A stretch of 64,000 nucleotides of DNA from Echinicola marina (GCF_020463795.1 NZ_CP080025.1:4213501-4277500), one strand, 5' to 3'. Numbered from the stretch's first letter, positions 1 through 64,000 are shown. Numbers and translations: made by a program. Notes: generated from the letters alone by a model not told the origin.

Positions 1-1030
1 CACTTTTCTTGGCCAATATATCCAAGGTGAGTTTGGAAATAGCGCCCTTTTGGATAATCGCTTGACTGTAGATGATTCTCTGTTGGTTGATATATTCTTC
101 AAAACTCAAGCCTTCCTGCTCCCAGAAATAGTTTTCAAGCTCCTTGGTTGAGACCTTTAATTCCTTGGCCATTTGTTCTATACTGAAATGCTCCTCCAAA
201 TGTGGCTTAAGCTCGTCTAGATAGAGAGTTATTTGCTCTAGAAGCCTTTTGTATTGGTCTGCATTTAACCGGCTGTTGGTATTTATTACAGGATTTAAAT
301 AAGTTTTTTTTCTTTGTTCAAAGCTTAGTGGTATGAGGCCAAACAGGAAATCCGGTCTTAAAAATAGGGCCAGGCTAATCGATAGGATGACGATAGATTC
401 AGCAATATCTATTAATATGGCATCTTGGGTTGAATATCCAGCCACTTTGAAGAGGAAAAAAGGAATGAATAAAAAGGGAAGGATAATTATATAGAATTTT
501 ACCCATTTCAGCCAACCCTTATGTATCCTAAGTCTTTTTTGTTTCTTTAGACACAAAATTTTAAGACCTGTCCGTAGCTCAAAAAACCAATAAAGAAGCA
601 ATTGTATATAAACCAACCACATTACTGTAGCTTCTAATGTAGCTATTTTGGGATCATTAAAGTTGATCATCCCGATAGTAAATATGGATATGGGCATAGC
701 AAAATGGATCAAGATAGGGAGCAGTTCTAACCTTTTATTGATCAAAAAGATAATGTGTATATAATGTAAGGGGACAAAGAAGGACATGAACACCAAGGAG
801 AAAAAACTCAGTTTGATAGGTGAGGAGGAAAAATTCAATTTTTCAATGGAAGAGAGGATATCAAGTGCAATCCAGCAAAAGAGACAAATAAACATTAGGC
901 TCAGCAGTCGCATAGCATATTTCTGATCCTTGATATTACTTGGATATGATGTGAGTACCAAGGCCGCAATGAGTGAGGCGGTGGCCGCCATCAACTGGAC
1001 CAGAGTACTTAAAGAGATGTTTATTTGCAT
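1..1030 (-). CDS. Membrane-anchored AraC-family transcriptional regulator (3' end outside window)
   Basis: Reading the minus strand from the ATG at 1028-1030 gives an open frame to the window edge (343 codons). The first ~230 residues are strongly hydrophobic, with about seven predicted membrane segments (for example around MRLLSLMFICLFCW and FYIIILPFLFIPFFLF). A soluble part follows with the start of an AraC/XylS helix-turn-helix (VSTKELENYFWEQ...YINQQRI). Membrane 7TM-like sensor plus cytoplasmic AraC DNA-binding domain is a common Bacteroidota architecture. The last recognition helix lies beyond base 1, so completeness cannot be judged. It is followed on the same strand side by a second gene of the same design at 1308-2568, probably a tandem duplicate. 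Ligand and targets are unknown. Confidence 0.8.
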   Translation of the reverse strand, partial: MQINISLSTLVQLMAATASLIAALVLTSYPSNIKDQKYAMRLLSLMFICLFCWIALDILSSIEKLNFSSSPIKLSFFSLVFMSFFVPLHYIHIIFLINKRLELLPILIHFAMPISIFTIGMINFNDPKIATLEATVMWLVYIQLLLYWFFELRTGLKILCLKKQKRLRIHKGWLKWVKFYIIILPFLFIPFFLFKVAGYSTQDAILIDIAESIVILSISLALFLRPDFLFGLIPLSFEQRKKTYLNPVINTNSRLNADQYKRLLEQITLYLDELKPHLEEHFSIEQMAKELKVSTKELENYFWEQEGLSFEEYINQQRIIYSQAIIQKGAISKLTLDILAKKS

Positions 1031-1307
1031 ATCATTACAGTAATATTAATGCCACCTCCATCATCTTGACTTAATTTTAGAGGTTATGCATGAAGAAATA
1101 CAGCTTAAAGATTAACATATCATCAAACTTTCAGTCACTTAGAGTAGGGAAGTACTGTAGTTGAACCCGGAATATCCATTAGGTTATCTATTGCGTCCTG
1201 ATCAGACATGACAGACACCTTGAATCTTCCAACAGCCTTGTTATTTGAAGTCCTAAGCCTCATAGCGGTTGCTAATGCATAAGTTCAGATAAATTAAAAA
1301 ATACTTT

Positions 1308-2568
1308 TCAGGAACATGAACATAAAAAAATAGAGATGCCAATATTTATAATTTTGGCTAAGTTTTGATCATTTGAAGTTTTTGATAAACTCAGAGGGGG
1401 TTGACCAGAGAATTTCTTAAAAGCTGCTCTAAATGAGTTTCTATTACTAAAGCCACAATCAAAAGCAAGGCCTTCAAGTGTGATGTTCTTCCAATCACCC
1501 GCCTTGATTTTTTGCTTGCAATGTTCAATTCTATATTTATTTAAAAAATCATTAAAATTTACTCCCTTTTGTTTATTGATAAAAGAACTTAGGATATATA
1601 ATGGAATGTCAAGTTCCTCAGACAAATCATTCAGATTATAACCTTGGTTCAAGTAAGGTGCGTTGTTTTCTATATGACTGCTTAATTTTTGATCTATTTC
1701 AATAATTCTTGCTTCACTTAAGAATTTTGAGGTATAGGAGTTTCCATTTGTCGCTTTATTTTTATCTTTTTTGCCTTTTATTTTTTGTAAAGATGGCGCA
1801 AGAATATTTGTAAAGCCATACAGGATTTTAGGTTGTCTAAAGAGGTAAATACTTATGCTTAATAAAACCAGTGCGCCGGCACTTTTACTCAAGTTTTCAT
1901 AATGGCCAGTCGAAAATGGATTATAGGAGTATATAAAATAGGGATAAAAAAGAAAAAATTGGATAGAAAGAAAAAAGTAGATCCAATTTAGTACTGGTTG
2001 ATTGCTTTCTTTGAATTCTTTCTCTTCTTATAAATTTGATTACCAGTCCTAATTGTAGTATGAAATATATTCCAAAAAAGACATGATACATCACATTCAC
2101 CAATTCTGCAGGTATAAGTGACAGTTGCATAAAAATAGCATCATGGTTCATCTCTGAAGCACCTATGCCCAGCATATTTATTTTCTCTTCATGAGACAAT
2201 ACCCAAAAGGGGATACTGTCGTCAATTAACACCAATATAAACGGAATCAAGTGAACCAAGTCCTTGGTCGAAAGTGACAGTCCATAAAGGAGATTTCTTA
2301 TATAAAGGTAGGAGAGGGGGACAAATAAAAAGCAAAGAATATTGCTGATTTTAAAAGCAATGGGGAACTGAACAAGCAAATTACTTTCAGCAACAAGCCT
2401 AGCCAGGATATTGATCACCATTATAATTAGTGTAATACTTAAGAATTTTCGTGACTTTCCATTACCATCTTTAAAAGCAGATAATATGATAATGGTAATT
2501 ATTCCTAAAGTCACAGCTAATAAATTAGCGAGTGTAATAAAATTAAAGCGGTAATCATGATGATTCAT
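1308..2568 (-). pseudogene. Membrane AraC-family regulator broken by a frameshift
   Basis: Two adjacent open frames are halves of one gene. The 5' half (start ATG at 2568) encodes about six hydrophobic segments and in frame would stop at 1921-1923. The 3' half (to 1308) encodes a C-terminal AraC helix-turn-helix (SEELDIPLYILSSFINKQ, then FAFDCGFSN-type second helix and KFSGQPP). The second frame is open well upstream of its first start, from about 2025, giving NQPVLNWIYFFLSIQFF, which is the expected last membrane segment. The frame change therefore falls at about 2008-2028, in an A-rich stretch; one surplus A would explain it. It could be a sequencing error or a true loss of function. Same architecture as the neighbour at 1-1030. 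Confidence 0.75.
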
Positions 2569-3176
2569 TAGGCTTAGTGGAAAAAAAATTACAGCATTTT
2601 GGGTTTATCTTTACATTTCAAGCGCCTTAAGCGATTGATTAATTTTGACTTAATATAAACGTTTTTCTGTATAATTATATTAATTAAAGGTTATTTTTTT
2701 GAATTAATTTTACCTATCTGTATTTCATCATCTATATAAATAAGATGGTGGACAATAATTCAAAATATAATTATAAAAGTTGAATTGATTAATAATACGA
2801 TAGAAAATTTCCACTTGGTGATTCATTAGATGAAAATACAATAATATTGGCGTTGATTTGTAGCCGCATAATTGGTTTGGGTATAATTAAAAAAGTGATA
2901 TTAATAATATGAAAGGTTAAATAAAAGGTGTTAAACCTATGTATTTGGATTGAATTGTATTTTTATATCATTTCGAAATATTATCTTTTACTTACTATTT
3001 GATTCGTTTTAATGGCATGGTTTTCAGATTAATTAGCCGCTTAAACCTAAAACTATATGAATTGGGCTTGTAGGTATGGTGTAAGTGCTATGGCATTTAT
3101 AGAAAATGATAATGGAGGGCTATATTATGGGGGATGTACGTACAAGGCAACTCGAATGATAGGCATTCCAAATCAT
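2569..3176. other. A+T-rich intergenic region
   Basis: This 608-bp spacer is very A+T-rich and has no reading frame I can support on either strand. It lies upstream of the frameshifted AraC gene and downstream of the repeat-protein gene, so it should hold the AraC promoter, but I see no convincing Bacteroidota -33/-7 pair. No strong hairpin was noticed. Confidence 0.6.
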
Positions 3177-4223
3177 TTAGTATGATATATTATATCTTAA
3201 GGCTGCATTTAGTCCTAATAATAATTCATTTCTGTAATCAATATTTTCTTTATAAATATTAAAGATGGGTTCAACAAAATCATTAGGCCGATTCGTACCT
3301 GACCAAACAACGCTCGGGCCGACTATTAGATCGATTTTTTGACCCAAGGTAAATCCAAAGTTTAAATTTAACCTGGCCATATCCTTATTAGATCCTATAT
3401 GGTTTATGTAATAGACTTCGGGATTGAAGTAAAGAATGGGGCCAAGGCCCATTACGCTTCCAAATCCTCCTCCTAATGCAAAGGCATTTTTAAAATCTGG
3501 ATTGAAAGCTGTGTTTAATGTCGTATAAAATTTGGGGACGCCTATTTTAAAAGCCACATTAATAGGGTGAGTTTCTGTAAATCCTATTTCAAGAGCTTTA
3601 TAACCTCCTTTTCGAATGATGGATAAAAAACCAATGGGAACAGCTGATGGTCCTATGCTATCTGTATAGTTTAAGAAGCCAATTTGAACGCTGTTCAATT
3701 TTTTTACGATATTGACAAAGGCTATTTGAGCACCAGTGACTTCTTTAGGGCTGATATTGACAAAGCCAATTTGGGTGCCTTTTAAATCTTCCCCGGCTGT
3801 ATTGACAAAACCAATCTGTGCGCCATCTGATGATTTAACAGCTGTATTGACAAAACCAATTTGTGTTCCGATTAGGTTTTTGGCCGTAGTATTGATAAAA
3901 CCTGTTTGCACTCCATGTATCTGATCTACATTTGTATTGCTAAAACCAATTTGAGTTCCATCCAATGAACCGCCATTTGTATTTACAAAACTAATTTGAC
4001 TACCCTTAAAGTCCTGTTCGTTCATATTAAGGAAACCAACTTGTGCACCCTTATGATTTCCCTGGGCGTGATTGATAAAGCCTATCAATGGGTAAGCAAA
4101 ATTATCAGGTACTTGATTATAGATTCCCGTATATACAACGCGGCTGGTATGTTCGCTTTGTGCTAGAAGAACCGTAGGCAGAGAGAGTAGTATGGCTACT
4201 ATCAGTAAATTCAAGATTTTCAT
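3177..4223 (-). CDS. Secreted protein with 'QIGFVN' repeats (LA_2272-like surface repeat)
   Basis: 348 residues with a clear signal peptide (hydrophobic residues 1-20, ending LLAQ). Residues ~45-200 are built of about ten degenerate units of ~17-18 residues around G-T/A-Q-I-G-F-V-N-T (GTQIGFSNTN, GVQTGFINTT, GAQIGFVNTA), a pattern expected to form a regular beta-solenoid or beta-sheet surface. The C-terminal ~130 residues have alternating hydrophobic strands (GGGFGSVMGLGPILYFNPEV; LNLNFGFTLGQKIDLIVG) like an outer-membrane barrel end. It lies 73 bp downstream of the STN-receptor gene that carries related units, so it is likely the last gene of the sigma-controlled operon. Biochemical role unknown; surface location is inference. 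Confidence 0.75.
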   Translation of the reverse strand: MKILNLLIVAILLSLPTVLLAQSEHTSRVVYTGIYNQVPDNFAYPLIGFINHAQGNHKGAQVGFLNMNEQDFKGSQISFVNTNGGSLDGTQIGFSNTNVDQIHGVQTGFINTTAKNLIGTQIGFVNTAVKSSDGAQIGFVNTAGEDLKGTQIGFVNISPKEVTGAQIAFVNIVKKLNSVQIGFLNYTDSIGPSAVPIGFLSIIRKGGYKALEIGFTETHPINVAFKIGVPKFYTTLNTAFNPDFKNAFALGGGFGSVMGLGPILYFNPEVYYINHIGSNKDMARLNLNFGFTLGQKIDLIVGPSVVWSGTNRPNDFVEPIFNIYKENIDYRNELLLGLNAALRYNISY

Positions 4224-4296
4224 GACTTTGATCTTAAAAGAAATGGAATATGTTTTCTATTAAGACACTTGGAATGGAAATCTCCCTAATGAAAAG

Positions 4297-5976
4297 CTAT
4301 AAAATAATTTGGATGCCTGCTCCTAAACCACAAAAAATAGCATGGAAGCCATCATCTCTGGGTTCGCGCTGAATCTCCCAGCCAGGGACTTTCCAATTTA
4401 CATTTTCATAAGATCCATAATTTATGGAAGGCCCCATATAAAACCTGAAAGACTGACCTAAATTCAAAGCCGGAAGGAGTTTTATGGAGAAACTGAAATA
4501 ATTTTTTCCATGTGGGCCAATGGAGCTTCTAGATACCAATTCCGTATTGGTATGAAAAGTCTTGGTTTTTATCAGATGGTAACCCAGTCCAGCATCAAAC
4601 ACCAATGAGTTGCTGTTGGCTAACAATGAATTTCCTAATCCCAGAAGCCCATAAGTGTAGGTACCCCCTGATCTAAAGATGACTTGAAGGACTTGGCTTT
4701 CATCAAATGACAATGAAATTGTTTTTTCACCAGATTTGATGAGATTGATAAAAGCTATGGGATAATTACTACTATCTGCGACATTCAATAAACTTGTAAT
4801 TTGCCATCCTGTCACATTTTTTCCTTTATTAACCAAGCCCGACAGTTGCGTGCCGGCTTCTTCAGAACTATGATTGCTTAAGCCTGCTATTTGCCATCCT
4901 TCTAGGGACTTTGATTGGTTGATCAAGCCTGCCAATTGAAATCCCTTTACATTTTCACTGGTATTGAAAAGACCTGAGGCTTGGAATCCACTGCTGTTTT
5001 CCAAAACAATATTGGCTAAGCCAGCTAACTGGACACCTTTGGTATTTCCTCCTACCAAATTGAAAAGACCCGCTACTTGTAAATAATCTACATTTTTTCG
5101 ATTGATATTAAATAAACCAGCCAATTCTACACCATTAACTCCTCCGGAATAACCGCCAAAAATATTAATAGAGGCATTGTTTACGGTTTGATTATTCATC
5201 ATACCATGGGTGCTTACTGCAGGCACCAAGGAAACCTGTACGGGGACCTCAGCAAAAAATCCTCCTATATTGAGTCCCTGCATCCTTTGTTTGAAACCCG
5301 TAAACATTCTACCCAAGTAGGTTTCCTCAACACGCTCTCCATTTTCAGCAGTGGGGTAAAATTTGTATTTGGGATTTTTCCTTTTGGCAGCAATATCAAA
5401 AGGAGGCAAAAGCATAAAGGTAGTATCCCTGTAATGTTCCTTACTGATGGTCAACAAGACTGATTTATCTGGGTTTTTAAGCTTCAGCTCGAAATAGCCA
5501 TTTTTATCCGTCATGGAAGCGGCTAGCATGCTTCGTTCATAGACACTGGCATAGGCGATCAATTCATCACTTCCTAGATCTCTTATTTGCCCCGTGATCA
5601 GCCAGGAATTTCCCTGCTGCGAGTCGATGCCCTCATCGAGGTATAATTTGTTGGGAGCATAACGAATCACAATATACCCAGGTGTCTCAATAAACTCATA
5701 TTTTGGCCCTAAAGCCTTTAATAATGCTCCGCTGATATTACCTGAATATGCAGGGAAACTGATTAAGCTATCTTTTGGGATGATATGGCTATTATAGGAA
5801 AAGAAAAAATCCTGAGCTTGGGAGGTTTTTTTGAGAAATTCCTCAATGCTAATGTTTTTCATTTCAGCGAGGGTAACTTGCTTATTTAGGTTACCTTGTG
5901 CGGATATGCCATAAATGAGCGAAAAAAATACTAAAAAAAGGGTGATGCCCCCTTTGGTCAGCCCATTTGCTGTCAT
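4297..5976 (-). CDS. STN-domain surface receptor/effector with carboxypeptidase-regulatory-like domain and LAGL/N repeats
   Basis: 559 residues. A signal peptide is followed by an STN (secretin/TonB short N-terminal) domain at ~30-105 (LAEMKNISIEEFLKKTS...FSYNSHIIPKDS) and a CarboxypepD_reg-like beta domain at ~125-195 (ITGQIRDLGSDELIAYASV...DKNGYFELKL). Residues ~270-400 hold about nine repeats of the type GVQLAGLANIV / GFQASGLFNTS / GWQIAGLSNHS, related to those in the next gene. The tail is barrel-like. It starts 12 bp after fecR-like 5989-6954, where a TonB-dependent receptor normally sits. STN domains of such receptors contact FecR-type anti-sigma factors, so this protein probably signals through the neighbouring FecR. 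There is no TonB plug or 22-strand barrel, so it is not a classical transporter. Confidence 0.75.
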   Translation of the reverse strand: MTANGLTKGGITLFLVFFSLIYGISAQGNLNKQVTLAEMKNISIEEFLKKTSQAQDFFFSYNSHIIPKDSLISFPAYSGNISGALLKALGPKYEFIETPGYIVIRYAPNKLYLDEGIDSQQGNSWLITGQIRDLGSDELIAYASVYERSMLAASMTDKNGYFELKLKNPDKSVLLTISKEHYRDTTFMLLPPFDIAAKRKNPKYKFYPTAENGERVEETYLGRMFTGFKQRMQGLNIGGFFAEVPVQVSLVPAVSTHGMMNNQTVNNASINIFGGYSGGVNGVELAGLFNINRKNVDYLQVAGLFNLVGGNTKGVQLAGLANIVLENSSGFQASGLFNTSENVKGFQLAGLINQSKSLEGWQIAGLSNHSSEEAGTQLSGLVNKGKNVTGWQITSLLNVADSSNYPIAFINLIKSGEKTISLSFDESQVLQVIFRSGGTYTYGLLGLGNSLLANSNSLVFDAGLGYHLIKTKTFHTNTELVSRSSIGPHGKNYFSFSIKLLPALNLGQSFRFYMGPSINYGSYENVNWKVPGWEIQREPRDDGFHAIFCGLGAGIQIIL

Positions 5977-5988
5977 TTTATAATTGAA

Positions 5989-6954
5989 TTATTTGATGAG
6001 GATCCTATTCGGTTCTCTTAGAATTTGTAGACCAAAGGTAGCTTTTAGCACTTCAAGGTTATTCTCAAGAGAATTGTTACTGAAGGTAGTGGTTAATGGT
6101 AAATTTCGCAAACGCTCATTGGCAATGATAATATTGGCATCATAAGCTTGGTTCAATATTTCTACTATTCTCCAAAGGGGGGTTTCTTTGGCCTCAAAAT
6201 AATCACCAACATAATAATTGTACAATTGATCCTTTACAGGGGACATGGTCAACAAACCCTTTGTGAGATCTATAAAAAGCTTATCACCGGGTTTCATCTT
6301 ATAAACTTTTCCTTTATAATCTACCTTTACAGCTCCTGATTTCAAGATCACTTCAATTTCCTCTTCTTGTTTTTTTATATTGAATGAGGTACCCAATACG
6401 GTAACTTTGGCTGCTCCAATATTTACTTCAAAAGGCCTGTGTTCATTTCTTTCCACTTGGAAAAAGGCTTCTCCATCATACAGATTTACCTTTCTATTAG
6501 TATTTATAAGAGATTGGTTAAAAGATAATTTAGTATCCTTATTTAAGGTAATAATAGAGCCATCAAAAACTGTATGGGATAGGGATTTATTGGTTGTTTC
6601 TAAATTTAAGTTGGAGATCAGTTTATTGTCAGGAGACATGAAAAGGATATAGATTACACATGACGCAATGAAAGCCAAACCTACCGAAGCAGCTATCCCT
6701 AACCATGGTTTTAGAAAGAGCTGCTTAGTCAAAAAAGGGCGCTTTCTATTTTTTCTGCTTGTGAAATCTAACCATGCTTTTTCCACATCAATTTGTTTGG
6801 AAGCTGATGGAAGTAGACTTTTTTCCCATATCATTCGAATGCGTTCATACTGCTTTTGATGGTTTAGGTCAGCGTCAATCCACTGCTGAATTTCCCTGTT
6901 CTCCATCTCATCAGTTTCCTGCAACAGATATTTTATAAGTTTGCTGTCATTCAT
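5989..6954 (-). CDS. FecR-family anti-sigma factor (DUF4974 C-terminus)
   Basis: 321 residues. An N-terminal cytoplasmic FecR_N-like segment (LLQETDEMENREIQQWI) carries the sigma-binding part. One membrane helix lies at ~90-110 (GIAASVGLAFIASCVIYILF). The periplasmic FecR domain at ~120-240 has the hallmark T-x-L-G-T-S-F-N and L-K-S-G-A-V-K-V stretches, followed by a DUF4974 secretin-like end (VVEILNQAYDANIII...LEVLKATFGL). It lies 4 bp downstream of the ECF sigma gene and 12 bp upstream of the STN protein, the standard sigma / anti-sigma / outer-membrane sensor order. It should hold the sigma factor at the inner membrane until the STN protein reports a surface signal. Confidence 0.93.
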   Translation of the reverse strand: MNDSKLIKYLLQETDEMENREIQQWIDADLNHQKQYERIRMIWEKSLLPSASKQIDVEKAWLDFTSRKNRKRPFLTKQLFLKPWLGIAASVGLAFIASCVIYILFMSPDNKLISNLNLETTNKSLSHTVFDGSIITLNKDTKLSFNQSLINTNRKVNLYDGEAFFQVERNEHRPFEVNIGAAKVTVLGTSFNIKKQEEEIEVILKSGAVKVDYKGKVYKMKPGDKLFIDLTKGLLTMSPVKDQLYNYYVGDYFEAKETPLWRIVEILNQAYDANIIIANERLRNLPLTTTFSNNSLENNLEVLKATFGLQILREPNRILIK

Positions 6955-6958
6955 AAGA

Positions 6959-7528
6959 TTATATATTTGTAAACAGGAATAATAGGATAGGTAGAAAATC
7001 TGCCAGTTCCACCCTCAAATGTTTCAATGCTTTCCCCATATGCGCTTCTACTGTTTTGACTGATACGCCTAGGCGATCAGCAATTTCCTGGTATTTCAAT
7101 GATTCATATCGGCTGAGTAAAAATACTTTCCGACATTTCTCCGGCAAGGATTCTAAAGCGCGTTTTAAGTTTTCCATCAGTTCAGCGTCATGGCCTTCAT
7201 CCTTCAGTATTGGGGCAGAGGCAGATTGATACTTTGTAATATTTTGGTGTTTATGTTTCACTTTCTCATGTCTCAGGGCATTCATGCTATCTCTATATAC
7301 CATTTGGTACAAATAAGCTTTAAGAGAGCTCTCTATTTGAATTTTTTCTCTTTTTTCCCATAACTTCAAAAAGACATTTTGGACGATCTCTTCTGCTTCA
7401 TCACCATCCTTAAGGAGGACAGAGGCATAGGCATGAAGGCCCTGAAAATAACCTTTAAAAGTCTTTTCGAATACTTTCTCATCAATGATTGACGCTTGTT
7501 CCAAATCAAGCTCTGTAGCGTATCCCAC
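6959..7528 (-). CDS. ECF RNA polymerase sigma-70 factor (FecI-like)
   Basis: 189 residues. Region 2 spans ~25-95 (FKGYFQGLHAYASVLLKDGDEAEEIVQNVFLKLW). Region 4 spans ~130-180 (ALESLPEKCRKVFLLSR, then EIADRLGVSVKTVEAHM as helix-turn-helix). This is the Bacteroidota 'sigma-70, family 1' type that pairs with FecR proteins, and the fecR-like gene follows after 4 bp. Predicted to transcribe this operon or its own targets when released. A run of five 11-bp repeats lies 340-395 bp upstream of its start and may be regulatory. Confidence 0.93.
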   Translation of the reverse strand: MGYATELDLEQASIIDEKVFEKTFKGYFQGLHAYASVLLKDGDEAEEIVQNVFLKLWEKREKIQIESSLKAYLYQMVYRDSMNALRHEKVKHKHQNITKYQSASAPILKDEGHDAELMENLKRALESLPEKCRKVFLLSRYESLKYQEIADRLGVSVKTVEAHMGKALKHLRVELADFLPILLFLFTNI

Positions 7529-8212
7529 CTTTTGCTTAAGTTGAGGTTTAATTTGATCTCTTAAGTACTTCCTGATACTATATAGACACCGTAAAAAGCA
7601 TTCACCCTATAGTTTCACTAAAAATAAATGAAAAAAATTAAACTGGGTATTCGCCACTTATTCGAATATTCAAATAAGCCATTCAGCTCCTTGATTGTTG
7701 AAGAAATATTGATATATCCAAAAGAAAAAGAGGATCTTAAACGGCTTCCAACTAAAATACTGAATGGTATGTTTCCTTATTTCTTTGGATTTAAGATGTG
7801 GCCAAGCCTAAGGTGACTCTACGACAAGTCTGGGATATGGTATAGATTTCCCTAAGTTTCCAATAAGAAAAACACGGCTAAAACACGGGATAAACACGGC
7901 TTAACTAGGGGTTAAACATAGGTTAAATCAAGAACGTTAAAAATGTTAAATACATTAATATTGGACCATTTTCATACCAATTACCTTATTTCCCACAGCC
8001 TGTCCTGCTTGAGGCTGAGATTCCCCCGTTCTAGCTGAAGATATACAGGGGGGATCTTTTCTGCGAGATTGGTCTGTCTTTGCGAAATGTTTTGAAGTGT
8101 AAAATATGCTGCTGCCATAGTAGATAAATATAAAAATGGATGAAATTTCTAAATCCGGTGGCCTGTATTGTTATGATCTTCAGGTCCTGCAGCCATATTA
8201 TTTTAAGTGTTT
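7529..8212. other. Intergenic region holding an 11-bp tandem repeat array
   Basis: No gene is supported here. Short open frames at 7628-7816 (+) and 8031-8231 (-) lack recognisable features. The region should carry the promoter of the sigma-factor operon at its left side. The only clear structure is the repeat array at 7869-7923. Confidence 0.55.
7869..7923. repeat. Five degenerate 11-bp direct repeats
   Basis: Five consecutive 11-mers can be read on the plus strand: AAAACACGGCT, AAAACACGGGA, TAAACACGGCT, TAACTAGGGGT and TAAACATAGGT. The first three share the core ACACGG at exactly 11-bp spacing (7872, 7883, 7894), about one helical turn. Phased short repeats upstream of a sigma-factor operon suggest a cooperative protein-binding site, but polymerase slippage would also produce them. 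Function is inference. Confidence 0.6.
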
Positions 8213-9262
8213 TTAATCGATATTCTTCCACCAGGGATTTGGACTATTCATATCATCAAATCCAAAAACTTGCCCAAGAGAAGGGGTAAAATGTGCTTGC
8301 TTCTGCTCTAATGCTTCAATTTCAAAGCGGCTGATTGGGTCTTTCCAGTGATGTGGAGCCAATGAAAAGCCTCCCCAATGGACAGGAACAGCTATATTGG
8401 CATTGGCATCCATTACTGCTTTGACCGCTTCTTCCGGATATAAATGAATCTGGTGCCAATGTTCATTATATTGGCCACATTCCACGAACATAATATCAAA
8501 AGGACCATATTTATCACCCACCTTAGTGAAGTGATGGTCATAGCCGCCATCACCGCTCCAGTAGATACTGTGATCGGATGTTTTGAATACCCAGCCTCCC
8601 CAAAGGGATTTGGCCCGATCAAAGGCTCCTCTGCCAGAGAAATGCCTGGAAGGAGTAAAAGCAAAGGATACTTCTTCAAATTCACCTTCATTCCACCAAT
8701 CGAATTCTTGGATTTTAGCGGCATCCAATCCCCATTTCTCCAAATGTCTGGACACTCCTAGTGCTACAAACCAGTTATTTACTTTTGGAATGAGTTTTAG
8801 AAGGCTTTTGTAATCGATATGATCATAGTGGTCGTGCGTGATAAAAACCGCATCTATGTCAGGTAATGTATCGATGATGGAAAGTGTGTTTTCACTGAAC
8901 CTTTTGGTTTTGAAGGGGGCAATAGGAGAGGCATTGTCTCCAAACATGGGGTCTATCAGAATGTTTTTTCCTTTTAGCCGCATCAACAATACAGAATGAC
9001 CATACCAAACAAATTTGGGTGATTCTTCATCTGCCATAAATGCTTTCTCATCCAATCCCATAACGGTCAAAGATTGATGGGGCATTCTGTCGGCAGTATT
9101 GGTGAAATTTTCTTTTAATAATTTGGGAAGGGTCTTAAGGCTGACATTCATGGTGGTAGTGGAGAGATTTTGAAATTTCTTTCCATTCCATTGTGGGGAA
9201 TTTTTGAAGTTCTCCAAGTCGGTCTTTCTCACAGAAGCTCCAAATTGCGGATGAATGGTCAT
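8213..9262 (-). CDS. MBL-fold metallo-hydrolase, NAPE-PLD/UlaG-like
   Basis: 349 residues. The zinc-binding motif H-x-H-x-D-H is seen as VFITHDHYDHIDY (~residue 140). Further ligands are likely in SGDGGYDHHF (~235) and VPVHWGGFSLAPHHW (~290). The order and the WSGDGGYD / MFVECGQYNEHW / EEAVKAVMD blocks match the family of N-acylphosphatidylethanolamine phospholipase D-like hydrolases. The substrate in bacteria is not predictable from sequence. No signal peptide is obvious. It stands alone between the sigma operon spacer and modC. Confidence 0.85.
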   Translation of the reverse strand: MTIHPQFGASVRKTDLENFKNSPQWNGKKFQNLSTTTMNVSLKTLPKLLKENFTNTADRMPHQSLTVMGLDEKAFMADEESPKFVWYGHSVLLMRLKGKNILIDPMFGDNASPIAPFKTKRFSENTLSIIDTLPDIDAVFITHDHYDHIDYKSLLKLIPKVNNWFVALGVSRHLEKWGLDAAKIQEFDWWNEGEFEEVSFAFTPSRHFSGRGAFDRAKSLWGGWVFKTSDHSIYWSGDGGYDHHFTKVGDKYGPFDIMFVECGQYNEHWHQIHLYPEEAVKAVMDANANIAVPVHWGGFSLAPHHWKDPISRFEIEALEQKQAHFTPSLGQVFGFDDMNSPNPWWKNID

Positions 9263-9422
9263 ATGTATTGAATTAGGCTTAATCTAGGAAACAAGAACTT
9301 AATACCATTTAAACTGATATCGTAAAATAAGGTTACTTATTCAGGTAGATGATTTTATTGAATAATAAGAGAGCTTCTGGAGGGTATACCTGAGAAGAAA
9401 ATTATAAAAGGAATGATGCAAG

Positions 9423-10295
9423 TTAGATTTTGTGAATAATGGGATTAAAAGCTTTGGAGCCTACCATTACCTTGTCGCCAATCTTAAAATCCTTTAATTC
9501 AGTTAGATCACAAACCACCTTTACGATATCTTGTCCGATTAGAACTGAGAGGATTCCTACTACCTCCTCTTGAGAAATCTCAATTACCTCCCCTGTAAAT
9601 TGAAACTTAGCACTGTTCTTACCATGAGTAAATAACTCCTTAGGATTACCAGATCGTATGATTTTTCCCTTTTGGAATTCGAATACTTTTTGGGAAAGCT
9701 TGATGATTTCGCCTATATCATGACTGATCAAAATCGTCGTCAACTGGTATTTTCGGTGGATTTTCAATAAATAATCCTGAAGTCGTAGGCGCATGACATT
9801 ATCCAAAGCAGATAACGGCTCATCAAGTAGAAGTATTTTAGGTTGATTGACCAAGGCACGGGCCAGGGCCACGCGTTGTTTTTGTCCACCTGATAGCATA
9901 GCTGGCTTAAGGCTCAAAATTGGCTCAAGATCCATAATGGTTATCAGTTCTTCAATGATAGCTTTATCATGATTTTTGGAAAGTGCAAATTCCAAATTCT
10001 CATAGGCTGACATATGGGGAAAAAGCGCATAGTCTTGAAAGACGTAGCCTATATTGCGTTTGGCCGGTTTTATATTGATTTTGGTTGCTTTGTCCCACCA
10101 GCAAGTGTCATCTACATATATACTGCCAGTATCCGCTTCCAACAAGCCACTGATTATCCTAAGCGTAGATGTCTTTCCTGATCCCGATTCTCCATAGAAG
10201 GCCACAAATTCTCCCGTGTTAATGGAAATATCCAAATCCAGTAACATTTCTTGATCTCCCGAACGCAAAGCTTTTTGGATCTTTAATTCGATCAT
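9423..10295 (-). CDS. modC: Molybdate ABC transporter, ATP-binding protein ModC
   Basis: 290 residues. Walker A GESGSGKTS (~36), Q-loop, signature LSGGQKQRVALARAL (~135) and Walker B KILLLDEPLSALD are all present. A C-terminal ~60-residue TOBE/Mop-like domain (GEVIEISQEEVVGILSVLIG) is typical of ModC. It overlaps modB by 4 bp and completes the modA-TOBE-modB-modC cluster. It energises uptake of molybdate or tungstate for molybdenum-cofactor enzymes. Confidence 0.93.
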   Translation of the reverse strand: MIELKIQKALRSGDQEMLLDLDISINTGEFVAFYGESGSGKTSTLRIISGLLEADTGSIYVDDTCWWDKATKINIKPAKRNIGYVFQDYALFPHMSAYENLEFALSKNHDKAIIEELITIMDLEPILSLKPAMLSGGQKQRVALARALVNQPKILLLDEPLSALDNVMRLRLQDYLLKIHRKYQLTTILISHDIGEIIKLSQKVFEFQKGKIIRSGNPKELFTHGKNSAKFQFTGEVIEISQEEVVGILSVLIGQDIVKVVCDLTELKDFKIGDKVMVGSKAFNPIIHKI

Positions 10296-10963
10296 CGCAT
10301 TAACCTTTTTAAATGGCCTCCATTTATCATATAGACAGTCAATAAGGTAATAAAAGAAAGGATTACCAAAACTAAGGAATACTTATTCGCTAATGCGTAA
10401 TTCAGTGATTCCACCTCATCATAAACGGCTATAGAAGCCACTTTGGTCCTTCCAGGAATATTTCCTCCAATCATCAGCACTACGCCGAATTCACCAACTG
10501 TATGGGCAAAGGTAAGGACCAATGCAGTAATGATGGATGGTTTGATATTGGGTAAGAGAACATAAAAAAGTGTACTTAAACTGCTTTTGCCCAATAAACT
10601 GGCTGCTTCAGTGAAAGATGAAGGAATGCTGGCTAAACCAGATTGGATGGGCTGTACCATAAATGGTAAGCTGTAAATACATGAGGCCACCACTAAACCT
10701 GTAAATGAAAAAACCAAGCGAATTCCAAACCAACTGTCCAACCAAGCCCCAAAAGTATTGTGTGGGCTGAACGCCAATAATAGGTAAAATCCCAAAACGG
10801 TAGGGGGTAATACCAAAGGCATACTTACCAAAGCCTCTATGATGGGTTTGATTTTGGATTTACTTATTGATAACCAATAGGAGAGTGGAATGGCCAATAC
10901 AAAAAGTACCAAAGTAGTGACCAATGCCAGTTGAAGGGTCAATATTAGAGGGGCCAAGTTCAT
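10292..10963 (-). CDS. modB: Molybdate ABC transporter permease ModB
   Basis: 223 residues with about five membrane segments and the permease coupling motif (EAASLLGKSSLSTLFYVLLPNIKPSIITALVL, equivalent to the EAA loop). The PLVLPPTVLGFYLL stretch near the N-terminus is characteristic of ModB. It overlaps modC by 4 bp and the TOBE gene by 4 bp, so the genes are translationally coupled. Confidence 0.93.
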   Translation of the reverse strand: MNLAPLILTLQLALVTTLVLFVLAIPLSYWLSISKSKIKPIIEALVSMPLVLPPTVLGFYLLLAFSPHNTFGAWLDSWFGIRLVFSFTGLVVASCIYSLPFMVQPIQSGLASIPSSFTEAASLLGKSSLSTLFYVLLPNIKPSIITALVLTFAHTVGEFGVVLMIGGNIPGRTKVASIAVYDEVESLNYALANKYSLVLVILSFITLLTVYMINGGHLKRLMR

Positions 10964-11364
10964 ATCGGCGACAATATTACTTCGTTGAATTTGATCATAG
11001 CCAATACTTGATCTTGCACTTCAAGTGATAAACTATCGCAACTAAGCGTGGACACCAAAGCTATCAAATCACCCAGCACGGAGTCCAATTTTATTCGACT
11101 AAGAATTTCTCCCTTTTCTATTTCAGTAATGGTTCCAGAGATTTTGTTCTCTAAGCTTATATTGATATTGACTTCTTTGGCTATAACCAGTTCTGTTTCC
11201 TTGAAAAGAACATTTATCCTTTTGCCCATTTGAAGGTAATTGGCTGTAGCCACTGTGTCCAGTAATATCGATTGGAATTCAATTCCGTTGCCCATATTCA
11301 AACCAACCAATGACATATGTTCGGTTGACTGGATACTGGAAATTTGACCTTCAATTTGATTCAT
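10960..11364 (-). CDS. TOBE/Mop-domain protein, probable molybdate-binding
   Basis: 134 residues with two Mop-like repeats (GQISSIQSTEHMSLVGLNMG and SGTITEIEKGEILSRIKLDS), each of about 65 residues, as in di-Mop molybdate/tungstate-binding proteins. Inserted between modA and modB with a 4-bp overlap into modB. Likely an intracellular oxyanion buffer or sensor. No HTH domain, so it is not a ModE regulator. Confidence 0.8.
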   Translation of the reverse strand: MNQIEGQISSIQSTEHMSLVGLNMGNGIEFQSILLDTVATANYLQMGKRINVLFKETELVIAKEVNINISLENKISGTITEIEKGEILSRIKLDSVLGDLIALVSTLSCDSLSLEVQDQVLAMIKFNEVILSPI

Positions 11365-11436
11365 GGAGCTAAAATATAGAATGAGGGATAATTGGCTTTT
11401 GTAGAAATTTCTAACAAGTTATGCATATCTAGTCTA

Positions 11437-12189
11437 TTATGGAACATCATAACCATAGTCCAATAAAATACTCTTGGCCGTCTTAGAAGATAAGAATTCA
11501 TAAAATTTCACTGCCATATTCATTTTTTCAGGACTTGATTTAAGTAAAACCACTGCCTGCTCGATGGGGGAATACATCGCAGGATCTATGCTCATCCAAT
11601 GTCCTTTATCCTTTAACTGGGGTGATAAAACTACCGATTTAGCAGTAAAGCCCATCTCTGCAGAACCTGATAATATAAATTGGTTACATTGGGAAATGGA
11701 TTCGCCATAGACCAACTTGTCCGCCAAATGCTGCTCCAATCCTCTGTTTTTAATGAATTCCATGGCGGCTTTTCCATAAGGAGCTGTTTTTGGATTGGCC
11801 AAAGCGATGTGCTTGATTTCAAGATTGGATAGCGCTTCAATATCCGGCTTAAATTTTTCATTCATGCTCCAAAGAACCAATTTGCCAAGGGCATAAACCT
11901 TAGGAGCTTGATGGGCAAAACCTGCTTCATGGACTGTCCTTGGATAATTTATATCTGCAGACACCAATATGTCATAAGGTGCCCCTTCCATAATTTGAGC
12001 AGTTAATTTTCCTGATGAACCAAGAATAATTTCACATTCAAAGCCCGTTTCTTCTTCAAATCTTTCGACCAGTTTATCCATAGCATATTGCATGTTCGCT
12101 GCAGTCGCAATACTAAGATGGCTGCTTGATGGATTTTGACATGCAAAAAGGGACAACAGTAAAAATAGTGGCGCTAGAAAGCTTTTCAT
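11437..12189 (-). CDS. modA: Molybdate ABC transporter substrate-binding lipoprotein ModA
   Basis: 250 residues. The N-terminus is a lipoprotein signal with lipobox LFAC at Cys17, so it is probably anchored in the membrane. Binding-protein features include SIATAANMQYAMDKLVERFE, ILGSSGKLTAQI (oxyanion-binding serines) and GAPYDILVSAD, then YGKAAMEFIKNRGL and SAEMGFTAKSVV. First gene of the mod cluster, 72 bp upstream of the TOBE gene. Confidence 0.93.
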   Translation of the reverse strand: MKSFLAPLFLLLSLFACQNPSSSHLSIATAANMQYAMDKLVERFEEETGFECEIILGSSGKLTAQIMEGAPYDILVSADINYPRTVHEAGFAHQAPKVYALGKLVLWSMNEKFKPDIEALSNLEIKHIALANPKTAPYGKAAMEFIKNRGLEQHLADKLVYGESISQCNQFILSGSAEMGFTAKSVVLSPQLKDKGHWMSIDPAMYSPIEQAVVLLKSSPEKMNMAVKFYEFLSSKTAKSILLDYGYDVP

Positions 12190-12340
12190 TGGAAGGGTAT
12201 TATGAATCGTTGTAAACTATCTACTTCAATGTCAAATATAAGAACATTGCTTAAATCATTGATGGTTTTGACCAGGCTCACATCCTGCGAATAGATTGGA
12301 ATAAGCCAGGTCCTCAAATGATTTTTCCTAAATGTTAAAC

Positions 12341-13279
12341 TCAATTATTGGGGACTAAGACTGTCAGCTTTTCAGAAGCTAAGGATATATTTAATTTTCT
12401 CACCCTTTCGGATATCAGTTCACCGTCAATTTGGTATTGAAATAGATTGTTATTGGCATTAATTTCAATTTGATCAATCAGTTGGTAATTTACTGATTTC
12501 ATGACCTTGATACTTTTTGTGACCGTAAATAAACTTAATAAGAACATTTGAAATTTGGACAACTTTTTCACTAAAACCATATCCAATTTCCCATCACTTA
12601 AACTAGCATTTGGGGTAAGTGTAAAGCCATACCCCATTCTGTTGGAATTAGAAATAAACAGTAAAAAAGGGTCTACAGTGAAGTTTTTACCATTCAGGGT
12701 AATATTAATATTCCCCGTTGAATTATAGGTTTTCAAGGTGCTGATCAATGCCGTAAAATATCCTCTTAATTGCCTTCTGTTAAGTTGGTTATAATGGGCT
12801 ATCAAAGCTGCATCAAAGCCAATCCCCATATTACTAAAGAAATATTTCTCATTGATTCTGCCAACATCAATTTCTCTTATTGTGCCATTGGAGAGGATTT
12901 TCAGGGCCTTATCCACTTGTGATGGTATGCCAAGATTGGATGCCAGACCATTGCCCGAACCTAAAGGTATAATGCCCAATGGTATATTATGTCCTATCAG
13001 GCAAGAGGCTATTTCATTGATAGTGCCGTCCCCGCCACAGGCCACAATGACATCTGCAGCTTCTGAAATGGAGCCAAGGGCCAATTCAGAAGCATGCCCA
13101 AGATGGCCTGTGATTTTAATAATAAGCTCATATTTTGACTCTGGAAATATTCCCTGTAGCAGAACTTTATCCAAAAAATTATTCCCTTTACCTGAAATTG
13201 GATTAATGATAAAATGGATTACTCGCTTCTTTTTCAATACTTTATATGTAGTTTCTTTATCTGTTTGCAAGCTTATCAA
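12341..13279 (-). CDS. Diacylglycerol kinase-family lipid kinase (YegS/BmrU-like)
   Basis: 312 residues. The family signature V-A-C-G-G-D-G-T-I-N-E (~80) and the preceding INPISGKG (~25) form the ATP-binding loop of the DAGK/sphingosine kinase fold. GIIPLGSGNGLA (~120) and IREIDVGRIN (~145) are also typical, and the C-terminal beta-sandwich ends QYQIDGELI. Phosphorylates a lipid alcohol; the exact lipid is unknown. It follows the outer-membrane barrel gene by 35 bp on the same strand. Confidence 0.9.
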   Translation of the reverse strand: MISLQTDKETTYKVLKKKRVIHFIINPISGKGNNFLDKVLLQGIFPESKYELIIKITGHLGHASELALGSISEAADVIVACGGDGTINEIASCLIGHNIPLGIIPLGSGNGLASNLGIPSQVDKALKILSNGTIREIDVGRINEKYFFSNMGIGFDAALIAHYNQLNRRQLRGYFTALISTLKTYNSTGNINITLNGKNFTVDPFLLFISNSNRMGYGFTLTPNASLSDGKLDMVLVKKLSKFQMFLLSLFTVTKSIKVMKSVNYQLIDQIEINANNNLFQYQIDGELISERVRKLNISLASEKLTVLVPNN

Positions 13280-13314
13280 GCCACTGCTCGCAATACCGAT
13301 AAATGTCTTGATAT

Positions 13315-14049
13315 TTATTCTACGGCTGGTTTTGGGGATTTAAGATAGGGGAATCCAACGATCAATTGGACAACCGAGTTGGTTGCAGACCTTCCTGTTC
13401 CTTCCGAGAAAACTTCTGCAAAACCATGGGCATATCTTAATTTTAAGTCCAAACCATTTCCTTTATTGAGGCCGACAAGTGTATATCCAACTTCAATAGG
13501 AAAACTAAAATCTATTTTATTTAACTCATTTTTGACATTTTTAGCATATTTGAACTCACCATCATTATTCGTTTCACCCTCTGTGATCGCTTTTGCATCC
13601 AATAAAAAACTTATCTGTGGCCCAGCAGATAAAAAGACCTTATCATTATATCCATATCTGAACATCAGTGGAATATCCAAATAGTTCATTCGAAGTGAAG
13701 TTTCTGATGTCTTGATAGCTGCATTCAAGGCTTCTGGAAATGGATTGTTGACATTTACTAATTTTTGCCCTTTTCGGGAGACTGGTTTGAACTGAGGCAC
13801 AAAGTACCAATGGTCATTCATTTTCATATTTACCCCAACTCCAAAATTAGGCTGTAGACTCAGTCTCCCATCCATTCCAGGCAAATATGCAAAATTTACT
13901 CCTCCTTCAATACTGAAAAAGAAATTTTCTGTTGCCGCATTATCCCCAAATAAAAGCACCAGTAGCATGGCTTGGGATTTGGCATATTGGACTGAAGCCA
14001 AAGAAAGCAGAACTTTGCTAAAAAAAACTCTTAAAAATACTGTCTTCAT
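13315..14049 (-). CDS. Outer-membrane beta-barrel protein (PorT-like)
   Basis: 244 residues. A signal-like hydrophobic N-terminus is followed by alternating amphipathic strands (FFFSIEGGVNFAYLPGMDG; GVGVNMKMNDHWYFVPQFK; FSFPIEVGYTLVGLNKGNGLDLKLRYAHGF), consistent with an 8-10-stranded OMP_b-brl/PorT barrel. It ends near VQLIVGFPYL, a terminal aromatic-like strand, plus a short tail. Function unknown. It may be co-transcribed with the lipid kinase 35 bp downstream. Confidence 0.75.
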   Translation of the reverse strand: MKTVFLRVFFSKVLLSLASVQYAKSQAMLLVLLFGDNAATENFFFSIEGGVNFAYLPGMDGRLSLQPNFGVGVNMKMNDHWYFVPQFKPVSRKGQKLVNVNNPFPEALNAAIKTSETSLRMNYLDIPLMFRYGYNDKVFLSAGPQISFLLDAKAITEGETNNDGEFKYAKNVKNELNKIDFSFPIEVGYTLVGLNKGNGLDLKLRYAHGFAEVFSEGTGRSATNSVVQLIVGFPYLKSPKPAVE

Positions 14050-14533
14050 ATTTCAAACTATTAACTCTTAGAAGTTAATAATTATCTGATAAACAATAAT
14101 GTAAAAGTCAAAATTTTCTTAGAGAGGTATAATATTGAAAACTGAGTATCTGTGATGTTACAGGTAGGCAAACTCAATATTGTTGTTGCTTTATTGGTTT
14201 TTTCGCTTTTATTCTGATCGTGTTTATTTGTGATGGTCATCATGAATACTTCATATTTCTTCCAAAAAGCATCCTTAGGCTATTGCTGAAAATACTGGTA
14301 AATATCGCCTACGATGGGCAGGAGATCTAGTACATGGAGCCTGCTGGCTTAGACGGGCAAGGTAGCCAAATAGAGCGAAATAGATCGAAATTTTGCTTCC
14401 GGTTATGGTACTTTTGGCTCAATTTACCCAAAGGCATATGCAAGGATTTCCCTTAAGTATTTCGTTTCTCTAAATAAGAGCAAAGTCGCAAATATTTTCA
14501 GACTACTAATAAAATAGATAAAGACTGGAATAC
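14050..14533. other. Intergenic, nothing recognisable
   Basis: 484 bp without a supported reading frame. A short near-repeat (AAATAGAGCG / AAATAGATCG around 14369-14388) is present. No terminator-quality hairpin was noticed. Confidence 0.5.
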
Positions 14534-14896
14534 CTACCTGCTTATGCCCAACATTTTATGGATTTTTGTTTTAAACAACTCCAATGGGTAAGGATGAAAA
14601 AGACAGTTGAAATTTTCTTTATTGGATATGAAATCTCCATTTCGGGATAAATCAGCAGCATAGCCATGCAACAAAACAGGACAGCCCTTATTATTGAAGT
14701 GAATAGCTATTGCAAGTTGCTCGGGGGAAATTTGTAAGGGGCTTGGATCAATCAAAACCAGATTAGGTATAACTTCAAGGGATTCCCAGCATGTGTCCAT
14801 AGGCAACACTATTGGTTGTGCACCCAAGCTGCTGATCATATCAAATAGGTTGTCCTCAATCAGTTCATTGTTGGTGATGACCTGTACTTTTAGCAT
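14534..14896 (-). CDS. Degenerate CheY-like receiver domain protein
   Basis: 120 residues with the size and strand pattern of a stand-alone receiver: LKVQVITNN (beta1), PNLVLIDPSP (beta3, Asp at the phospho-acceptor position), GCPVLLHGY (beta4) and FNCLFHPYPLELFKTKI (beta5/alpha5). The acidic pair after beta1 and the conserved Lys of beta5 are not evident (HPYP instead of KP), so phosphorylation may be lost. It is divergently placed from the large PAS sensor at 15468. Functional pairing is possible but unproven. Confidence 0.5.
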   Translation of the reverse strand: MLKVQVITNNELIEDNLFDMISSLGAQPIVLPMDTCWESLEVIPNLVLIDPSPLQISPEQLAIAIHFNNKGCPVLLHGYAADLSRNGDFISNKENFNCLFHPYPLELFKTKIHKMLGISR

Positions 14897-15449
14897 TAAT
14901 TATTTATGATGGTGACTTTGTGGAAACACAAAATTATGAAAAAGCGATGACCCTAGATTTAAGCTAAATAGAACTAAACATGTATTAAATTGTATTTTGT
15001 TTAAATTTTAGTGTTGAGGTACATTATTTTATATTTTATCAATAAAATAATATATGTATAAACCTGTATCGGCCCGTAGTGTAATTCAAAACAGCTCATA
15101 ACAAGCTTTTGATTTAAGCCTCCTCTTTGTAATAGCCGTTTCACTATTTTTTGGAAGATCCTGCTAAGATGCTATTCATGTATGGTCATCAATAGCAGTC
15201 AAAATCGAGTAATTCATTTTGTAATCCCCAATGTTTTAAAATTTGGATTTTCAAATTATCTTCATTTCGTAATATCTAAAACAGTATAATATTCGCTTAA
15301 TGAGGATGAAATTTGATGGCTCATAAACTTCTGGAATGAATTTGGCATACAGTAGGAAATTGCATTAATGAACTATACAAAGAGTAGAAAGCATATTATT
15401 TAAAATGGCACTATATTTCCGCCAGGTATTTATATATCGATGAAGGAAG
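14897..15449. other. Divergent intergenic region
   Basis: 553 bp, A+T-rich, between the divergently transcribed receiver-like gene and the PAS/GAF sensor. It should contain both promoters. No repeats or strong hairpins stood out. Confidence 0.5.
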
Positions 15450-15467
15450 TTGGAAACAAAATCAAAT

Positions 15468-18400
15468 ATGGAAAATCTTCATAGTAAGGAATTGAAAATC
15501 GAATTTACTGGTTTATTGGAGTATTCTCCTTTTCCAATGTGGATATATGATATCGATTCATTAAGGTTTTTAGAGGTGAACGATGAAGCTGTTTCCCATT
15601 ATGGTTATTCCAGAGATGAATTTTTGGCAATGACACTTCGTGATATCAGGCCAAAAGAAGAGTTGCCAAAGCTTGAGCTGGCCATTAATGCCGTAAGGGA
15701 AGGTGGATCTCCGCTGTATAGGGATTTGTATGTTCATAGAAAGAAAGACGGTTCTTTAATAAAAGTTTTGATAAGAGGAAAGCGTGTCATTTTTAAAGGA
15801 AAAAAGGCAGAAGTAATTACGGCTGTGGATAAAACAGAACGCTTCAATCTAACACAGGAGATAGAAACGCAAAGATCACAGCTGCAATTGCTTGATCAGA
15901 TTTATAGGGAATTAATGAAAAGCAGTAGTTTAACGACTGCTATAGAACCATTGACTACCCTGCTTTGCGGCTATTTCTCTACTGATCTTGCCTGTTTTCT
16001 GAAACTTAAAAAAACAAACGAATCAGGTGTTTCAGATTTCACCATTTATCCTCATCGAGGAACTTCGCTATTATTGGACTCCCACAGTATTTGCTTGCAT
16101 GATCTGGATTCTGTTTTGCCGGGAATTTATTCCATAAACTCAAAGGAGGGAAGTATGTTTTCACATTTATGGGAATGTAAAGACAATGAATTTCTGATTA
16201 TTCCGATTAGGAGCATGCAAAAGACAGTAGGTTTTTTTCTATTTCTACTGACAAATTCCAAATCTCCCAGAAAAAACATTGATTGTACCTTTATTTCGAC
16301 TATTAGCAGTCAAATATCCCATTCTGTAGAAAAATGGATGTTGTATAAGCAATTAAGAGAAAGGGAAGAGAAATTCAGGACCATGGTGCAGGAAGGGACT
16401 GACCTTATCGCCGTTTTGAATGAACAGGCACAGTATACTTATGTAAGCCCTACTTCCAACCATGTTTTGGGTATCGATCCTGTGGAGTTTATAGGCAAGA
16501 ACGCTTTTGAATTTATTCATCCTGAAGACAAAGAAAGAGTCGGGGAGGAATTTAAAAAGGTATTCACAAATAAACATGTCAAAATTTCCCCCTTTAGGTT
16601 TAGACACAAAGACGGTCAATATAGATGGATAGAGACGACCTTGACGAATATGTTTGATTTGCCATCCATTCAAGGTATTGTGGCCAATTCAATGGATGTG
16701 ACGGCATTCAAGCTACAAGCGGAAGAAATAAATATGGTCAATGAACGCTATCGTTTGGCCACTTTGGCTTCCAAAGATCATATTTACGACGTGAACCTAT
16801 TTACTGGAGAGGCAATTAGGATGGGCAAGGCCATGGAAACGTCATTTGGGTATGTTGATAAAGTAGACAATACCTATCATATTGATTTTTGGAAGGAAAA
16901 TATTCATCCAGATGATCGCAAAAAGGTTCTTTGGAGGTTTGAACAATTTATAAAGAACAAAAACCACACACATCTATCGCTTAATTATCGCTTAAAGCGA
17001 TCAGATGGAACTTATGCCATTGTGGTGGATTATTGTAGTGCCATTAGAGATGAAAATGGCCTTGCAATGAGAATCGTGGGGATAGTTCGGGATATTACAA
17101 AGTCAATTCAAAAGGACCGAATGGATAATCTAAAGTTCAGGATGTCCACGGCCATAAGCCAACCCGGTAAATTGACCGTTGCCCTAAAGAAGGGGATGAA
17201 GGAAATGCTGGATTTCACAGGATTGGATCTTTGTGAAATTTGGATCAAGTCCAAAGATGGCAATTATCTGGATCTAAATAGTTCGGTTTATAAAAATCCA
17301 AAATTTAAATTGCTCAATCAGTTTAACAAGGCCAAAAAAGGCGAGGGCTTCCCAGGGGCAATTTGGGAATCAGGGAAACCGCTGTTTTGGAGCAATCTAG
17401 GAAAGCATTTGATTTTCAAAAGATCAGATTTGGTAGAGTCGGTAGGCTTGGATAAGGGAATAGGCATCCCTATTATCCATGAAAATGAAATCATAGGGGT
17501 TTTCCTACTTTTTTCTTCTAAGACTGGAGTTGGCGTTCATGAATGGCAAGATTTTCTGTTTGAAACAGCAAAGCATGTAGGGTCTGCCATAAAGCACAAA
17601 ATATTTGAGACGGAAATGGAAACCTTTTTCAATATTTCCAGCAACTTATTTGCCATCGTCGGTTTTGATGGCAAAATCAAAAAAGTAAATACCGCATTTT
17701 CAAAACTGTTTAAGAACAAAAATATAATAGGAGAAGAATTCGGCTCATTGACATTTGGGATAGACCAAGGAAAATTACAAGACTTTCTGAATCCTGATGA
17801 GGATCATTCGATGGTGGAATGTAAATGTGAAGTAGATAGAGGAGAAAACTCATGGGTTTTGTGGAAAAGAAATATCAGCCGGGAGGAGAAGTTGTTTTTT
17901 GTGATGGGTCAGGATATCAGCGAAAGGAAAAAATCTGAGTTAGCACTTCAGGAAACCTTGAAGAGGCTAAGCCAAGCCCAGAGAATTGCAAAGCTAGGCT
18001 ATTGGTCCAGAAATTTAGATGAGGATTTATCCATTTGGACTGGGGAAACCTACAAAGTTTATGGCTATAAGGAAGGGGAGTTTATCCCTACTTATGAGAA
18101 CTTGCTGAAAACGCTCCATCCTGATGACAGGCATATCATGGGGGAATTGTCTTTTGAAGAACTCGCAAAACAAAGCCCAAAGAAATATACCCATAGGATC
18201 ATTACTGCCAGCCAAGAGGTAAGGTGGGTAACGCAAACGGTCAATGTTTTGACTGATGATAATAAGGTACCTTATAGGATTGAAGGTGTAATACAGGACA
18301 TTACCGATCAAAAGTTAATTGAGGAAAAGTTAAAAGAAAGCAATGACCGTTTCAATTTGGCCTTGAAAGCCATCAAGGAAATGATTTGGGATGTAGACCA

Positions 18401-18929
18401 TGAATTGGGGATGGTATACCGGAGTAAATCCTTATTAGAAAAGGTGAACTACAAGGAAATGGATAAACTTAGCTTTACTGATTCTTGGTTGTGCAATATT
18501 GATGAAAGTGATAGGGAAGAAGTATGGAAATCTTTTATGTTGGTATGTTCCGATAAGCATCAGAACTATTGGCAGCGGGAATATAAAGTTAAGACCAAGC
18601 AGGGTGGACATATGCATGTATTTGATAGATGCTATATCATGAGAGACGAACGAGGTATGCCCAATAGGACAGTAGGTGCCATTGAAGATGTCTCTGAAAT
18701 GAAAAAGCAAATGGAATTGGTTCAGCTCCAAAACAGTAAGCTTAATGAAATCGCTTGGAAGCAATCACATGAAGTAAGAGCACCACTAGCCAGGATCATG
18801 ACATTGGTGAATTATTTGGAATCGGCTAAGGATAATCAGCAAAATACCAATGAAATATTAGACTATATCATGCAATCAGCCAATGAACTTGATGAAGTTA
18901 TCAAGCAAATCACAAAAGAAACCCTTTGA
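15468..18929 (+). CDS. Multi-PAS/GAF sensor protein with HisKA-like end but no ATPase domain
   Basis: About 1,153 residues. PAS units are visible at ~15-125, 310-425, 435-555, 740-840, 850-960 and 975-1090, with GAF-like segments at ~145-295 and 570-725. No signal peptide or membrane helix is seen, so it is probably cytoplasmic. The last ~60 residues form a dimerisation helix with SHEVRAPLARIMTL, the HisKA phospho-acceptor motif, then end about 40 residues later without any N, G1 or G2 box of HATPase_c. The stop at 18927-18929 is followed by non-coding DNA. Such kinase-tail proteins occur in Bacteroidota. It may be trans-phosphorylated or act as a scaffold. The start is ambiguous: an in-frame TTG lies at 15450; the ATG at 15468 is chosen. 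Confidence 0.85.
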   Translation: MENLHSKELKIEFTGLLEYSPFPMWIYDIDSLRFLEVNDEAVSHYGYSRDEFLAMTLRDIRPKEELPKLELAINAVREGGSPLYRDLYVHRKKDGSLIKVLIRGKRVIFKGKKAEVITAVDKTERFNLTQEIETQRSQLQLLDQIYRELMKSSSLTTAIEPLTTLLCGYFSTDLACFLKLKKTNESGVSDFTIYPHRGTSLLLDSHSICLHDLDSVLPGIYSINSKEGSMFSHLWECKDNEFLIIPIRSMQKTVGFFLFLLTNSKSPRKNIDCTFISTISSQISHSVEKWMLYKQLREREEKFRTMVQEGTDLIAVLNEQAQYTYVSPTSNHVLGIDPVEFIGKNAFEFIHPEDKERVGEEFKKVFTNKHVKISPFRFRHKDGQYRWIETTLTNMFDLPSIQGIVANSMDVTAFKLQAEEINMVNERYRLATLASKDHIYDVNLFTGEAIRMGKAMETSFGYVDKVDNTYHIDFWKENIHPDDRKKVLWRFEQFIKNKNHTHLSLNYRLKRSDGTYAIVVDYCSAIRDENGLAMRIVGIVRDITKSIQKDRMDNLKFRMSTAISQPGKLTVALKKGMKEMLDFTGLDLCEIWIKSKDGNYLDLNSSVYKNPKFKLLNQFNKAKKGEGFPGAIWESGKPLFWSNLGKHLIFKRSDLVESVGLDKGIGIPIIHENEIIGVFLLFSSKTGVGVHEWQDFLFETAKHVGSAIKHKIFETEMETFFNISSNLFAIVGFDGKIKKVNTAFSKLFKNKNIIGEEFGSLTFGIDQGKLQDFLNPDEDHSMVECKCEVDRGENSWVLWKRNISREEKLFFVMGQDISERKKSELALQETLKRLSQAQRIAKLGYWSRNLDEDLSIWTGETYKVYGYKEGEFIPTYENLLKTLHPDDRHIMGELSFEELAKQSPKKYTHRIITASQEVRWVTQTVNVLTDDNKVPYRIEGVIQDITDQKLIEEKLKESNDRFNLALKAIKEMIWDVDHELGMVYRSKSLLEKVNYKEMDKLSFTDSWLCNIDESDREEVWKSFMLVCSDKHQNYWQREYKVKTKQGGHMHVFDRCYIMRDERGMPNRTVGAIEDVSEMKKQMELVQLQNSKLNEIAWKQSHEVRAPLARIMTLVNYLESAKDNQQNTNEILDYIMQSANELDEVIKQITKETL

Positions 18930-19419
18930 GGGCTTCCAATAGCTTATTTTCAAATGATCTAAATGTAAGGCAAGACCATATACTTTGATATCCGTGATTG
19001 AAAAGAATTTGGGTAGTTTTTATTCCAATTCTGGTGAATTGTTTCGAATTAATACTATCCTTTTCATTGATTTTTGATGATGATTATGGCGCATAAATAG
19101 CTTAGGAGGTAAAAGTTGGACGTAGGCAAATTGCTGATTTTCGAATACTTTTTGCTTCATCAGCCTTGGATTTATAAGATAGTATCCTTTACAAACGGAT
19201 CTTGATGATATTTCCAATTGATTCAAATAATCGTGTTGTCATATTTTTATTTTTTCTTTATGTTATTTTTTCTGCCTGAATCACAGATTGTTATTATAAA
19301 TATGCTGAAAAAGGACAAAATACCATCAATTATTTAGCTATCCATGTTTGGTTTAGTGAACAATTATGATTTATATTTGCATCGCAATAAGGGAAAAACG
19401 AGAAGGTTTTTCAGGCAAA
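18930..19419. other. Intergenic before the tRNAs
   Basis: Nothing firm is present. A 68-codon minus-strand frame (19020-19226) is open and A+T-rich but matches nothing I know, so it is not called. The stretch likely holds the tRNA promoter near its right side. Confidence 0.45.
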
Positions 19420-19510
19420 TAGAGAGTTGGGTGAGTGGCTTAAACCAGCAGTTTGCTAAACTGTCGTACGGGTCAAACCGTACCGGGGGTTCGAATCCCC
19501 CACTCTCTAC
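19420..19510 (+). tRNA. tRNA-Ser (anticodon GCU)
   Basis: The acceptor stem pairs TAGAGAG (19420-19426) with CTCTCTA (19503-19509). The anticodon stem GCAGT/ACTGT encloses the loop TTGCTAA with anticodon GCT. A long variable arm (GTACGG/CCGTAC) marks it as serine type. The T-arm is GGGGG-TTCGAAT-CCCCC. CCA is not encoded. It decodes AGC/AGU. Confidence 0.92.
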
Positions 19511-19536
19511 AAAAAGGATTCAATCGAATCCTTTTT
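19511..19536 (+). terminator. Hairpin between the two tRNAs
   Basis: AAAAAGGATTC (19511-19521) pairs with GAATCCTTTTT (19526-19536) around a 4-nt loop. It may be a terminator for tRNA-Ser or a processing signal in a tandem tRNA transcript. Confidence 0.55.
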
Positions 19537-19541
19537 ATTTT

Positions 19542-19616
19542 CGGGGTGTAGCGTAGCCCGGTCATCGCGCCTCGTTTGGGACGAGGAGGTCGCAGGTTCG
19601 AATCCTGCCACTCCGA
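19542..19616 (+). tRNA. tRNA-Pro (anticodon UGG)
   Basis: The acceptor CGGGGTG pairs with CACTCCG (19609-19615, one G-U), with discriminator A at 19616. The anticodon stem CCTCG/CGAGG encloses TTTGGGA with anticodon TGG. The T-arm GCAGG-TTCGAAT-CCTGC is intact. It is the last conserved gene before the integrase, and tRNA 3' ends are common integration sites. Confidence 0.93.
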
Positions 19617-19640
19617 CTTTTTCGAATCCTTTCGAATGTA

Positions 19641-19676
19641 AAAGCCTGTAAATCATATGGTTTACAGGCTTTTTTG
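19641..19676 (+). terminator. Rho-independent terminator after tRNA-Pro
   Basis: AAAGCCTGTAAA (19641-19652) and TTTACAGGCTTT (19661-19672) form a 12-bp stem with an 8-nt loop followed by a T-run to about 19675. It ends the tRNA transcript. Confidence 0.85.
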
Positions 19677-19900
19677 TTTTTAAATACATCAAGATATACC
19701 ATAATATATTAAGATGTATGAGAGCAATTAGGTGAACACTATTTATTGATTTTATTTTATTATAATTGCTTTAAGTGACTGTTTTACAGTTGTTTGTGGT
19801 TAATTTTTTCAATTTATTTTGATTCCTTTTGATTTCCATTTCACCTGTTTAGGGTGAGTGAATTGAAATTATTAGTCAAAATGATGCAAAATGAAATAAA

Positions 19901-21175
19901 ATGAAAGTAAATAACACGTTTGGAATTCACTTTATAATCAGGAAATCTAGATCCAAGGCCGGGATGTGCCAAATTTATGTTAGAATTAGTCTGAACGGAT
20001 CAAGGAGAGAAATTTCCCTTAAAAAGTATGTTAAAGAGAGCGAATGGGACAAAAATAAGGGAAAGTTAAGAGGGACTCGTCGAAATGCCTCCGATACCAA
20101 TTTCTTTATAGAGGAGGTTAGGAGCCAGATTTATGAAGCTTATCATGAATTGGCCAATAAAAGGCGGGCATTTCATATTGATGATCTAAAGAATTATTAT
20201 TTAAGGGGTGGGGAGGAAAAGTATACATTGTTGCGCTTGATGGAATACCATAATCTTACCTTTGCCAATACACTTTCCAAAGGAAGTTTGAAAAATTATA
20301 GGACCACGGAAAAATACCTAAAGAAATATTTTAAAGAATGGTTAAGGGTTTCGGATGTTTTTTTAAGTGAAATAAACTATCGCTTTTTATCTGATTTTGA
20401 GTTTTTCCTAAGAAAGACTTTTCCAAAGGAAGGAAATAAAGGGCTGAGCAACAATGGGATCATGAAACATCTTGTAAGGCTTAAAAAGCTATCCTCATTT
20501 GGGGAAAGGTTGGAGTGGTTGGAAAAAGATCCTTTCGCTAAGTATCAGATAAAATTTGATAAAGTAGAGAGAGGTTTTTTGGATCAGGATGAATTAGAGC
20601 TTATAGAAAATACTGAATTTGAACTTCCAAGACTCATACTGGCCAAAGACCTTTTTGTGTTCAGTTGCTATACAGGATTATCCTATGTGGATATTATGAA
20701 TTTGAGCCTGACCCATATTATACGTGGAATAGATGGCGGGAAATGGATTTATACAACTAGGCAAAAAACTGGTGTAAAAGTCAAAATTCCAATATTGCCC
20801 TTTGCCGATAGGATGATTGAGAAATATAAAGAGGATCGTAGGGCCTTGGATAGAGGTACAATTTTTCCCTATGCTAGTAACCAAAAGCTCAACAAAAATT
20901 TGAAGGATATTGCAGCAGGATGCGGGCTGAATAAATACCTGACCTTTCATTTGGCCAGGCACACATTTGCTACAACTATTACTTTACTAAATGGTGTGCC
21001 TATAGAAACTGTGAGTAAGGTTTTGGGACATACCAAGATAACAACCACCCAGATTTATGCAAAAGTAGTGGAGTCGAAAGTTAGCGATGATATGGAGAAA
21101 CTACGTAATATTTTATCGAATAAAGAAATTAAAGAAAAAGATGTCAAAATTTCTAAATTTCCAGATTACAGGTAA
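19901..21175 (+). CDS. Tyrosine recombinase/integrase, Bacteroides CTnDOT-like family
   Basis: 424 residues. An N-terminal arm-binding domain (KSRSKAGMCQIYVRISLNG) is followed by a SAM-like core-binding domain (~105-215) and a C-terminal catalytic domain. Catalytic residues visible are HLARH (H-x-x-R, ~350), LGH (~375) and the nucleophile Tyr in TTTQIYAKV (~387). The first catalytic Arg position reads TGLSYVD, with Ser where other families have Arg, as described for CTnDOT-type IntDOT. The gene is complete and sits 285 bp after tRNA-Pro, so it probably catalysed entry of the accessory block there. No matching attR repeat was found in the window. Confidence 0.9.
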   Translation: MKVNNTFGIHFIIRKSRSKAGMCQIYVRISLNGSRREISLKKYVKESEWDKNKGKLRGTRRNASDTNFFIEEVRSQIYEAYHELANKRRAFHIDDLKNYYLRGGEEKYTLLRLMEYHNLTFANTLSKGSLKNYRTTEKYLKKYFKEWLRVSDVFLSEINYRFLSDFEFFLRKTFPKEGNKGLSNNGIMKHLVRLKKLSSFGERLEWLEKDPFAKYQIKFDKVERGFLDQDELELIENTEFELPRLILAKDLFVFSCYTGLSYVDIMNLSLTHIIRGIDGGKWIYTTRQKTGVKVKIPILPFADRMIEKYKEDRRALDRGTIFPYASNQKLNKNLKDIAAGCGLNKYLTFHLARHTFATTITLLNGVPIETVSKVLGHTKITTTQIYAKVVESKVSDDMEKLRNILSNKEIKEKDVKISKFPDYR

Positions 21176-21313
21176 CTACCTTTAAAATGTAATTTTTGAA
21201 TACTGGAAACTGATGGTCTGAAAAAAAAACACCTGAGTTGGGTTCTACTGGTGAATGTTGATGGATGGCATCTTTTACCTTTAACCTAAACTATTTTATA
21301 TAAAATTTAAGGT

Positions 21314-21595
21314 ATGGACATAGAGATTATCACAAAACAGGACCTCATGGAATTTAAGGAACAATTTTTCCAAGAATTGGACCAATTCTTTAAAAAGCAA
21401 ACCGGAACTCCCGCGAAAAGGTGGCTTAAATCATATGAAGTTAGGGAGCTATTAGGGATCTCCCCAGGCACTTTGCAAAATTTGAGAATTAATGGAACAT
21501 TGCCATTTACAAAAGTAGGAGGTTTGATGTTTTATGATTTTGAGGATGTGAGGAGGTTGATGGAAAGTGAAAAAAATAGGCTCAGAACGGTTTGA
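21314..21595 (+). CDS. Small HTH_17 DNA-binding protein, excisionase-like
   Basis: 93 residues. An N-terminal acidic coiled part is followed by a MerR/excisionase-type winged helix (RWLKSYEVRELLGISPGTLQNLRINGTLPFTKVGGLMFYDFEDVRRLM). Proteins of this kind sit next to Bacteroidota integrases and act as recombination directionality or regulatory factors. Located 138 bp downstream of the integrase on the same strand. Confidence 0.8.
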   Translation: MDIEIITKQDLMEFKEQFFQELDQFFKKQTGTPAKRWLKSYEVRELLGISPGTLQNLRINGTLPFTKVGGLMFYDFEDVRRLMESEKNRLRTV

Positions 21596-21643
21596 TAAAG
21601 TATTGAGATAGTACGATTAGAATGGGTTTTTCTGTAGCTTTTT

Positions 21644-21671
21644 AGTACCGAGTGGTTAACTATTCGGTACT
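21644..21671 (+). terminator. Hairpin downstream of the HTH gene
   Basis: AGTACCGA (21644-21651) pairs with TCGGTACT (21664-21671) across a 12-nt loop, about 50 bp after the HTH stop codon. The T-run after it is poor (TGTTTCGG), so termination is only a possibility. Confidence 0.45.
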
Positions 21672-22072
21672 TGTTTCGGATCGTTTTGTTGAGAATTTGG
21701 AGGAGTTATTAGATATTTTTGGTGGCTTTGCTGGTTTGAAAGATTGAAGAAAGAGGTGTTTTGAGTTTAATGATTAGAGGAGTACGAAGGTAAAAAAGAA
21801 AAAATTCCACTTTATTATTGGAGTTTACGCCCTTTATATGGGGAATTCTTATTTATTAAGATAGTGTGGTTGGGTTGTTGTACTACCTTTTCAAGTTGGC
21901 TTTTAATTACTGCCCATTTGTGGTTAAATTTTGGCATATACTCAAGAGGAACAGAGAAATCTATGTCTTCAAAGTAAACTAACGCTTTTTGAGCTATTGC
22001 ACCACTTACGTCTGGGTATTTTTGCTCGTAGGCCTCTAATAGTTTTTGGAGAGGCAATAAAGTAAGCAGGCA

Positions 22073-22080
22073 GGAAATGT
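22073..22080. repeat. Left target-site duplication GGAAATGT
   Basis: GGAAATGT at 22073-22080 is repeated exactly at 23509-23516, immediately outside the inverted repeats of the IS. IS256-family elements generate 8-9-bp duplications. Confidence 0.9.
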
Positions 22081-22132
22081 GACACTATCCCAAAAAGTGT
22101 GTAAACTAAAATTTCAATTAGTGGGGTCAGGT

Positions 22133-23338
22133 TTAGTTTAGCCTGACCCTTTTTCCAAATATAAGCAGAAAACTATTAAGGATTATTCCCCAGTCCCTGA
22201 TCGGCATTGTCCATTTTTTGGTGGCTTCGCGCAGGGCAAGGAATACCGATTTGATAACTGCCTCATCAGTTGGGAAGGACAGCTTGTTTTTGGTGTATTT
22301 TCTGACCTTTCCATTGAGGTTTTCTATCAGGTTGGTGGTATAAATGATCTTCCTTATTTCCACGGGATAGTCAAAGAAAACGGTCAGTTCATCCCAGTTG
22401 TCCCTCCAGCTTTTAATGGCATATGAGTATTTGCTTTCCCATTTTTCGGCAAAATCTTCCAGGGCGGCCCCGGCAGCTTCCTTATTTGGAGCGGTATAGA
22501 CCTCTTTCATATCCTTGGTGAAGGCCTTTTTGTCTTTCCATACCACATATCTACAGGCGTTCCTGATCTGGTGTACTACACATATCTGGGTGACCGATTC
22601 GGGGAAGGAGGCCTTGATCGTATCGGTAAAGCCGTTAAGGTTATCGGTGGCCGTGATCAGGATGTCCTCGACACCCCGTGCCTTCATATCGGTGAGTACG
22701 CCCATCCAAAAGGCCGCTGATTCGTTTTTTCCCAGCCAGAGCCCCAGGACCTCTTTTAATCCGTTGGTCTTTAGCCCTACCGCAATGTAAACGGTCTTGT
22801 TGACCACCTTGGAGTTCTCCCGTACCTTGAAGGATATCCCGTCCATCCATACGATCAGATAGACCGGGTCGAGCGGACGGTTCCGCCAGGCCACAATATC
22901 CTCGGACACCGCATCGGTAACCCTGGATATGGTAGATGCCGATACGTTGATGTCATAGAGCTCTCTGATCTGTTCCCCTATGTCATGGTTGGACATCCCT
23001 TTGGCATACATGGAGATGATCACGTTCTCCACACCTTCTGCCATGCTTTTCCTTTTGGGTACCAGTGCCGGCTCAAAACTGCCGTCCCTGTCCCTGGGGA
23101 CATTGATATGTGACTCCCCAAAACTGCTCTTTATCTTTTTGGAAGTGTGTCCGTTGCGTGAGTTGGGATTGTCTGACTGTTCGTTTTTTCGGTATCCAAG
23201 ATGGCTGTCCAGTTCTCCTTCTAGCATCTTTTCCACTGCCCGCTTTTGGAGCTCACCTAAAAAAGTTTGCAGTTCTTCTCCGTTCTTGAACTGCTTTAGG
23301 AAATCGTCGTTTAAAAGGTCTTCTTTTTTCATCTTCAA
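22133..23338 (-). CDS. IS256-family transposase (Transposase_mut)
   Basis: 401 residues, full length for the family. DDE residues can be placed at [10 protein letters not shown] (Asp), TATDNLNG (Asp) and TTNLIENLN (Glu), with the C/H block [15 protein letters not shown] between them. The N-terminal HTH region includes [16 protein letters not shown]. The frame is intact, so the element may still be active. It is more G+C-rich than the flanking toxin gene. Confidence 0.95.
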
Positions 23339-23362
23339 TCAATGTGCGTTTAAAGTTAAACA

Positions 23363-23391
23363 TTTATTCACACACTGATCGGTATAGTGCC
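23363..23391. repeat. Internal copy of an IS terminal repeat
   Basis: The reverse complement of this stretch (GGCACTATACCGATCAGTGT, then GTGAA) matches the left terminal repeat GACACTATCCC-(5 nt)-GTGTGTAA at most positions, although the target duplication shows that the transposed unit ends 117 bp further right. It may be an older or alternative terminus. Confidence 0.55.
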
Positions 23392-23406
23392 TGCCGCAGG
23401 CTCCTC

Positions 23407-23442
23407 AAAATATCAGTGCGATTGTACCAATCACACTGATAT
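23407..23442. other. Strong hairpin inside the IS, upstream of the transposase
   Basis: AATATCAGTG-(C)-GATTG and CAATC-(A)-CACTGATATT form a near-perfect stem of about 15 bp around a short loop. It lies in the leader between the IS end and the transposase start. In other IS elements such structures block translation of transcripts entering from outside; here that is inference. Confidence 0.6.
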
Positions 23443-23508
23443 TTTCGAGGTCTATCCTTTTACTGGTAAGCCCGATTTGTGGACTTACACAGTTTATGAG
23501 ATACTCCC

Positions 23509-23516
23509 GGAAATGT
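23509..23516. repeat. Right target-site duplication GGAAATGT
   Basis: Exact copy of 22073-22080. It flanks the right inverted repeat of the IS and restores the DIS codons of the interrupted toxin gene. Confidence 0.9.
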
Positions 23517-23879
23517 CGACAAAATCTTTTAACCTTGATCCATTTTGCACTATAGCGTTAAGCTTCATTGCTGCAATATCCTTTAAGGAAGCCATTCTTA
23601 CATCTTCCACTAAACCGACATCGTTTATCATGGGGTATTGATGGGCAATAAGATCGACCTTGACATCCCCAATAAAACCCAAAATGGTGTTTCCTCCTGA
23701 ATAGGTAACTTCGAATTTATACGGTTCATTTAGGTGGTCGCCAAGTTCATCGCTATCAAATCCTGATCCTATGATAAGATCAATATCTATTGATTTTCGA
23801 TGTCCAAGCTGCAAAGCCAGAGCAGTGCCTCCGGCTAAATAAAAATCTTAGATTTTCTCATCTTTCATCAACAGCTTAA

Positions 23880-24194
23880 TCAAAGCCAATGTTGATGCCG
23901 AGACTGTTTCTTTTTGTAGCATTTAAGTTGGGTTCTTTTTAATCCAAAATTTCGTTCAACCAAGTCAATGGCATATTCAGGAAGATAATTGATCTCGTTT
24001 ATTAAAGTAGACTTAATTAAGTTTTTGCCATAATACCTGGTCATTTCAGTCCATTCAGTTTTAGTACCCCGCTCAATTACCCTTTCGATGACTGTTCTAT
24101 AGCTTTTATCCCAATCCAGTTTATCTAAATCGAAATCCCAGAACAACCTTTGTGGTAGGTTTGGATATGTTGAATTTGATTTTACGGGTTTCAT
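23880..24194 (-). CDS. DUF6922-like partner of the AbiEii toxin (putative antitoxin)
   Basis: 104 residues with LPQRLFWDFDLDKLDWDKSY, RVIERGTKTEW, RYYG and the end LKCYKKKQSR, the pattern of small proteins encoded directly upstream of AbiEii-like nucleotidyltransferases in Bacteroidota. Its end overlaps the start of the disrupted toxin gene by 43 bp, indicating an operon. It looks intact while its partner is dead, so it is probably free of selection now. Confidence 0.7.
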   Translation of the reverse strand: MKPVKSNSTYPNLPQRLFWDFDLDKLDWDKSYRTVIERVIERGTKTEWTEMTRYYGKNLIKSTLINEINYLPEYAIDLVERNFGLKRTQLKCYKKKQSRHQHWL

Positions 24195-24430
24195 ATGAAT
24201 TCTGTATTAATGCACTTAATGTAAGTAACAAAAAATATTCTAGAAAGAACTGAATCATTGGTCAGATAAGCGATCGAATTTAAAAATAGTTAAATGTTTA
24301 AATTTTGGGAGCCAAATAAAAAAAAATAATTAGAGATAAAAAGAAGGGGCATTAAAACAAAATGGATATATGGTATTTAAAGTAACCTGAAGACTGGATA
24401 GATTTAAAACAACAAAAACAGCATTATGTA

Positions 24431-24646
24431 ATGGGTTTTTTGTTGAATATTCAGTGTTTTTTGAACCGTTTTGTGAAGGATTGGAAGGAGGTTTTGAAAT
24501 TTTCTAAAGAAATCAATACAAAGAATAATTGTTTACAATACCGTCAGCTGGAGCTGGCGCTACGTGGATCGAACTCTTTTTTGGATGAAATGGAAATGAT
24601 AGAGAAGCTTATAGTTTTGGGGAAGTCTGGAGAGGAGCCACTATAG
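24431..24646 (+). CDS. Small hypothetical protein
   Basis: 71 residues, no recognisable domain. It is rich in Leu/Glu/Lys with an amphipathic middle (RQLELALRGSNSFLDEMEMIEKL). Its stop overlaps the stop of the minus-strand pseudogene that follows. Expression is unsupported and it may be spurious. Confidence 0.25.
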   Translation: MGFLLNIQCFLNRFVKDWKEVLKFSKEINTKNNCLQYRQLELALRGSNSFLDEMEMIEKLIVLGKSGEEPL

Positions 24647-25200
24647 TTTGTAGTAAGTGGCTCTCCCTTTGCCCTGTTTTTTGATAAGATCTTGGTCCAC
24701 CATTTCAGTGAGAATTTCGTAAGTTTTGGTGTTTTTCAATCCTAATAAGTTACTAGCCTCTTTCCTTGAGATTTTTCCTTTTTCAAGTAAGTATAAAAGG
24801 ATGGTTTGTTTTTCTTTCTCTAATCGTTCGTAATCGTTCGTGATCCTGTCTTATTGATTGGTCTTGCTCAATGCGTTCCTTTGAGGATGCGGTTATCTGT
24901 GGTCGAATAAATTCAATGTCAAAATAGTCATTCTTCTCTTGGATTTTTGGGGACTGAAGCCCATAGCTTTTACAAGCATTGATAATCCTGTTAATTCCAC
25001 TTCCCCACTGTTCGATCAAACCTAGCTCCTTAAATACATTTGCCAATACTCTGTTGCGAACCTCACTCCGTCCATTAAAAATATCATCCATGGTTATATT
25101 ATTGGGCAAGCTACCAGGCGATACAATATTCACAATATCATCATAAATACCCACTTTGATATCCCTGCCTTGGTTAATATAGTCCCGATGAATAATCGCT
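24641..25200 (-). pseudogene. RecG-like/AlbA_2-type ATP-binding regulator: 5'-truncated, frameshifted remnant
   Basis: The remnant opens at about 25200 with AIIHRDYINQGRDIKVGIYD and continues NIVSPGSLPNNI, NRVLANVFKELGLIEQWGSG. These are the C-terminal HATPase_c-like blocks of proteins that begin with a Schlafen AlbA_2 domain; the first ~300 residues are missing behind a stop. At 24821-24840 an exact 10-bp duplication shifts the frame. Removing one copy restores HERL-EKEKQTILLYLLEKGK, NLLGLKNTKTYEIL and a winged-helix end finishing TYYKL at 24641. Clearly non-functional. Confidence 0.8.
24821..24840. repeat. 10-bp tandem duplication (TAATCGTTCG x2)
   Basis: Two perfect adjacent copies of TAATCGTTCG. 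The extra copy changes the frame of the minus-strand remnant; deleting 10 bp restores a coherent winged-helix C-terminus, so the duplication is probably the inactivating mutation or a later one. Confidence 0.9.
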
Positions 25201-25346
25201 TATGTAAACAGTAATATTATGTAAAGTTTATTCTTCAACCAACCTCTCTACCTTTTTTTCCACCTATTTCCATACTGTTCTTTAGGTAAGTTCTTTACAT
25301 AATAATCGTATTTTATAGATCTTAAGTCTATAAATATCAGGTTATT

Positions 25347-25847
25347 ATGAAAACAAAACACTTATCTAATCTTTCCGCGGATTTTATGATAGTATTAAAA
25401 GCTGCGAAGTATCGACCCGCCTGTATAAGGAAGATTATTCAATCTTGGGATCACCTGGACAAGTACATGGTTAAGTTGGGTATCACCACTTATTCAAGAG
25501 CAGTTGGCGATGCTCATATCAAAGAAAGGTTTGGCGATATGCCCTATGCCGATTATAAAAAATCAAGCAAAGACAGAATCCGCTATATAGAAATGCTGTC
25601 GAATTATCAGGAAAATGGCAGCCTTTCCGGCAAACGGCTCCTAGTTCCACCTATCACCTTTACCGGAAAATTGGGTATTGCATTTAACGGATTTATTGAA
25701 TACGCAAGGAGTATCAAGCGTTCAGGGTCCAGTATTCAGCGCTATAAGGCACGGATTAAGACCCTGTATGATTACCTGCAAGAGTCTGGGCAGATGGTCT
25801 CTGATATAGATGCCCCCTGCATAATTAATCAGTTTACCGTAAACTAA
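25347..25847 (+). pseudogene. Truncated tyrosine recombinase, N-terminal part only
   Basis: 166 residues resembling the core-binding half of tyrosine recombinases (CIRKIIQSWDHLDKYM...YADYKKSSKDRIRYIEMLSNYQENG...SSIQRYKARIKTLYDYLQESG). The polypeptide stops just where the catalytic domain should begin (DAPCIINQFTVN), and no HxxR or Tyr motif follows downstream. It represents a deleted second integrase in this accessory region. Confidence 0.6.
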
Positions 25848-26102
25848 TTCAAATATAATTGCTGAACCAATTAATTCCAGTATGTAATAGCAAGTAATTG
25901 AAAGTTATAAATTCTGAATTTTCTAAGAATTGTTAAAATTAATTGCTACTTTCGGGTAACAATATACAAGCTAGATTTCACCCTGTATTTAAATTTCTTG
26001 CTTGTAAGGAAGAACTGAGTTACTCTCTATAAAATTTATTCAACTTAAATTGATCATAGATATAGTAAGGTTTATATCTTCATTTGTAATCACCCTAAAA
26101 TT

Positions 26103-26534
26103 ATGAAAGAAGAAAGGATAACAGATCGACAAATTCTTAAGCACCTTAATTCAAAAAGAAACAGCTTATTGTCAGAATTAAGTAAAATTGACCTAGCGAT
26201 TCAGGCTCTTGGAGGAAAAATTTTCGGTAATGCTACAGACGAAAAACAAACTCTAAATAGAAGTGTTAAAAGTCAAGGTAAATTAGTTCCTCCTGAAAAA
26301 TATAGTAAAGGGGATACAATAGATAATAAGATAGCCTTTGCTTTAAGTCAATTAAAGGAAGCTGATAAGTCTACAATTATAACTGAAATATTGAGACAAG
26401 AACCAAGTCAAGATACTAAGAAATTAGAGGGTAATATCGCAGTAAGATTATCTTACCTGTTGAAGAAAGAAATGATTAAAGGAAAAAAGACGGGAAGAAT
26501 TTATTTATATAGTTTGATAAGTGGGGAGTGTTAG
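26103..26534 (+). CDS. Hypothetical protein with winged-helix-like C-terminus
   Basis: 143 residues, Lys-rich. The N-terminal ~35 residues are a likely coiled coil (DRQILKHLNSKRNSLLSELSKIDLAIQAL), a linker follows, and residues ~75-140 have the rhythm of a winged helix (IAFALSQLKEADKSTIITEILRQE...VRLSYLLKKEMIKGKKTGRIYLYSL). This suggests a small DNA-binding protein. It is convergent with the lanthipeptide cluster and separated from it by a very strong hairpin. A regulatory link is possible but unsupported. Confidence 0.5.
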   Translation: MKEERITDRQILKHLNSKRNSLLSELSKIDLAIQALGGKIFGNATDEKQTLNRSVKSQGKLVPPEKYSKGDTIDNKIAFALSQLKEADKSTIITEILRQEPSQDTKKLEGNIAVRLSYLLKKEMIKGKKTGRIYLYSLISGEC

Positions 26535-26540
26535 CTGTCC

Positions 26541-26575
26541 TTTCCCTTCCCGGGGGTTAGCCCCGGGAAGGGAAA
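26541..26575. terminator. Very strong bidirectional hairpin
   Basis: TTTCCCTTCCCGGGG (26541-26555) pairs perfectly over 15 bp with CCCCGGGAAGGGAAA (26561-26575) around a 5-nt loop. It lies after the stop of 26103-26534 and beyond the end of the lanthipeptide operon, so it could terminate transcription from both sides. Its sequence recalls the GGAAGGGG palindrome after the precursor gene. Confidence 0.75.
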
Positions 26576-26579
26576 ATTT

Positions 26580-26706
26580 CTCACTAAATAATTAGGTTTC
26601 CGTATTGATGCTTAGTACAGTTTGATCAGGTTCGACAACAGTGATAGGTCCCTGGCCTGCACCCGCAGCTTTTTAAGTCCTAGACAGAGTTTAGGTCAAA
26701 GTCCAG
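26580..26706 (-). other. Possible precursor-peptide relic downstream of the HlyD gene
   Basis: Between the exporter-subunit stop and the hairpin, two minus-strand frames look peptide-like but lack starts. One reads AAGAGQGPITVVEPDQTVLS to a TAA; the other reads SCGCRPGTYHCCRT and stops, with four Cys among fourteen residues. Both are preceded by stops. This may be the decayed 3' end of another precursor gene. Confidence 0.3.
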
Positions 26707-28005
26707 TTATTTTTCAAAAATATCTATTATTTTCCCAAATATCCTATGGAAAAGTTTTAAATCTTCCGTGATAACTTGTGCTGAACCTATCATTTCAGGT
26801 TTTAGCTTGATTGCCTTGTTGTATGAAGTATTTGAAGAATTTTCTATTTCGACTAATACTCTATATATCCCATCTTTTTGGAGATTAGAAAGGTCGGTTA
26901 TACTTCCTTCTAAAGCTCCGAATTCGTGAGCTGGAAATGATTTTAATTTAATAATTACCCTTTGTCCCACTCTCAGTTTACCATACCCATTTGAAGTTAA
27001 ATTTAATATTCCCATGTAATTATGACCTTTAGGGACTATTCCAAATAATTCATCCCCAGAATTTATATATTGGTTTTTATGAATATCTACTAAATAATTT
27101 AATTCTCCATCGACAGGGCTTCTAATAATATTTTGGTATTCCCAAGAGTTTACTATACTTTTTAGTTTCCTTAAATTTTGGGAAATTTGATTTACAAAGT
27201 CCCTATTTCTTTTTTCTTTTTCATGTTTTAATTCAATTAATTGATCTATATAGTTATTCTTTACAATATTGGATTCCAAAATAATTTGTTTGTTTATATT
27301 AATCTGTTTTTCTTTTTCAAGAAAGGCTACCTTGTCTCCAAGATATTCAGAGTCTGGGATGATTTTTTTTTGATACATCTGCTCACTCATTAGATGAATC
27401 TTTTTATTTAGACTATACTGAAGCTTAGAAATACTATCATTTACCATGTATGTTCTAATTAACGTATTGTTTGTTTTTATTCGATTGTTTAAAACTTCAA
27501 ATTTCTTTTCATAATAATTGTCATTTAAAAATTCTGAATAATTTTTTAGTAATAAAATTAAACTATTTAAAACTTCTTGGTTTTCAGCAAGATTTACATT
27601 TTCAAAATAGGATGGAGTCTCACGAAAAAAGGATTTGTGTCCTAAATTTTCTTTTATGGTATTTAGAATGGATTTAACTTTTTTTATCGATCTAAGTGTA
27701 ACGTTATCTTCGAACTCAAGGATAATCTCATTATTCTTAACATATTGGTTATCCTTAACATGTAGCTGTGATATATAGCCGGTTTTTTTACCAACAAGTT
27801 TGGTTATTGGATCTTTCGTTGTAATTATTATTTCTCCTTCAACCAAATCAGGATATTGGATAAACCAGCTCATCAAAACTATAGCTGTTATAATAAGTCC
27901 AAATATAAGCATCCCATATTTTGTGCTCCAATCTGAGAAATTACTTACTACATCATTGTAGTCCTCGGATTTTTCTATATCCAAATCTTCATTCATCACT
28001 CTCAA
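26707..28005 (-). CDS. HlyD-family secretion adaptor (membrane fusion protein)
   Basis: 432 residues. One membrane helix lies at ~30-52 (GMLIFGLIITAIVLMSWF), followed by a lipoyl-like beta domain split by a long coiled coil (~100-290: KVKSILNTIKENLG...LKHEKEKRNRDFVNQISQNLRKLKS). The C-terminal lipoyl/beta-barrel has IIRSPVDGELNYLVDIHKNQ and GQRVIIKLKSFPAHEFG. It overlaps the ABC-peptidase gene by 4 bp. With that exporter it should form a type I-like channel for the lanthipeptide; a TolC-type outer-membrane partner is not encoded here. Confidence 0.88.
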   Translation of the reverse strand: MRVMNEDLDIEKSEDYNDVVSNFSDWSTKYGMLIFGLIITAIVLMSWFIQYPDLVEGEIIITTKDPITKLVGKKTGYISQLHVKDNQYVKNNEIILEFEDNVTLRSIKKVKSILNTIKENLGHKSFFRETPSYFENVNLAENQEVLNSLILLLKNYSEFLNDNYYEKKFEVLNNRIKTNNTLIRTYMVNDSISKLQYSLNKKIHLMSEQMYQKKIIPDSEYLGDKVAFLEKEKQININKQIILESNIVKNNYIDQLIELKHEKEKRNRDFVNQISQNLRKLKSIVNSWEYQNIIRSPVDGELNYLVDIHKNQYINSGDELFGIVPKGHNYMGILNLTSNGYGKLRVGQRVIIKLKSFPAHEFGALEGSITDLSNLQKDGIYRVLVEIENSSNTSYNKAIKLKPEMIGSAQVITEDLKLFHRIFGKIIDIFEK

Positions 28006-30215
28006 GAACTGATTTTTTCCAAAGTCAATTGATTCTTAACCAAATTGAAATACCTTCCTTTCAAATTTATTAATTCACTATGAGAACCTAGTTCAACAAT
28101 TTTCCCTTGTTCCATGACAACTATCTGATCTGCATTCTTAACCGTACTTAACCTGTGGGCAATAACAACCACTGTTTTGTTTTTGAAAAAAAGATTTAAG
28201 TTTTCCATTATCTTACTTTCATTGTTAGCATCAAGAGCACTAGTGGCCTCATCGAAAAATATAAATTCAGGATTTTTATAAACTGCTCTAGCAATTAATA
28301 ATCTTTGCTTTTGACCTGTACTTAATCCAAGACCGTCATTACCAATTTCAGTTAAATATCCATGAGGTAGTGAATTAATGAAATCTTCTATATTAGCAAC
28401 TTGAGAAGCTTTTTGGAGTTTTAATCTATCTATTCTGTCATCACCAAGTGCAATATTTTCTGAAATTGTACCACTAAAAATATACCCTTCTTGCATTACA
28501 ACACCACATTTTTTTCTCCAATCGGATTTACTTATATTCTGAAGCCTCACTCCCGAAATTGAAACTTCGCCGTTTTTAATATCGTAATAATTTAATAGAA
28601 TTTTCAATAAGGTTGTCTTCCCACACCCGCTTTCCCCAACAATTGCAGTTACTTTATTTGAGGGGATAGTCAAATCTATCTTTGACAAAACTTCTTTTTC
28701 TGAACCAGTATATTTAAAAGAAAGGTTTTTGAGATGGATACTGCTGTTTTCCGGGATACTATTTATTCCTATTAAATTTGAGTCCTCGTCTTCTTTATTC
28801 AGGATTTCTCTCAGTCTTTCTAAGCCTATTTTTGCGTTTTGAATTGAATGGGTAAAATCAACAAGTTGTCCTACTGGAGAATTTAGTTGTCCAATTATGT
28901 AAGATATTGACAGCATCATTCCTAAAGTTATTTCCCCATCTATTACAAGTTTTGCTGAATAATAAGTGATGAAGATATTTTTTAACTCGTTTATAATTAA
29001 TGAACCAGAAGTTTGAAATTGTTCTATAATTATATTTTTAAGACTAAGATTAAATAACTTAACTTGGAGTGTTTCCCAATTCCATCTTTTTAACTTTTCC
29101 GCATTATGTAATTTTATTTCCTGCATTCCATTGATAAATTCAATTATTTTACTTTTTTCTTTACTGACATAAGAGAATCTTTTGTAGTCTATTTCTTTTC
29201 TTTTTTTAAGAAAAAGAAATACCCATAGCAAATAAGCGAAGCTTCCGAAAAAGAAATAAAGGAAAATATCTACATTATAATATATTAATACGCCGCCAAA
29301 AATCAGTAAATTTAATATGGAGAACAGAACATTAATAGAGGTGCTGGTTAGTAATTGCTGAATTCTCGAATTATCATTAATTCTTTCTAGAATGTCTCCG
29401 GTCCTTTTGGAATCAAAATATGAAATTGGTAGGTTAAATAGTTTAATAAAAAAGTCAGAGACAAGAGAAATATTAATTCTGGCACTGATATTTACAAGTA
29501 TCCAGTTTCTGACAATTTCAATCCCTTGTCTTCCCAGGAATAGAAACAATTGTGCAATCAATATGATATTAATAAAGTCAATATTCTTATTTTGAATTCC
29601 AACATCTATTATACTTTGGGTTAGGAAAGGAAATATCAATTGGAGAAGGCTACCAAAAAGGAGACTTAGAAAGATTTGAAGAAAGACGGCCTTGTATTTT
29701 CGTAAGTAGCTTGAAATATACGCAAAATCAGATCCTGCTTCAGATTTTTCATCTTCATTTTCATAAAAACTTGGAGAAGGATCAAGCATTAATACAATCC
29801 CAGCTTTTTCTTCCGAATTTTCTCCTACCCAATGATTAATAAATTCCCTTTTAGGGTAACTTATTAGTCCAAAAGCGGGATCAGATACGCTTACTTTGTC
29901 CTTTTTAATTTTATAGACAACAACAAAATGTTTATTTTCCCAATGAACTATACAAGGAAGATTAATTCTAGATAGAAGTTCAGAAAAAGTTAATTTTAAT
30001 CCGATGGTCCTATACCCTAACTTCTCTGCAGCATCACTTAAATTTAAAAGAGTTGTTCCTTCTCTGGTTGTTTCACTTAATTCATTTAGGGTTTTTAAAG
30101 AAAAATTTTTTTTGTAATATTTTGAGACAATTCTTAAACAAGTTGGGCCACAATCTTTTTCATCTAGTTGTTTATATGTTGGAAATTTTTTCAAGGTGAT
30201 TTTAAATTTGCTCAC
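28002..30215 (-). CDS. lanT: Peptidase-containing ABC transporter (C39 protease-exporter, LanT-like)
   Basis: 737 residues. The N-terminal C39 peptidase has QLDEKDCGPTCLRIV (catalytic Cys), CIVHWENKHFVVVY (His) and VSDPAFG (Asp). Six membrane helices span ~165-440. The ATPase has Walker A GESGCGKTT, signature LSTGQKQRLLIARAV, Walker B FIFFDEATSALD and H-loop AHRLS. C39 exporters cut after double-glycine leaders and export the peptide, matching the IQGG motif of the precursor at 39095-39364. It follows lanB by 91 bp. Confidence 0.94.
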   Translation of the reverse strand: MSKFKITLKKFPTYKQLDEKDCGPTCLRIVSKYYKKNFSLKTLNELSETTREGTTLLNLSDAAEKLGYRTIGLKLTFSELLSRINLPCIVHWENKHFVVVYKIKKDKVSVSDPAFGLISYPKREFINHWVGENSEEKAGIVLMLDPSPSFYENEDEKSEAGSDFAYISSYLRKYKAVFLQIFLSLLFGSLLQLIFPFLTQSIIDVGIQNKNIDFINIILIAQLFLFLGRQGIEIVRNWILVNISARINISLVSDFFIKLFNLPISYFDSKRTGDILERINDNSRIQQLLTSTSINVLFSILNLLIFGGVLIYYNVDIFLYFFFGSFAYLLWVFLFLKKRKEIDYKRFSYVSKEKSKIIEFINGMQEIKLHNAEKLKRWNWETLQVKLFNLSLKNIIIEQFQTSGSLIINELKNIFITYYSAKLVIDGEITLGMMLSISYIIGQLNSPVGQLVDFTHSIQNAKIGLERLREILNKEDEDSNLIGINSIPENSSIHLKNLSFKYTGSEKEVLSKIDLTIPSNKVTAIVGESGCGKTTLLKILLNYYDIKNGEVSISGVRLQNISKSDWRKKCGVVMQEGYIFSGTISENIALGDDRIDRLKLQKASQVANIEDFINSLPHGYLTEIGNDGLGLSTGQKQRLLIARAVYKNPEFIFFDEATSALDANNESKIMENLNLFFKNKTVVVIAHRLSTVKNADQIVVMEQGKIVELGSHSELINLKGRYFNLVKNQLTLEKISS

Positions 30216-30306
30216 AACTTTGTTGTGAAATATTTTAATTAGTTAGATTACACTAAAACAATACTAAGAATAAATGCTTTTTTTGACCTACTAAATATTT
30301 AGGTTG

Positions 30307-33300
30307 TCAATTATATTTAATCTTAGCTAACTCTGACTTATAAAATTGATTTAAAACATCATAAATTACCATTTCATATTTCCTTTGTGAATTTTTGAAA
30401 ATTCTATTCATTGCCATATGCAAAAAGCTATATAAAAGATTAGTCAGCTCATTTCTATTGGAGGATATGCTTACCATTGATTGAATAGTAACCAAACTTC
30501 TATTTGAATAATTATCGATGGCTAACTTTATTATCTCCAGTTCTTTATCATCAAATTGATTAGATTTTAATACTGAATTTAAATCATTCCGAATATTACG
30601 ATATAATTTATTTAATTTTTTAATTGTAAATTTATTTTTGCCAAATTCTTTTCCGAAATTATCGGATAGGTTTAATAAAATCATGTGTTTTTCCTCAATA
30701 TTACATTTAAAATTTTCTAGAATTTGGTTAAGTAGCATTGTAGCAAAGTTCCATTTCTTTTGCTCTAATGTTTCAAAATCTAATTTTGCAAGGATTGCAA
30801 GAATTAGATCACTCTCAAAGTAAAAAAGGGACTCCACAAGATTTATATATTTACTTCCATACCTTTCTAGCTCTCGTCGATATACCGATAAATTATAATC
30901 AGAAATTAATCTGTCATTAATTAGTTTTTCTCCAATTTCATTTACAATATTATTTATAATTGAGAAATACGACTTATCGGAAGGTTCGATTCTAATTCTT
31001 AAATGGTAACCTTTTTCATCAAAATATCTAATGAAGAACCATTTCTTCATAAAATTATTTTGTTTCAATTGATTAATCAAAGGAGAAATAAACTCAATTA
31101 ATATAGAGTCTGAAAAATTTGGACCACAATAGAACTTATAAAATATCCATTCATCACCAATATTGAAATTTCTTTTCACTCCATTAATGGAAGAATAATC
31201 TTTATTGATTTGTGGCAAGTATACATCTGAATTATTAGTTAATGTGAATACAAATTGGCTAGCGAAGCCTTGGCCTGAGGTATCTCTAACAATAGCATTT
31301 TTTGAATCATGGATAAACTCAGTCAGTTGAATTTTAGATTTATTCTTTAATGATTCAACGAGTATGTTTCTTATTAATTTATTATCAAAATCAATGAGAA
31401 GTTTATTGTCACCTTCGTCCATTGTAACTAAGCTTGGTAAAGAATATTTCTTTTTCCATTTAGCAAATTCTTCTAAGTTTTGGTTAGTTAAAGCATTTTT
31501 TAATTCATTTGAAGAAAAATGCCATTTAGCCAATGATATTATAGCGCCTTTATAGGTTACTCTTGGCAAAAATTTGTAAGTTGATTCCAGCGGACCCCAG
31601 TTAAATTGTATTCCTTGTATCCAGTTGTGTGCACTCATGTCACATAAAAAATGGTAAATTGGAAGAGTCGTATTTTGATAGTTATGGGCATTAGTTAATT
31701 TTGGAATTATGAATTTATTTAATTTTTTAGATCTTAAGACTACCTTATTCCCACTTATAGATATATAAATATCATTAGGTACAATTTGATTATCTTCTTT
31801 TTTAGATGAGTTTGTCAAATAGGGAATTTCATATTGAGTAATATCAGGTCTTAGTAATATATTCCCAACTCTGCTACCAGGCAAGTGTACGATTTCAGCA
31901 AATATCCAATCCTCAGAAACAAGACCATTTTCTTTTTCATTTATTGTTTCAATTGTTTTCTTAATTGCGTTATTATCATTTGCAAATCTACCTAATATTT
32001 TTGCAGCAGAAGGACCCCAAATTGATGATACATGAACCTTGGAAATACCATTTTCATTAAAAATATTCGAAACCGCACTTAATGTACTAAAATCAAATAA
32101 TTCATCATTTGACTTTAACTCTTTGAGATCAGCAGATGTGAGCTTTATTTCATATTCCTTATTACTTGTTGCTTCTATTAATTTTCTTAACATTAAATCA
32201 AAAGTAGGATTCCAATTGAAAAGCTCACCGTTTTTATTACTTATAAAAAATGGAATCTGTCCTGTATACTCGCCTAAGTCTTCTATGTTGATATTGTGTC
32301 CATACCCGATTCCATATTCAGGATCAAGAGCTTCCAATAAACAAACTTCTTCTTCTCCATATCTACTTACAAAATCTTCAATAAATTTGGTCAAATTTTT
32401 ATTTTGAAAGCTAGTCCATAATTTTGATAATGCGTAAAATCCATCTTTGACATTTGCCTGAATGGAATCATCTATTAAATTTGATTTATTTGAAATATAT
32501 AAATCTACTTGAACGAACATCTTTGGGTCTATTTTAAAATTTAGACCTTCGATTTCACTAACCTTATCTAGTAGTTTTGTAAAATTAAAATCATTTAGAC
32601 TTCTCTGCCCAAAATTCTTTTTTATTTCTGATAATAGGTTGTAAAGTTTTACAGTCTCTTTATTTTGTTCCTGTATTTCGGTAAGCTTCTCTAGAAGAAA
32701 ATCTAGATAAAAGCTTCCACTTACCGTTGGTTCAATCGTTGGAATGATAATTTGGTTTTCGATTAATTCATCTATAAAGAATTCGATTTCCTCATTACCC
32801 AAATTTGGCTCTAATTCCTTGACAGAATTTATTAATTTAATATAAGATATTTCCTTTTTTGACTGATCAATTACTTTATCAATAATTTCTGACTTGGGGA
32901 CTTCACTTATTTCAAATTTTTTACTGCTGCCGTTAAACTTTGATTCGATATATCTGTAATTTTTACCCAATGAAAATAATGAAGTATTTAATCTATAATT
33001 AGTACTACTTCTAATATGTTCACTTTCCATTATTTGTTTGAAAAGTTGGCACATGAAATGCATATCAGGCCTCGTGGCAATGGAATGGTCAATTTTGTTA
33101 CTTACAGTGAAATTTGAATGATCACTAAACTTTCCAGTAGAACAACCTGCAAAAAAGCCAAAAGGAGTTTCTCTTGAGGTTATTCTTAAGAAATATTTAG
33201 TTAAGGTGATAATTAGTTTATTCATTTCTTTTTCACCTAATTGTTTTTCCTTAGCTTTTATTATTACGTTTAATAAACCAGGAGATGCTATGTTTAATGC

Positions 33301-33441
33301 TTGTTGATTAATAGGTTCTTCATAAAAATCAAATAAGAACTTAATTATTTCCTCATTTTTCAGCTTAAGGAATTCTTCCAAATGATTTAATGGGTGTAGG
33401 GGGGTTCTGACTACGAATGAATTTAGAATGTTAACTTGCAT
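30307..33441 (-). CDS. lanB: Full-length class I lantibiotic dehydratase LanB
   Basis: 1,044 residues, the usual LanB length. The N-terminal Lant_dehydr domain (glutamylation) includes TSRETPFGFFAGCSTG, ATRPDMHFM and FISRYGEEE. The middle has RVGNILLRPDI and GFASQFVFTLTNNSDVYLP. The C-terminal SpaB_C elimination domain (~760-1040) reads GDEWIFYKFYCGP, KKWFFIRYFDEKGYHLRIRI and YNLSVYRRELERYGS. LanB enzymes dehydrate Ser/Thr using glutamyl-tRNA. Codon use is extremely A+T-rich, like the rest of this cluster and unlike the conjugation genes. Confidence 0.94.
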   Translation of the reverse strand: MQVNILNSFVVRTPLHPLNHLEEFLKLKNEEIIKFLFDFYEEPINQQALNIASPGLLNVIIKAKEKQLGEKEMNKLIITLTKYFLRITSRETPFGFFAGCSTGKFSDHSNFTVSNKIDHSIATRPDMHFMCQLFKQIMESEHIRSSTNYRLNTSLFSLGKNYRYIESKFNGSSKKFEISEVPKSEIIDKVIDQSKKEISYIKLINSVKELEPNLGNEEIEFFIDELIENQIIIPTIEPTVSGSFYLDFLLEKLTEIQEQNKETVKLYNLLSEIKKNFGQRSLNDFNFTKLLDKVSEIEGLNFKIDPKMFVQVDLYISNKSNLIDDSIQANVKDGFYALSKLWTSFQNKNLTKFIEDFVSRYGEEEVCLLEALDPEYGIGYGHNINIEDLGEYTGQIPFFISNKNGELFNWNPTFDLMLRKLIEATSNKEYEIKLTSADLKELKSNDELFDFSTLSAVSNIFNENGISKVHVSSIWGPSAAKILGRFANDNNAIKKTIETINEKENGLVSEDWIFAEIVHLPGSRVGNILLRPDITQYEIPYLTNSSKKEDNQIVPNDIYISISGNKVVLRSKKLNKFIIPKLTNAHNYQNTTLPIYHFLCDMSAHNWIQGIQFNWGPLESTYKFLPRVTYKGAIISLAKWHFSSNELKNALTNQNLEEFAKWKKKYSLPSLVTMDEGDNKLLIDFDNKLIRNILVESLKNKSKIQLTEFIHDSKNAIVRDTSGQGFASQFVFTLTNNSDVYLPQINKDYSSINGVKRNFNIGDEWIFYKFYCGPNFSDSILIEFISPLINQLKQNNFMKKWFFIRYFDEKGYHLRIRIEPSDKSYFSIINNIVNEIGEKLINDRLISDYNLSVYRRELERYGSKYINLVESLFYFESDLILAILAKLDFETLEQKKWNFATMLLNQILENFKCNIEEKHMILLNLSDNFGKEFGKNKFTIKKLNKLYRNIRNDLNSVLKSNQFDDKELEIIKLAIDNYSNRSLVTIQSMVSISSNRNELTNLLYSFLHMAMNRIFKNSQRKYEMVIYDVLNQFYKSELAKIKYN

Positions 33442-33453
33442 TATAGATAAAAT

Positions 33454-34632
33454 TTATGACAATAAAAGTGAGGAGTCCCATGATTGATTTTTACTAAGTC
33501 TACCAAGTAGTCCTAATCCAACCCCAGCGGTTCCCTCCAAATAACCATAATTTATTTCCGGAACTTCAGTCCTTGGATCAAGTATAAAGTGATAGTTTTC
33601 ATCTTGTTTTCTCATTTTTAAGCCTACTCTGTACCAGTAATTTGAGCAGGTAAGTAAATCTGGATCTGGATAACTCAAATATGATTTATAGAAAATATAA
33701 GCTATTCCAATTGCTCCATGACATAGACAAGCATCTTTTACTAAATTTTCCTCTGGAGAAAGTCTTTTTGTACTATGGAGGAAAATTTCAATAGCCGAAT
33801 TTTTTAAATATTCAAATCCATCTATATTTGAAAGCTGCAGTAAAGCTGATCCAACGCTTAAGTCACCATAACACCAGGCTAATCGTGATTTTGAGCTATA
33901 TTTATTTGGTGCAGTGGTATAGTGATAAAAACAACCATGTAAATCTGTAGATAGCTTGTTATTTAGAAGAAATTTAATTCCTCCATTTATCATTTCCTCT
34001 GCTTTCTTAGTATTAATTTTTTTTTCAATCGCCTTTCCTAGAAAAACTAAAATAGCAGGAATCCCATGAGACAATCCTAAGTTAATTGGCAGTATGTTGC
34101 CATTTTCCATATTTGCCCATGTCACATGCCCATTACTGTCGAAAATGGCATTTTTATATAGTTCATTAACAAGGAATGTAATAGCTTCTTTTATTTTGAT
34201 ATTTATTTTATCTTTACTTAAAAAATATATTCCTATTCCTATTGAACCATGTAAAAAATCGAAATTTTTTCTATTTGCTAATAACTTTAATTGTTCAATA
34301 ATATAAGAATCCAATTCACCTAGTATATTTTCGGTATCTAATTTGTAAAAACCAAAAGTATTTATATGCTCAACTGTCCAAGCAAAACCTGATAGTCCGC
34401 TTGAAAATGTAAAGTTAAAATCATAATTAGAGAGGGCATTGTAACTTGCTTCAAGTTCAGATAATGCAAAATCTAAATATTTTCGATCTTGGGTGTGTCT
34501 ATAATAATAAATAAAAAAAATAATTAATCCAGATTTTCCTCCCATTAATCCAATTTCATTTTCCTTGTATTTATGGGTAATTAACTGATTTTTTATAATT
34601 ACTAATTCTTGTTCTAAAATAGAATTCTTCAT
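33454..34632 (-). CDS. lanC: Lanthionine cyclase LanC (copy 1)
   Basis: 392 residues with the alpha-toroid repeats of LanC (GLMGGKSGLIIFFIYYYR, DFLHGSIGIGIYFL, LGLSHGIPAILVFLG). Zinc ligands are seen in AWCYGDLSVG (Cys) and CLCHGAIGIAY (Cys-His), and the C-terminus is GYLEGTAGVGLGLLG. It should add Cys thiols to dehydrated residues to form (methyl)lanthionine rings. Lies 12 bp upstream of lanB. A second LanC is encoded at 37812-39017. Confidence 0.93.
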   Translation of the reverse strand: MKNSILEQELVIIKNQLITHKYKENEIGLMGGKSGLIIFFIYYYRHTQDRKYLDFALSELEASYNALSNYDFNFTFSSGLSGFAWTVEHINTFGFYKLDTENILGELDSYIIEQLKLLANRKNFDFLHGSIGIGIYFLSKDKINIKIKEAITFLVNELYKNAIFDSNGHVTWANMENGNILPINLGLSHGIPAILVFLGKAIEKKINTKKAEEMINGGIKFLLNNKLSTDLHGCFYHYTTAPNKYSSKSRLAWCYGDLSVGSALLQLSNIDGFEYLKNSAIEIFLHSTKRLSPEENLVKDACLCHGAIGIAYIFYKSYLSYPDPDLLTCSNYWYRVGLKMRKQDENYHFILDPRTEVPEINYGYLEGTAGVGLGLLGRLSKNQSWDSSLLLS

Positions 34633-34643
34633 TTTAATAATCT

Positions 34644-35519
34644 CTAAAGTTTAACTTCAAGCATATGGAATTTAACAATTAATAATGCCCTTATAAAGTA
34701 AAGTACTGAAATAGAGCATTGATTGAGGATAATATCGTATAAGTTGAATTTGTTTATTTTAAAATGGTCGGTTTCAAATAAGTCATTAATGGCCTGTTTT
34801 AATTCCAATTTTAGATTGTTTTCTTTCTGGATTAGTATTTGTTCAATGTCCTCATCAAAATTTTTAAGGACTTTTGTAGTATCTAAATATAATTCATTAT
34901 AATCATCCTTTTGAATATTGTACTGGGTAATAAAATGATTTAGCAATTCTAGAATATGGGTTTCTAACTCGTTACTATTTTCTTCTTTCATTAACAATTT
35001 AAAGTGTTTTTCAAAAAATAAAATTAAAAAGAATATATCAGCATCATCGTCTTCTACTTTGTCTTGTAATAACTTAAAACTAATTAAACTTATATTAGTA
35101 AATTGTTTAAAAGCACTTAAATCACGATTATATCCGTAAAAAGGAAGATTTACACCTTCCACTAATTCAATTTGGTTATTTTGGAATTCCATGAAAAGAC
35201 TTTTTTTCGGAATTAAATTTGATTTTAATAATGAGGGGCTTTTTAAAAGATATTTTTTTATTTCACTTTCAAACTCTAACACGAATTTTTTATTTGAAGT
35301 GGATTTGAATTGAAAAGATATTAATACATTATCACCTTTGTGTTTACTCCTGATAAAGGAAAAATTTATCTCTTTTCTGGATTTAATTAATTTATAATAC
35401 GTATTCACTAAAAAGTCTAAAATTAAATAATCCATTCGTTTTGGATCATAGTAGATAGCATAACTTAATACATTTTTTGTATTCATGATAAAATATTTGT
35501 TAGAATTCGAGTTCACCAA
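34644..35519 (-). CDS. Stand-alone SpaB_C-like (thiopeptide-type bacteriocin biosynthesis) protein
   Basis: 291 residues. The start YAIYYDPKRMDYLILDFLVN and the following strand pattern (INFSFIRSKHKGDNVLISFQF, FVLEFESEIKKYL) and GYNRDLSAFKQFTNISLIS parallel the elimination domain at the C-terminus of LanB (YKFYCG..., WFFIRY...LRIRI, YRRELERYG). The catalytic Arg/His residues of active SpaB_C domains are not obvious, so it might be a structural or leader-binding partner. Overlaps the glycosyltransferase gene by 20 bp and precedes lanC copy 1 by 11 bp. Assignment is by order and pattern only. Confidence 0.5.
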   Translation of the reverse strand: MVNSNSNKYFIMNTKNVLSYAIYYDPKRMDYLILDFLVNTYYKLIKSRKEINFSFIRSKHKGDNVLISFQFKSTSNKKFVLEFESEIKKYLLKSPSLLKSNLIPKKSLFMEFQNNQIELVEGVNLPFYGYNRDLSAFKQFTNISLISFKLLQDKVEDDDADIFFLILFFEKHFKLLMKEENSNELETHILELLNHFITQYNIQKDDYNELYLDTTKVLKNFDEDIEQILIQKENNLKLELKQAINDLFETDHFKINKFNLYDIILNQCSISVLYFIRALLIVKFHMLEVKL

Positions 35520-36513
35520 ATGAGAATCTGTTTACGCTTTTGAGACCCTCTTTATTATTCTTTAATAGTTTGCTGTAATTCCAAATAAGGGAATATTTTC
35601 GTTTAACCTCTTCTAGGAAATTATTATCTGAGATTTTGTAAAAAGTATTTTCACTGTTGGAAATAGTGCTAGAATCACATATATTAAAAATTTTATCACC
35701 AAAGGAAATTTTTCGATTTGATTTATTATATAAACCCTTTTGAGAAAATTCTTCCAAAATTCCAGGTAAGGAATCTGTGAAATCTTTTCCATTTGAAAGA
35801 ATTCTGAATTTTTCAAATGTATAGTCCTTAAATGTATAGATTATATCAGATTCTTTAGGAGTTATATATCTGATATATATATCATTAATATTTGTAAATG
35901 GTTTATAATTTGAATATCTAATATCAGATTCATGTTCAATAGTTTTTAAATATTTGGAATTAGTTAAAAAAAATTTCTTTCTACTGATTAACTCTAGCCT
36001 ATTATAAAAATCAATATCTTCCCACCCATAACCTTTCATTTCTTCGTCATATCCCCTAACTTTTAAAAAATCATCCTTCAAAACACAGACCCTGCCAAGA
36101 ATACTAGTTGTTCCTCCATTGTTTTTTGGGACAACAAAGACATCCTTGTTAGTATTGAAAACTTGATTGATATAGCTTGCAAAACTAACTCCCGTATAAT
36201 TATCTGCATCAACATTGCAAATAATATCTCCGGTTGCATATTTAGCAACAATATTTTTAGCATGGCTCATGTGGAAATATTTAGGGGAATCAGTCTTTAT
36301 GTACTTTATTTTTCCAGAATTGAGATAGGTTCTCATATCTTGATGAATCCATGTATCTAGATCATCAGACGAATTATAATTCAAAACAACAAAATCAACA
36401 TTATCATAATCAGAATTATCTTTTATGTTTTTTGATAGAGTTTTTTTTAAGTGATGAGTTCTATTCATACAGGTTGTACAAATTGAGATTTTGCTATTTT
36501 TCATTATTACCAT
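35500..36513 (-). CDS. Family 2 (GT-A) glycosyltransferase
   Basis: 337 residues. The GT-A start is SKISICTTCMNRTHHLKKTL, the DxD-type site is ICNVDADNY (~95), and the C-terminal part of the domain has GYDEEMKGYGWEDIDFYNRL, a galactosyltransferase-like acceptor motif. No membrane helix is seen. Overlaps its neighbours on both sides by 20 bp, so it belongs to the lanthipeptide operon and may glycosylate the peptide or a resistance target. An alternative start is the second Met three codons in. Confidence 0.8.
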   Translation of the reverse strand: MVIMKNSKISICTTCMNRTHHLKKTLSKNIKDNSDYDNVDFVVLNYNSSDDLDTWIHQDMRTYLNSGKIKYIKTDSPKYFHMSHAKNIVAKYATGDIICNVDADNYTGVSFASYINQVFNTNKDVFVVPKNNGGTTSILGRVCVLKDDFLKVRGYDEEMKGYGWEDIDFYNRLELISRKKFFLTNSKYLKTIEHESDIRYSNYKPFTNINDIYIRYITPKESDIIYTFKDYTFEKFRILSNGKDFTDSLPGILEEFSQKGLYNKSNRKISFGDKIFNICDSSTISNSENTFYKISDNNFLEEVKRKYSLIWNYSKLLKNNKEGLKSVNRFSFGELEF

Positions 36514-37786
36514 TTATTGTATTACACGGGTACATATTTTTTATATAAAAAATGCCGTCAAACATTTTAAACCAACTTGCTAGAACGGGTTTATGAACCA
36601 TAGCTTTCATAAAAAATGCCTTTTCAGAATTTTTCTTTCTGCCTTTTTTAAAATCTAAATAGCCATAATCACTACCTTCATTATATACTAATGATTCAAA
36701 ATGATTTAATGTAGGCTCAGGAATTGTATAGGCTTCTGATAAAATTCTCCCACCTCGTCCTTCATAGGATGTAAAGCCTAATACAAATAGTTTATCTTTA
36801 AGTTTTTCATAGATATAGCTTCCGGTATTAATTGTATCAGCATTATTTGTGAACTGAGAGTATTTATTTAATTGTTTGAACTCCTTAATAATATGAAAAT
36901 TAGAACTCCAAAAAATAATTTTTTTCCCTTTATATTTATGTTTGATCAACCACAATAAATTGTTTCCCATTTGAATATCCCGAATATTATTGCTTTTAAG
37001 GGTGTCAAGTGAATTACGTACAAACCCTTCTAAATTATTAAGTTCTTGGTACCAAAAAGAGTTAGACTCTATTTCTTCTTTGAATTTGTTAATCAATCCA
37101 AACAATTTTTTTTGGTCTGTAGCCTTTATTTTTATATTATATTCATTTTCAATTGTATTCTTAATTGTGTTAAGAAAGAAGCTCCTTTGGGAACTATCTA
37201 TCTTGTGAATTCTTTCATCCAGGAAATCTGTTAACTCATGCAAATAATTATTCTTTGAATATTTTAATGAATGTCTTGGATCAGCTCCTGCGATTTGTAA
37301 TGGTCTTTTGGTATTAGATTTTTGATCAATGTATTTAAAAAGGGCATTACACTCTTTACATTCAGTCCATATCGGGTAGATGTTTTCTATATACTCCCCT
37401 CCTTTTGAATTTCTTTTAAGGTCTTTCTCCCATGCATTATTCAATCCATAAAAATCACTCTCAAATACTATTACATCAAACCCCATTTCCTCATATAGAA
37501 ATTTCACTATTCTAGTTTTGGCTAGCATGGTCGGACCGTCACCATGATCTTGCTCACCTAAAAATACTATATCTGATTTTCCTATTGATTGCTTCAAAAA
37601 AATTAAGTCATCAAAGCTTTCTGCCATCGGATCTATAGAATCAATAACTATATAATTGTTGGAAATGAATTCTTTAATATTTTTATCGATGGGAAATAAG
37701 AATTTCAAAAGAAAATAATTATAAAAGGCTAATGATAAAATTATAAATGAAATTACTCCAATTATCCATTTTTTATATTTATTCAT
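36494..37786 (-). CDS. Erythromycin esterase-family protein, membrane-anchored
   Basis: 430 residues. One membrane helix lies at ~8-30 (WIIGVISFIILSLAFYNYFL). The erythromycin-esterase/EreA-like domain has DIVFLGEQDHGDGPTMLAK (family H/E residues), IVFESDFYGLNNAW, PLQIAGADPRHS and IIFWSSNFHI. Family members hydrolyse macrolide lactones, but most homologues have unknown substrates. In this operon it may open or form an ester on the peptide or provide immunity; that is inference. Overlaps the glycosyltransferase start by 20 bp. Confidence 0.85.
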   Translation of the reverse strand: MNKYKKWIIGVISFIILSLAFYNYFLLKFLFPIDKNIKEFISNNYIVIDSIDPMAESFDDLIFLKQSIGKSDIVFLGEQDHGDGPTMLAKTRIVKFLYEEMGFDVIVFESDFYGLNNAWEKDLKRNSKGGEYIENIYPIWTECKECNALFKYIDQKSNTKRPLQIAGADPRHSLKYSKNNYLHELTDFLDERIHKIDSSQRSFFLNTIKNTIENEYNIKIKATDQKKLFGLINKFKEEIESNSFWYQELNNLEGFVRNSLDTLKSNNIRDIQMGNNLLWLIKHKYKGKKIIFWSSNFHIIKEFKQLNKYSQFTNNADTINTGSYIYEKLKDKLFVLGFTSYEGRGGRILSEAYTIPEPTLNHFESLVYNEGSDYGYLDFKKGRKKNSEKAFFMKAMVHKPVLASWFKMFDGIFYIKNMYPCNTINGNNEK

Positions 37787-37811
37787 AAATAATATAATAT
37801 ATTTTTAAATA

Positions 37812-39017
37812 TTAACATAATATAAGTTCTGTCCAGCTATTACATGATTGATCAGGGTTCAATTTGCTAATATAAGTTAATCCAATACCGGCCAATCCAT
37901 CAAGAACTCCAGGCTTATAGCTCCATCTTTTTGTAAGTTGGGACTCTAAAAATCGATATCTGCTGTATGAATCATCTAATATTCTTAAGTCCAAAGTTTT
38001 ATTAATCCAAAAATTTGAGCTATCATTAAATTCCTTAATTCCACTTTCATTGTAAAGTTTGTTGAAAATGATGGCTAAACCGGAAGTACCATGGCATAGA
38101 CAACCATCATTTATATAGTTTGTCTTCATGTCCCTTCTTTGTGATGAGAAAAGAAATAATTCTAACAAAAAAGGCTTTACATACTCAAAGTCGCTTTTTT
38201 TAGTTACTTCCCAGAGGGAAAGGCCTACACTTAAATCTCCATAGCACCATGCCAGTCTAGAAGAATCCTTATATTTATCAAATGGCAGTGAATGCGGGAA
38301 ATAAAATCCAAAATGGCTATGGTCCAAGGAATTATTTAAAAGAAATTTAGTTCCTCCTGAAAGTAGTTTTTTTACCTTATCTTTTTCTAGCCCTCTGTCT
38401 AATATATTACTTAGTATGAAAATAATAGCAGGTATCCCATGTGCTATTCCTAAATTATACATCTCATCTTCTTGTCTATTACGGTTTTGCCAATTTTTCC
38501 ACGAAACTACCTCATTATTAGTCTCACTATAAAAATATAAGGACTGGACAATTAATGAAAGGGCATTACTTGTCAACTCGTTTTCCCTTCTCTTAAGGAA
38601 ATATAAACCCAGACCTAGCGCTCCATGTAAAAAGTCAAAATTTCCAATTTCACACATTTTTTTTAATTCAAGAAATAGAATTTCATCAAATTCTTCTAAT
38701 AAAATGTCTGAGTTTAGGCCCATTAACTCATTTTTACTAATATATTCTATAAGCCATCCTATACCTGCTATTCCATTTGCAAAACTATAATCCAACTCTT
38801 CTTGTTCCACATAATCCAGCACTTCACAAAGCATGTTATAACACTGTTCTAAATGCTCTGTTTTACCGTATAATTTATAATAATTAATATGGAATAGAAT
38901 TATTCCACTCTTACCCCCCATTAAACCGATATTCGAATTTTTGTGAAAATCCTTATTTAATAGGTTATAGATATAATCGATCTCGTTAATCAATATATTT
39001 TTTTTATTCAATTTCAA
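37812..39017 (-). CDS. lanC: Lanthionine cyclase LanC (copy 2)
   Basis: 401 residues with the same layout as copy 1: NIGLMGGKSGIILFHINYY, DFLHGALGLGLYFLK, LGIAHGIPAIIFIL, zinc Cys in AWCYGDLSVGLSL and Cys-His in CLCHGTSGLAIIF, and the end GVLDGLAGIGLTYIS. Divergence from copy 1 is substantial, so the two may make different rings. First enzyme gene after the precursor, 77 bp downstream of it and beyond the palindrome. Confidence 0.93.
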   Translation of the reverse strand: MKLNKKNILINEIDYIYNLLNKDFHKNSNIGLMGGKSGIILFHINYYKLYGKTEHLEQCYNMLCEVLDYVEQEELDYSFANGIAGIGWLIEYISKNELMGLNSDILLEEFDEILFLELKKMCEIGNFDFLHGALGLGLYFLKRRENELTSNALSLIVQSLYFYSETNNEVVSWKNWQNRNRQEDEMYNLGIAHGIPAIIFILSNILDRGLEKDKVKKLLSGGTKFLLNNSLDHSHFGFYFPHSLPFDKYKDSSRLAWCYGDLSVGLSLWEVTKKSDFEYVKPFLLELFLFSSQRRDMKTNYINDGCLCHGTSGLAIIFNKLYNESGIKEFNDSSNFWINKTLDLRILDDSYSRYRFLESQLTKRWSYKPGVLDGLAGIGLTYISKLNPDQSCNSWTELILC

Positions 39018-39061
39018 ACTATTTATATTAACAAAAAAGATAAAATTAATAACTAATAATG

Positions 39062-39085
39062 AAGGAAGGGGAGCTCCCCTTCCTT
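39062..39085. promoter_or_regulatory. Perfect 24-nt palindrome after the precursor gene
   Basis: AAGGAAGGGGAG followed by CTCCCCTTCCTT is a perfect palindrome 9 bp beyond the precursor stop codon, inside the 77-bp gap before lanC copy 2. On the transcript it forms a G+C-rich stem without a following U-run (CATTATTAG), so it is more likely a partial terminator or 3' stabiliser that yields more precursor than enzyme mRNA. Confidence 0.7.
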
Positions 39086-39094
39086 TTACTCAAC

Positions 39095-39364
39095 TTATCC
39101 TCCACATAAGCATATACTTCCTTTAGAATAATCACAGTTTCTCGACTGTTCACAACCTGATTGAACGTTTGTATTATTACCTGTAGTACAATTTACTGTA
39201 CAATCTTGATAAGTACAGTTCCATGCTGTTTGAAGCGGTCCACAGCCATCTGTACAGCCATCTGTAAATGCACCACCTTGAATTTGACTCATTTCATTTC
39301 TACCCAGCTTTGCTATTGTTTTTTTTCCTAAGCTGAGTTTTCTGTTTAACTTGTTGTTTTTCAT
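39095..39364 (-). CDS. lanA: Class I lanthipeptide precursor with double-glycine leader
   Basis: 89 residues from the ATG at 39362-39364 (an upstream in-frame Met at 39442 would add 26 unlikely residues). The leader of 31 residues, rich in Lys/Asn, ends M-S-Q-I-Q-G-G, a C39 cleavage site. The core of 58 residues (AFTDGCTDGCGPLQTAW...SICLCGG) contains 9 Cys and 12 Ser/Thr, many as T-x-x-C or C-T pairs. This fits dehydration by LanB, cyclisation by LanC and cleavage/export by LanT, all encoded downstream on the same strand. Ring topology cannot be deduced. Confidence 0.9.
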   Translation of the reverse strand: MKNNKLNRKLSLGKKTIAKLGRNEMSQIQGGAFTDGCTDGCGPLQTAWNCTYQDCTVNCTTGNNTNVQSGCEQSRNCDYSKGSICLCGG

Positions 39365-39396
39365 TTTTATTAAAATTAATTTTTGAAAATAAACTT

Positions 39397-39416
39397 GATA
39401 GTAGCTAACGACTATC
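39397..39416. promoter_or_regulatory. Inverted repeat in the precursor leader region
   Basis: GATAGT-(8 nt)-ACTATC at 33-52 bp upstream of the precursor ATG. A possible operator or 5'-UTR stem; no regulator gene is present in the cluster. Weak evidence. Confidence 0.3.
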
Positions 39417-39536
39417 GTTTTAAAATATCTAGAATTAAACAATTGCGCAATCTCTGTGAATTTAAAAATTAATTTTTCAATTTCAACTTAATTTTTAATA
39501 ATTAACTTATTTTTAATGATTTTAATCTAAAGAATT

Positions 39537-40092
39537 CCTCGACGCTCTGCGTCGGGGTAAGCTGAAAAATTTGAAAAACAAAGAGTTTTTCAAGACACTT
39601 TGAAAAAGAGTACTTTCGCTAAATGGGAGATCATATATTAAGCGACATAATAAAACGCTATTACTATATCATTTAGTGTTTCCTTTAAAGTATAGGAAAT
39701 CAGTAATAACCGATGAAGTAGGAGAAGGTTTGAAACAGATATGTTTGGGAATTTCAGAACGCTATGAGATTCATTTTGTCGAGATCGGTCATGAACCAGA
39801 TCACGTTCTTTTTTTAGTTCATAAAGTGTCTCGAGCTATTCAATTTAAAAATGGCAAATATGTTAAAAAGTATAACGGGGAAGGAGTTGTTTAGACGGTT
39901 TCCAGATAGAAGGGTGAAATTATCTGGCGGAAAGTTCTGGACGAGTGGATATTCAGTTGGCCAATATGCAAACGAAGAGGTAATAAAAGCATATGTTAAA
40001 AATCAAGAAGTTGAGAAAGATTATAAAAAATTACCTGCAAATCAACTAACATTATTTTGATACCTCGGTGGCTCTGCCTCGGAGTGGTTCAT
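39537..40092 (+). mobile_element. Degenerate IS200/IS605-type element
   Basis: A left-end hairpin, CCTCGACGC-TCT-GCGTCGGGG (39537-39557), and a right-end imperfect hairpin around GGCTCTGCC (40062-40088) flank a decayed TnpA-type gene. Subterminal hairpins with a tnpA-like gene and no inverted repeats are the hallmark of single-strand transposing IS200/IS605 elements. It sits between the lanthipeptide precursor and a precursor relic. Confidence 0.65.
39610..40060 (+). pseudogene. IS200-like TnpA (Y1 transposase) remnant
   Basis: The first frame reads KTLLLYHLVFPLKYRKSVIT, YEIHFVEIGHEPDHVLFLV (the H-x-H region normally HVHFLV has lost its first His spacing) and then drifts. A second frame resumes at about 39851 with LKSITGKELFRRFPDRRV, KFWTSGYSVGQYANEEVIKAY and NQLTLF. 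A frameshift and altered HUH motif make it inactive in cis. Confidence 0.7.
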
Positions 40093-41591
40093 TCGTTTTA
40101 TTAAGTGATTTTATTTCTAAATTATTGATTGGTATTTTAGGGTCAAACTGCTAAGAGTGTAAAGGTGGTTTCATATTGGGAAACTCTTTTCAGTCAGCAT
40201 AATTAGGCATTTTTGATTTGACAATATCTAGGCGGTGGCAGGAAAGCCTATAATGAAAGTTTATTGCTTTCTTTCTATAACTGTACTATTTGATCCTTCC
40301 GGTAAGGGTAGTGCGGCCCGGGATATTTTTTAGGGCCGTTCCGTTAGAATAACTGGTATTCACACTGACGACCAAGTGCCGATATATACTTTTTTTGAGG
40401 GCATAATCCCCTCATTTTTAACCCTTTCCTGAAAAGCTAAAAAGGAAAATCCAACTTAATCAAATATTGTAATAGTAAACCCTGGTTAAAAACAAGGGCT
40501 GATTCGTCAAAACCGGCTCCTAGTACCTCTATTGGATGCCCAAAATTTTAAAATCTACTTTTGATACAGCCTCAGAATCCTTATTGAAACATTACATTGT
40601 GAGGATAGTATTCACGTGAGTTGCAATTGAGAACCGGTATTCAAGTCCCGTTTTAACCTCTGGATATTTTCAAGATCAAGAAGTCAATATGCTCTGGAAA
40701 AGTCACACTAAATTAACATTCAAGTAGTGCACCGTGTATAAGGTAATGGATCACAATCCATTGTGCAATTGTGATAAGTACAGTTCCATGCTATTTGAAG
40801 CGGTGTGAACCATCCGCTTCTTCAGAAGACAGGGATCGCGTTCCGGCAATCAGCAAGATGTAGTTTTGTATACAAAACCCTCTTTTCAGCCTCCGAAGTC
40901 GGTGGAAAGGTGCTCGGGACTCGCAGCCTTTTGATGGAGGGAAGCCTGGGCCATAATGGTTGAAATGTGTTGTGGCAGATCTGGGTAAAAAGTCAACTAT
41001 ACCCTTTAAATCAGGGGGGAAGAATTCAAATTATCTGTTATTTCTTTAAGGGTTTCATCGGTATCCACTCCACCTTGCTGCAAAGCTATGCCGGTCAAGA
41101 AAACGGTCAAGGGCAGGATAAATGCTTCCTGTCGTCAGCACCCTTGACCTTTATTCCTTCCCGTTATAAGGTGGCATCCAAGAGGAGTGAATGGTAAGGT
41201 ATGGTCATTTTTTAAACTAGCTAAGAAATAAGGTATTTGTTAATTAGCGTCCTTATTTCCAAAAAGGTTGTTTTTACGATTTTTTAGATCATGTGTTATA
41301 ATTCCTGCATCTTCTACAAATTGGTGTCCAATAGTTGGGCAAGCATTTTAAGCAGATATTTGTAGCGATCTTAAATGGTATTCAAAATCAGATATAAATC
41401 ATAGTTAGGTGATAGAAATTGTCTTCTTATTTAATTAAAGTGAAATGCTATACGTCCTTATACAGTTTTTTGAGTTCATTTTTTATTTCAAATAGATATT
41501 TTGTGTTTGACATCAGCAAAAAGTGGACAGTTTAAGAGATGAAATTAAGATAGAGGTTTATTAACTTTATTCACCTCTAAAAAAGTCAGTA
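40093..41591. other. Degraded intergenic region
   Basis: About 1.5 kb without a credible intact gene. It contains the precursor relic at 40720-40803. A 76-codon plus-strand frame (40967-41197) has no recognisable feature. The mixed composition suggests fragments from several insertions. Confidence 0.5.
40720..40803 (-). pseudogene. Relic of a second lanthipeptide precursor (core end only)
   Basis: The minus strand reads PLQIAWNCTYHNCTMDCDPL, then PYTRCTT and a TGA at 40720-40722. Its first half matches PLQTAWNCTYQDCTVNC of the live precursor with few changes (20 identical nucleotides at 40774-40793). Homology stops at GAAGCGGT (40797-40804), where a GAAGCGG-(10 nt)-CCGCTTC hairpin begins. 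No leader is upstream; a stop follows a few codons above. Probably the remains of a second precursor separated from the operon by rearrangement. Confidence 0.75.
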
Positions 41592-43831
41592 ATGAGTAAA
41601 AAACAAAGTGCGAGTGCACTGATCAGTGAAATGGGTTTTGATGTACCTCTGATCACTTATGACTATAATGGTAATATAGAAAGCCTACAACGCTACGGCA
41701 ACCATGCAGACTCGGTTAACCTCATCATAGATGACCTGACCTATATTTATGATGACGGAAACCAATTGGTGAAGGTGGATGATGGCTCAGGTCGGGAGAG
41801 CGGTTTCACGGATGGGGCTGACCAATCAGCGGAATACCTCTATGATGGCAATGGCAATATAGTAAAGGATGAAAACAAAGGAATAGACTCCATAGAGTAC
41901 AATCACCTGAATTTGCCAATAAAAGTAACCTTTAGCCCTACGAAGTATATTGAGTATACTTATGATGCCTCGGGGACCAAGGTGTCGCAGAAAACAGTGG
42001 ACGGAGGGGATACCAAGGTGGTTGATTATATAGCAGGATTCGTATATGAGGATAATAAGCTGCAATTTCTTCAACATGACGAAGGACGTGTGGTAGCACT
42101 GAGGGATGAGGAGGGTGATATAGAGGGTATAGAATACCAATACCATCTAAAGGACCATCTGGGAAATGTCAGGGCCACATTCAAGGGAGAGATACAGAAA
42201 GAAAAATATCTTGCCACGTTTGAACCGGAGGACCAGGATTACGAAAGCACCTACTTCAGCCGATATGGGGAGGTGACAAGGATCAATGCCGATATTTTCG
42301 ACCACACCGATGATGGAACCGGGGATACTTACTCCATGCGTTTGAATGGTACTGGCAATGAGATAGAGGGACTTGCCAAGTCTCTTGCGGTAAAGCCAGG
42401 GGACTGGATAGATGCAGAAGTGTATGTCAAGTATTTGGATCCATCTACCACAGGGACTCCGGGGAGTCCCTGGGCCCAACTTATCCAGGATTTGGGCAAT
42501 AATGCATCATCGGTAGTGGTCGACGGGGCATCGGCAGGCACGGAGCCTTTACTTTTTCAGGGCCTGATGGGCTATGAAGACGATGATTCTGATGGCCCCC
42601 AGGCCTACTTGAATATTTTGGTCTTTGATGAGCAATATAACCTGCTCTACTCAGCTTATGAGACAGTGACAGCAGAGGCGGAAGAAGATGGTACCGATAA
42701 AGACCATCTTTATATAAGTATCAGTTCGGTAACCATAGAAAAGCCAGGATTTGTGTATATTTACCTATCCAATGAGAGTTCTTCTCCCATTGAAGTGTTC
42801 TTTGACGATTTCAAGATTACCTATAAGAACAGCCCAGTCGTACAGAAGGATGATTATTATCCCTTTGGCCTGTCTTTTAACTCGTATACGAGGCCAAGTT
42901 CTGTTGGCCAGAAGTACCTCTACAACGGCAAGGAACTGCTGGACGATCTGAACCTGGGTCTGTACGACTACGGAGCTAGGATGTACATGCCGGATTTAGG
43001 CCGCTGGATGTCTGTGGACCCATTGGCAGATGCTCCTGAACAAATAGATAAGTCTCCTTATGCTGCATTCTGGAACAGCCCTATAAGATACAATGATCCG
43101 GATGGAAGATGTCCAAATTGCATTACAGGTCTGATCGGTGCAGGAATTGGGGCATTAGTTGGTGGGGGGATAGAAGTCGCTACACAGCTTTATAATAATG
43201 GTTCTGTTACAAATTGGAGTGCTGTTGGAGGTAGTGCTTTGCAAGGAGGGATTACCGGAGGTGCAGCAGGATTCACAGGCGGAGCGAGTTTAGTAGTTAC
43301 AGCAGGAGTAGCGGGAACAGCAAATGCGGCGGGAGGTGCTGCAAACCGAGCAATACAAGGACAAGAAACAAACATTGGAGATGTTGCTCTTGATGCTACA
43401 ATAGGTGGGGCACTTGGTGCAGGAGGTAAAGTGGTTGGAAATGCAGTTAGTGGAGCGGTAGATGATTTGTCAAATGCAGCCAAAGGGAAGTTGGGAGAAG
43501 CACTTACAAATGTAAAATATGGTGCAAAAGGATAGTAAATAGTGGTAAGGCAGTTGTTGAAACTGGTAAAAAAACAGCCACAGGAAGGGTGCAAGTCGCT
43601 AAGTATGACCACGCTTTTAAAAATCCTGTTACTGGTAAGCAATTGACTGTAGAAAGTAAGTTTAACACAAGTGGATTAACTGGAAATCAAAAAGCTGCTG
43701 CAGGAAATGTAACCACCCCTGGAGGTTTAATCATAAGTAATCCAACGAGTCAGCATGTTGGACTAGCTGCTGGAGCCGCAACTTCTGGTGCTGGAGCTGG
43801 TGTTGTCACCCAAAAAGAAAGAGATTACTAA
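41592..43831 (+). pseudogene. RHS/YD-repeat polymorphic toxin, N-terminally short and frameshifted before the toxin tip
   Basis: The first frame (41592-43535, 647 residues) has YD repeats (ITYDYNGNIESL, YLYDGNGNIVKD, IEYTYDASGTKV), a Bacteroidota-type beta insertion (~200-420) and the RHS core end YNGKELLDDLNLGLYDYGAR...RWMSVDPLAD...DPDGR. A Gly/Ala-rich linker follows. A stop at 43533 follows GGTGCAAAAGG. One more A would continue AKRIVNSGKAVVETGKKTAT into the frame ending at 43831 (KYDHAFKNPVTGK, LTVESKF). Thousands of residues of usual N-terminal shell are missing. Either a decayed orphan tip gene or a sequencing indel in an A-run. Confidence 0.75.
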
Positions 43832-43833
43832 AG

Positions 43834-44409
43834 ATGGGATTGTTTTACAAAGTATGTGAAAAAGAGTTGCTTCTAATCCGGGATAGAATATTCCTTGACA
43901 AATGTTTACCAGCACTTAAAAAGAACGGATTTGGGAAATCGCCATTTTCTACAGCGTGGTTTGGGAAAAATAATTTAGGTGATTTTACTTATGAATTATG
44001 TAGAGTGCGAAAAGGTTCAATATTGGAAATTTTTGTAACACATATTTCAAAAGGAGATCAGTGGATAAAAGTATTTTTAAACATATTCAAACTATCACCA
44101 GATTTGAGATCTTTAGAGCAATTACAAGGAGTTGATGGTCTTCAATATCATTTGCCCCCAAACAGTTTGACAAAAATGCGATTGAGAAGCGATGATATAA
44201 AAGGAATGCCTCTTTTGGATTATCATTTTATGTTTGGAGGGCATAAAATACGGTCTTATCATACCAAGACAGGTTATGATAGGCAAATAAGAGAATTAAG
44301 CAAGCGAATCGAAAAAGACCTTGGCAATATTGACTTTTTTGTAGATAGATGGCATGAACTTCACGAGCTTAATTTGACGGACTGGGAGGGTAATCATATA
44401 AATCAATGA
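43834..44409 (+). CDS. Putative immunity protein for the RHS toxin
   Basis: 191 residues, no family recognised. Mixed alpha/beta, no signal peptide, Trp/Phe/His-rich C-terminus. The start lies 3 bp after the toxin-tip stop, the standard place for an immunity gene in polymorphic toxin loci. Function is inferred from position only. Confidence 0.55.
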   Translation: MGLFYKVCEKELLLIRDRIFLDKCLPALKKNGFGKSPFSTAWFGKNNLGDFTYELCRVRKGSILEIFVTHISKGDQWIKVFLNIFKLSPDLRSLEQLQGVDGLQYHLPPNSLTKMRLRSDDIKGMPLLDYHFMFGGHKIRSYHTKTGYDRQIRELSKRIEKDLGNIDFFVDRWHELHELNLTDWEGNHINQ

Positions 44410-44417
44410 ATTTGGAG

Positions 44418-44444
44418 AGCCTCTGAGAGATCGGAGGCTTTTTT
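44418..44444 (+). terminator. Rho-independent terminator after the immunity gene
   Basis: AGCCTC (44418-44423) pairs with GAGGCT (44434-44439), followed by TTTTTT. It lies 9 bp after the stop of the putative immunity gene. Confidence 0.75.
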
Positions 44445-44449
44445 AATGC

Positions 44450-44704
44450 CTAAAAATTAGCCTTACCATCCATTAGGTCTTTCATCCGTTTTTTGGTCAG
44501 CATCGAGTTGATGATTTTGATAAGGGCGTTTTTTTCTTCCTCGTCCAGTTGGTTAATGAGCATCAGTTGTTCGTTGAGTTCGTGATTTTGAAGCTCGACC
44601 ACGCTGTTTTCACTATCGTTCAAAAGGTTGTCTGCACTTACGGTAAACACCTTCATTAATCGCTGTACAATATCGATAGAGGGCAGGAAATGCCTGTTTT
44701 CCAT
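44450..44704 (-). pseudogene. XRE-type HTH regulator, C-terminal remnant
   Basis: 84 codons. The start PSIDIVQRLMKVFTVSADNLL is the last helix of an HTH_3 domain, followed by an acidic tail (LMLINQLDEEEKNALIKIINSML) typical of phage or mobile-element repressors. The frame is open a little upstream (NIKYKISMENRHF) and then hits stops, so the DNA-recognition helices are missing. A complete short protein is less likely. Confidence 0.6.
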
Positions 44705-44936
44705 TGAAATCTTGTATTTAATATTACTAACCTTTTAGTTGACTATGGAAGGTTCTAACCTTTCTGATAGAGTCTGTTGCGATTGGGGAAGGTGAGGAAA
44801 AACAATAACGTTAGGGTGTAGGTATTTGTTGGAATAAAATTATAATTGAGGAATTCATGGTTGACTTTTTTACCCTACTGGGGTACAACTGGTGAATTTT
44901 TGTTTCAATGGTTTTTCAATTTGGTCATGAACCAAA

Positions 44937-45164
44937 ATGGAAAATATCATGAATAATTTTCAATCTCAGTTCAGCTTTGGGCATATCGTACCGCCCCAAC
45001 TCGAGGAAATCAAGACCTTCTTTTCAGAAATGGCCGTTCCGGTGGCTGAGGCGGAAGTGTTTTTTTACTATTACCAGTCTATGGGTTGGCATGCCGAAAG
45101 TGGGATGCCCATTCGCAATTGGAAGGAAGCAGCCGAGGAATGGTTGTATAACCTTGAAAACTGA
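44937..45164 (+). CDS. Small conserved mobilisation-region protein
   Basis: 75 residues, acidic, with Phe/Tyr-rich middle (VFFYYYQSMGWH) and end NWKEAAEEWLYNLEN, the pattern of small helper proteins encoded beside Bacteroidota mobilisation genes. An alternative start is the Met at 44949. It lies 6 bp upstream of the mobC-like gene. Confidence 0.6.
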   Translation: MENIMNNFQSQFSFGHIVPPQLEEIKTFFSEMAVPVAEAEVFFYYYQSMGWHAESGMPIRNWKEAAEEWLYNLEN

Positions 45165-45170
45165 CCGGCC

Positions 45171-45548
45171 ATGGGAAATAAACACAAAGCCCCTTTAATG
45201 CTAGTTCAGTCGAGGATTCCCTCTTCCCGATACCGGGAATTACTTGATCTGCTCACCAAGTCCCAAAACCCAACCATGAGCTCCCTGATCAGGGATGTCC
45301 TGTCCAATAAGACCATTGTCTGCAAAACGCATGATGAAACCTATGACCTGCTCATGGACAGGATTTTGTCCATCCAAATGGAAATCCATGCCATCGGAGT
45401 GAACATCAACCAGGTGACCCGCTATTTCAACAGTCTGGAAGATCCACTTAGAAAGAAGGTACTGGTCAAAAAGTTGGAGAAACTATTGACCGAAACAGGG
45501 ATAAAGGTGGACGGTTTGGAAAAACTGGTCACGGAAAGTCTTCTCTGA
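45171..45548 (+). CDS. Mobilisation accessory protein (MobC/BmgB-like)
   Basis: 125 residues. An N-terminal ribbon-helix-helix-like start (LVQSRIPSSRYRELLDLL...MSSLIRDVLSN) is followed by a helical tail (IQMEIHAIGVNINQVTRYFNSL), as in bacterial mobilisation relaxosome proteins that bind oriT and help the relaxase. Its stop overlaps the relaxase start by one base. Confidence 0.85.
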   Translation: MGNKHKAPLMLVQSRIPSSRYRELLDLLTKSQNPTMSSLIRDVLSNKTIVCKTHDETYDLLMDRILSIQMEIHAIGVNINQVTRYFNSLEDPLRKKVLVKKLEKLLTETGIKVDGLEKLVTESLL

Positions 45549-46834
45549 TGGTGGCGAAAATAAGCCTGGGAAGAAACATCCTTGGCCTGCTATACTATAA
45601 TGAAGAAAAGGTACAGGAGGGAAAGGGGATTTTACTTTCTGCCAATGGTTTTGGTGCAAATGCAAAGGAAGGGAGCATTTCCGAAAAGCACAGGAGGTTC
45701 CGGTTCTTTACCGATCAAAACCAAAGGGCCAAGCTGAATGCCTTCCATGTCTCCCTGAACTTTTCGCCTAAAGAGTCATTGGACAAGGATCAGTTAAGGT
45801 TCATCGCCCAGGAATATATGCAGCGAATTGGCTTTGGAGCCCAGCCTTATCTGGTCTATGAGCACTTTGATGCAGGACACCAACACGTCCATATTGTTTC
45901 GACCAATATCACCACTGAGGGCAAGAGGATTGAAACGCATAACCTAGGAAGGGAAAAATCGGAGAAGGCCCGTAAGGAACTGGAAGTGGAGATAGGATTG
46001 GTCAAAGCAGCACAGCAAAAGGAACAAATACCCGCTCTCCGTCCATTGGAGAAGGTGGAATATGGAAAGAGGGAAAGCAAGGCGGCTATGAGCAATGTGA
46101 TCACCGAGGTGATGAGAACCTACGCCTACGCTTCCCTGTCCGAGTTTTCTGCCATCCTCAAACAGTTCAATATTGGCTTGATTCAGGGGGAGGAGGGAAG
46201 CAAAATGAGGACCAATAAAGGTTTGGCCTATTCCATTCTGGATAAAGAAGGCAAGCGTATAGGTGTGCCCATCAAGGCAAGTGCTTTTTATGCACGGCCT
46301 ACCATGGGCAGGTTGGAGAAAAGAATGGAACGCAATAGGAAGACCAAGGAAAAGTTGGTCCCAGGAGCAAGGAAGGTTTTTGGATCGATTCTGCAGGATT
46401 CAATGGGCAAGGGAAAGGCGCACTTTGAAAGGGCGCTTTATAAAAAGGGATTTGTAGCGGAATTCCATTATAGCAAAACAAGAGAGGTATTTGGCTTAAG
46501 CCTGATCGACCATCAAAACAGGGCTGTATTCAAAGCATCCGAGCTTTCACGAAATTGGAGCGGAAAGAAGGTCATCCAAATGGTGGAAGATCGAAATGGA
46601 TTATTGGAAAGACCATCCATTACCAATCATTCAAGTGACTTTGTCATGGAGGATAGGAATACCAATGGAAAAAATCAAGACAGGCAGGAAGCCCCTGTCT
46701 GGAAAGTTGAGGGTATCCCTGTACTAATGGAATTTTTGTCCCTGCTGGAAAGCCTTGGGAGACCCGAAAGTCAGGAATTAAATGAACCTTTCGAACAAAG
46801 AAAGAAAAAACGCAAACGACGAAAATTGAATTGA
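45548..46834 (+). CDS. Relaxase/mobilisation nuclease (MobP-like)
   Basis: 428 residues. The relaxase domain occupies the first ~260, with the three-His metal site in DAGHQHVHIVSTNI (~120) and candidate catalytic Tyr in LGLLYYNEEK near the N-terminus. The second half is basic (RKTKEKLVPGARK; final RKKKRKRRKLN). The start GTG/ATG choice is set by the overlap with mobC. It nicks oriT and leads the transferred strand. Reading frame intact. Confidence 0.9.
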   Translation: MVAKISLGRNILGLLYYNEEKVQEGKGILLSANGFGANAKEGSISEKHRRFRFFTDQNQRAKLNAFHVSLNFSPKESLDKDQLRFIAQEYMQRIGFGAQPYLVYEHFDAGHQHVHIVSTNITTEGKRIETHNLGREKSEKARKELEVEIGLVKAAQQKEQIPALRPLEKVEYGKRESKAAMSNVITEVMRTYAYASLSEFSAILKQFNIGLIQGEEGSKMRTNKGLAYSILDKEGKRIGVPIKASAFYARPTMGRLEKRMERNRKTKEKLVPGARKVFGSILQDSMGKGKAHFERALYKKGFVAEFHYSKTREVFGLSLIDHQNRAVFKASELSRNWSGKKVIQMVEDRNGLLERPSITNHSSDFVMEDRNTNGKNQDRQEAPVWKVEGIPVLMEFLSLLESLGRPESQELNEPFEQRKKKRKRRKLN

Positions 46835-48818
46835 CCATGGCCACTGGAGAAAACCTGCAGGCACTTCGCCAGATACTCGATATGACACGGAAGATCAGCA
46901 TCGCCATTATCCTGATCCATGCATATCTGGCAATGCCCCGACTGTTTGAAAGTTGGGGACTGGTCCAACCTCTTTGGGATAATTTACTACAAAACTTTTC
47001 GAAACTGCCCTTTTTGGGAATTCCACTCTATACCAAAGGGCTTTCCCTGGGACTATTATTGATCAGCCTGATGGGGGCCAAGGGAAAAAAAGATGTTCGG
47101 ATCAGTTGGACAATGGCCATGGTAGCCATAATAGTAGGGGGAGGCCTACTGATGATGCCCAATTATTTTAGGGGATTTGTCATGGGCAAGCTGCTAGGGG
47201 ATTATGTATATGCGAGCTTATTGGCAATGGGCTACCTATTGGTATTATGGGGAGGAGGGAGGCTTTCCAGATACCTGAAAGACCAAGGCAGTAAAGGGGT
47301 GTTCAATAAAGAAAATGAAACCTTTCCCCAAGAGGAGCGGAAGCTTGTCAATGAGTATTCGGTCAATCTTCCTGCGAAGTATCAACTGAAACGGAAAATA
47401 CGGAAAAGCTGGATAAATATTATCAACCCTTTCCGTGCCCTTTTGGTGTTGGGAACACCTGGATCCGGGAAAAGTTATTTTGTGATCCGCCATGTGATTA
47501 CCCAGCATATTGCCAAAGGCTTTTCCATGTTTGTCTATGACTTTAAATATGATGACTTATCTAGAATAGCCTATAATGCCCTGCTAAAATCAAAAGGAGC
47601 CTATCAGGTTTTCCCAAATTTTATACCATCAATTTTGATGACCTGAACCATAGCCACCGTTGTAACCCATTGGAGCCTTCAACCATGTTGGACATCACTG
47701 ATGCCAGTGAATCTTCCCGTACCATTATGATGGGGCTCAATAGGGAGTGGATCAAAAAGCAAGGGGACTTCTTTGTAGAGTCGCCCATCAATTTTCTTAC
47801 TGCAGTGATCTGGTTTCTCAAACGCTACAAAAATGGGAAATACTGCACCCTGCCCCATGTCATTGAAATGATGCAGACTGATTATGATAAGCTCTTCTCA
47901 GTGCTTCGTTGTGAGCCGGAAATAGAAGTGCTGATCAACCCCTTTGTATCGGCATACCTGCAAGGGGCATCAGATCAGCTGGAAGGACAGATTGCCAGTG
48001 CCAAGATAACCATGGCCAGGCTGTCCTCCCCACAACTTTATTATGTGCTTTCCGAAAGTGAGTTTACCCTGGATATCAACGATCCCGAAAAACCAAAAAT
48101 AGTCTGTATGGGAAACAATCCACAGAAGCAACAAGTCTATGGAGCAGTATTGAGTTTGTATATTTCCAGGATTACCAAACTGGTCAACCAAAAGGGAAAA
48201 CTAAAGTCCAGCCTGATTTTCGATGAGTTTCCGACTATATATTTCAATGGGATCGACAACCTGATCGCCACGGCCCGGAGCAATAAGGTGGCTACCTGTC
48301 TGGGGGTACAGGACTACAGCCAACTGAAAAAGGATTATGGCAGGGAACAGGCAGAGGTGATCATGAACACGGTAGGCAATATTGTTTCAGGTCAGGTATT
48401 GGGAGATACGGCCAAGCAGCTTTCCGACCGTTTTGGGAAGATCAGGCAGCATCGGCAAAGCCGATCGATCAACTCCAATGATACTTCGGTTAGCCATTCA
48501 ACCCAACTGGATCTGGCCGTGCCCCAGTCCACCATTGCTTCTTTGTCCTCAGGGGAGTTTGTGGGATTGGTGGCCGATACTCCTGAGCAGCCCATGGAAC
48601 TTAAGGGCTTTCATGCCAAAATCATCAATGACCATGAGCAAATTAGAAAGGAAGAAAGTGCCTATAAGGATATCCCCGTCTGTAGGAAACTGGGAGAAAA
48701 GGAGGTGATGGACAACTATAAAAAAATCAAAGCCGAGGTCAACGAGCTGATAGAATCGGAACTGGAAAGGATGATGGACAGCCCGGGACTAATGGGTTTG
48801 ATTATCCAGAGGGGGTGA
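46831..48818 (+). pseudogene. VirD4/TraG-type coupling ATPase, frameshifted
   Basis: The first frame (46831-47646) has 3-4 membrane helices and Walker A LGTPGSGKSYFV. The second frame (open from about 47612; first start 47670) continues KFYTINFDDLNHSH, then Walker B SSLIFDEFPTIYF and the motor end. The break lies in GTTTTCCCAAATTT (~47609-47622): one extra C restores a continuous protein of about 660 residues. It overlaps the relaxase gene by 4 bp. A sequencing error in the C-run is as likely as real loss. Confidence 0.85.
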
Positions 48819-48821
48819 TAG

Positions 48822-49004
48822 TTATTTGGATTTGTGAAGGTATTTTGTCGCTGGACTGGCTTCAAAGGGGTCCAACTCTATAATTTTTCCATCCTTGTAT
48901 ACTACCAAGGGACTGTTCTTTTGCTTTTTGAATTCAACCATCTTCTTGTAGGTTTCTTCCAATCCTTTAATGATTTTTTTTCTTGTATCGTCAGCCTTTT
49001 TCAT
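48822..49004 (-). CDS. Small putative antitoxin of the zeta-like toxin
   Basis: 60 residues. A charged N-terminal helix (DDTRKKIIKGLEETYKKMVEF) is followed by VVYKDGKIIELDPFEAS. The start overlaps the toxin gene end by 14 bp, so it is translationally coupled and downstream of the toxin, the reverse of the usual antitoxin-first order. Small partners of this kind accompany zeta-like kinases in Bacteroidota. Confidence 0.65.
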   Translation of the reverse strand: MKKADDTRKKIIKGLEETYKKMVEFKKQKNSPLVVYKDGKIIELDPFEASPATKYLHKSK

Positions 49005-49569
49005 GATAATTTAGTTTAAGGTTGTTCCAGATCTCAGAATCGTAAACGTTAAGCTTCCCTTCTGGGTTTTCTGCAATGATTTCATAGGGTTCCCCTGAAT
49101 TGTTGATCAGGAACCATTGGTCTACTATGGGCAAATATAGGTTGAAAAAATTCTTTAATCCATTATCATACCTCCTTAAGATTACATTGTAAGGGATATT
49201 ATGTCCACCCTCCAGCACCCTTACCCTCACTCGTTCAACTGCAAGTTGGGGAGAATGTAACCAAAAGAAAAGAAGGTAAACCTCAAAACCTTTTTCTTTA
49301 GCCTCTTTAATCAATTTGGTATAGCTCCTAGTGGAAAGGGTGGTTTCAAAAGCAAAACTTTCCCCTTCACCTATCAGACTTTTGATCCGGGTAAGCATCA
49401 ATTTTCCAGCTTGTATACTGGCCTTTTCAGGGCGGAAAGGGGACAGCCCTTTAGCGATTTCATCTGCATTTACATATTCCTTACAATCTAGTATTTCTGG
49501 AAGTATAGTATAGGATGCTGTGGTTTTTCCAGCCCCATTACATCCAGCTATAATATATAATTTTTTCAT
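48991..49569 (-). CDS. Zeta-toxin-like P-loop kinase
   Basis: 192 residues. Walker A is IIAGCNGAGKTTAS (residue ~7). The zeta features YVNADEIAKGLSP, SFAFETTLSTRSY and the basic lid AVERVRVRVLEGGHNIP are present. Zeta toxins phosphorylate UDP-N-acetylglucosamine and block wall synthesis; some homologues are stand-alone kinases. It is placed opposite to the flanking transfer genes, between the coupling ATPase and ardC, so it is a likely maintenance module of the element. Confidence 0.85.
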   Translation of the reverse strand: MKKLYIIAGCNGAGKTTASYTILPEILDCKEYVNADEIAKGLSPFRPEKASIQAGKLMLTRIKSLIGEGESFAFETTLSTRSYTKLIKEAKEKGFEVYLLFFWLHSPQLAVERVRVRVLEGGHNIPYNVILRRYDNGLKNFFNLYLPIVDQWFLINNSGEPYEIIAENPEGKLNVYDSEIWNNLKLNYHEKG

Positions 49570-49792
49570 TTGGGGTAAATATAATGTATGAGACCTAAAA
49601 CAGCGATAATTTTTATTTCTTATTCAATTACCCAGCTAAGTTAGGCAGCCATGGCCCATACAGGACAAGGAACTTCTGCATAAAGCCATTGCTGTTTCCT
49701 TGGCTTGTTTATTCCGATCCTCCTTGCCTTTAATGTGCCCTGCTGCCTGGGGATGCTTCATAATTAAAATCATTCACCAAAACGATGTTATT

Positions 49793-50600
49793 ATGAAGCG
49801 TTCAACAAAGCATTCCAGAAAAGATGTTTACCAGATTGTCAATGAAAGGATCATGTCCAGCCTTGAAAAGGGCATTATCCCTTGGAAGCAACCATGGTCG
49901 GTCATGGGACTGCCCAAAAACTACCAGTCCGGGAAAGTGTATAAAGGGATCAACCTTTGGCTACTGTTAAGCTGTGGCCATGGGAAGCCCTATTACCTGA
50001 CCTTCAAACAAGCAGAAAGCTTGGGGGGAAAGATAAAGAAGGGCTCCAAATCCATCCCGATCGTTTACTGGAATTTTGTCTATCAGCATAAGGAGACAGG
50101 CAAAAAACTAACTGAACAAGAAGCTAGGAAACTGCCCAAGTGACTGGTGGACAGGCGTGCCTTTCTGAAATATTATAATGTGTTCAATATCGCTGATGTG
50201 GAAGGGGTGGGTTGGGAGCTGCCAGAAACCAGTTCTAAACAACCCTTCAAACCGATCAAGGTCTGTGAGGATTTATTGGGAAAAGTGCCTGATATGCCAG
50301 AAATAAGATATGAAAGGGCACAGGCCTATTATTATCCGAAAAAGGATTATATCAATATGCCCGATAAGGAACTGTTCAGCAATGAAGGGCATTATTACCA
50401 GACGCTTTTCCATGAGCTGGTACATTCAACCGGCCACCAGAAAAGGCTTAACCGTAAGGAACTATGGGATGTATCTGATAAGGATAAGAATGCTTATAGC
50501 AAGGAAGAACTGACCGCTGAAATGGGCGCCAGTTACCTGAGCAATCTATGCGGTATTTGGGAAGAAGCGCAACAGGAGAATTCCTCAGCTTATATACAGC
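49793..50600 (+). pseudogene. ArdC-like antirestriction/metallopeptidase gene, interrupted and 3'-truncated
   Basis: The start ATG 49793 gives an ArdC ssDNA-binding domain (YQIVNERIMSSLEKGIIPW, YKGINLWLL, KKGSKSIPIVYWNF). An in-frame TGA at 50141-50143 follows RKLPK. The frame resumes with FLKYYNVFNIADVEG and the zincin motif FHELVHSTGH (H-E-x-x-H), up to WEEAQQENSSAYIQ. Beyond ~50590 the frame turns into out-of-frame VirB4-type sequence. ArdC proteins protect incoming DNA from restriction; this copy is dead by two lesions. Confidence 0.85.
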
Positions 50601-51594
50601 ACTTAATCCCATCCGTTTCAATCCCTTTTATCTGGGGGGAAGGCCTTTGGATACAGAAAAGAAGGAAAGCATCAAGACCTTGCTGCTGGCTCTTTGGAAA
50701 AAAGATGACGAGACCTTCACGCGCAGTGAATATGTGGCCATTTCCAATGCCCTGGGGGCTTTTTATAAAAGCCTTGGGAAAGGCGATTTCCCTTGTTTTG
50801 ACAGCTTTTTTGAATTCTGTTCCAATGAGTTCAAGGCTGACCTGGAGAGAAAGGGTGTAAAGGAAAAGGACTTTGATATCGACAATTTCCTTTATGTGCT
50901 CAGGCCCTATTACAGGGGCGGGGAATTTGACTACCTGCTCAATGCCCGTGAAAACCTGGACCTGCTGGAGCAGCGTTTTATGGTCTTTGAGCTGGACAAT
51001 ATCAAGGACCATCCCATCCTTTTTCCGGTAGTGACCCTGATTATCATGGAGATCTTTATTTCCAAGATGCGCAAGCTGAAAGGGGTCCGTAAGATGATCC
51101 TGATTGAGGAGGCATGGAAGGCTATTGCCAAGGAGGGCATGGCAGAATATATAAAGTACCTGTTCAAAACGGTCAGGAAGTTTTTTGGAGAGGCTGTGGT
51201 GGTCACCCAAGAGGTAGAGGACATCATCTCCAGCCCCATCATCAAACAGGCCATTATCAACAACTCAGATTGCAAAATCCTGTTGGACCAGTCCAAATAC
51301 CGCAACAAGTTTGACGGTATCCGGGACCTTTTGGGCCTTACCGAAAAAGAGACCATGCAGATCATGTCCATCAACAAGGCCAACGAACCGGGAAGAAAAT
51401 ACAAGGAAGTATTTATCGGTTTGGGGCCTGTAAGCAAAGTTTACAGAACTGAAGTGTCACCGGAAGAATACCTCAGCTATACGACCGAGCAGACCGAGAA
51501 AATGAAGGTAAACCAAATGGCCAAGGCTTTCGGTGGCAACCTGGAAAAGGGTATTGCTGCCCTGGCCGCGGAAATGAAAGGAGATATTCTATGA
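50596..51594 (+). pseudogene. VirB4-like conjugation ATPase TraG, C-terminal half only
   Basis: The open frame begins at 50548, but homology to Bacteroides TraG starts at about YTALNPIRFNPFYLGG (~50593). It continues through LDLLEQRFMVFELDNI, Walker B-like RKMILIEEAWKAI, AVVVTQEVEDIISSP and RNKFDGIRDLLGLTEKE. The N-terminal half with Walker A is absent, replaced by ardC sequence. A deletion has fused the two genes, removing half of traG and probably the traE/F-type genes that normally precede it. Without it, the conjugation machine lacks its assembly ATPase. Confidence 0.85.
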
Positions 51595-52280
51595 AATGGA
51601 AAAAAGTACTGAAAATAGGATTGTTGGCCGGACTGCTGTGTTTTGGGGCTCCCCAAATGCCCCGCACGGATGCAGCAGTTCCGGCCTATATATTGGAGAT
51701 CATCCGGCAGGGGGTGAAAAAGGCCATCGTGGCCATCGACCTGAAGATCCAAAGGCTACAGAACAATACCATCTGGCTTCAGAATGCCCAGAAGGTGTTG
51801 GAAAACACCCTTAACAAGCTCAAACTGGAAGAGATTGCCGAATGGGGCGAAAGGCAAAAGGAGTTGTACGGGGATTATTATGAAGGCCTCTGGAAGGTGA
51901 AAAGTGTGCTGACCCAGTACCAAAAGGTCAGGGACATTGCCAAAATGCAGGGGCGGTTGGTATCCGAATACCAAAAGGCCTGGCATGTCATTGTCGGAAG
52001 TGGCCATTTTTCTTCCGAAGAGCTCAGATGGATGGAAAAGGTCTACCTGGGCATCATGGACCATTCAGTACAGAATCTGGAAGCAGTGACCGGAGTCATC
52101 AATGCCTTTAACCTGAAGATGAGCGATGGTGAGCGGCTGGAAATCATAAATCGAGTGGAAAGGAAAGTACGCTTTAACCTCAACGACCTGATGCGCTTCA
52201 ATGAAAGGAACCTTTTGATCAACAGGCAGCGCGCCTATGCCAAGGGGGAAATCAAAACCTTAAAAGACATCCATGAATAA
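51591..52280 (+). CDS. traI: Conjugal transfer protein TraI (Bacteroidota type)
   Basis: 229 residues. A signal peptide (MKWKKVLKIGLLAGLLCFGA) is followed by a helical protein with AIVAIDLKIQRLQNNTIWLQNAQK, typical of the Bacteroidota TraI family. Its last ~70 residues (NLKMSDGERLEIINRV...RFNERNLLINRQRAYAKGEIKTLKDIHE) recur in the two genes at 52715 and 53374. Overlaps traG by 4 bp. Probably periplasmic, possibly a VirB5-like role (inference). Confidence 0.8.
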   Translation: MKWKKVLKIGLLAGLLCFGAPQMPRTDAAVPAYILEIIRQGVKKAIVAIDLKIQRLQNNTIWLQNAQKVLENTLNKLKLEEIAEWGERQKELYGDYYEGLWKVKSVLTQYQKVRDIAKMQGRLVSEYQKAWHVIVGSGHFSSEELRWMEKVYLGIMDHSVQNLEAVTGVINAFNLKMSDGERLEIINRVERKVRFNLNDLMRFNERNLLINRQRAYAKGEIKTLKDIHE

Positions 52281-52725
52281 TATAGCAATCAAAGAAGTAA
52301 GGGACCTATGGAAAACGGTCCAAAGATGGAAACCGGTATTGGCTGCCAAGGATTATGACGGAGCATTCCTGTGCAACAGTGCCTATCCTGGAAGTTTTGA
52401 GGATGCTGTCAAAGCCTTCCTGAAGGCCCATCTGCAGGGTAGGGAGGAAGATCCCAGAAAGGGTCTGTTATTGGCCACCTACCTGGAATGGAAAGGGGAG
52501 GCCTTCCCCAGAACACTTGCCTTTATCAAATTGTCCCTTAACGAAAAGGGCAGCTGGCATATCAAAGGAATGGAAATCAGCAGGCTTGACAGGTTCAACA
52601 AAACCCTGAAGGAAGTATCCCTGAAGCCCAGGTCTGTTATTGACCTGCCCTCCAAAAAACTCGCCCTTGGACTCATAATGAGCAGGCAACAGGCAAAAAA
52701 AACATCCAAAAGGCATGGAATTTAG
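52273..52725 (+). CDS. Hypothetical protein in transfer operon
   Basis: 150 residues, no family recognised. Basic at the C-terminus (SRQQAKKTSKRHG), no signal peptide. Overlaps traI by 8 bp and the next gene by 11 bp, so it belongs to the operon. Confidence 0.65.
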   Translation: MNNIAIKEVRDLWKTVQRWKPVLAAKDYDGAFLCNSAYPGSFEDAVKAFLKAHLQGREEDPRKGLLLATYLEWKGEAFPRTLAFIKLSLNEKGSWHIKGMEISRLDRFNKTLKEVSLKPRSVIDLPSKKLALGLIMSRQQAKKTSKRHGI

Positions 52726-53377
52726 AAACATCAAGTTCATCGGGACCATGGTCCTTTTCCTATTGGTCCTGGCACCATGCTCCTCACAGACCTTCAGGGA
52801 ATGGTTCAGCCAAAAGAAGACGGCCAAGGAATACTTGGCCAAACAGGTGGTCGGCCTACAGCTGTACATTGGTTATGCCAAAGAAGGTTATGAGACCCTG
52901 AGGTGGGGATGGAATACGGTGCACCAGCTGAGGGAGGGAGAATTCAGGCTGCACGGTGATTCCTTTAGGGGATTGGCCAGGATCAGTCCTGCCGTGTCCA
53001 AATATGAAAGGATCCCCCAGTTTATTGACCTTCAGCTAAGACTGGTGAAAAATATCAAAACCTCCCGAAAACTGTTTGCTGCCCATGCCCAAATCAAGCG
53101 AAGTGAAAGAATTTATCTGGATAAGGTATTTGATCGCTCACTTTCGGTGGCCTCCGATCTTTTGGAGGAAATGATGAGTGTGGCCATGGAGCCGGGACTG
53201 AAATTGAACGAGGCCAATCGTCTGGCCATTATCGATGATGTCTATTTAAGGCTGCAGGAGCTGAACGGTTTTGTAAGGGCATTTAACAGGGAGAATTACC
53301 AGTTGCTCCGGCATAGGGCCTGGGAAGGAAGAGATACCAAAACGATCCAATCACTTTATCAACTGCATACGCCATGA
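52715..53377 (+). CDS. Secreted TraI-like paralogue in transfer operon (copy 2)
   Basis: 220 residues. A signal peptide (FIGTMVLFLLVLAPCSS) is followed by a helical body with KEYLAKQVVGLQLYIGYAKEGY. The C-terminal block GLKLNEANRLAIIDDVYLRL...FVRAFNREN parallels those of TraI and the next gene. Related proteins are often labelled 'TerB/tellurite resistance', without functional support. It overlaps the following gene by 4 bp. Confidence 0.75.
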   Translation: MEFRNIKFIGTMVLFLLVLAPCSSQTFREWFSQKKTAKEYLAKQVVGLQLYIGYAKEGYETLRWGWNTVHQLREGEFRLHGDSFRGLARISPAVSKYERIPQFIDLQLRLVKNIKTSRKLFAAHAQIKRSERIYLDKVFDRSLSVASDLLEEMMSVAMEPGLKLNEANRLAIIDDVYLRLQELNGFVRAFNRENYQLLRHRAWEGRDTKTIQSLYQLHTP

Positions 53378-54003
53378 AAAAACAATGTTTAAAGTTTATG
53401 CTACTGGGCCTTATGGTTATGGTGCCCAATTTGAGCCAAGCTCAGGTGGGCGAATCTGCTCAGCTGCTGCTCAATGTGGAAAAGCTCAGCCAGTTCAAAC
53501 AGATACTCAATGATATGTACAAGGGATACCAGACCCTGAGTAAGGGCTATAATATGGTCAGGGACGTGGCCTCAGGGAACTTCTCCCTGCACAAGGCCTT
53601 TATCGATGGGCTGTCAGCGGTCAGCCCAGTGGTCAAAAGGTACCATAAGGTAGGCCAGATGATCCACTATCAGAAGATCATTATTGAAGAATACCAAAGG
53701 GCCAGCAGGCAGTTCATGGCACGGGGAAACTTTAACAGGGAGGAACTGGAATACATGGCCCTGGTCTATTGGAACCTACTGGACATGAGTGCCCGGAACA
53801 TGGAAGAACTGCTTCTGGTCATCACGGGTGGAAAGCTGCAGATGAGCGATGAGGAAAGGATGGCGGCAATTGACCGGATATTTGATGAGATAAAGGACCG
53901 CTATGTATTTGTGCGGGTATTCAACAATGAAGCCGCTGTGCTCAAGCTCCAGCGAAAAAGGGAACAGGGGGAAATCAATACCCTAAAAGATCTCCAGCCA
54001 TGA
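53374..54003 (+). CDS. Secreted TraI-like paralogue in transfer operon (copy 3)
   Basis: 209 residues with signal peptide ending LSQAQ. ILNDMYKGYQTLSKGYNMVRD and the end LQMSDEERMAAIDRIFDEI...KLQRKREQGEINTLKDLQP resemble TraI (MSDGERLEIINRV...GEIKTLKDI). Overlaps both neighbours by 4 bp. Likely a periplasmic component of the mating apparatus. Confidence 0.75.
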   Translation: MKKQCLKFMLLGLMVMVPNLSQAQVGESAQLLLNVEKLSQFKQILNDMYKGYQTLSKGYNMVRDVASGNFSLHKAFIDGLSAVSPVVKRYHKVGQMIHYQKIIIEEYQRASRQFMARGNFNREELEYMALVYWNLLDMSARNMEELLLVITGGKLQMSDEERMAAIDRIFDEIKDRYVFVRVFNNEAAVLKLQRKREQGEINTLKDLQP

Positions 54004-55037
54004 AGTATTGGCTATTGATACTTGCCATGTTGGTTTCTTTTTCTGCCTCGGCCCAAGGAGTCAGTGGTGGGGAGGGAGGACTGCATGAGGTACTGGATAG
54101 TTTATATGATGAGATGGTGCCCCTGGCGGCTGACCTGATAGGCGTGGCGAGGGGCATCGCAGGATTTGCGGCCCTTTTCTATATTGCCAGCAGGGTATGG
54201 GGCCATATCGCAAGGGCTGAATCCATAGACTTTTATCCACTGTTTAGACCTTTTGCCTTGGGCATGGCCATCCTGCTGTTCGCCAATGTATTGGATGTGC
54301 TCAATGGGGTCCTCAGTCCCCTTGCCAAGCATACCGGAAGTATGGTTAAGGGTTCAAATGCCGCCATAGAACGCCTTTTGGCAGAAAAACAAAGGGCCAT
54401 GGAGGCCACCGAGTATTGGGAGATGTATGTAGGGGAAAGTGGCAGCGGTGACCGGGACAGCTGGTATGAATACACCCATCCTGAAGGAACGGAAGAAGGG
54501 TTCTGGGATGGTCTGGGCAATGATATACAGTTTGCCATGGAAAAGGCCTCCTTCAATTTCTCCAATTCCATTAAAAAGTGGATGAGCGAGGTCCTTGAAG
54601 TGCTTTATCAGGCAGCGGCCCTTTGTATCAATACCATCAGGGTCTTCTATTTGATCATCCTGTCCATATTGGGGCCCATTGTATTTGGCCTGTCAGTATT
54701 CGATGGTTTCCAGCATACGCTCACTTCCTGGATCGCCCGCTATATCAACGTGTACATGTGGCTCCCGGTGGCCAATATCTTTGGGGCCATTATAGGAAGG
54801 ATCCAGGAAAAAATGATCGAATTGGATATAGGACAGATAGAAAATGCGGGAAAGACCTTTTTCTCATCCACCGATACGGCCTACCTGATCTTTTTGGTCA
54901 TTGCCATCATCGGTTATTTCACGGTTCCTTCCGTGGCCAATTATATCGTCTATGCGGCGGGAAGGGATACGCTATTGCACAAAACCAGCAGCATGGTAAC
55001 CAAAGGTCCTACCACTGCTGCCAAAGCCATGATCTGA
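54000..55037 (+). CDS. traJ: Conjugative transfer membrane protein TraJ (VirB6-like)
   Basis: 345 residues. A signal-like start is followed by multiple hydrophobic segments (IARGIAGFAALFYIAS, LGMAILLFANVLDVLNG, FYLIILSILGPIVFGLSVFDGF, LIFLVIAIIGYFTVPSVANYIVYAAG). This matches Bacteroides TraJ, the VirB6-like inner-membrane channel subunit. Intact frame. Confidence 0.88.
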   Translation: MKYWLLILAMLVSFSASAQGVSGGEGGLHEVLDSLYDEMVPLAADLIGVARGIAGFAALFYIASRVWGHIARAESIDFYPLFRPFALGMAILLFANVLDVLNGVLSPLAKHTGSMVKGSNAAIERLLAEKQRAMEATEYWEMYVGESGSGDRDSWYEYTHPEGTEEGFWDGLGNDIQFAMEKASFNFSNSIKKWMSEVLEVLYQAAALCINTIRVFYLIILSILGPIVFGLSVFDGFQHTLTSWIARYINVYMWLPVANIFGAIIGRIQEKMIELDIGQIENAGKTFFSSTDTAYLIFLVIAIIGYFTVPSVANYIVYAAGRDTLLHKTSSMVTKGPTTAAKAMI

Positions 55038-55038
55038 T

Positions 55039-55656
55039 ATGTTCAATTACTTTACCAATATCGAAACGGCCTTCCAACATGTGAAGCGCTTTAGCCTGAT
55101 CCTGTCCATTGGGGCGATCCTGATGGCCCTTGGAAGTGTGTGGCTATCCTACAGGTTCCAACAGCAGGCAGCTGAAAAGGTCTATATCCTTATGGACGGA
55201 AAGGTGCTGGAAGCTATGGCCTCAGACCGAAAATCCAACCTAAAAGTGGAAGCGCGGGAGCATGTGCTGCGCTTCCATCACCATTTCTTTTCTCTTTCCC
55301 CTGATGAAGCACAAATCAATGGGCAGTTGGCCAAGGCATTCTATCTCAGTGATGGTTCGGCACAGGCAGCCTATCAGGTACTCAAGGAACAGGGCTATTA
55401 TAACCGCTTGGTCACCGGAAATATCCGGCAGGAGCTGAGCATGGACAGCATCGCCCTGGATATGTCCCAGCGGCCTTACCGCTTCTGGTTTTATGGCAAA
55501 CAGGAAATTACCCGCCCCACTTCCCAACTGACCAGGAGCCTGATTACAAGGGGAGCCCTGAGGGAAGTGGCCAGGTCCAGCCATAATCCCCATGGCTTTT
55601 TGATCGAAAAATGGGAAACACTTGAAAACAGGGATATCAAAATCAAAAAAAGATGA
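55039..55656 (+). CDS. traK: Conjugative transfer protein TraK (VirB8-like)
   Basis: 205 residues. One N-terminal membrane helix (LILSIGAILMALGSVWLSY) is followed by a periplasmic domain with REHVLRFHHHFFSLSPDE and QRPYRFWFYGKQEITRP, as in Bacteroides TraK. Starts 1 bp after traJ and overlaps the next gene by 4 bp. Confidence 0.88.
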   Translation: MFNYFTNIETAFQHVKRFSLILSIGAILMALGSVWLSYRFQQQAAEKVYILMDGKVLEAMASDRKSNLKVEAREHVLRFHHHFFSLSPDEAQINGQLAKAFYLSDGSAQAAYQVLKEQGYYNRLVTGNIRQELSMDSIALDMSQRPYRFWFYGKQEITRPTSQLTRSLITRGALREVARSSHNPHGFLIEKWETLENRDIKIKKR

Positions 55657-55967
55657 AAGCAATATTAAATATACCTATGGGCCAAAACCCATTAATGGCA
55701 ACGGTCCATGTCTTGATCAAACTACCAAAGTCCATAGCAGGGACACTGAATGCCTGGGACAAGCAACAAAGTCCCAAAATCAGGATTGCCGTCTGGATCA
55801 TGCTGCTAGGCATCTGGTCGGCTACTATTCTGTACCAGGCCTATCAAGGCTCGAAGAACGAAACCATGGCCATGACCATGGACAAGGGGCCGGATGAATT
55901 TTGGGCCCTTACAGACTCTTTATCAAATAACTCCAAAACAAAAAAACATGAAAACGATCAACACTAA
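55653..55967 (+). CDS. Small TraL-like membrane protein
   Basis: 104 residues with one central helix (IRIAVWIMLLGIWSATILYQAY), between traK and traM, where traL sits in Bacteroides transfer operons. The 3' end overlaps traM by 20 bp. Assigned mainly by position. Confidence 0.65.
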   Translation: MKAILNIPMGQNPLMATVHVLIKLPKSIAGTLNAWDKQQSPKIRIAVWIMLLGIWSATILYQAYQGSKNETMAMTMDKGPDEFWALTDSLSNNSKTKKHENDQH

Positions 55968-57141
55968 ACAACGCATCATTTTATTGGTCCTGCCCCTGTT
56001 TGTACTGCCTTTTATACTGGCATTTTCATGGGCAAAGCAGGAATGGTCCACAGATGGACCTCAGCAGGAACTTCGGTTGAATACAGCACTTTCACAGGCC
56101 CAATTGGAAGAAAGGAGCCTGAACAAAATGGAGCTTTACCAGCTAAGGGAGAAGGAAACCAAAAGGCAAAGGGAGTTGATCAGGATGGATCCTTATTTAA
56201 AGGAAAAGGAAGATGAAAGGAAAGAAAATGAATTGGCCACCAAGACAGGTCTGATGGGACTGGGCTTGGAGGAAAAGGAATCCGATTTAATGGAAAAACT
56301 GGAACAGTTACAGGGACAACTGAATACTACCCGGACAGAAGCGGTACCAGTAGCAGCAAAAACTGTTCGTCAGGATTTTACCCAGGAAAAGCCCGAAACT
56401 GATCTTTCACAGGATGTCAGAGAACTGGAAGCCTTGATGGACCGCATGCAGCCCAGCGGCCCTGATCCGGAACTGCAACAATTGGAGGGAATGCTTGACA
56501 AGATCCTCGATGTGCAGCATCCAGAAAGGGTAGCCGAAAGGTACCGGGAGAAACAACTTGAAAATCCTCGATTTCAGGTGAACCCTATGGCAAAAGCGAA
56601 ACAGAAAACAAAGGAAATTGCTCCTTCCCAGAACGGTTTTTATGGACTGGAGGAAGGACCTGTCATGGAACAAGAAGTTGATAAGGCCATGGTAGCTGAA
56701 CTGGCGGAAAGCACGGTCATTCAGGGAAGCGGAAGGGTGAAGATAAAGCTTTTGGAAGCTGTCGAGGTCAATGGATTGGATTTAAAGAGGGGTAGTACTT
56801 TGTATGGAATGGCCAAGCAAGAGGGCAATAGGGTAGCCCTGACCATATCAGCCATCCGATCGGGGAAAAGTATTATTCCAGTGGCCTTGGAAGGCCATGA
56901 TTTTGACGGCATGCCAGGGATCCCCATCAGTGGGAATTTCAGGCAGGAAATCCAGACAGGAGCAGGAGACGCATTGATAAACGGAATGCCAAGCATGAAT
57001 GCCGGAATGAGCTTCGGAGACCAAATGGCCTCAGCAGGCGTATCGGCAGCAAAGGGCCTTTTCCGAAAGCAACAAAAGTCTGCCAAGATCACCCTAAAGG
57101 CAGGCCACCCCATTTTACTGGTCAACCAATCTAGCATATAA
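55948..57141 (+). CDS. traM: Conjugative transfer protein TraM (VirB10-like)
   Basis: About 397 residues from the ATG at 55948 (an in-frame start at 55894 is inside the previous gene). One N-terminal helix (IILLVLPLFVLPFILAFSW), a long charged coiled region and a C-terminal VirB10-like domain (TVIQGSGRVKIKLLEAVEVNG...RGSTLYGMAKQEGNRVALTIS). Links inner and outer membranes in the mating apparatus. Confidence 0.88.
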   Translation: MKTINTKQRIILLVLPLFVLPFILAFSWAKQEWSTDGPQQELRLNTALSQAQLEERSLNKMELYQLREKETKRQRELIRMDPYLKEKEDERKENELATKTGLMGLGLEEKESDLMEKLEQLQGQLNTTRTEAVPVAAKTVRQDFTQEKPETDLSQDVRELEALMDRMQPSGPDPELQQLEGMLDKILDVQHPERVAERYREKQLENPRFQVNPMAKAKQKTKEIAPSQNGFYGLEEGPVMEQEVDKAMVAELAESTVIQGSGRVKIKLLEAVEVNGLDLKRGSTLYGMAKQEGNRVALTISAIRSGKSIIPVALEGHDFDGMPGIPISGNFRQEIQTGAGDALINGMPSMNAGMSFGDQMASAGVSAAKGLFRKQQKSAKITLKAGHPILLVNQSSI

Positions 57142-57147
57142 AACATA

Positions 57148-58008
57148 ATGATGATGAAAAAGAGAATCAATTTGATTTTAATGTCTTATTGCCTTTTGGC
57201 GGTAAATGTAATGGCACAGGAGCCATTGACAGCGGTGAAACCATTATCCCATGAAGCCATGATAAAGGCCTATCCTGTAAATGTGGGATGGGACCATACC
57301 ACGGCCTTGGTATTTCCCGCACAGGTATTGAGCGTCGACAGGGGCCATGCGCAGGTATTGGCCAAAGTGGACGGGAAAGCACCCAATTTATTATTGCTCA
57401 AGGCAGGAAAGCGGGATTTTGTAACCACCAATCTCCATGTAGTGACCGCTGATGCAAGATTGTACCACCTAAGGATCAGCTATAATGAGACCTTGAAAGG
57501 AAGTTCCATCAATATGGCCGAGCAGGCAAAAGCTGCCCCAAAGGCATTGCAGCTCAAAGACTATCCTGTGGACAAGGATAAACTGGAGGGATTGGCAGCT
57601 TCGGTGTTTGGGGAAGATGGATTTTTAAACAAAACCTGCAGAGAATTTAAAATAAGGGCAAGACTGAAAGGAATCTATCAAAGCCATGGGCTTTTGTTCT
57701 TTAAGCTGGAATTTAAGAACAACTCATCATTGGCCTATGCCCCTGAAAAACCGATTATCTCCATAAAGGATAAAAAACAGGCCAAGCATACTTCCTTAAA
57801 AGAGGAATTTATGGAGCCTCTGCTCTGGAAATGGGAAAATGGGAATGGCTTGGAAGGCCATGGAGAAAATACCTTGGTGCTGGCATTTCCCCAATTCACG
57901 ATATCGGACCAAAAGCAGGTCCAGATCCTATTACGAGAGGAAAACGGCGACAGGGACCTATCCCTTATTATCAGGGACAAGGACATTCTAAAAGTCAGGG
58001 ATTTATAA
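57148..58008 (+). CDS. traN: Conjugative transfer protein TraN (DUF4138, VirB9-like)
   Basis: 286 residues with a signal peptide (to VMAQ). The N-terminal beta domain has GWDHTTALVFPAQVLSVDRG and KAPNLLLLKAGKRDFVTTNLHVVT. The C-terminal domain has FFKLEFKNNSSLAYAPE. Both match Bacteroides TraN, an outer-membrane-associated partner of TraM. Last recognisable Tra gene; traO-traQ equivalents were not found downstream. Confidence 0.88.
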   Translation: MMMKKRINLILMSYCLLAVNVMAQEPLTAVKPLSHEAMIKAYPVNVGWDHTTALVFPAQVLSVDRGHAQVLAKVDGKAPNLLLLKAGKRDFVTTNLHVVTADARLYHLRISYNETLKGSSINMAEQAKAAPKALQLKDYPVDKDKLEGLAASVFGEDGFLNKTCREFKIRARLKGIYQSHGLLFFKLEFKNNSSLAYAPEKPIISIKDKKQAKHTSLKEEFMEPLLWKWENGNGLEGHGENTLVLAFPQFTISDQKQVQILLREENGDRDLSLIIRDKDILKVRDL

Positions 58009-58035
58009 CATGTTCAACCATAAACCATAACTATC

Positions 58036-58815
58036 ATGGACCAGGAAAATTTAGATTATTTAAAAGAGAAACTCAAGTATACAGGATTCGACACGGACCT
58101 GAACAGTGCATTGGAAAAAAACATCAAAGCAAATATGGAGGCCTTTAACCTACCGCATAGCATGGAGATTGACGGTAGGAAAATGGACTTTAACCTACAT
58201 TTCAGAAAATCCAATACCTCAGAAAGGTACTTTCTCAATAAGTACGATGCCAGCTTGCATAATGCCAATCCGGAGATCGCCCCAAAGGACCATACCTTTT
58301 ACAATAACCAGTCGATAACGGCCAAGGAAGCTTTCAATCTATTGGAAGGAAGGGCAGTGAAAAAGGGAATGTTGAATGCAGAAAAGGAGCCCTACCAAGC
58401 ATGGGTTCAACTGGACTTTACCGAAAAGGACAAGAACAATAATTTTAAGATTGATTCCTATCATGAAAATTATGGCTATGACAGCAAAGAAGCCCTCGCC
58501 AAACTGCCCATCAAGGAACTGCAGGACCCGACCAAGTCAGAGTGGATGATCAAGGCCTTTGAAAAAGGCAATGTCTATCCGGTGACGATGGAGAAAGGCG
58601 GGAAAGAAGAGATTATGTACGTGTCTGCCAATCCCAAGTTCAAATCCGTGAATGTGATGGATGCGGAAATGAAAATGGTCAAGACCAAGGATCTGCTCAT
58701 TTCCAAAGAACAGGGAAAGGAGGTGAAGGAAGGCCAGCAAGCAAAAAAGACCCAGGCCCCGGAAATGAAGAACGTTCCTAAGGAACCCAAGAAGGGAAAA
58801 GGGGCGAGGGTTTGA
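58036..58815 (+). CDS. DUF3945-like mobile-element protein
   Basis: 259 residues, no signal peptide. The body has LDYLKEKLKYTGFDTDLN, YFLNKYDASLHN, EAFNLLEGRAVKKGM and FKIDSYHENYGYDSKEALAKLPIKEL, a pattern shared by DUF3945-type proteins of Bacteroidota conjugative elements. The tail is Lys-rich (EMKNVPKEPKKGKGARV). Function unknown; perhaps a DNA-handling helper. Confidence 0.7.
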   Translation: MDQENLDYLKEKLKYTGFDTDLNSALEKNIKANMEAFNLPHSMEIDGRKMDFNLHFRKSNTSERYFLNKYDASLHNANPEIAPKDHTFYNNQSITAKEAFNLLEGRAVKKGMLNAEKEPYQAWVQLDFTEKDKNNNFKIDSYHENYGYDSKEALAKLPIKELQDPTKSEWMIKAFEKGNVYPVTMEKGGKEEIMYVSANPKFKSVNVMDAEMKMVKTKDLLISKEQGKEVKEGQQAKKTQAPEMKNVPKEPKKGKGARV

Positions 58816-60084
58816 AAATAGCTTGATTTAATACTGTTAGAGGGGCATTTTCAGTTGGTGGAAATGTCCTTTTTTCAAGGTTAAAAATAGAGGGTGAGAT
58901 TTTATTCATTAATCATGATACAAGTTAGCTATCGGGCTGCTGAAGCGGCCAAGAGCTTACTGCATAAACACGAGGCTCCCCGCAAGTCCCTCATTTATTC
59001 CGTTGCCACTTGGCCTTGATTGCCCTCAAGCTGCGATGGGTGCCATAATTAATTTCTAACCATTAAATCGAAATGTTATGGATACCAAGAACAAAGACAT
59101 CGTTTCAATAATTAAAAAGTCTCAAAACTTTAATCCTTCAGCTAAATTACTAATTAATTTTGGCATACGATTTTCGAATAAGGAAATCAGATTTTGATAG
59201 GTATTGATGAAAAACCATAATCTGCATTTACTACCTTCGTTTTTTCCGTTGTAGTTTAATATTTTTCGCCCATATTTACAATTTCCCTTGCAACTTCTTC
59301 CCACATCTGACTGGGCCCATATTAAGGGTATAAAAATCGTTCTATCAGAGTTTGTTCAGTTTTCTTTTGCCTAATTGATTTTTTATTAACTTTTAAAATT
59401 ACATGTTTTATTATTTTGGTTCCTGAAAGACATTTTATCCTTTGCCTCCTTCAATCAGCAAATAAATTGTAGCAGAGAATGCCCCATACTATTATTAAAG
59501 AAAGAGATGTATAGCTCTTTGCCAAATCTATTAATTATTAAGTCTTTAAGAGGATTATTTCTTTCAGCGGAAATAACTTGATTTTTACTTAAGAAAATAT
59601 CACTTTGAAAACTTTTAAAGCCCCTAAAATTTTTAAAGTCTCCAATGAAATTTGAATGGGGTAATTGAAAAACGTCTTCTGGTAATAAATGCTGGAAAAC
59701 CTTTCTCGAAGTATTATAACTTTTTCTTCAAATGTAAGTATTCAATTAAACTATCCTATTGATAGGATTGCTTATAATAGTAGACTTAAAGAAAATAATA
59801 GTAGGAAAGTAAAATGATAAGATCGGTATTAATGATTTTTTATTCATAATTTTATTTTTAAATTAAATCGGTCTACTTAAAATTACTAATTAATTATTAA
59901 CTTTTCTGTTTGATGCGTTTTGGTATATGAAATTCAGTGATTTAACTAGTTTTTTACTGTGTTTGTAATTAATGTTCTTTGTGAAATTAAATTAGTTAAA
60001 TATTTGTTGTGATACTTTTTTTTTGTTGGAATACTGATTAAATTAACATTTGTTGAGTAATTAGTTAAATTAATTATAATAATT
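58816..60084. other. Intergenic: direct repeat copy 1 and an orphan reading frame
   Basis: Contains repeat R1 (58920-59106). After R1 the composition becomes A+T-rich. A minus-strand frame without a start (about 59730 down to a TGA at 59455-59457) reads VFQHLLPEDVFQLPHSNFIG to GHSLLQFIC, coherent but of unknown family, probably a gene fragment. The 60-codon minus-strand frame at 59122-59304 is unsupported. Confidence 0.5.
58920..59106 (+). repeat. 187-bp direct repeat, copy 1
   Basis: Matches 62188-62374 over the same length without gaps, at roughly nine in ten positions. It includes ATTGCCCTCAAGCTG, ATAATTAATTTCTAACCATT and an ATG opening MDTKNK. In copy 2 this is the leader and start of a radC-like gene; in copy 1 the gene is cut off right after the repeat. 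Confidence 0.9.
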
Positions 60085-60387
60085 ATGGAAAAGATAAATT
60101 TAATTAAGTTGATAAGTGGGATAGTTTTTTTAATTGCACTTATGTTAAATATTCAAACGAGTCTAAATGGTGATTTTTCTTTAATTCCAATAACTTTAGC
60201 TCAAAGTACAGGAGGATCAGGAGGATCAGGCCCTAATTATGAAGAGGTCCCATGTAGAGTGATGCAAGGGTGGACGTGTATTGTAGGTGATTGTTATGTA
60301 GTTATTAGGTGTAATGATTGTGTTCAAGCTTTAGCAGATCAACCTTATGATTATGGATTTACATGCCAAAAATGCACTTGCCCTTAA
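60085..60387 (+). CDS. NVEALA-like small exported Cys-rich peptide
   Basis: 100 residues. A hydrophobic leader (LIKLISGIVFLIALMLN) is followed by PITLAQS, comparable to the NVEALA processing-type motif, a Gly/Ser linker (GGSGGSG) and a 45-residue tail with eight Cys, mostly as C-x-x-C pairs (QKCTCP at the end). It lies immediately upstream of a BF3164-like lipoprotein gene, the partner NVEALA peptides usually have. Role unknown; probably secreted. Confidence 0.7.
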   Translation: MEKINLIKLISGIVFLIALMLNIQTSLNGDFSLIPITLAQSTGGSGGSGPNYEEVPCRVMQGWTCIVGDCYVVIRCNDCVQALADQPYDYGFTCQKCTCP

Positions 60388-60400
60388 ATATCTAAGAATA

Positions 60401-61462
60401 ATGTTTAAGAAGGTATTAACCAACTATTTGATCCCCGTTTGGGGCTTGTTTATTATGTTTTCCTGTGAATCTATAGATAATAGAGAAGATGTGACATATA
60501 ATCTAATGTCATTAAACAATCGAGAAACTATAACAGGACAAAGAATAAGTATAGATATAGATTTATTTCGTCCCACATATATAGTGAGTTTGCAGAATCA
60601 TTTAGTAGTTTTTGATAATGTTGATAATGATATCTTTAAGGTATTTTCAATATCTGACATGAAATATTTATTTAGTTGGGGTAAAAAAGGAGATGGCCCA
60701 AGTGAATTTAGTCTAATAGATCCAAAAACTTTTGTTAAGCATAATAATAATTCGTTCGAAGTCATAGATAACTTAAAAATAAAAAGATTTAGACTAAGCA
60801 AAGATAATGTTTTTGAATTAATGTATTCAAAGAAACTTCCATTTGATGATTTTCCTCTTAATCGTATTAGAAAGATAAATCAATCAACTTATTTTGCCAA
60901 TGGTCCGATGGATAAATTTGGAAAGGAACATGTAATAATTGACATTGAAGAGGGGGAAATAAAATCTAGTTTTGGGAATTATTTTGGGGAAGATATTTCA
61001 AGTTACCCTAATCCATCATATAGATATATAAATCTGGGGAAAGAAACTGCTGTATCTGAAAATGGAGAATTTTTTGGTACATTTTACAATTATCTTCCAA
61101 TATTTAAAATTTATAATAGTGAAGGAAAATTAATTAATACTATTCAGTATGAAAGAAAATCTTATCTAGAAGATGTTAAAAGTAATAACAAAAAACATTT
61201 AAAAATGTTCCCTTATCATATACAAAGTAGTGAAAAATATATTTTTATGCTATCTGCTTATCAAACCGGTAAGGATTTTTTCTTTGATGAAAATTTTAAC
61301 CCAGTCTTATCCATTTGGAATTGGCAAGGAGATTTGATTGATTCTTTTAAATTAGATCAGCCTATTACAGGGTTTACAGTTTCCCATGATAGAAAATCAA
61401 TCTACGGTGTCAGTATAACTCAGATAAATTCTCTATTTAAATATGATTTACCCAATTTATAA
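60401..61462 (+). CDS. BF3164-family lipoprotein (6-bladed beta-propeller, TolB-like)
   Basis: About 353 residues from the ATG at 60401, chosen because it gives a lipoprotein signal (LIPVWGLFIMFSCES, Cys ~21); the frame is open from 60347. Beta-propeller blades are visible in LQNHLVVFDNVDNDIFKVFS, FSWGKKGDGPSEF, NGEFFGTFYNYLPIFKIYN and FTVSHDRKSIYGVS. Surface- or periplasm-anchored partner of the preceding NVEALA-like peptide; function unknown. A+T-rich like its neighbour. Confidence 0.8.
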   Translation: MFKKVLTNYLIPVWGLFIMFSCESIDNREDVTYNLMSLNNRETITGQRISIDIDLFRPTYIVSLQNHLVVFDNVDNDIFKVFSISDMKYLFSWGKKGDGPSEFSLIDPKTFVKHNNNSFEVIDNLKIKRFRLSKDNVFELMYSKKLPFDDFPLNRIRKINQSTYFANGPMDKFGKEHVIIDIEEGEIKSSFGNYFGEDISSYPNPSYRYINLGKETAVSENGEFFGTFYNYLPIFKIYNSEGKLINTIQYERKSYLEDVKSNNKKHLKMFPYHIQSSEKYIFMLSAYQTGKDFFFDENFNPVLSIWNWQGDLIDSFKLDQPITGFTVSHDRKSIYGVSITQINSLFKYDLPNL

Positions 61463-61821
61463 TTGGCTAGCCCGAATGAGAGACTGTTATGAAGAATTAT
61501 TGGTGCCAGTTTTAGTAATGAAATGACTGAAATATTTAAAAAAAACATTCTGCTTTGAGAATCCACATATGAACAATATGTTGAAATACTAAGAATCGAT
61601 GTGAATGTTAGTTCTTATACAGCTAGATTTAATTTTGCTTTATTTATTGAAAGAAATAATGAACTTATTAAATAAGTAAGAGGATGCCTTTGACAAGTTG
61701 GATATAAAGATAGAAGATCTATAGAAAGTTTTTCCTTGATGAGGAATTTGATTGATTTTAGGTGGATTAATTAATATATAGAATTACTTTCATCTGATTA
61801 AATTTATCAAAGGTTATAATA
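61463..61821. other. Intergenic with a short orphan frame
   Basis: No intact gene. A 40-codon plus-strand fragment (61552-61674) reads ESTYEQYVEILRIDVNVSSY and ends ERNNELIK; family not recognised, no start. Confidence 0.4.
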
Positions 61822-62127
61822 GTGGGGTTTCTGGTTGCTTATGGTGATTTATCCTTTTCCCTCCCCCGCTCTGCTAGGTTTCAAACATTTCCAATTTTAT
61901 TTTTCCAGATTTCGTTCCGGTTCTGTGAGGCAGTTCATTGCCACCCATCATCGGATATCGATTTAACAATTGATGGTGAAGGTTTTGATCTTAGTGACCT
62001 GCTTGATCTTGAAAACAAATTGGATGATTTTTTTATAGCTTATAAGATCGCTTTGTCAATATTGAAACAGATTAATATTCAGGAACTTTTAAATCATATC
62101 AAGCAGGTGGGGGACCTTTTTAAATAA
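61822..62127 (+). pseudogene. MntA-like nucleotidyltransferase remnant
   Basis: The second half of this frame reads SSDIDLTIDGEGFDLSDLLD, then FFIAYKIALSILKQI and LLNHIKQVGDLF. That is the D-x-D part and C-terminus of a minimal nucleotidyltransferase (MntA/HepT type). The upstream G-S-R motif has decayed to FRFCEAVHCH and the N-terminal strand is unrelated sequence. Inactive antitoxin-type relic. Confidence 0.65.
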
Positions 62128-62187
62128 GAGTTAGTACATGGCTGTAATGGGGTAAAGCATAAACTATATTTATGAATTTATTATGTT

Positions 62188-62374
62188 ACAAGATAGCTTT
62201 TGTGCTTCTGAAGCGGCCAAAAGCTTACGGCATAAACATAGGGCTTCTCGCAGGGTCCTCATTTATTACGTTCCCACTTGGCCTTGATTGCCCTCAAGCT
62301 GTGATGGGTACCATAATTAATTTCTAACCATTAAATCGAAATGTTATGGATACCAAGAATAAAGCCATCGTTTC
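62188..62374 (+). repeat. 187-bp direct repeat, copy 2
   Basis: Gap-free match to 58920-59106. Here it runs directly into the radC-like pseudogene, so this copy sits in its native context. Confidence 0.9.
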
Positions 62375-62806
62375 CAGCCAAGTTGCCTAAGGTATCGTCC
62401 CAATTCAAAGATTTCTGTAAAGCCGTATATCGACTCTTCCTTGAAAGCCAATAGGATTTTAAGGGCAAATTGGGATGATTTGAAAACAGCTTTTTTTGAA
62501 GAATTTAAGGTCATCCTCCTGGACAGGGCCAACCGTGTACTTGGAATAATCAATGGCTCATCTGGAGGAACAGCGGGAACCGTAGTTGACTTAAAAGTAA
62601 TATTTGGAGCTGCCATGAAATCGTTAGCATCGCCATTATAATTGCCCATAACCAGCCCTCAGGAACCATGAAGTCCAGTGAACAGGATAAACTGCTGACT
62701 AAAAAAAATGGTAAAGGCGGGTAAATTATTGGAACTTCCGATACTAGATAACATTATCCTAACTCCAGAGGGGTACTATTCCTTTGCTGATGAAGGAGGG
62801 CTATAA
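62344..62806 (+). pseudogene. radC: RadC-like JAB-domain protein, multiply frameshifted
   Basis: Pieces in three frames add up to one protein. MDTKNKAIVSSQVA is followed by a stop. Then RYRPNSKISVKPYIDSSLKA, FFEEFKVILLDRANRVLG and GSSGGTAGTVVDLKVIFGAA run in one frame. SIAIIIAHNQPSG (JAB motif with Gln for the second metal His: HNQPSG instead of HNHPSG) sits in the next, and MVKAGKLLELPILDNIILTP ends with GGL at 62806 after a further shift. JAB RadC genes are usual cargo of Bacteroidota mobile elements. Clearly inactive. Confidence 0.85.
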
Positions 62807-62818
62807 AGCCCTTTTTTT
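62798..62818 (+). terminator. Rho-independent terminator overlapping the radC stop
   Basis: GGGCT (62798-62802) pairs with AGCCC (62807-62811), followed by seven T. It includes the TAA stop in its loop. Confidence 0.8.
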
Positions 62819-64000
62819 ATTTCTGATAATTTAAGTTGATAATAGGTCTAATTTGAAGGGAATTGTTAATTCATTAATGCGTTCATTTTATATGCCAGTA
62901 GACTTAAACTGGTGAATATTTGTAAAGTATGTAAATTTAATTATGCTTCTATCTTAATTTCATCTCTTAAATTGTCCATTTTTTGCTGGCATCAAACAAT
63001 TATTGGACCTACTGTGAAGCCCATATATGGCAAGCGATACGTTCCTGACGATTTAAATCTCCAGGTATTCTGGTTGTCCTGTAATTCCACTCTCAGGCCC
63101 TTATAGAGACAGGAATGGCGTTTGTAGCATTTATCCTCTCCCCGATAGGTATGTGAGGACTTTAGAAAAGTGGCTTTCTATAATAAGGAATGCTGTAAAT
63201 ACTTTTTGGAAGGGGCAGTAGGGACTCCTTTTAGATATCCAACAACTTGCCCCTCCTGCTACCCCGATCAGGGCTGGACAGATAACCATTGTGTTCTTTC
63301 ACGTTAAAAAAAACGTCGAACAAAGGAAAATTATCATTTGGAAGAACAAGGAATTAGTTCCTGCCTCCAAACTTTTATCTTTAGATGATATAGGCAGGTG
63401 GGATCTAAGGCAAGGTCATAGTGAAACTCCTTGTCCGAGATGGTTTGGTTGAGACCAGGAGAATATTTGGAGGCTCGGTCCACTGCTGACATGGGCTTGT
63501 CCAAGACATTTATAAAAAGGACACAGTTCATCTAGCCAAAGGAATATACCAGGTACCTGATAAAATTCTCCCGTTCTTAGCTGATAATAGCCTGGACGTA
63601 AGTATATTGGATACTGGGAAAAATGCCCGGAAACACTTCCACCTCTATCAGTTCCCCTGCGAGAGTCAATGAAATTTAGTTAGTACCTGCAAAAGTTCAT
63701 AAACAATTTCTCCCTACCAATAGGATAGTTTTCCACTGACATTTTTCTTTTTCTGAAACAGCCGATAATGCCAAATAACCATCGAATGTTAACAATAGCC
63801 AAGAAACATTCTTTATAGACAACATACCCAAAGTTTTTTTTGGAAACTTTCTTGGGCAAATTGTGATATGGGATGGTCCTATTGGAGTACTCCCTACTGT
63901 TGTGCTGATCGTAGCGATTTTCGTTATTTGCGGGTTGTTCTTAGAAAAACTAAAGCATCCATTCTACATCGTTGCCGTGATTCACATTTCCTTTATCTGG
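62819..64000. other. Degraded region to the window end
   Basis: No intact gene. Short frames at 62912-63106 and 63334-63531 are unsupported. From about 63777 to the end a plus-strand frame is open and hydrophobic (FFIDNIPKVFFGNFLGQIVI, VVLIVAIFVICGLFLEKL) but has no start codon. It could be the beginning or middle of a membrane protein that continues past base 64000. Confidence 0.45.

What the first reader, a model, noticed from the sequence alone, without database searches (positions are those of the whole stretch)
26707..39364. Nine-gene class I lanthipeptide cluster with two cyclases, a glycosyltransferase and an erythromycin-esterase homologue
Sequence shows, all on the minus strand and closely packed: precursor, LanC, EreA-like protein, GT2, SpaB_C-like protein, LanC, LanB, C39-ABC exporter, HlyD. 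LanB/LanC/C39 roles are established family knowledge. The presence of two LanCs plus GT and esterase homologues for one visible precursor is unusual, and few Bacteroidota lanthipeptides (for example pinensins) are characterised. The product may be a glycosylated, heavily bridged peptide (inference). Its very A+T-rich composition against the neighbouring conjugation genes suggests separate acquisition.
Basis: partly seen in the sequence, partly recalled or inferred. Interest (0 to 1): 0.85.

Follow-up and report, generated by a model that had tools for sequence, protein, structure and literature searches.

The report
Mobile lanthipeptide cluster with exported hydrolase
This is an intact bacterial gene cluster for making a heavily cross-linked peptide, probably an antimicrobial, carried on a mobile element; its odd 'erythromycin-esterase' gene encodes a probably exported enzyme that related clusters have picked up independently, which points to a job outside the cytoplasm such as self-protection or final trimming.

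Summary
LanB and both LanCs keep their catalytic residues, and the precursor is of the known Bacteroidota class I type. The cluster is cargo of a ~77-kb element integrated at tRNA-Pro; ten congeners show no comparable LanB.

Corrections and additions: (1) A truncated second precursor core lies at about 40720-40810, beyond an IS200 remnant. (2) The SpaB_C-like protein lacks the elimination-domain catalytic residues. (3) The EreA-like protein has an N-terminal membrane segment, so it probably acts in the periplasm, not as a cytosolic tailoring enzyme. (4) EreA-like genes recur in four other Bacteroidota lan operons, all with export signals. They are not one lineage, so they were probably recruited repeatedly. 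Other lan operons carry an exported S41 peptidase, the family of nisin-resistance protein NSR.

Best reading: a standard class I pathway plus a periplasmic hydrolase for self-protection or trimming (function inferred). Glycosylation is plausible but untested. New variant of a known kind.

The parts
39095..39364 (-). LanA precursor, 89 aa, leader ends GG, 58-aa core with 9 Cys and 12 Ser/Thr
39063..39084 (-). Hairpin between LanA and LanC2 (terminator or attenuator-like, inferred)
   Evidence: -20.3 kcal/mol, z -3.4
37812..39017 (-). LanC cyclase (LanC2)
36494..37786 (-). EreA-like hydrolase with N-terminal membrane segment, predicted periplasmic
35500..36513 (-). GT2-type glycosyltransferase (DAD and WED motifs)
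34644..35519 (-). Remote SpaB_C-like protein lacking elimination residues
33454..34632 (-). LanC cyclase (LanC1)
30307..33441 (-). Full-length LanB dehydratase
28002..30215 (-). C39-ABC peptidase/exporter
26707..28005 (-). HlyD-like membrane fusion protein
40720..40810 (-). Truncated second precursor core (PLQIAWNCTYHNCTMDCDPLPYTRCTT), no leader
   Evidence: 52 bp at 87%, E 4e-12; 17 aa at 71%, E 5e-7
39676..40060 (+). Frameshifted IS200-type transposase remnant between LanA and the second core
   Evidence: Y1_Tnp 6e-9 and 7e-8
19542..19617 (+). tRNA-Pro; its 3' end is the left end of the element
19901..21175 (+). Tyrosine integrase of the carrier element
45548..58815 (+). Conjugation region (relaxase, coupling protein, TraG, TraJ, TraM)

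Best explanation
This is a class I lanthipeptide operon with all core enzymes intact, carried as cargo on a ~77-kb integrated conjugative element in a Bacteroidota chromosome. The LanA leader recruits LanB, which glutamylates and eliminates Ser/Thr in a 58-aa core with 9 Cys and 12 Ser/Thr. Two LanC paralogues then close up to nine (methyl)lanthionine rings. The C39-ABC exporter cuts after Gly-Gly and, with HlyD and a host TolC, exports the product (gene content and residues shown; steps inferred from family knowledge). The EreA-like protein is anchored in the inner membrane facing the periplasm and hydrolyses a bond of the mature or mis-localised product, giving self-protection (somewhat more likely) or final trimming (location, chemistry and role inferred; substrate unknown). 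The GT2 may glycosylate the peptide in the cytosol. The SpaB_C-like protein is a non-eliminating relative of the LanB elimination domain, perhaps a binding partner (weak inference).
For: Domain hits for all core genes. LanB residues R12, R86, R90, T92, D126, D313, R485, R815, R817, E857, R860, H1008, R1013, E1023 correspond to catalytic positions recalled for NisB; they are invariant among nine close LanBs and nearly all invariant in 36. Both LanCs keep the cyclase motifs. The leader matches the published Bacteroidota motif. EreA-like genes with an N-terminal export signal sit in four other lan operons: L091/L158, L095, L105, L222. Ere active-site residues are conserved. The lan-associated EreAs are not one clade (AU p 2e-44). 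Other lan operons carry an exported S41 peptidase near LanB, and no surveyed locus has both. NSR, an S41 peptidase, inactivates nisin. No LanI or LanFEG gene is among the nine. Element ends and machinery.
Against: No expression, mass or activity data. Lack of LanI/LanFEG is weak support, since an outer membrane may already protect the producer. Ere enzymes are known to hydrolyse esters, whereas a lanthipeptide offers amides and thioethers, so the substrate is unclear. Zero overlap of Ere and S41 among the loci is what chance alone would often give. The AU test included L171, whose Ere may not belong to its lan operon, and some long branches. An IS remnant lies upstream of LanA and no Bacteroidota-type promoter matched there, so transcription could be impaired.
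Confidence: 0.62

Rival explanations
1. The EreA-like protein is a maturation enzyme rather than an immunity factor: after export it trims or opens a bond in the core, or removes an ester-linked group, to give the final product.
For: Lies between LanA/LanC and the enzymes in the operon; a similar place is taken by S41 and S33 hydrolases in other operons; Ere catalytic residues intact.
Against: C39 already removes the leader; nothing in the sequence shows an ester in the product; the enzyme family differs between clusters, which suits protection as well.
Confidence: 0.3
2. The EreA-like protein is a general resistance or housekeeping hydrolase that entered the operon by chance and has no role in the peptide pathway.
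For: Its closest relatives (37-40% identity, 100/99 support) are stand-alone membrane-anchored EreAs in the host family with no lan genes nearby.
Against: EreA-like genes lie in four other lan operons, while the background is about one per 25 Mb (84 places in 390 genomes), so about 0.1 would be expected in the ~2.2 Mb surveyed (rough estimate).
Confidence: 0.15
3. The cluster is decaying: the IS200 insertion and loss of the second precursor have left it silent.
For: IS200 remnant and truncated core at 39676-40810; no canonical Bacteroidota promoter match upstream of LanA.
Against: All nine genes are intact with conserved active sites, which suggests continued selection or recent arrival; 230 bp of non-IS sequence remains upstream of LanA.
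Confidence: 0.2

Closest known systems
Bacteroidota class I lanthipeptide clusters (LxLxKx5L leader, GG site, LanB, LanC, C39 transporter), as mined in PMC7268733
   Same: Leader motif, GG site, full-length LanB, LanC, C39-ABC, HlyD
   Different: Two LanCs, an EreA-like gene, a GT2 and a degenerate SpaB_C-like protein are combined here; GT2 and SpaB_C-like had no convincing match in 119 related loci
Pinensins, the lanthipeptides isolated from Bacteroidota as of PMC7268733
   Same: Class I, Bacteroidota
   Different: Pinensin LanB is split into two polypeptides (PMC7268733); here LanB is full length and the core is 58 aa with 9 Cys
Full-length LanB plus extra elimination-domain homologue (PMC7268733)
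   Same: Same gene arrangement in outline
   Different: Here the extra protein lacks the elimination catalytic residues and is only marginally detectable as a relative
EreA/EreC erythromycin esterases; structures 2qgm and 2rad
   Same: Sequence family; catalytic E, H, E, R, H conserved with near-identical spacing
   Different: N-terminal membrane segment, location in a lan operon, macrolide activity unknown
NSR nisin resistance protein (S41 peptidase)
   Same: Functional analogy only: membrane-associated hydrolase that acts on a lanthipeptide
   Different: Different protein family; S41 genes occur in other clusters of the survey, not in this one
Erythromycin-esterase homologues in graspetide loci (PMC8939145)
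   Same: Ere homologue beside a RiPP precursor and a double-glycine peptidase; those authors also proposed modification or resistance
   Different: Graspetide loci of gammaproteobacteria, not lanthipeptides

Membership tests
Class I lanthipeptide biosynthetic cluster | LanB with glutamylation and elimination residues | tested here: met
   NisB residue numbers recalled, not looked up
Class I lanthipeptide biosynthetic cluster | Stand-alone LanC with Cys/Cys/His zinc site | tested here: met
   two copies; WCYG and CHG motifs in both
Class I lanthipeptide biosynthetic cluster | Precursor with recognised leader and Ser/Thr/Cys-rich core | tested here: met
   lant_leader_L1a 38 bits over a cut-off of 22; 12 Ser/Thr, 9 Cys
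Class I lanthipeptide biosynthetic cluster | Lanthionine-containing product | not testable with these tools
   needs mass spectrometry
Erythromycin esterase (Ere) family | Catalytic E47/H50/E78/R261/H289 (EreC numbering) | tested here: met
   E78, H81, E109, R269, H298 invariant in six homologues; correspondence by spacing and motif
Erythromycin esterase (Ere) family | Macrolactone hydrolysis | not testable with these tools
   NCBIfam EreB far below its cut-off, 33 against 750 bits
LanB elimination domain (SpaB_C) | Conserved Arg/His/Glu catalytic residues | tested here: not met
   HxRxR, RExxRY and HMxxNR motifs of the other 19 sequences are absent
LanB elimination domain (SpaB_C) | Sequence or fold similarity | tested here: inconclusive
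   PF14028 E=0.012; model pLDDT 56 with NisB and TbtD among the best matches, but built on an alignment of LanB domains
Integrative conjugative element | Integrase at a tRNA, duplicated end, relaxase, coupling protein, Tra genes | tested here: met
   tRNA-Pro 3' end repeated at 21/23 about 77 kb away; integrase, relaxase, TraG, TraJ, TraM
Integrative conjugative element | Excision and transfer | not testable with these tools
   needs junction PCR or mating
Lanthipeptide immunity hydrolase (NSR-like role) | Protects the producer by hydrolysing the peptide | not testable with these tools
   inferred from export signal and recurrence only

The most novel reading that the evidence does not exclude
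Exported EreA-like enzymes are a convergently recruited class of periplasmic lanthipeptide hydrolases in Gram-negative Bacteroidota, serving self-immunity or maturation in place of LanI/LanFEG and parallel to S41 peptidases; here one is combined with a glycosyltransferase and a repurposed, non-eliminating SpaB_C-like protein on a mobile element.
Probability: 0.3. Interest if true: 0.72.

Novelty: new variant of a known kind. Interest (0 to 1): 0.5.

Why it matters
How Gram-negative Bacteroidota survive and finish their own lanthipeptides is largely uncharacterised. A repeatedly recruited, exported EreA-like hydrolase, in operons parallel to those with S41 peptidases, gives a concrete and testable candidate for that step. 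It also offers a possible natural role for a protein family best known for macrolide resistance. Carriage on a conjugative element would let production and any linked protection move together.

Tried and rejected
LanB single-protein scan of genome contigs found nothing; the alignment-based scan gave 79 loci. An EreA alignment was too divergent to scan with. Most close stand-alone EreA relatives were checked and have no lan genes nearby. Structure of the SpaB_C-like protein alone was uninformative (pLDDT 41); with LanB elimination domains as alignment it rose to 56, which is partly circular. A profile of LanB C-terminal domains did not detect the SpaB_C-like protein. GT2 had no relative at E<=1e-25 in 395 genomes of the phylum. 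Flank comparison with congeners did not give a clean empty site, because the neighbourhood is rearranged. Plasmid search found LanBs at about 31% at best and none related to the SpaB_C-like protein. Rejected: EreA-like protein as a cytosolic tailoring enzyme (membrane segment or signal peptide in all five lan-associated copies). Rejected: LanC pair as one active and one decayed copy (both keep all motifs).

Full report
Observation. The nine genes are present at 26707-39364 on the minus strand, closely packed, with strong domain assignments for LanB, both LanCs, the C39-ABC exporter and the EreA-like protein, and clear ones for HlyD and GT2. The precursor carries the curated class I leader and fits the LxLxKx5L motif with a terminal GG described for Bacteroidota (PMC7268733): LSLGKKTIAKL ... 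QGG followed by a 58-aa core with 9 Cys, 8 Thr and 4 Ser. The window is part of a 5.69-Mb single-contig genome.

Active sites. In an alignment of 36 LanBs the glutamylation- and elimination-domain positions are almost all invariant, and they line up with NisB in the printed alignment (the NisB residue numbers are from memory). Both LanCs keep the WCYG and CHG motifs and the preceding His and Asp motifs. They are 35% identical and group as sisters with moderate support, 80/95, so they are old paralogues, not a recent duplication. Two-LanC loci also occur elsewhere, for example L120 and L218. What each LanC does here is not known.

A second precursor. A 52-bp stretch at 40753-40804 is 87% identical to the LanA core (E 4e-12) and reads in frame as PLQIAWNCTYHNCTMDCDPLPYTRCTT-stop. 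It has no leader, and its upstream part resembles a sequence repeated elsewhere in the genome. Between it and LanA lies a frameshifted IS200-type transposase. The cluster therefore once had at least two precursors. A stable hairpin follows LanA (-20.3 kcal/mol, z -3.4), as is common between bacteriocin precursors and their enzymes (general knowledge).

The EreA-like protein. It belongs to the Ere family, and residues E78, H81, E109, R269 and H298 match the EreC catalytic set in kind and near-identical spacing. Its N-terminus is a hydrophobic segment after a basic start, read by eye as a signal anchor. Of 119 LanB loci examined (40 from the genome search, 79 from genome contigs, with a few duplicates), EreA-like genes lie on the LanB strand within 4 kb in L091/L158 (Vicingaceae), L095, L105, L222 (Chryseobacterium sp. 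LAM-KRS1) and, doubtfully, L171. In L095 and L105 the order is LanA-EreA-LanC-LanB-C39ABC-HlyD. All of these except L171, which I did not count, begin with a signal-peptide-like segment. In the background sample there were 84 EreA places in 390 genomes, about one per 25 Mb, so about 0.1 would be expected in the roughly 2.2 Mb surveyed; this is an estimate, and the taxon mix differs.

Repeated recruitment. In a tree of 26 EreAs the window copy groups with stand-alone copies from its own family (100/99), and the lan-associated copies do not form a clade; forcing them together is rejected (log-likelihood 121 lower, AU p 2e-44). The set included L171 and several long branches, so the exact number of recruitments is uncertain, but the separate position of the window copy is well supported.

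A shared slot. Eight unannotated proteins next to LanB or LanC in other operons all proved to be S41 peptidases with N-terminal export signals; S41 genes lie on the LanB strand within 4 kb in about eleven distinct loci, and no locus has both S41 and EreA. With these numbers, zero overlap is not significant. One operon carries an exported S33-type hydrolase (L118). NSR, an S41 peptidase, inactivates nisin by cleavage (PMC4698656). The common thread, an exported hydrolase encoded with the pathway, suggests self-protection or trimming; this is inference. Authors working on graspetides raised the same two options for an Ere homologue there (PMC8939145).

GT2 and the SpaB_C-like protein. GT2 has a DAD motif and a WED motif, so it looks active, but it has no close relative in 395 genomes of the phylum; whether it glycosylates the peptide is open. 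The SpaB_C-like protein has only a sub-threshold PF14028 match, shows the FFIRY-like N-terminal strand pattern but lacks the HxRxR, RExxRY and HMxxNR motifs, and its model is of low confidence. It may be a repurposed, non-eliminating relative; extra elimination-domain homologues beside full-length LanB are already known (PMC7268733).

Mobility. The cluster lies in an element bounded by tRNA-Pro (19542-19617) and a 21/23 copy of its 3' end about 77 kb downstream (L131:12979-13001), with an integrase at 19901 and relaxase, coupling protein, TraG, TraJ and TraM genes downstream. A 17-bp repeat also occurs near both ends. The cluster's G+C is 28.7% against 45.2% for the tra region. None of ten congeners has a relative of the SpaB_C-like protein, and only one weak LanB match appears among them. 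An empty site could not be shown cleanly.

Conclusion. The finding is a real and apparently complete class I lanthipeptide cluster of a known kind with an unusual accessory set. The most informative point is the exported EreA-like enzyme as a recurrent accessory of Bacteroidota lan operons.

Noticed in passing
G000:C1:2057819-2059414 (L002, L003, L054): A second, distant LanB-like protein of about 880 aa elsewhere in the same genome, with a weak LanC-like ORF about 7 kb away in L054; possibly another RiPP locus, and a similar LanB-like match occurs in congener G776.
   Followed up: partly
L089, L090, L092, L093, L099, L107, L108, L226: Exported S41 peptidases are a recurrent accessory of Bacteroidota class I lan operons (all eight confirmed by Pfam).
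   Followed up: yes
L101, L109, L120, L214: Proteins of about 300 aa beside LanB/LanC resemble luciferase-like monooxygenases by eye; possibly Dha-reducing enzymes. Not run against Pfam.
   Followed up: no
L109:7138-8373: A protein of 411 aa directly after LanB resembles a different type of glycosyltransferase by eye; glycosylation may occur in other Bacteroidota lan clusters.
   Followed up: no
window 22136-23338: Mutator-type transposase inside the element, between the integrase and the cluster.
   Followed up: no
window 40830-40900: Short sequence repeated at least four times elsewhere in the genome (88-96% identity), abutting the truncated second precursor.
   Followed up: partly
congeners G777 and G769: Right-flank gene of the element lies upstream of the tRNA in reverse orientation in G777, suggesting a rearrangement around this tRNA cluster.
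   Followed up: partly
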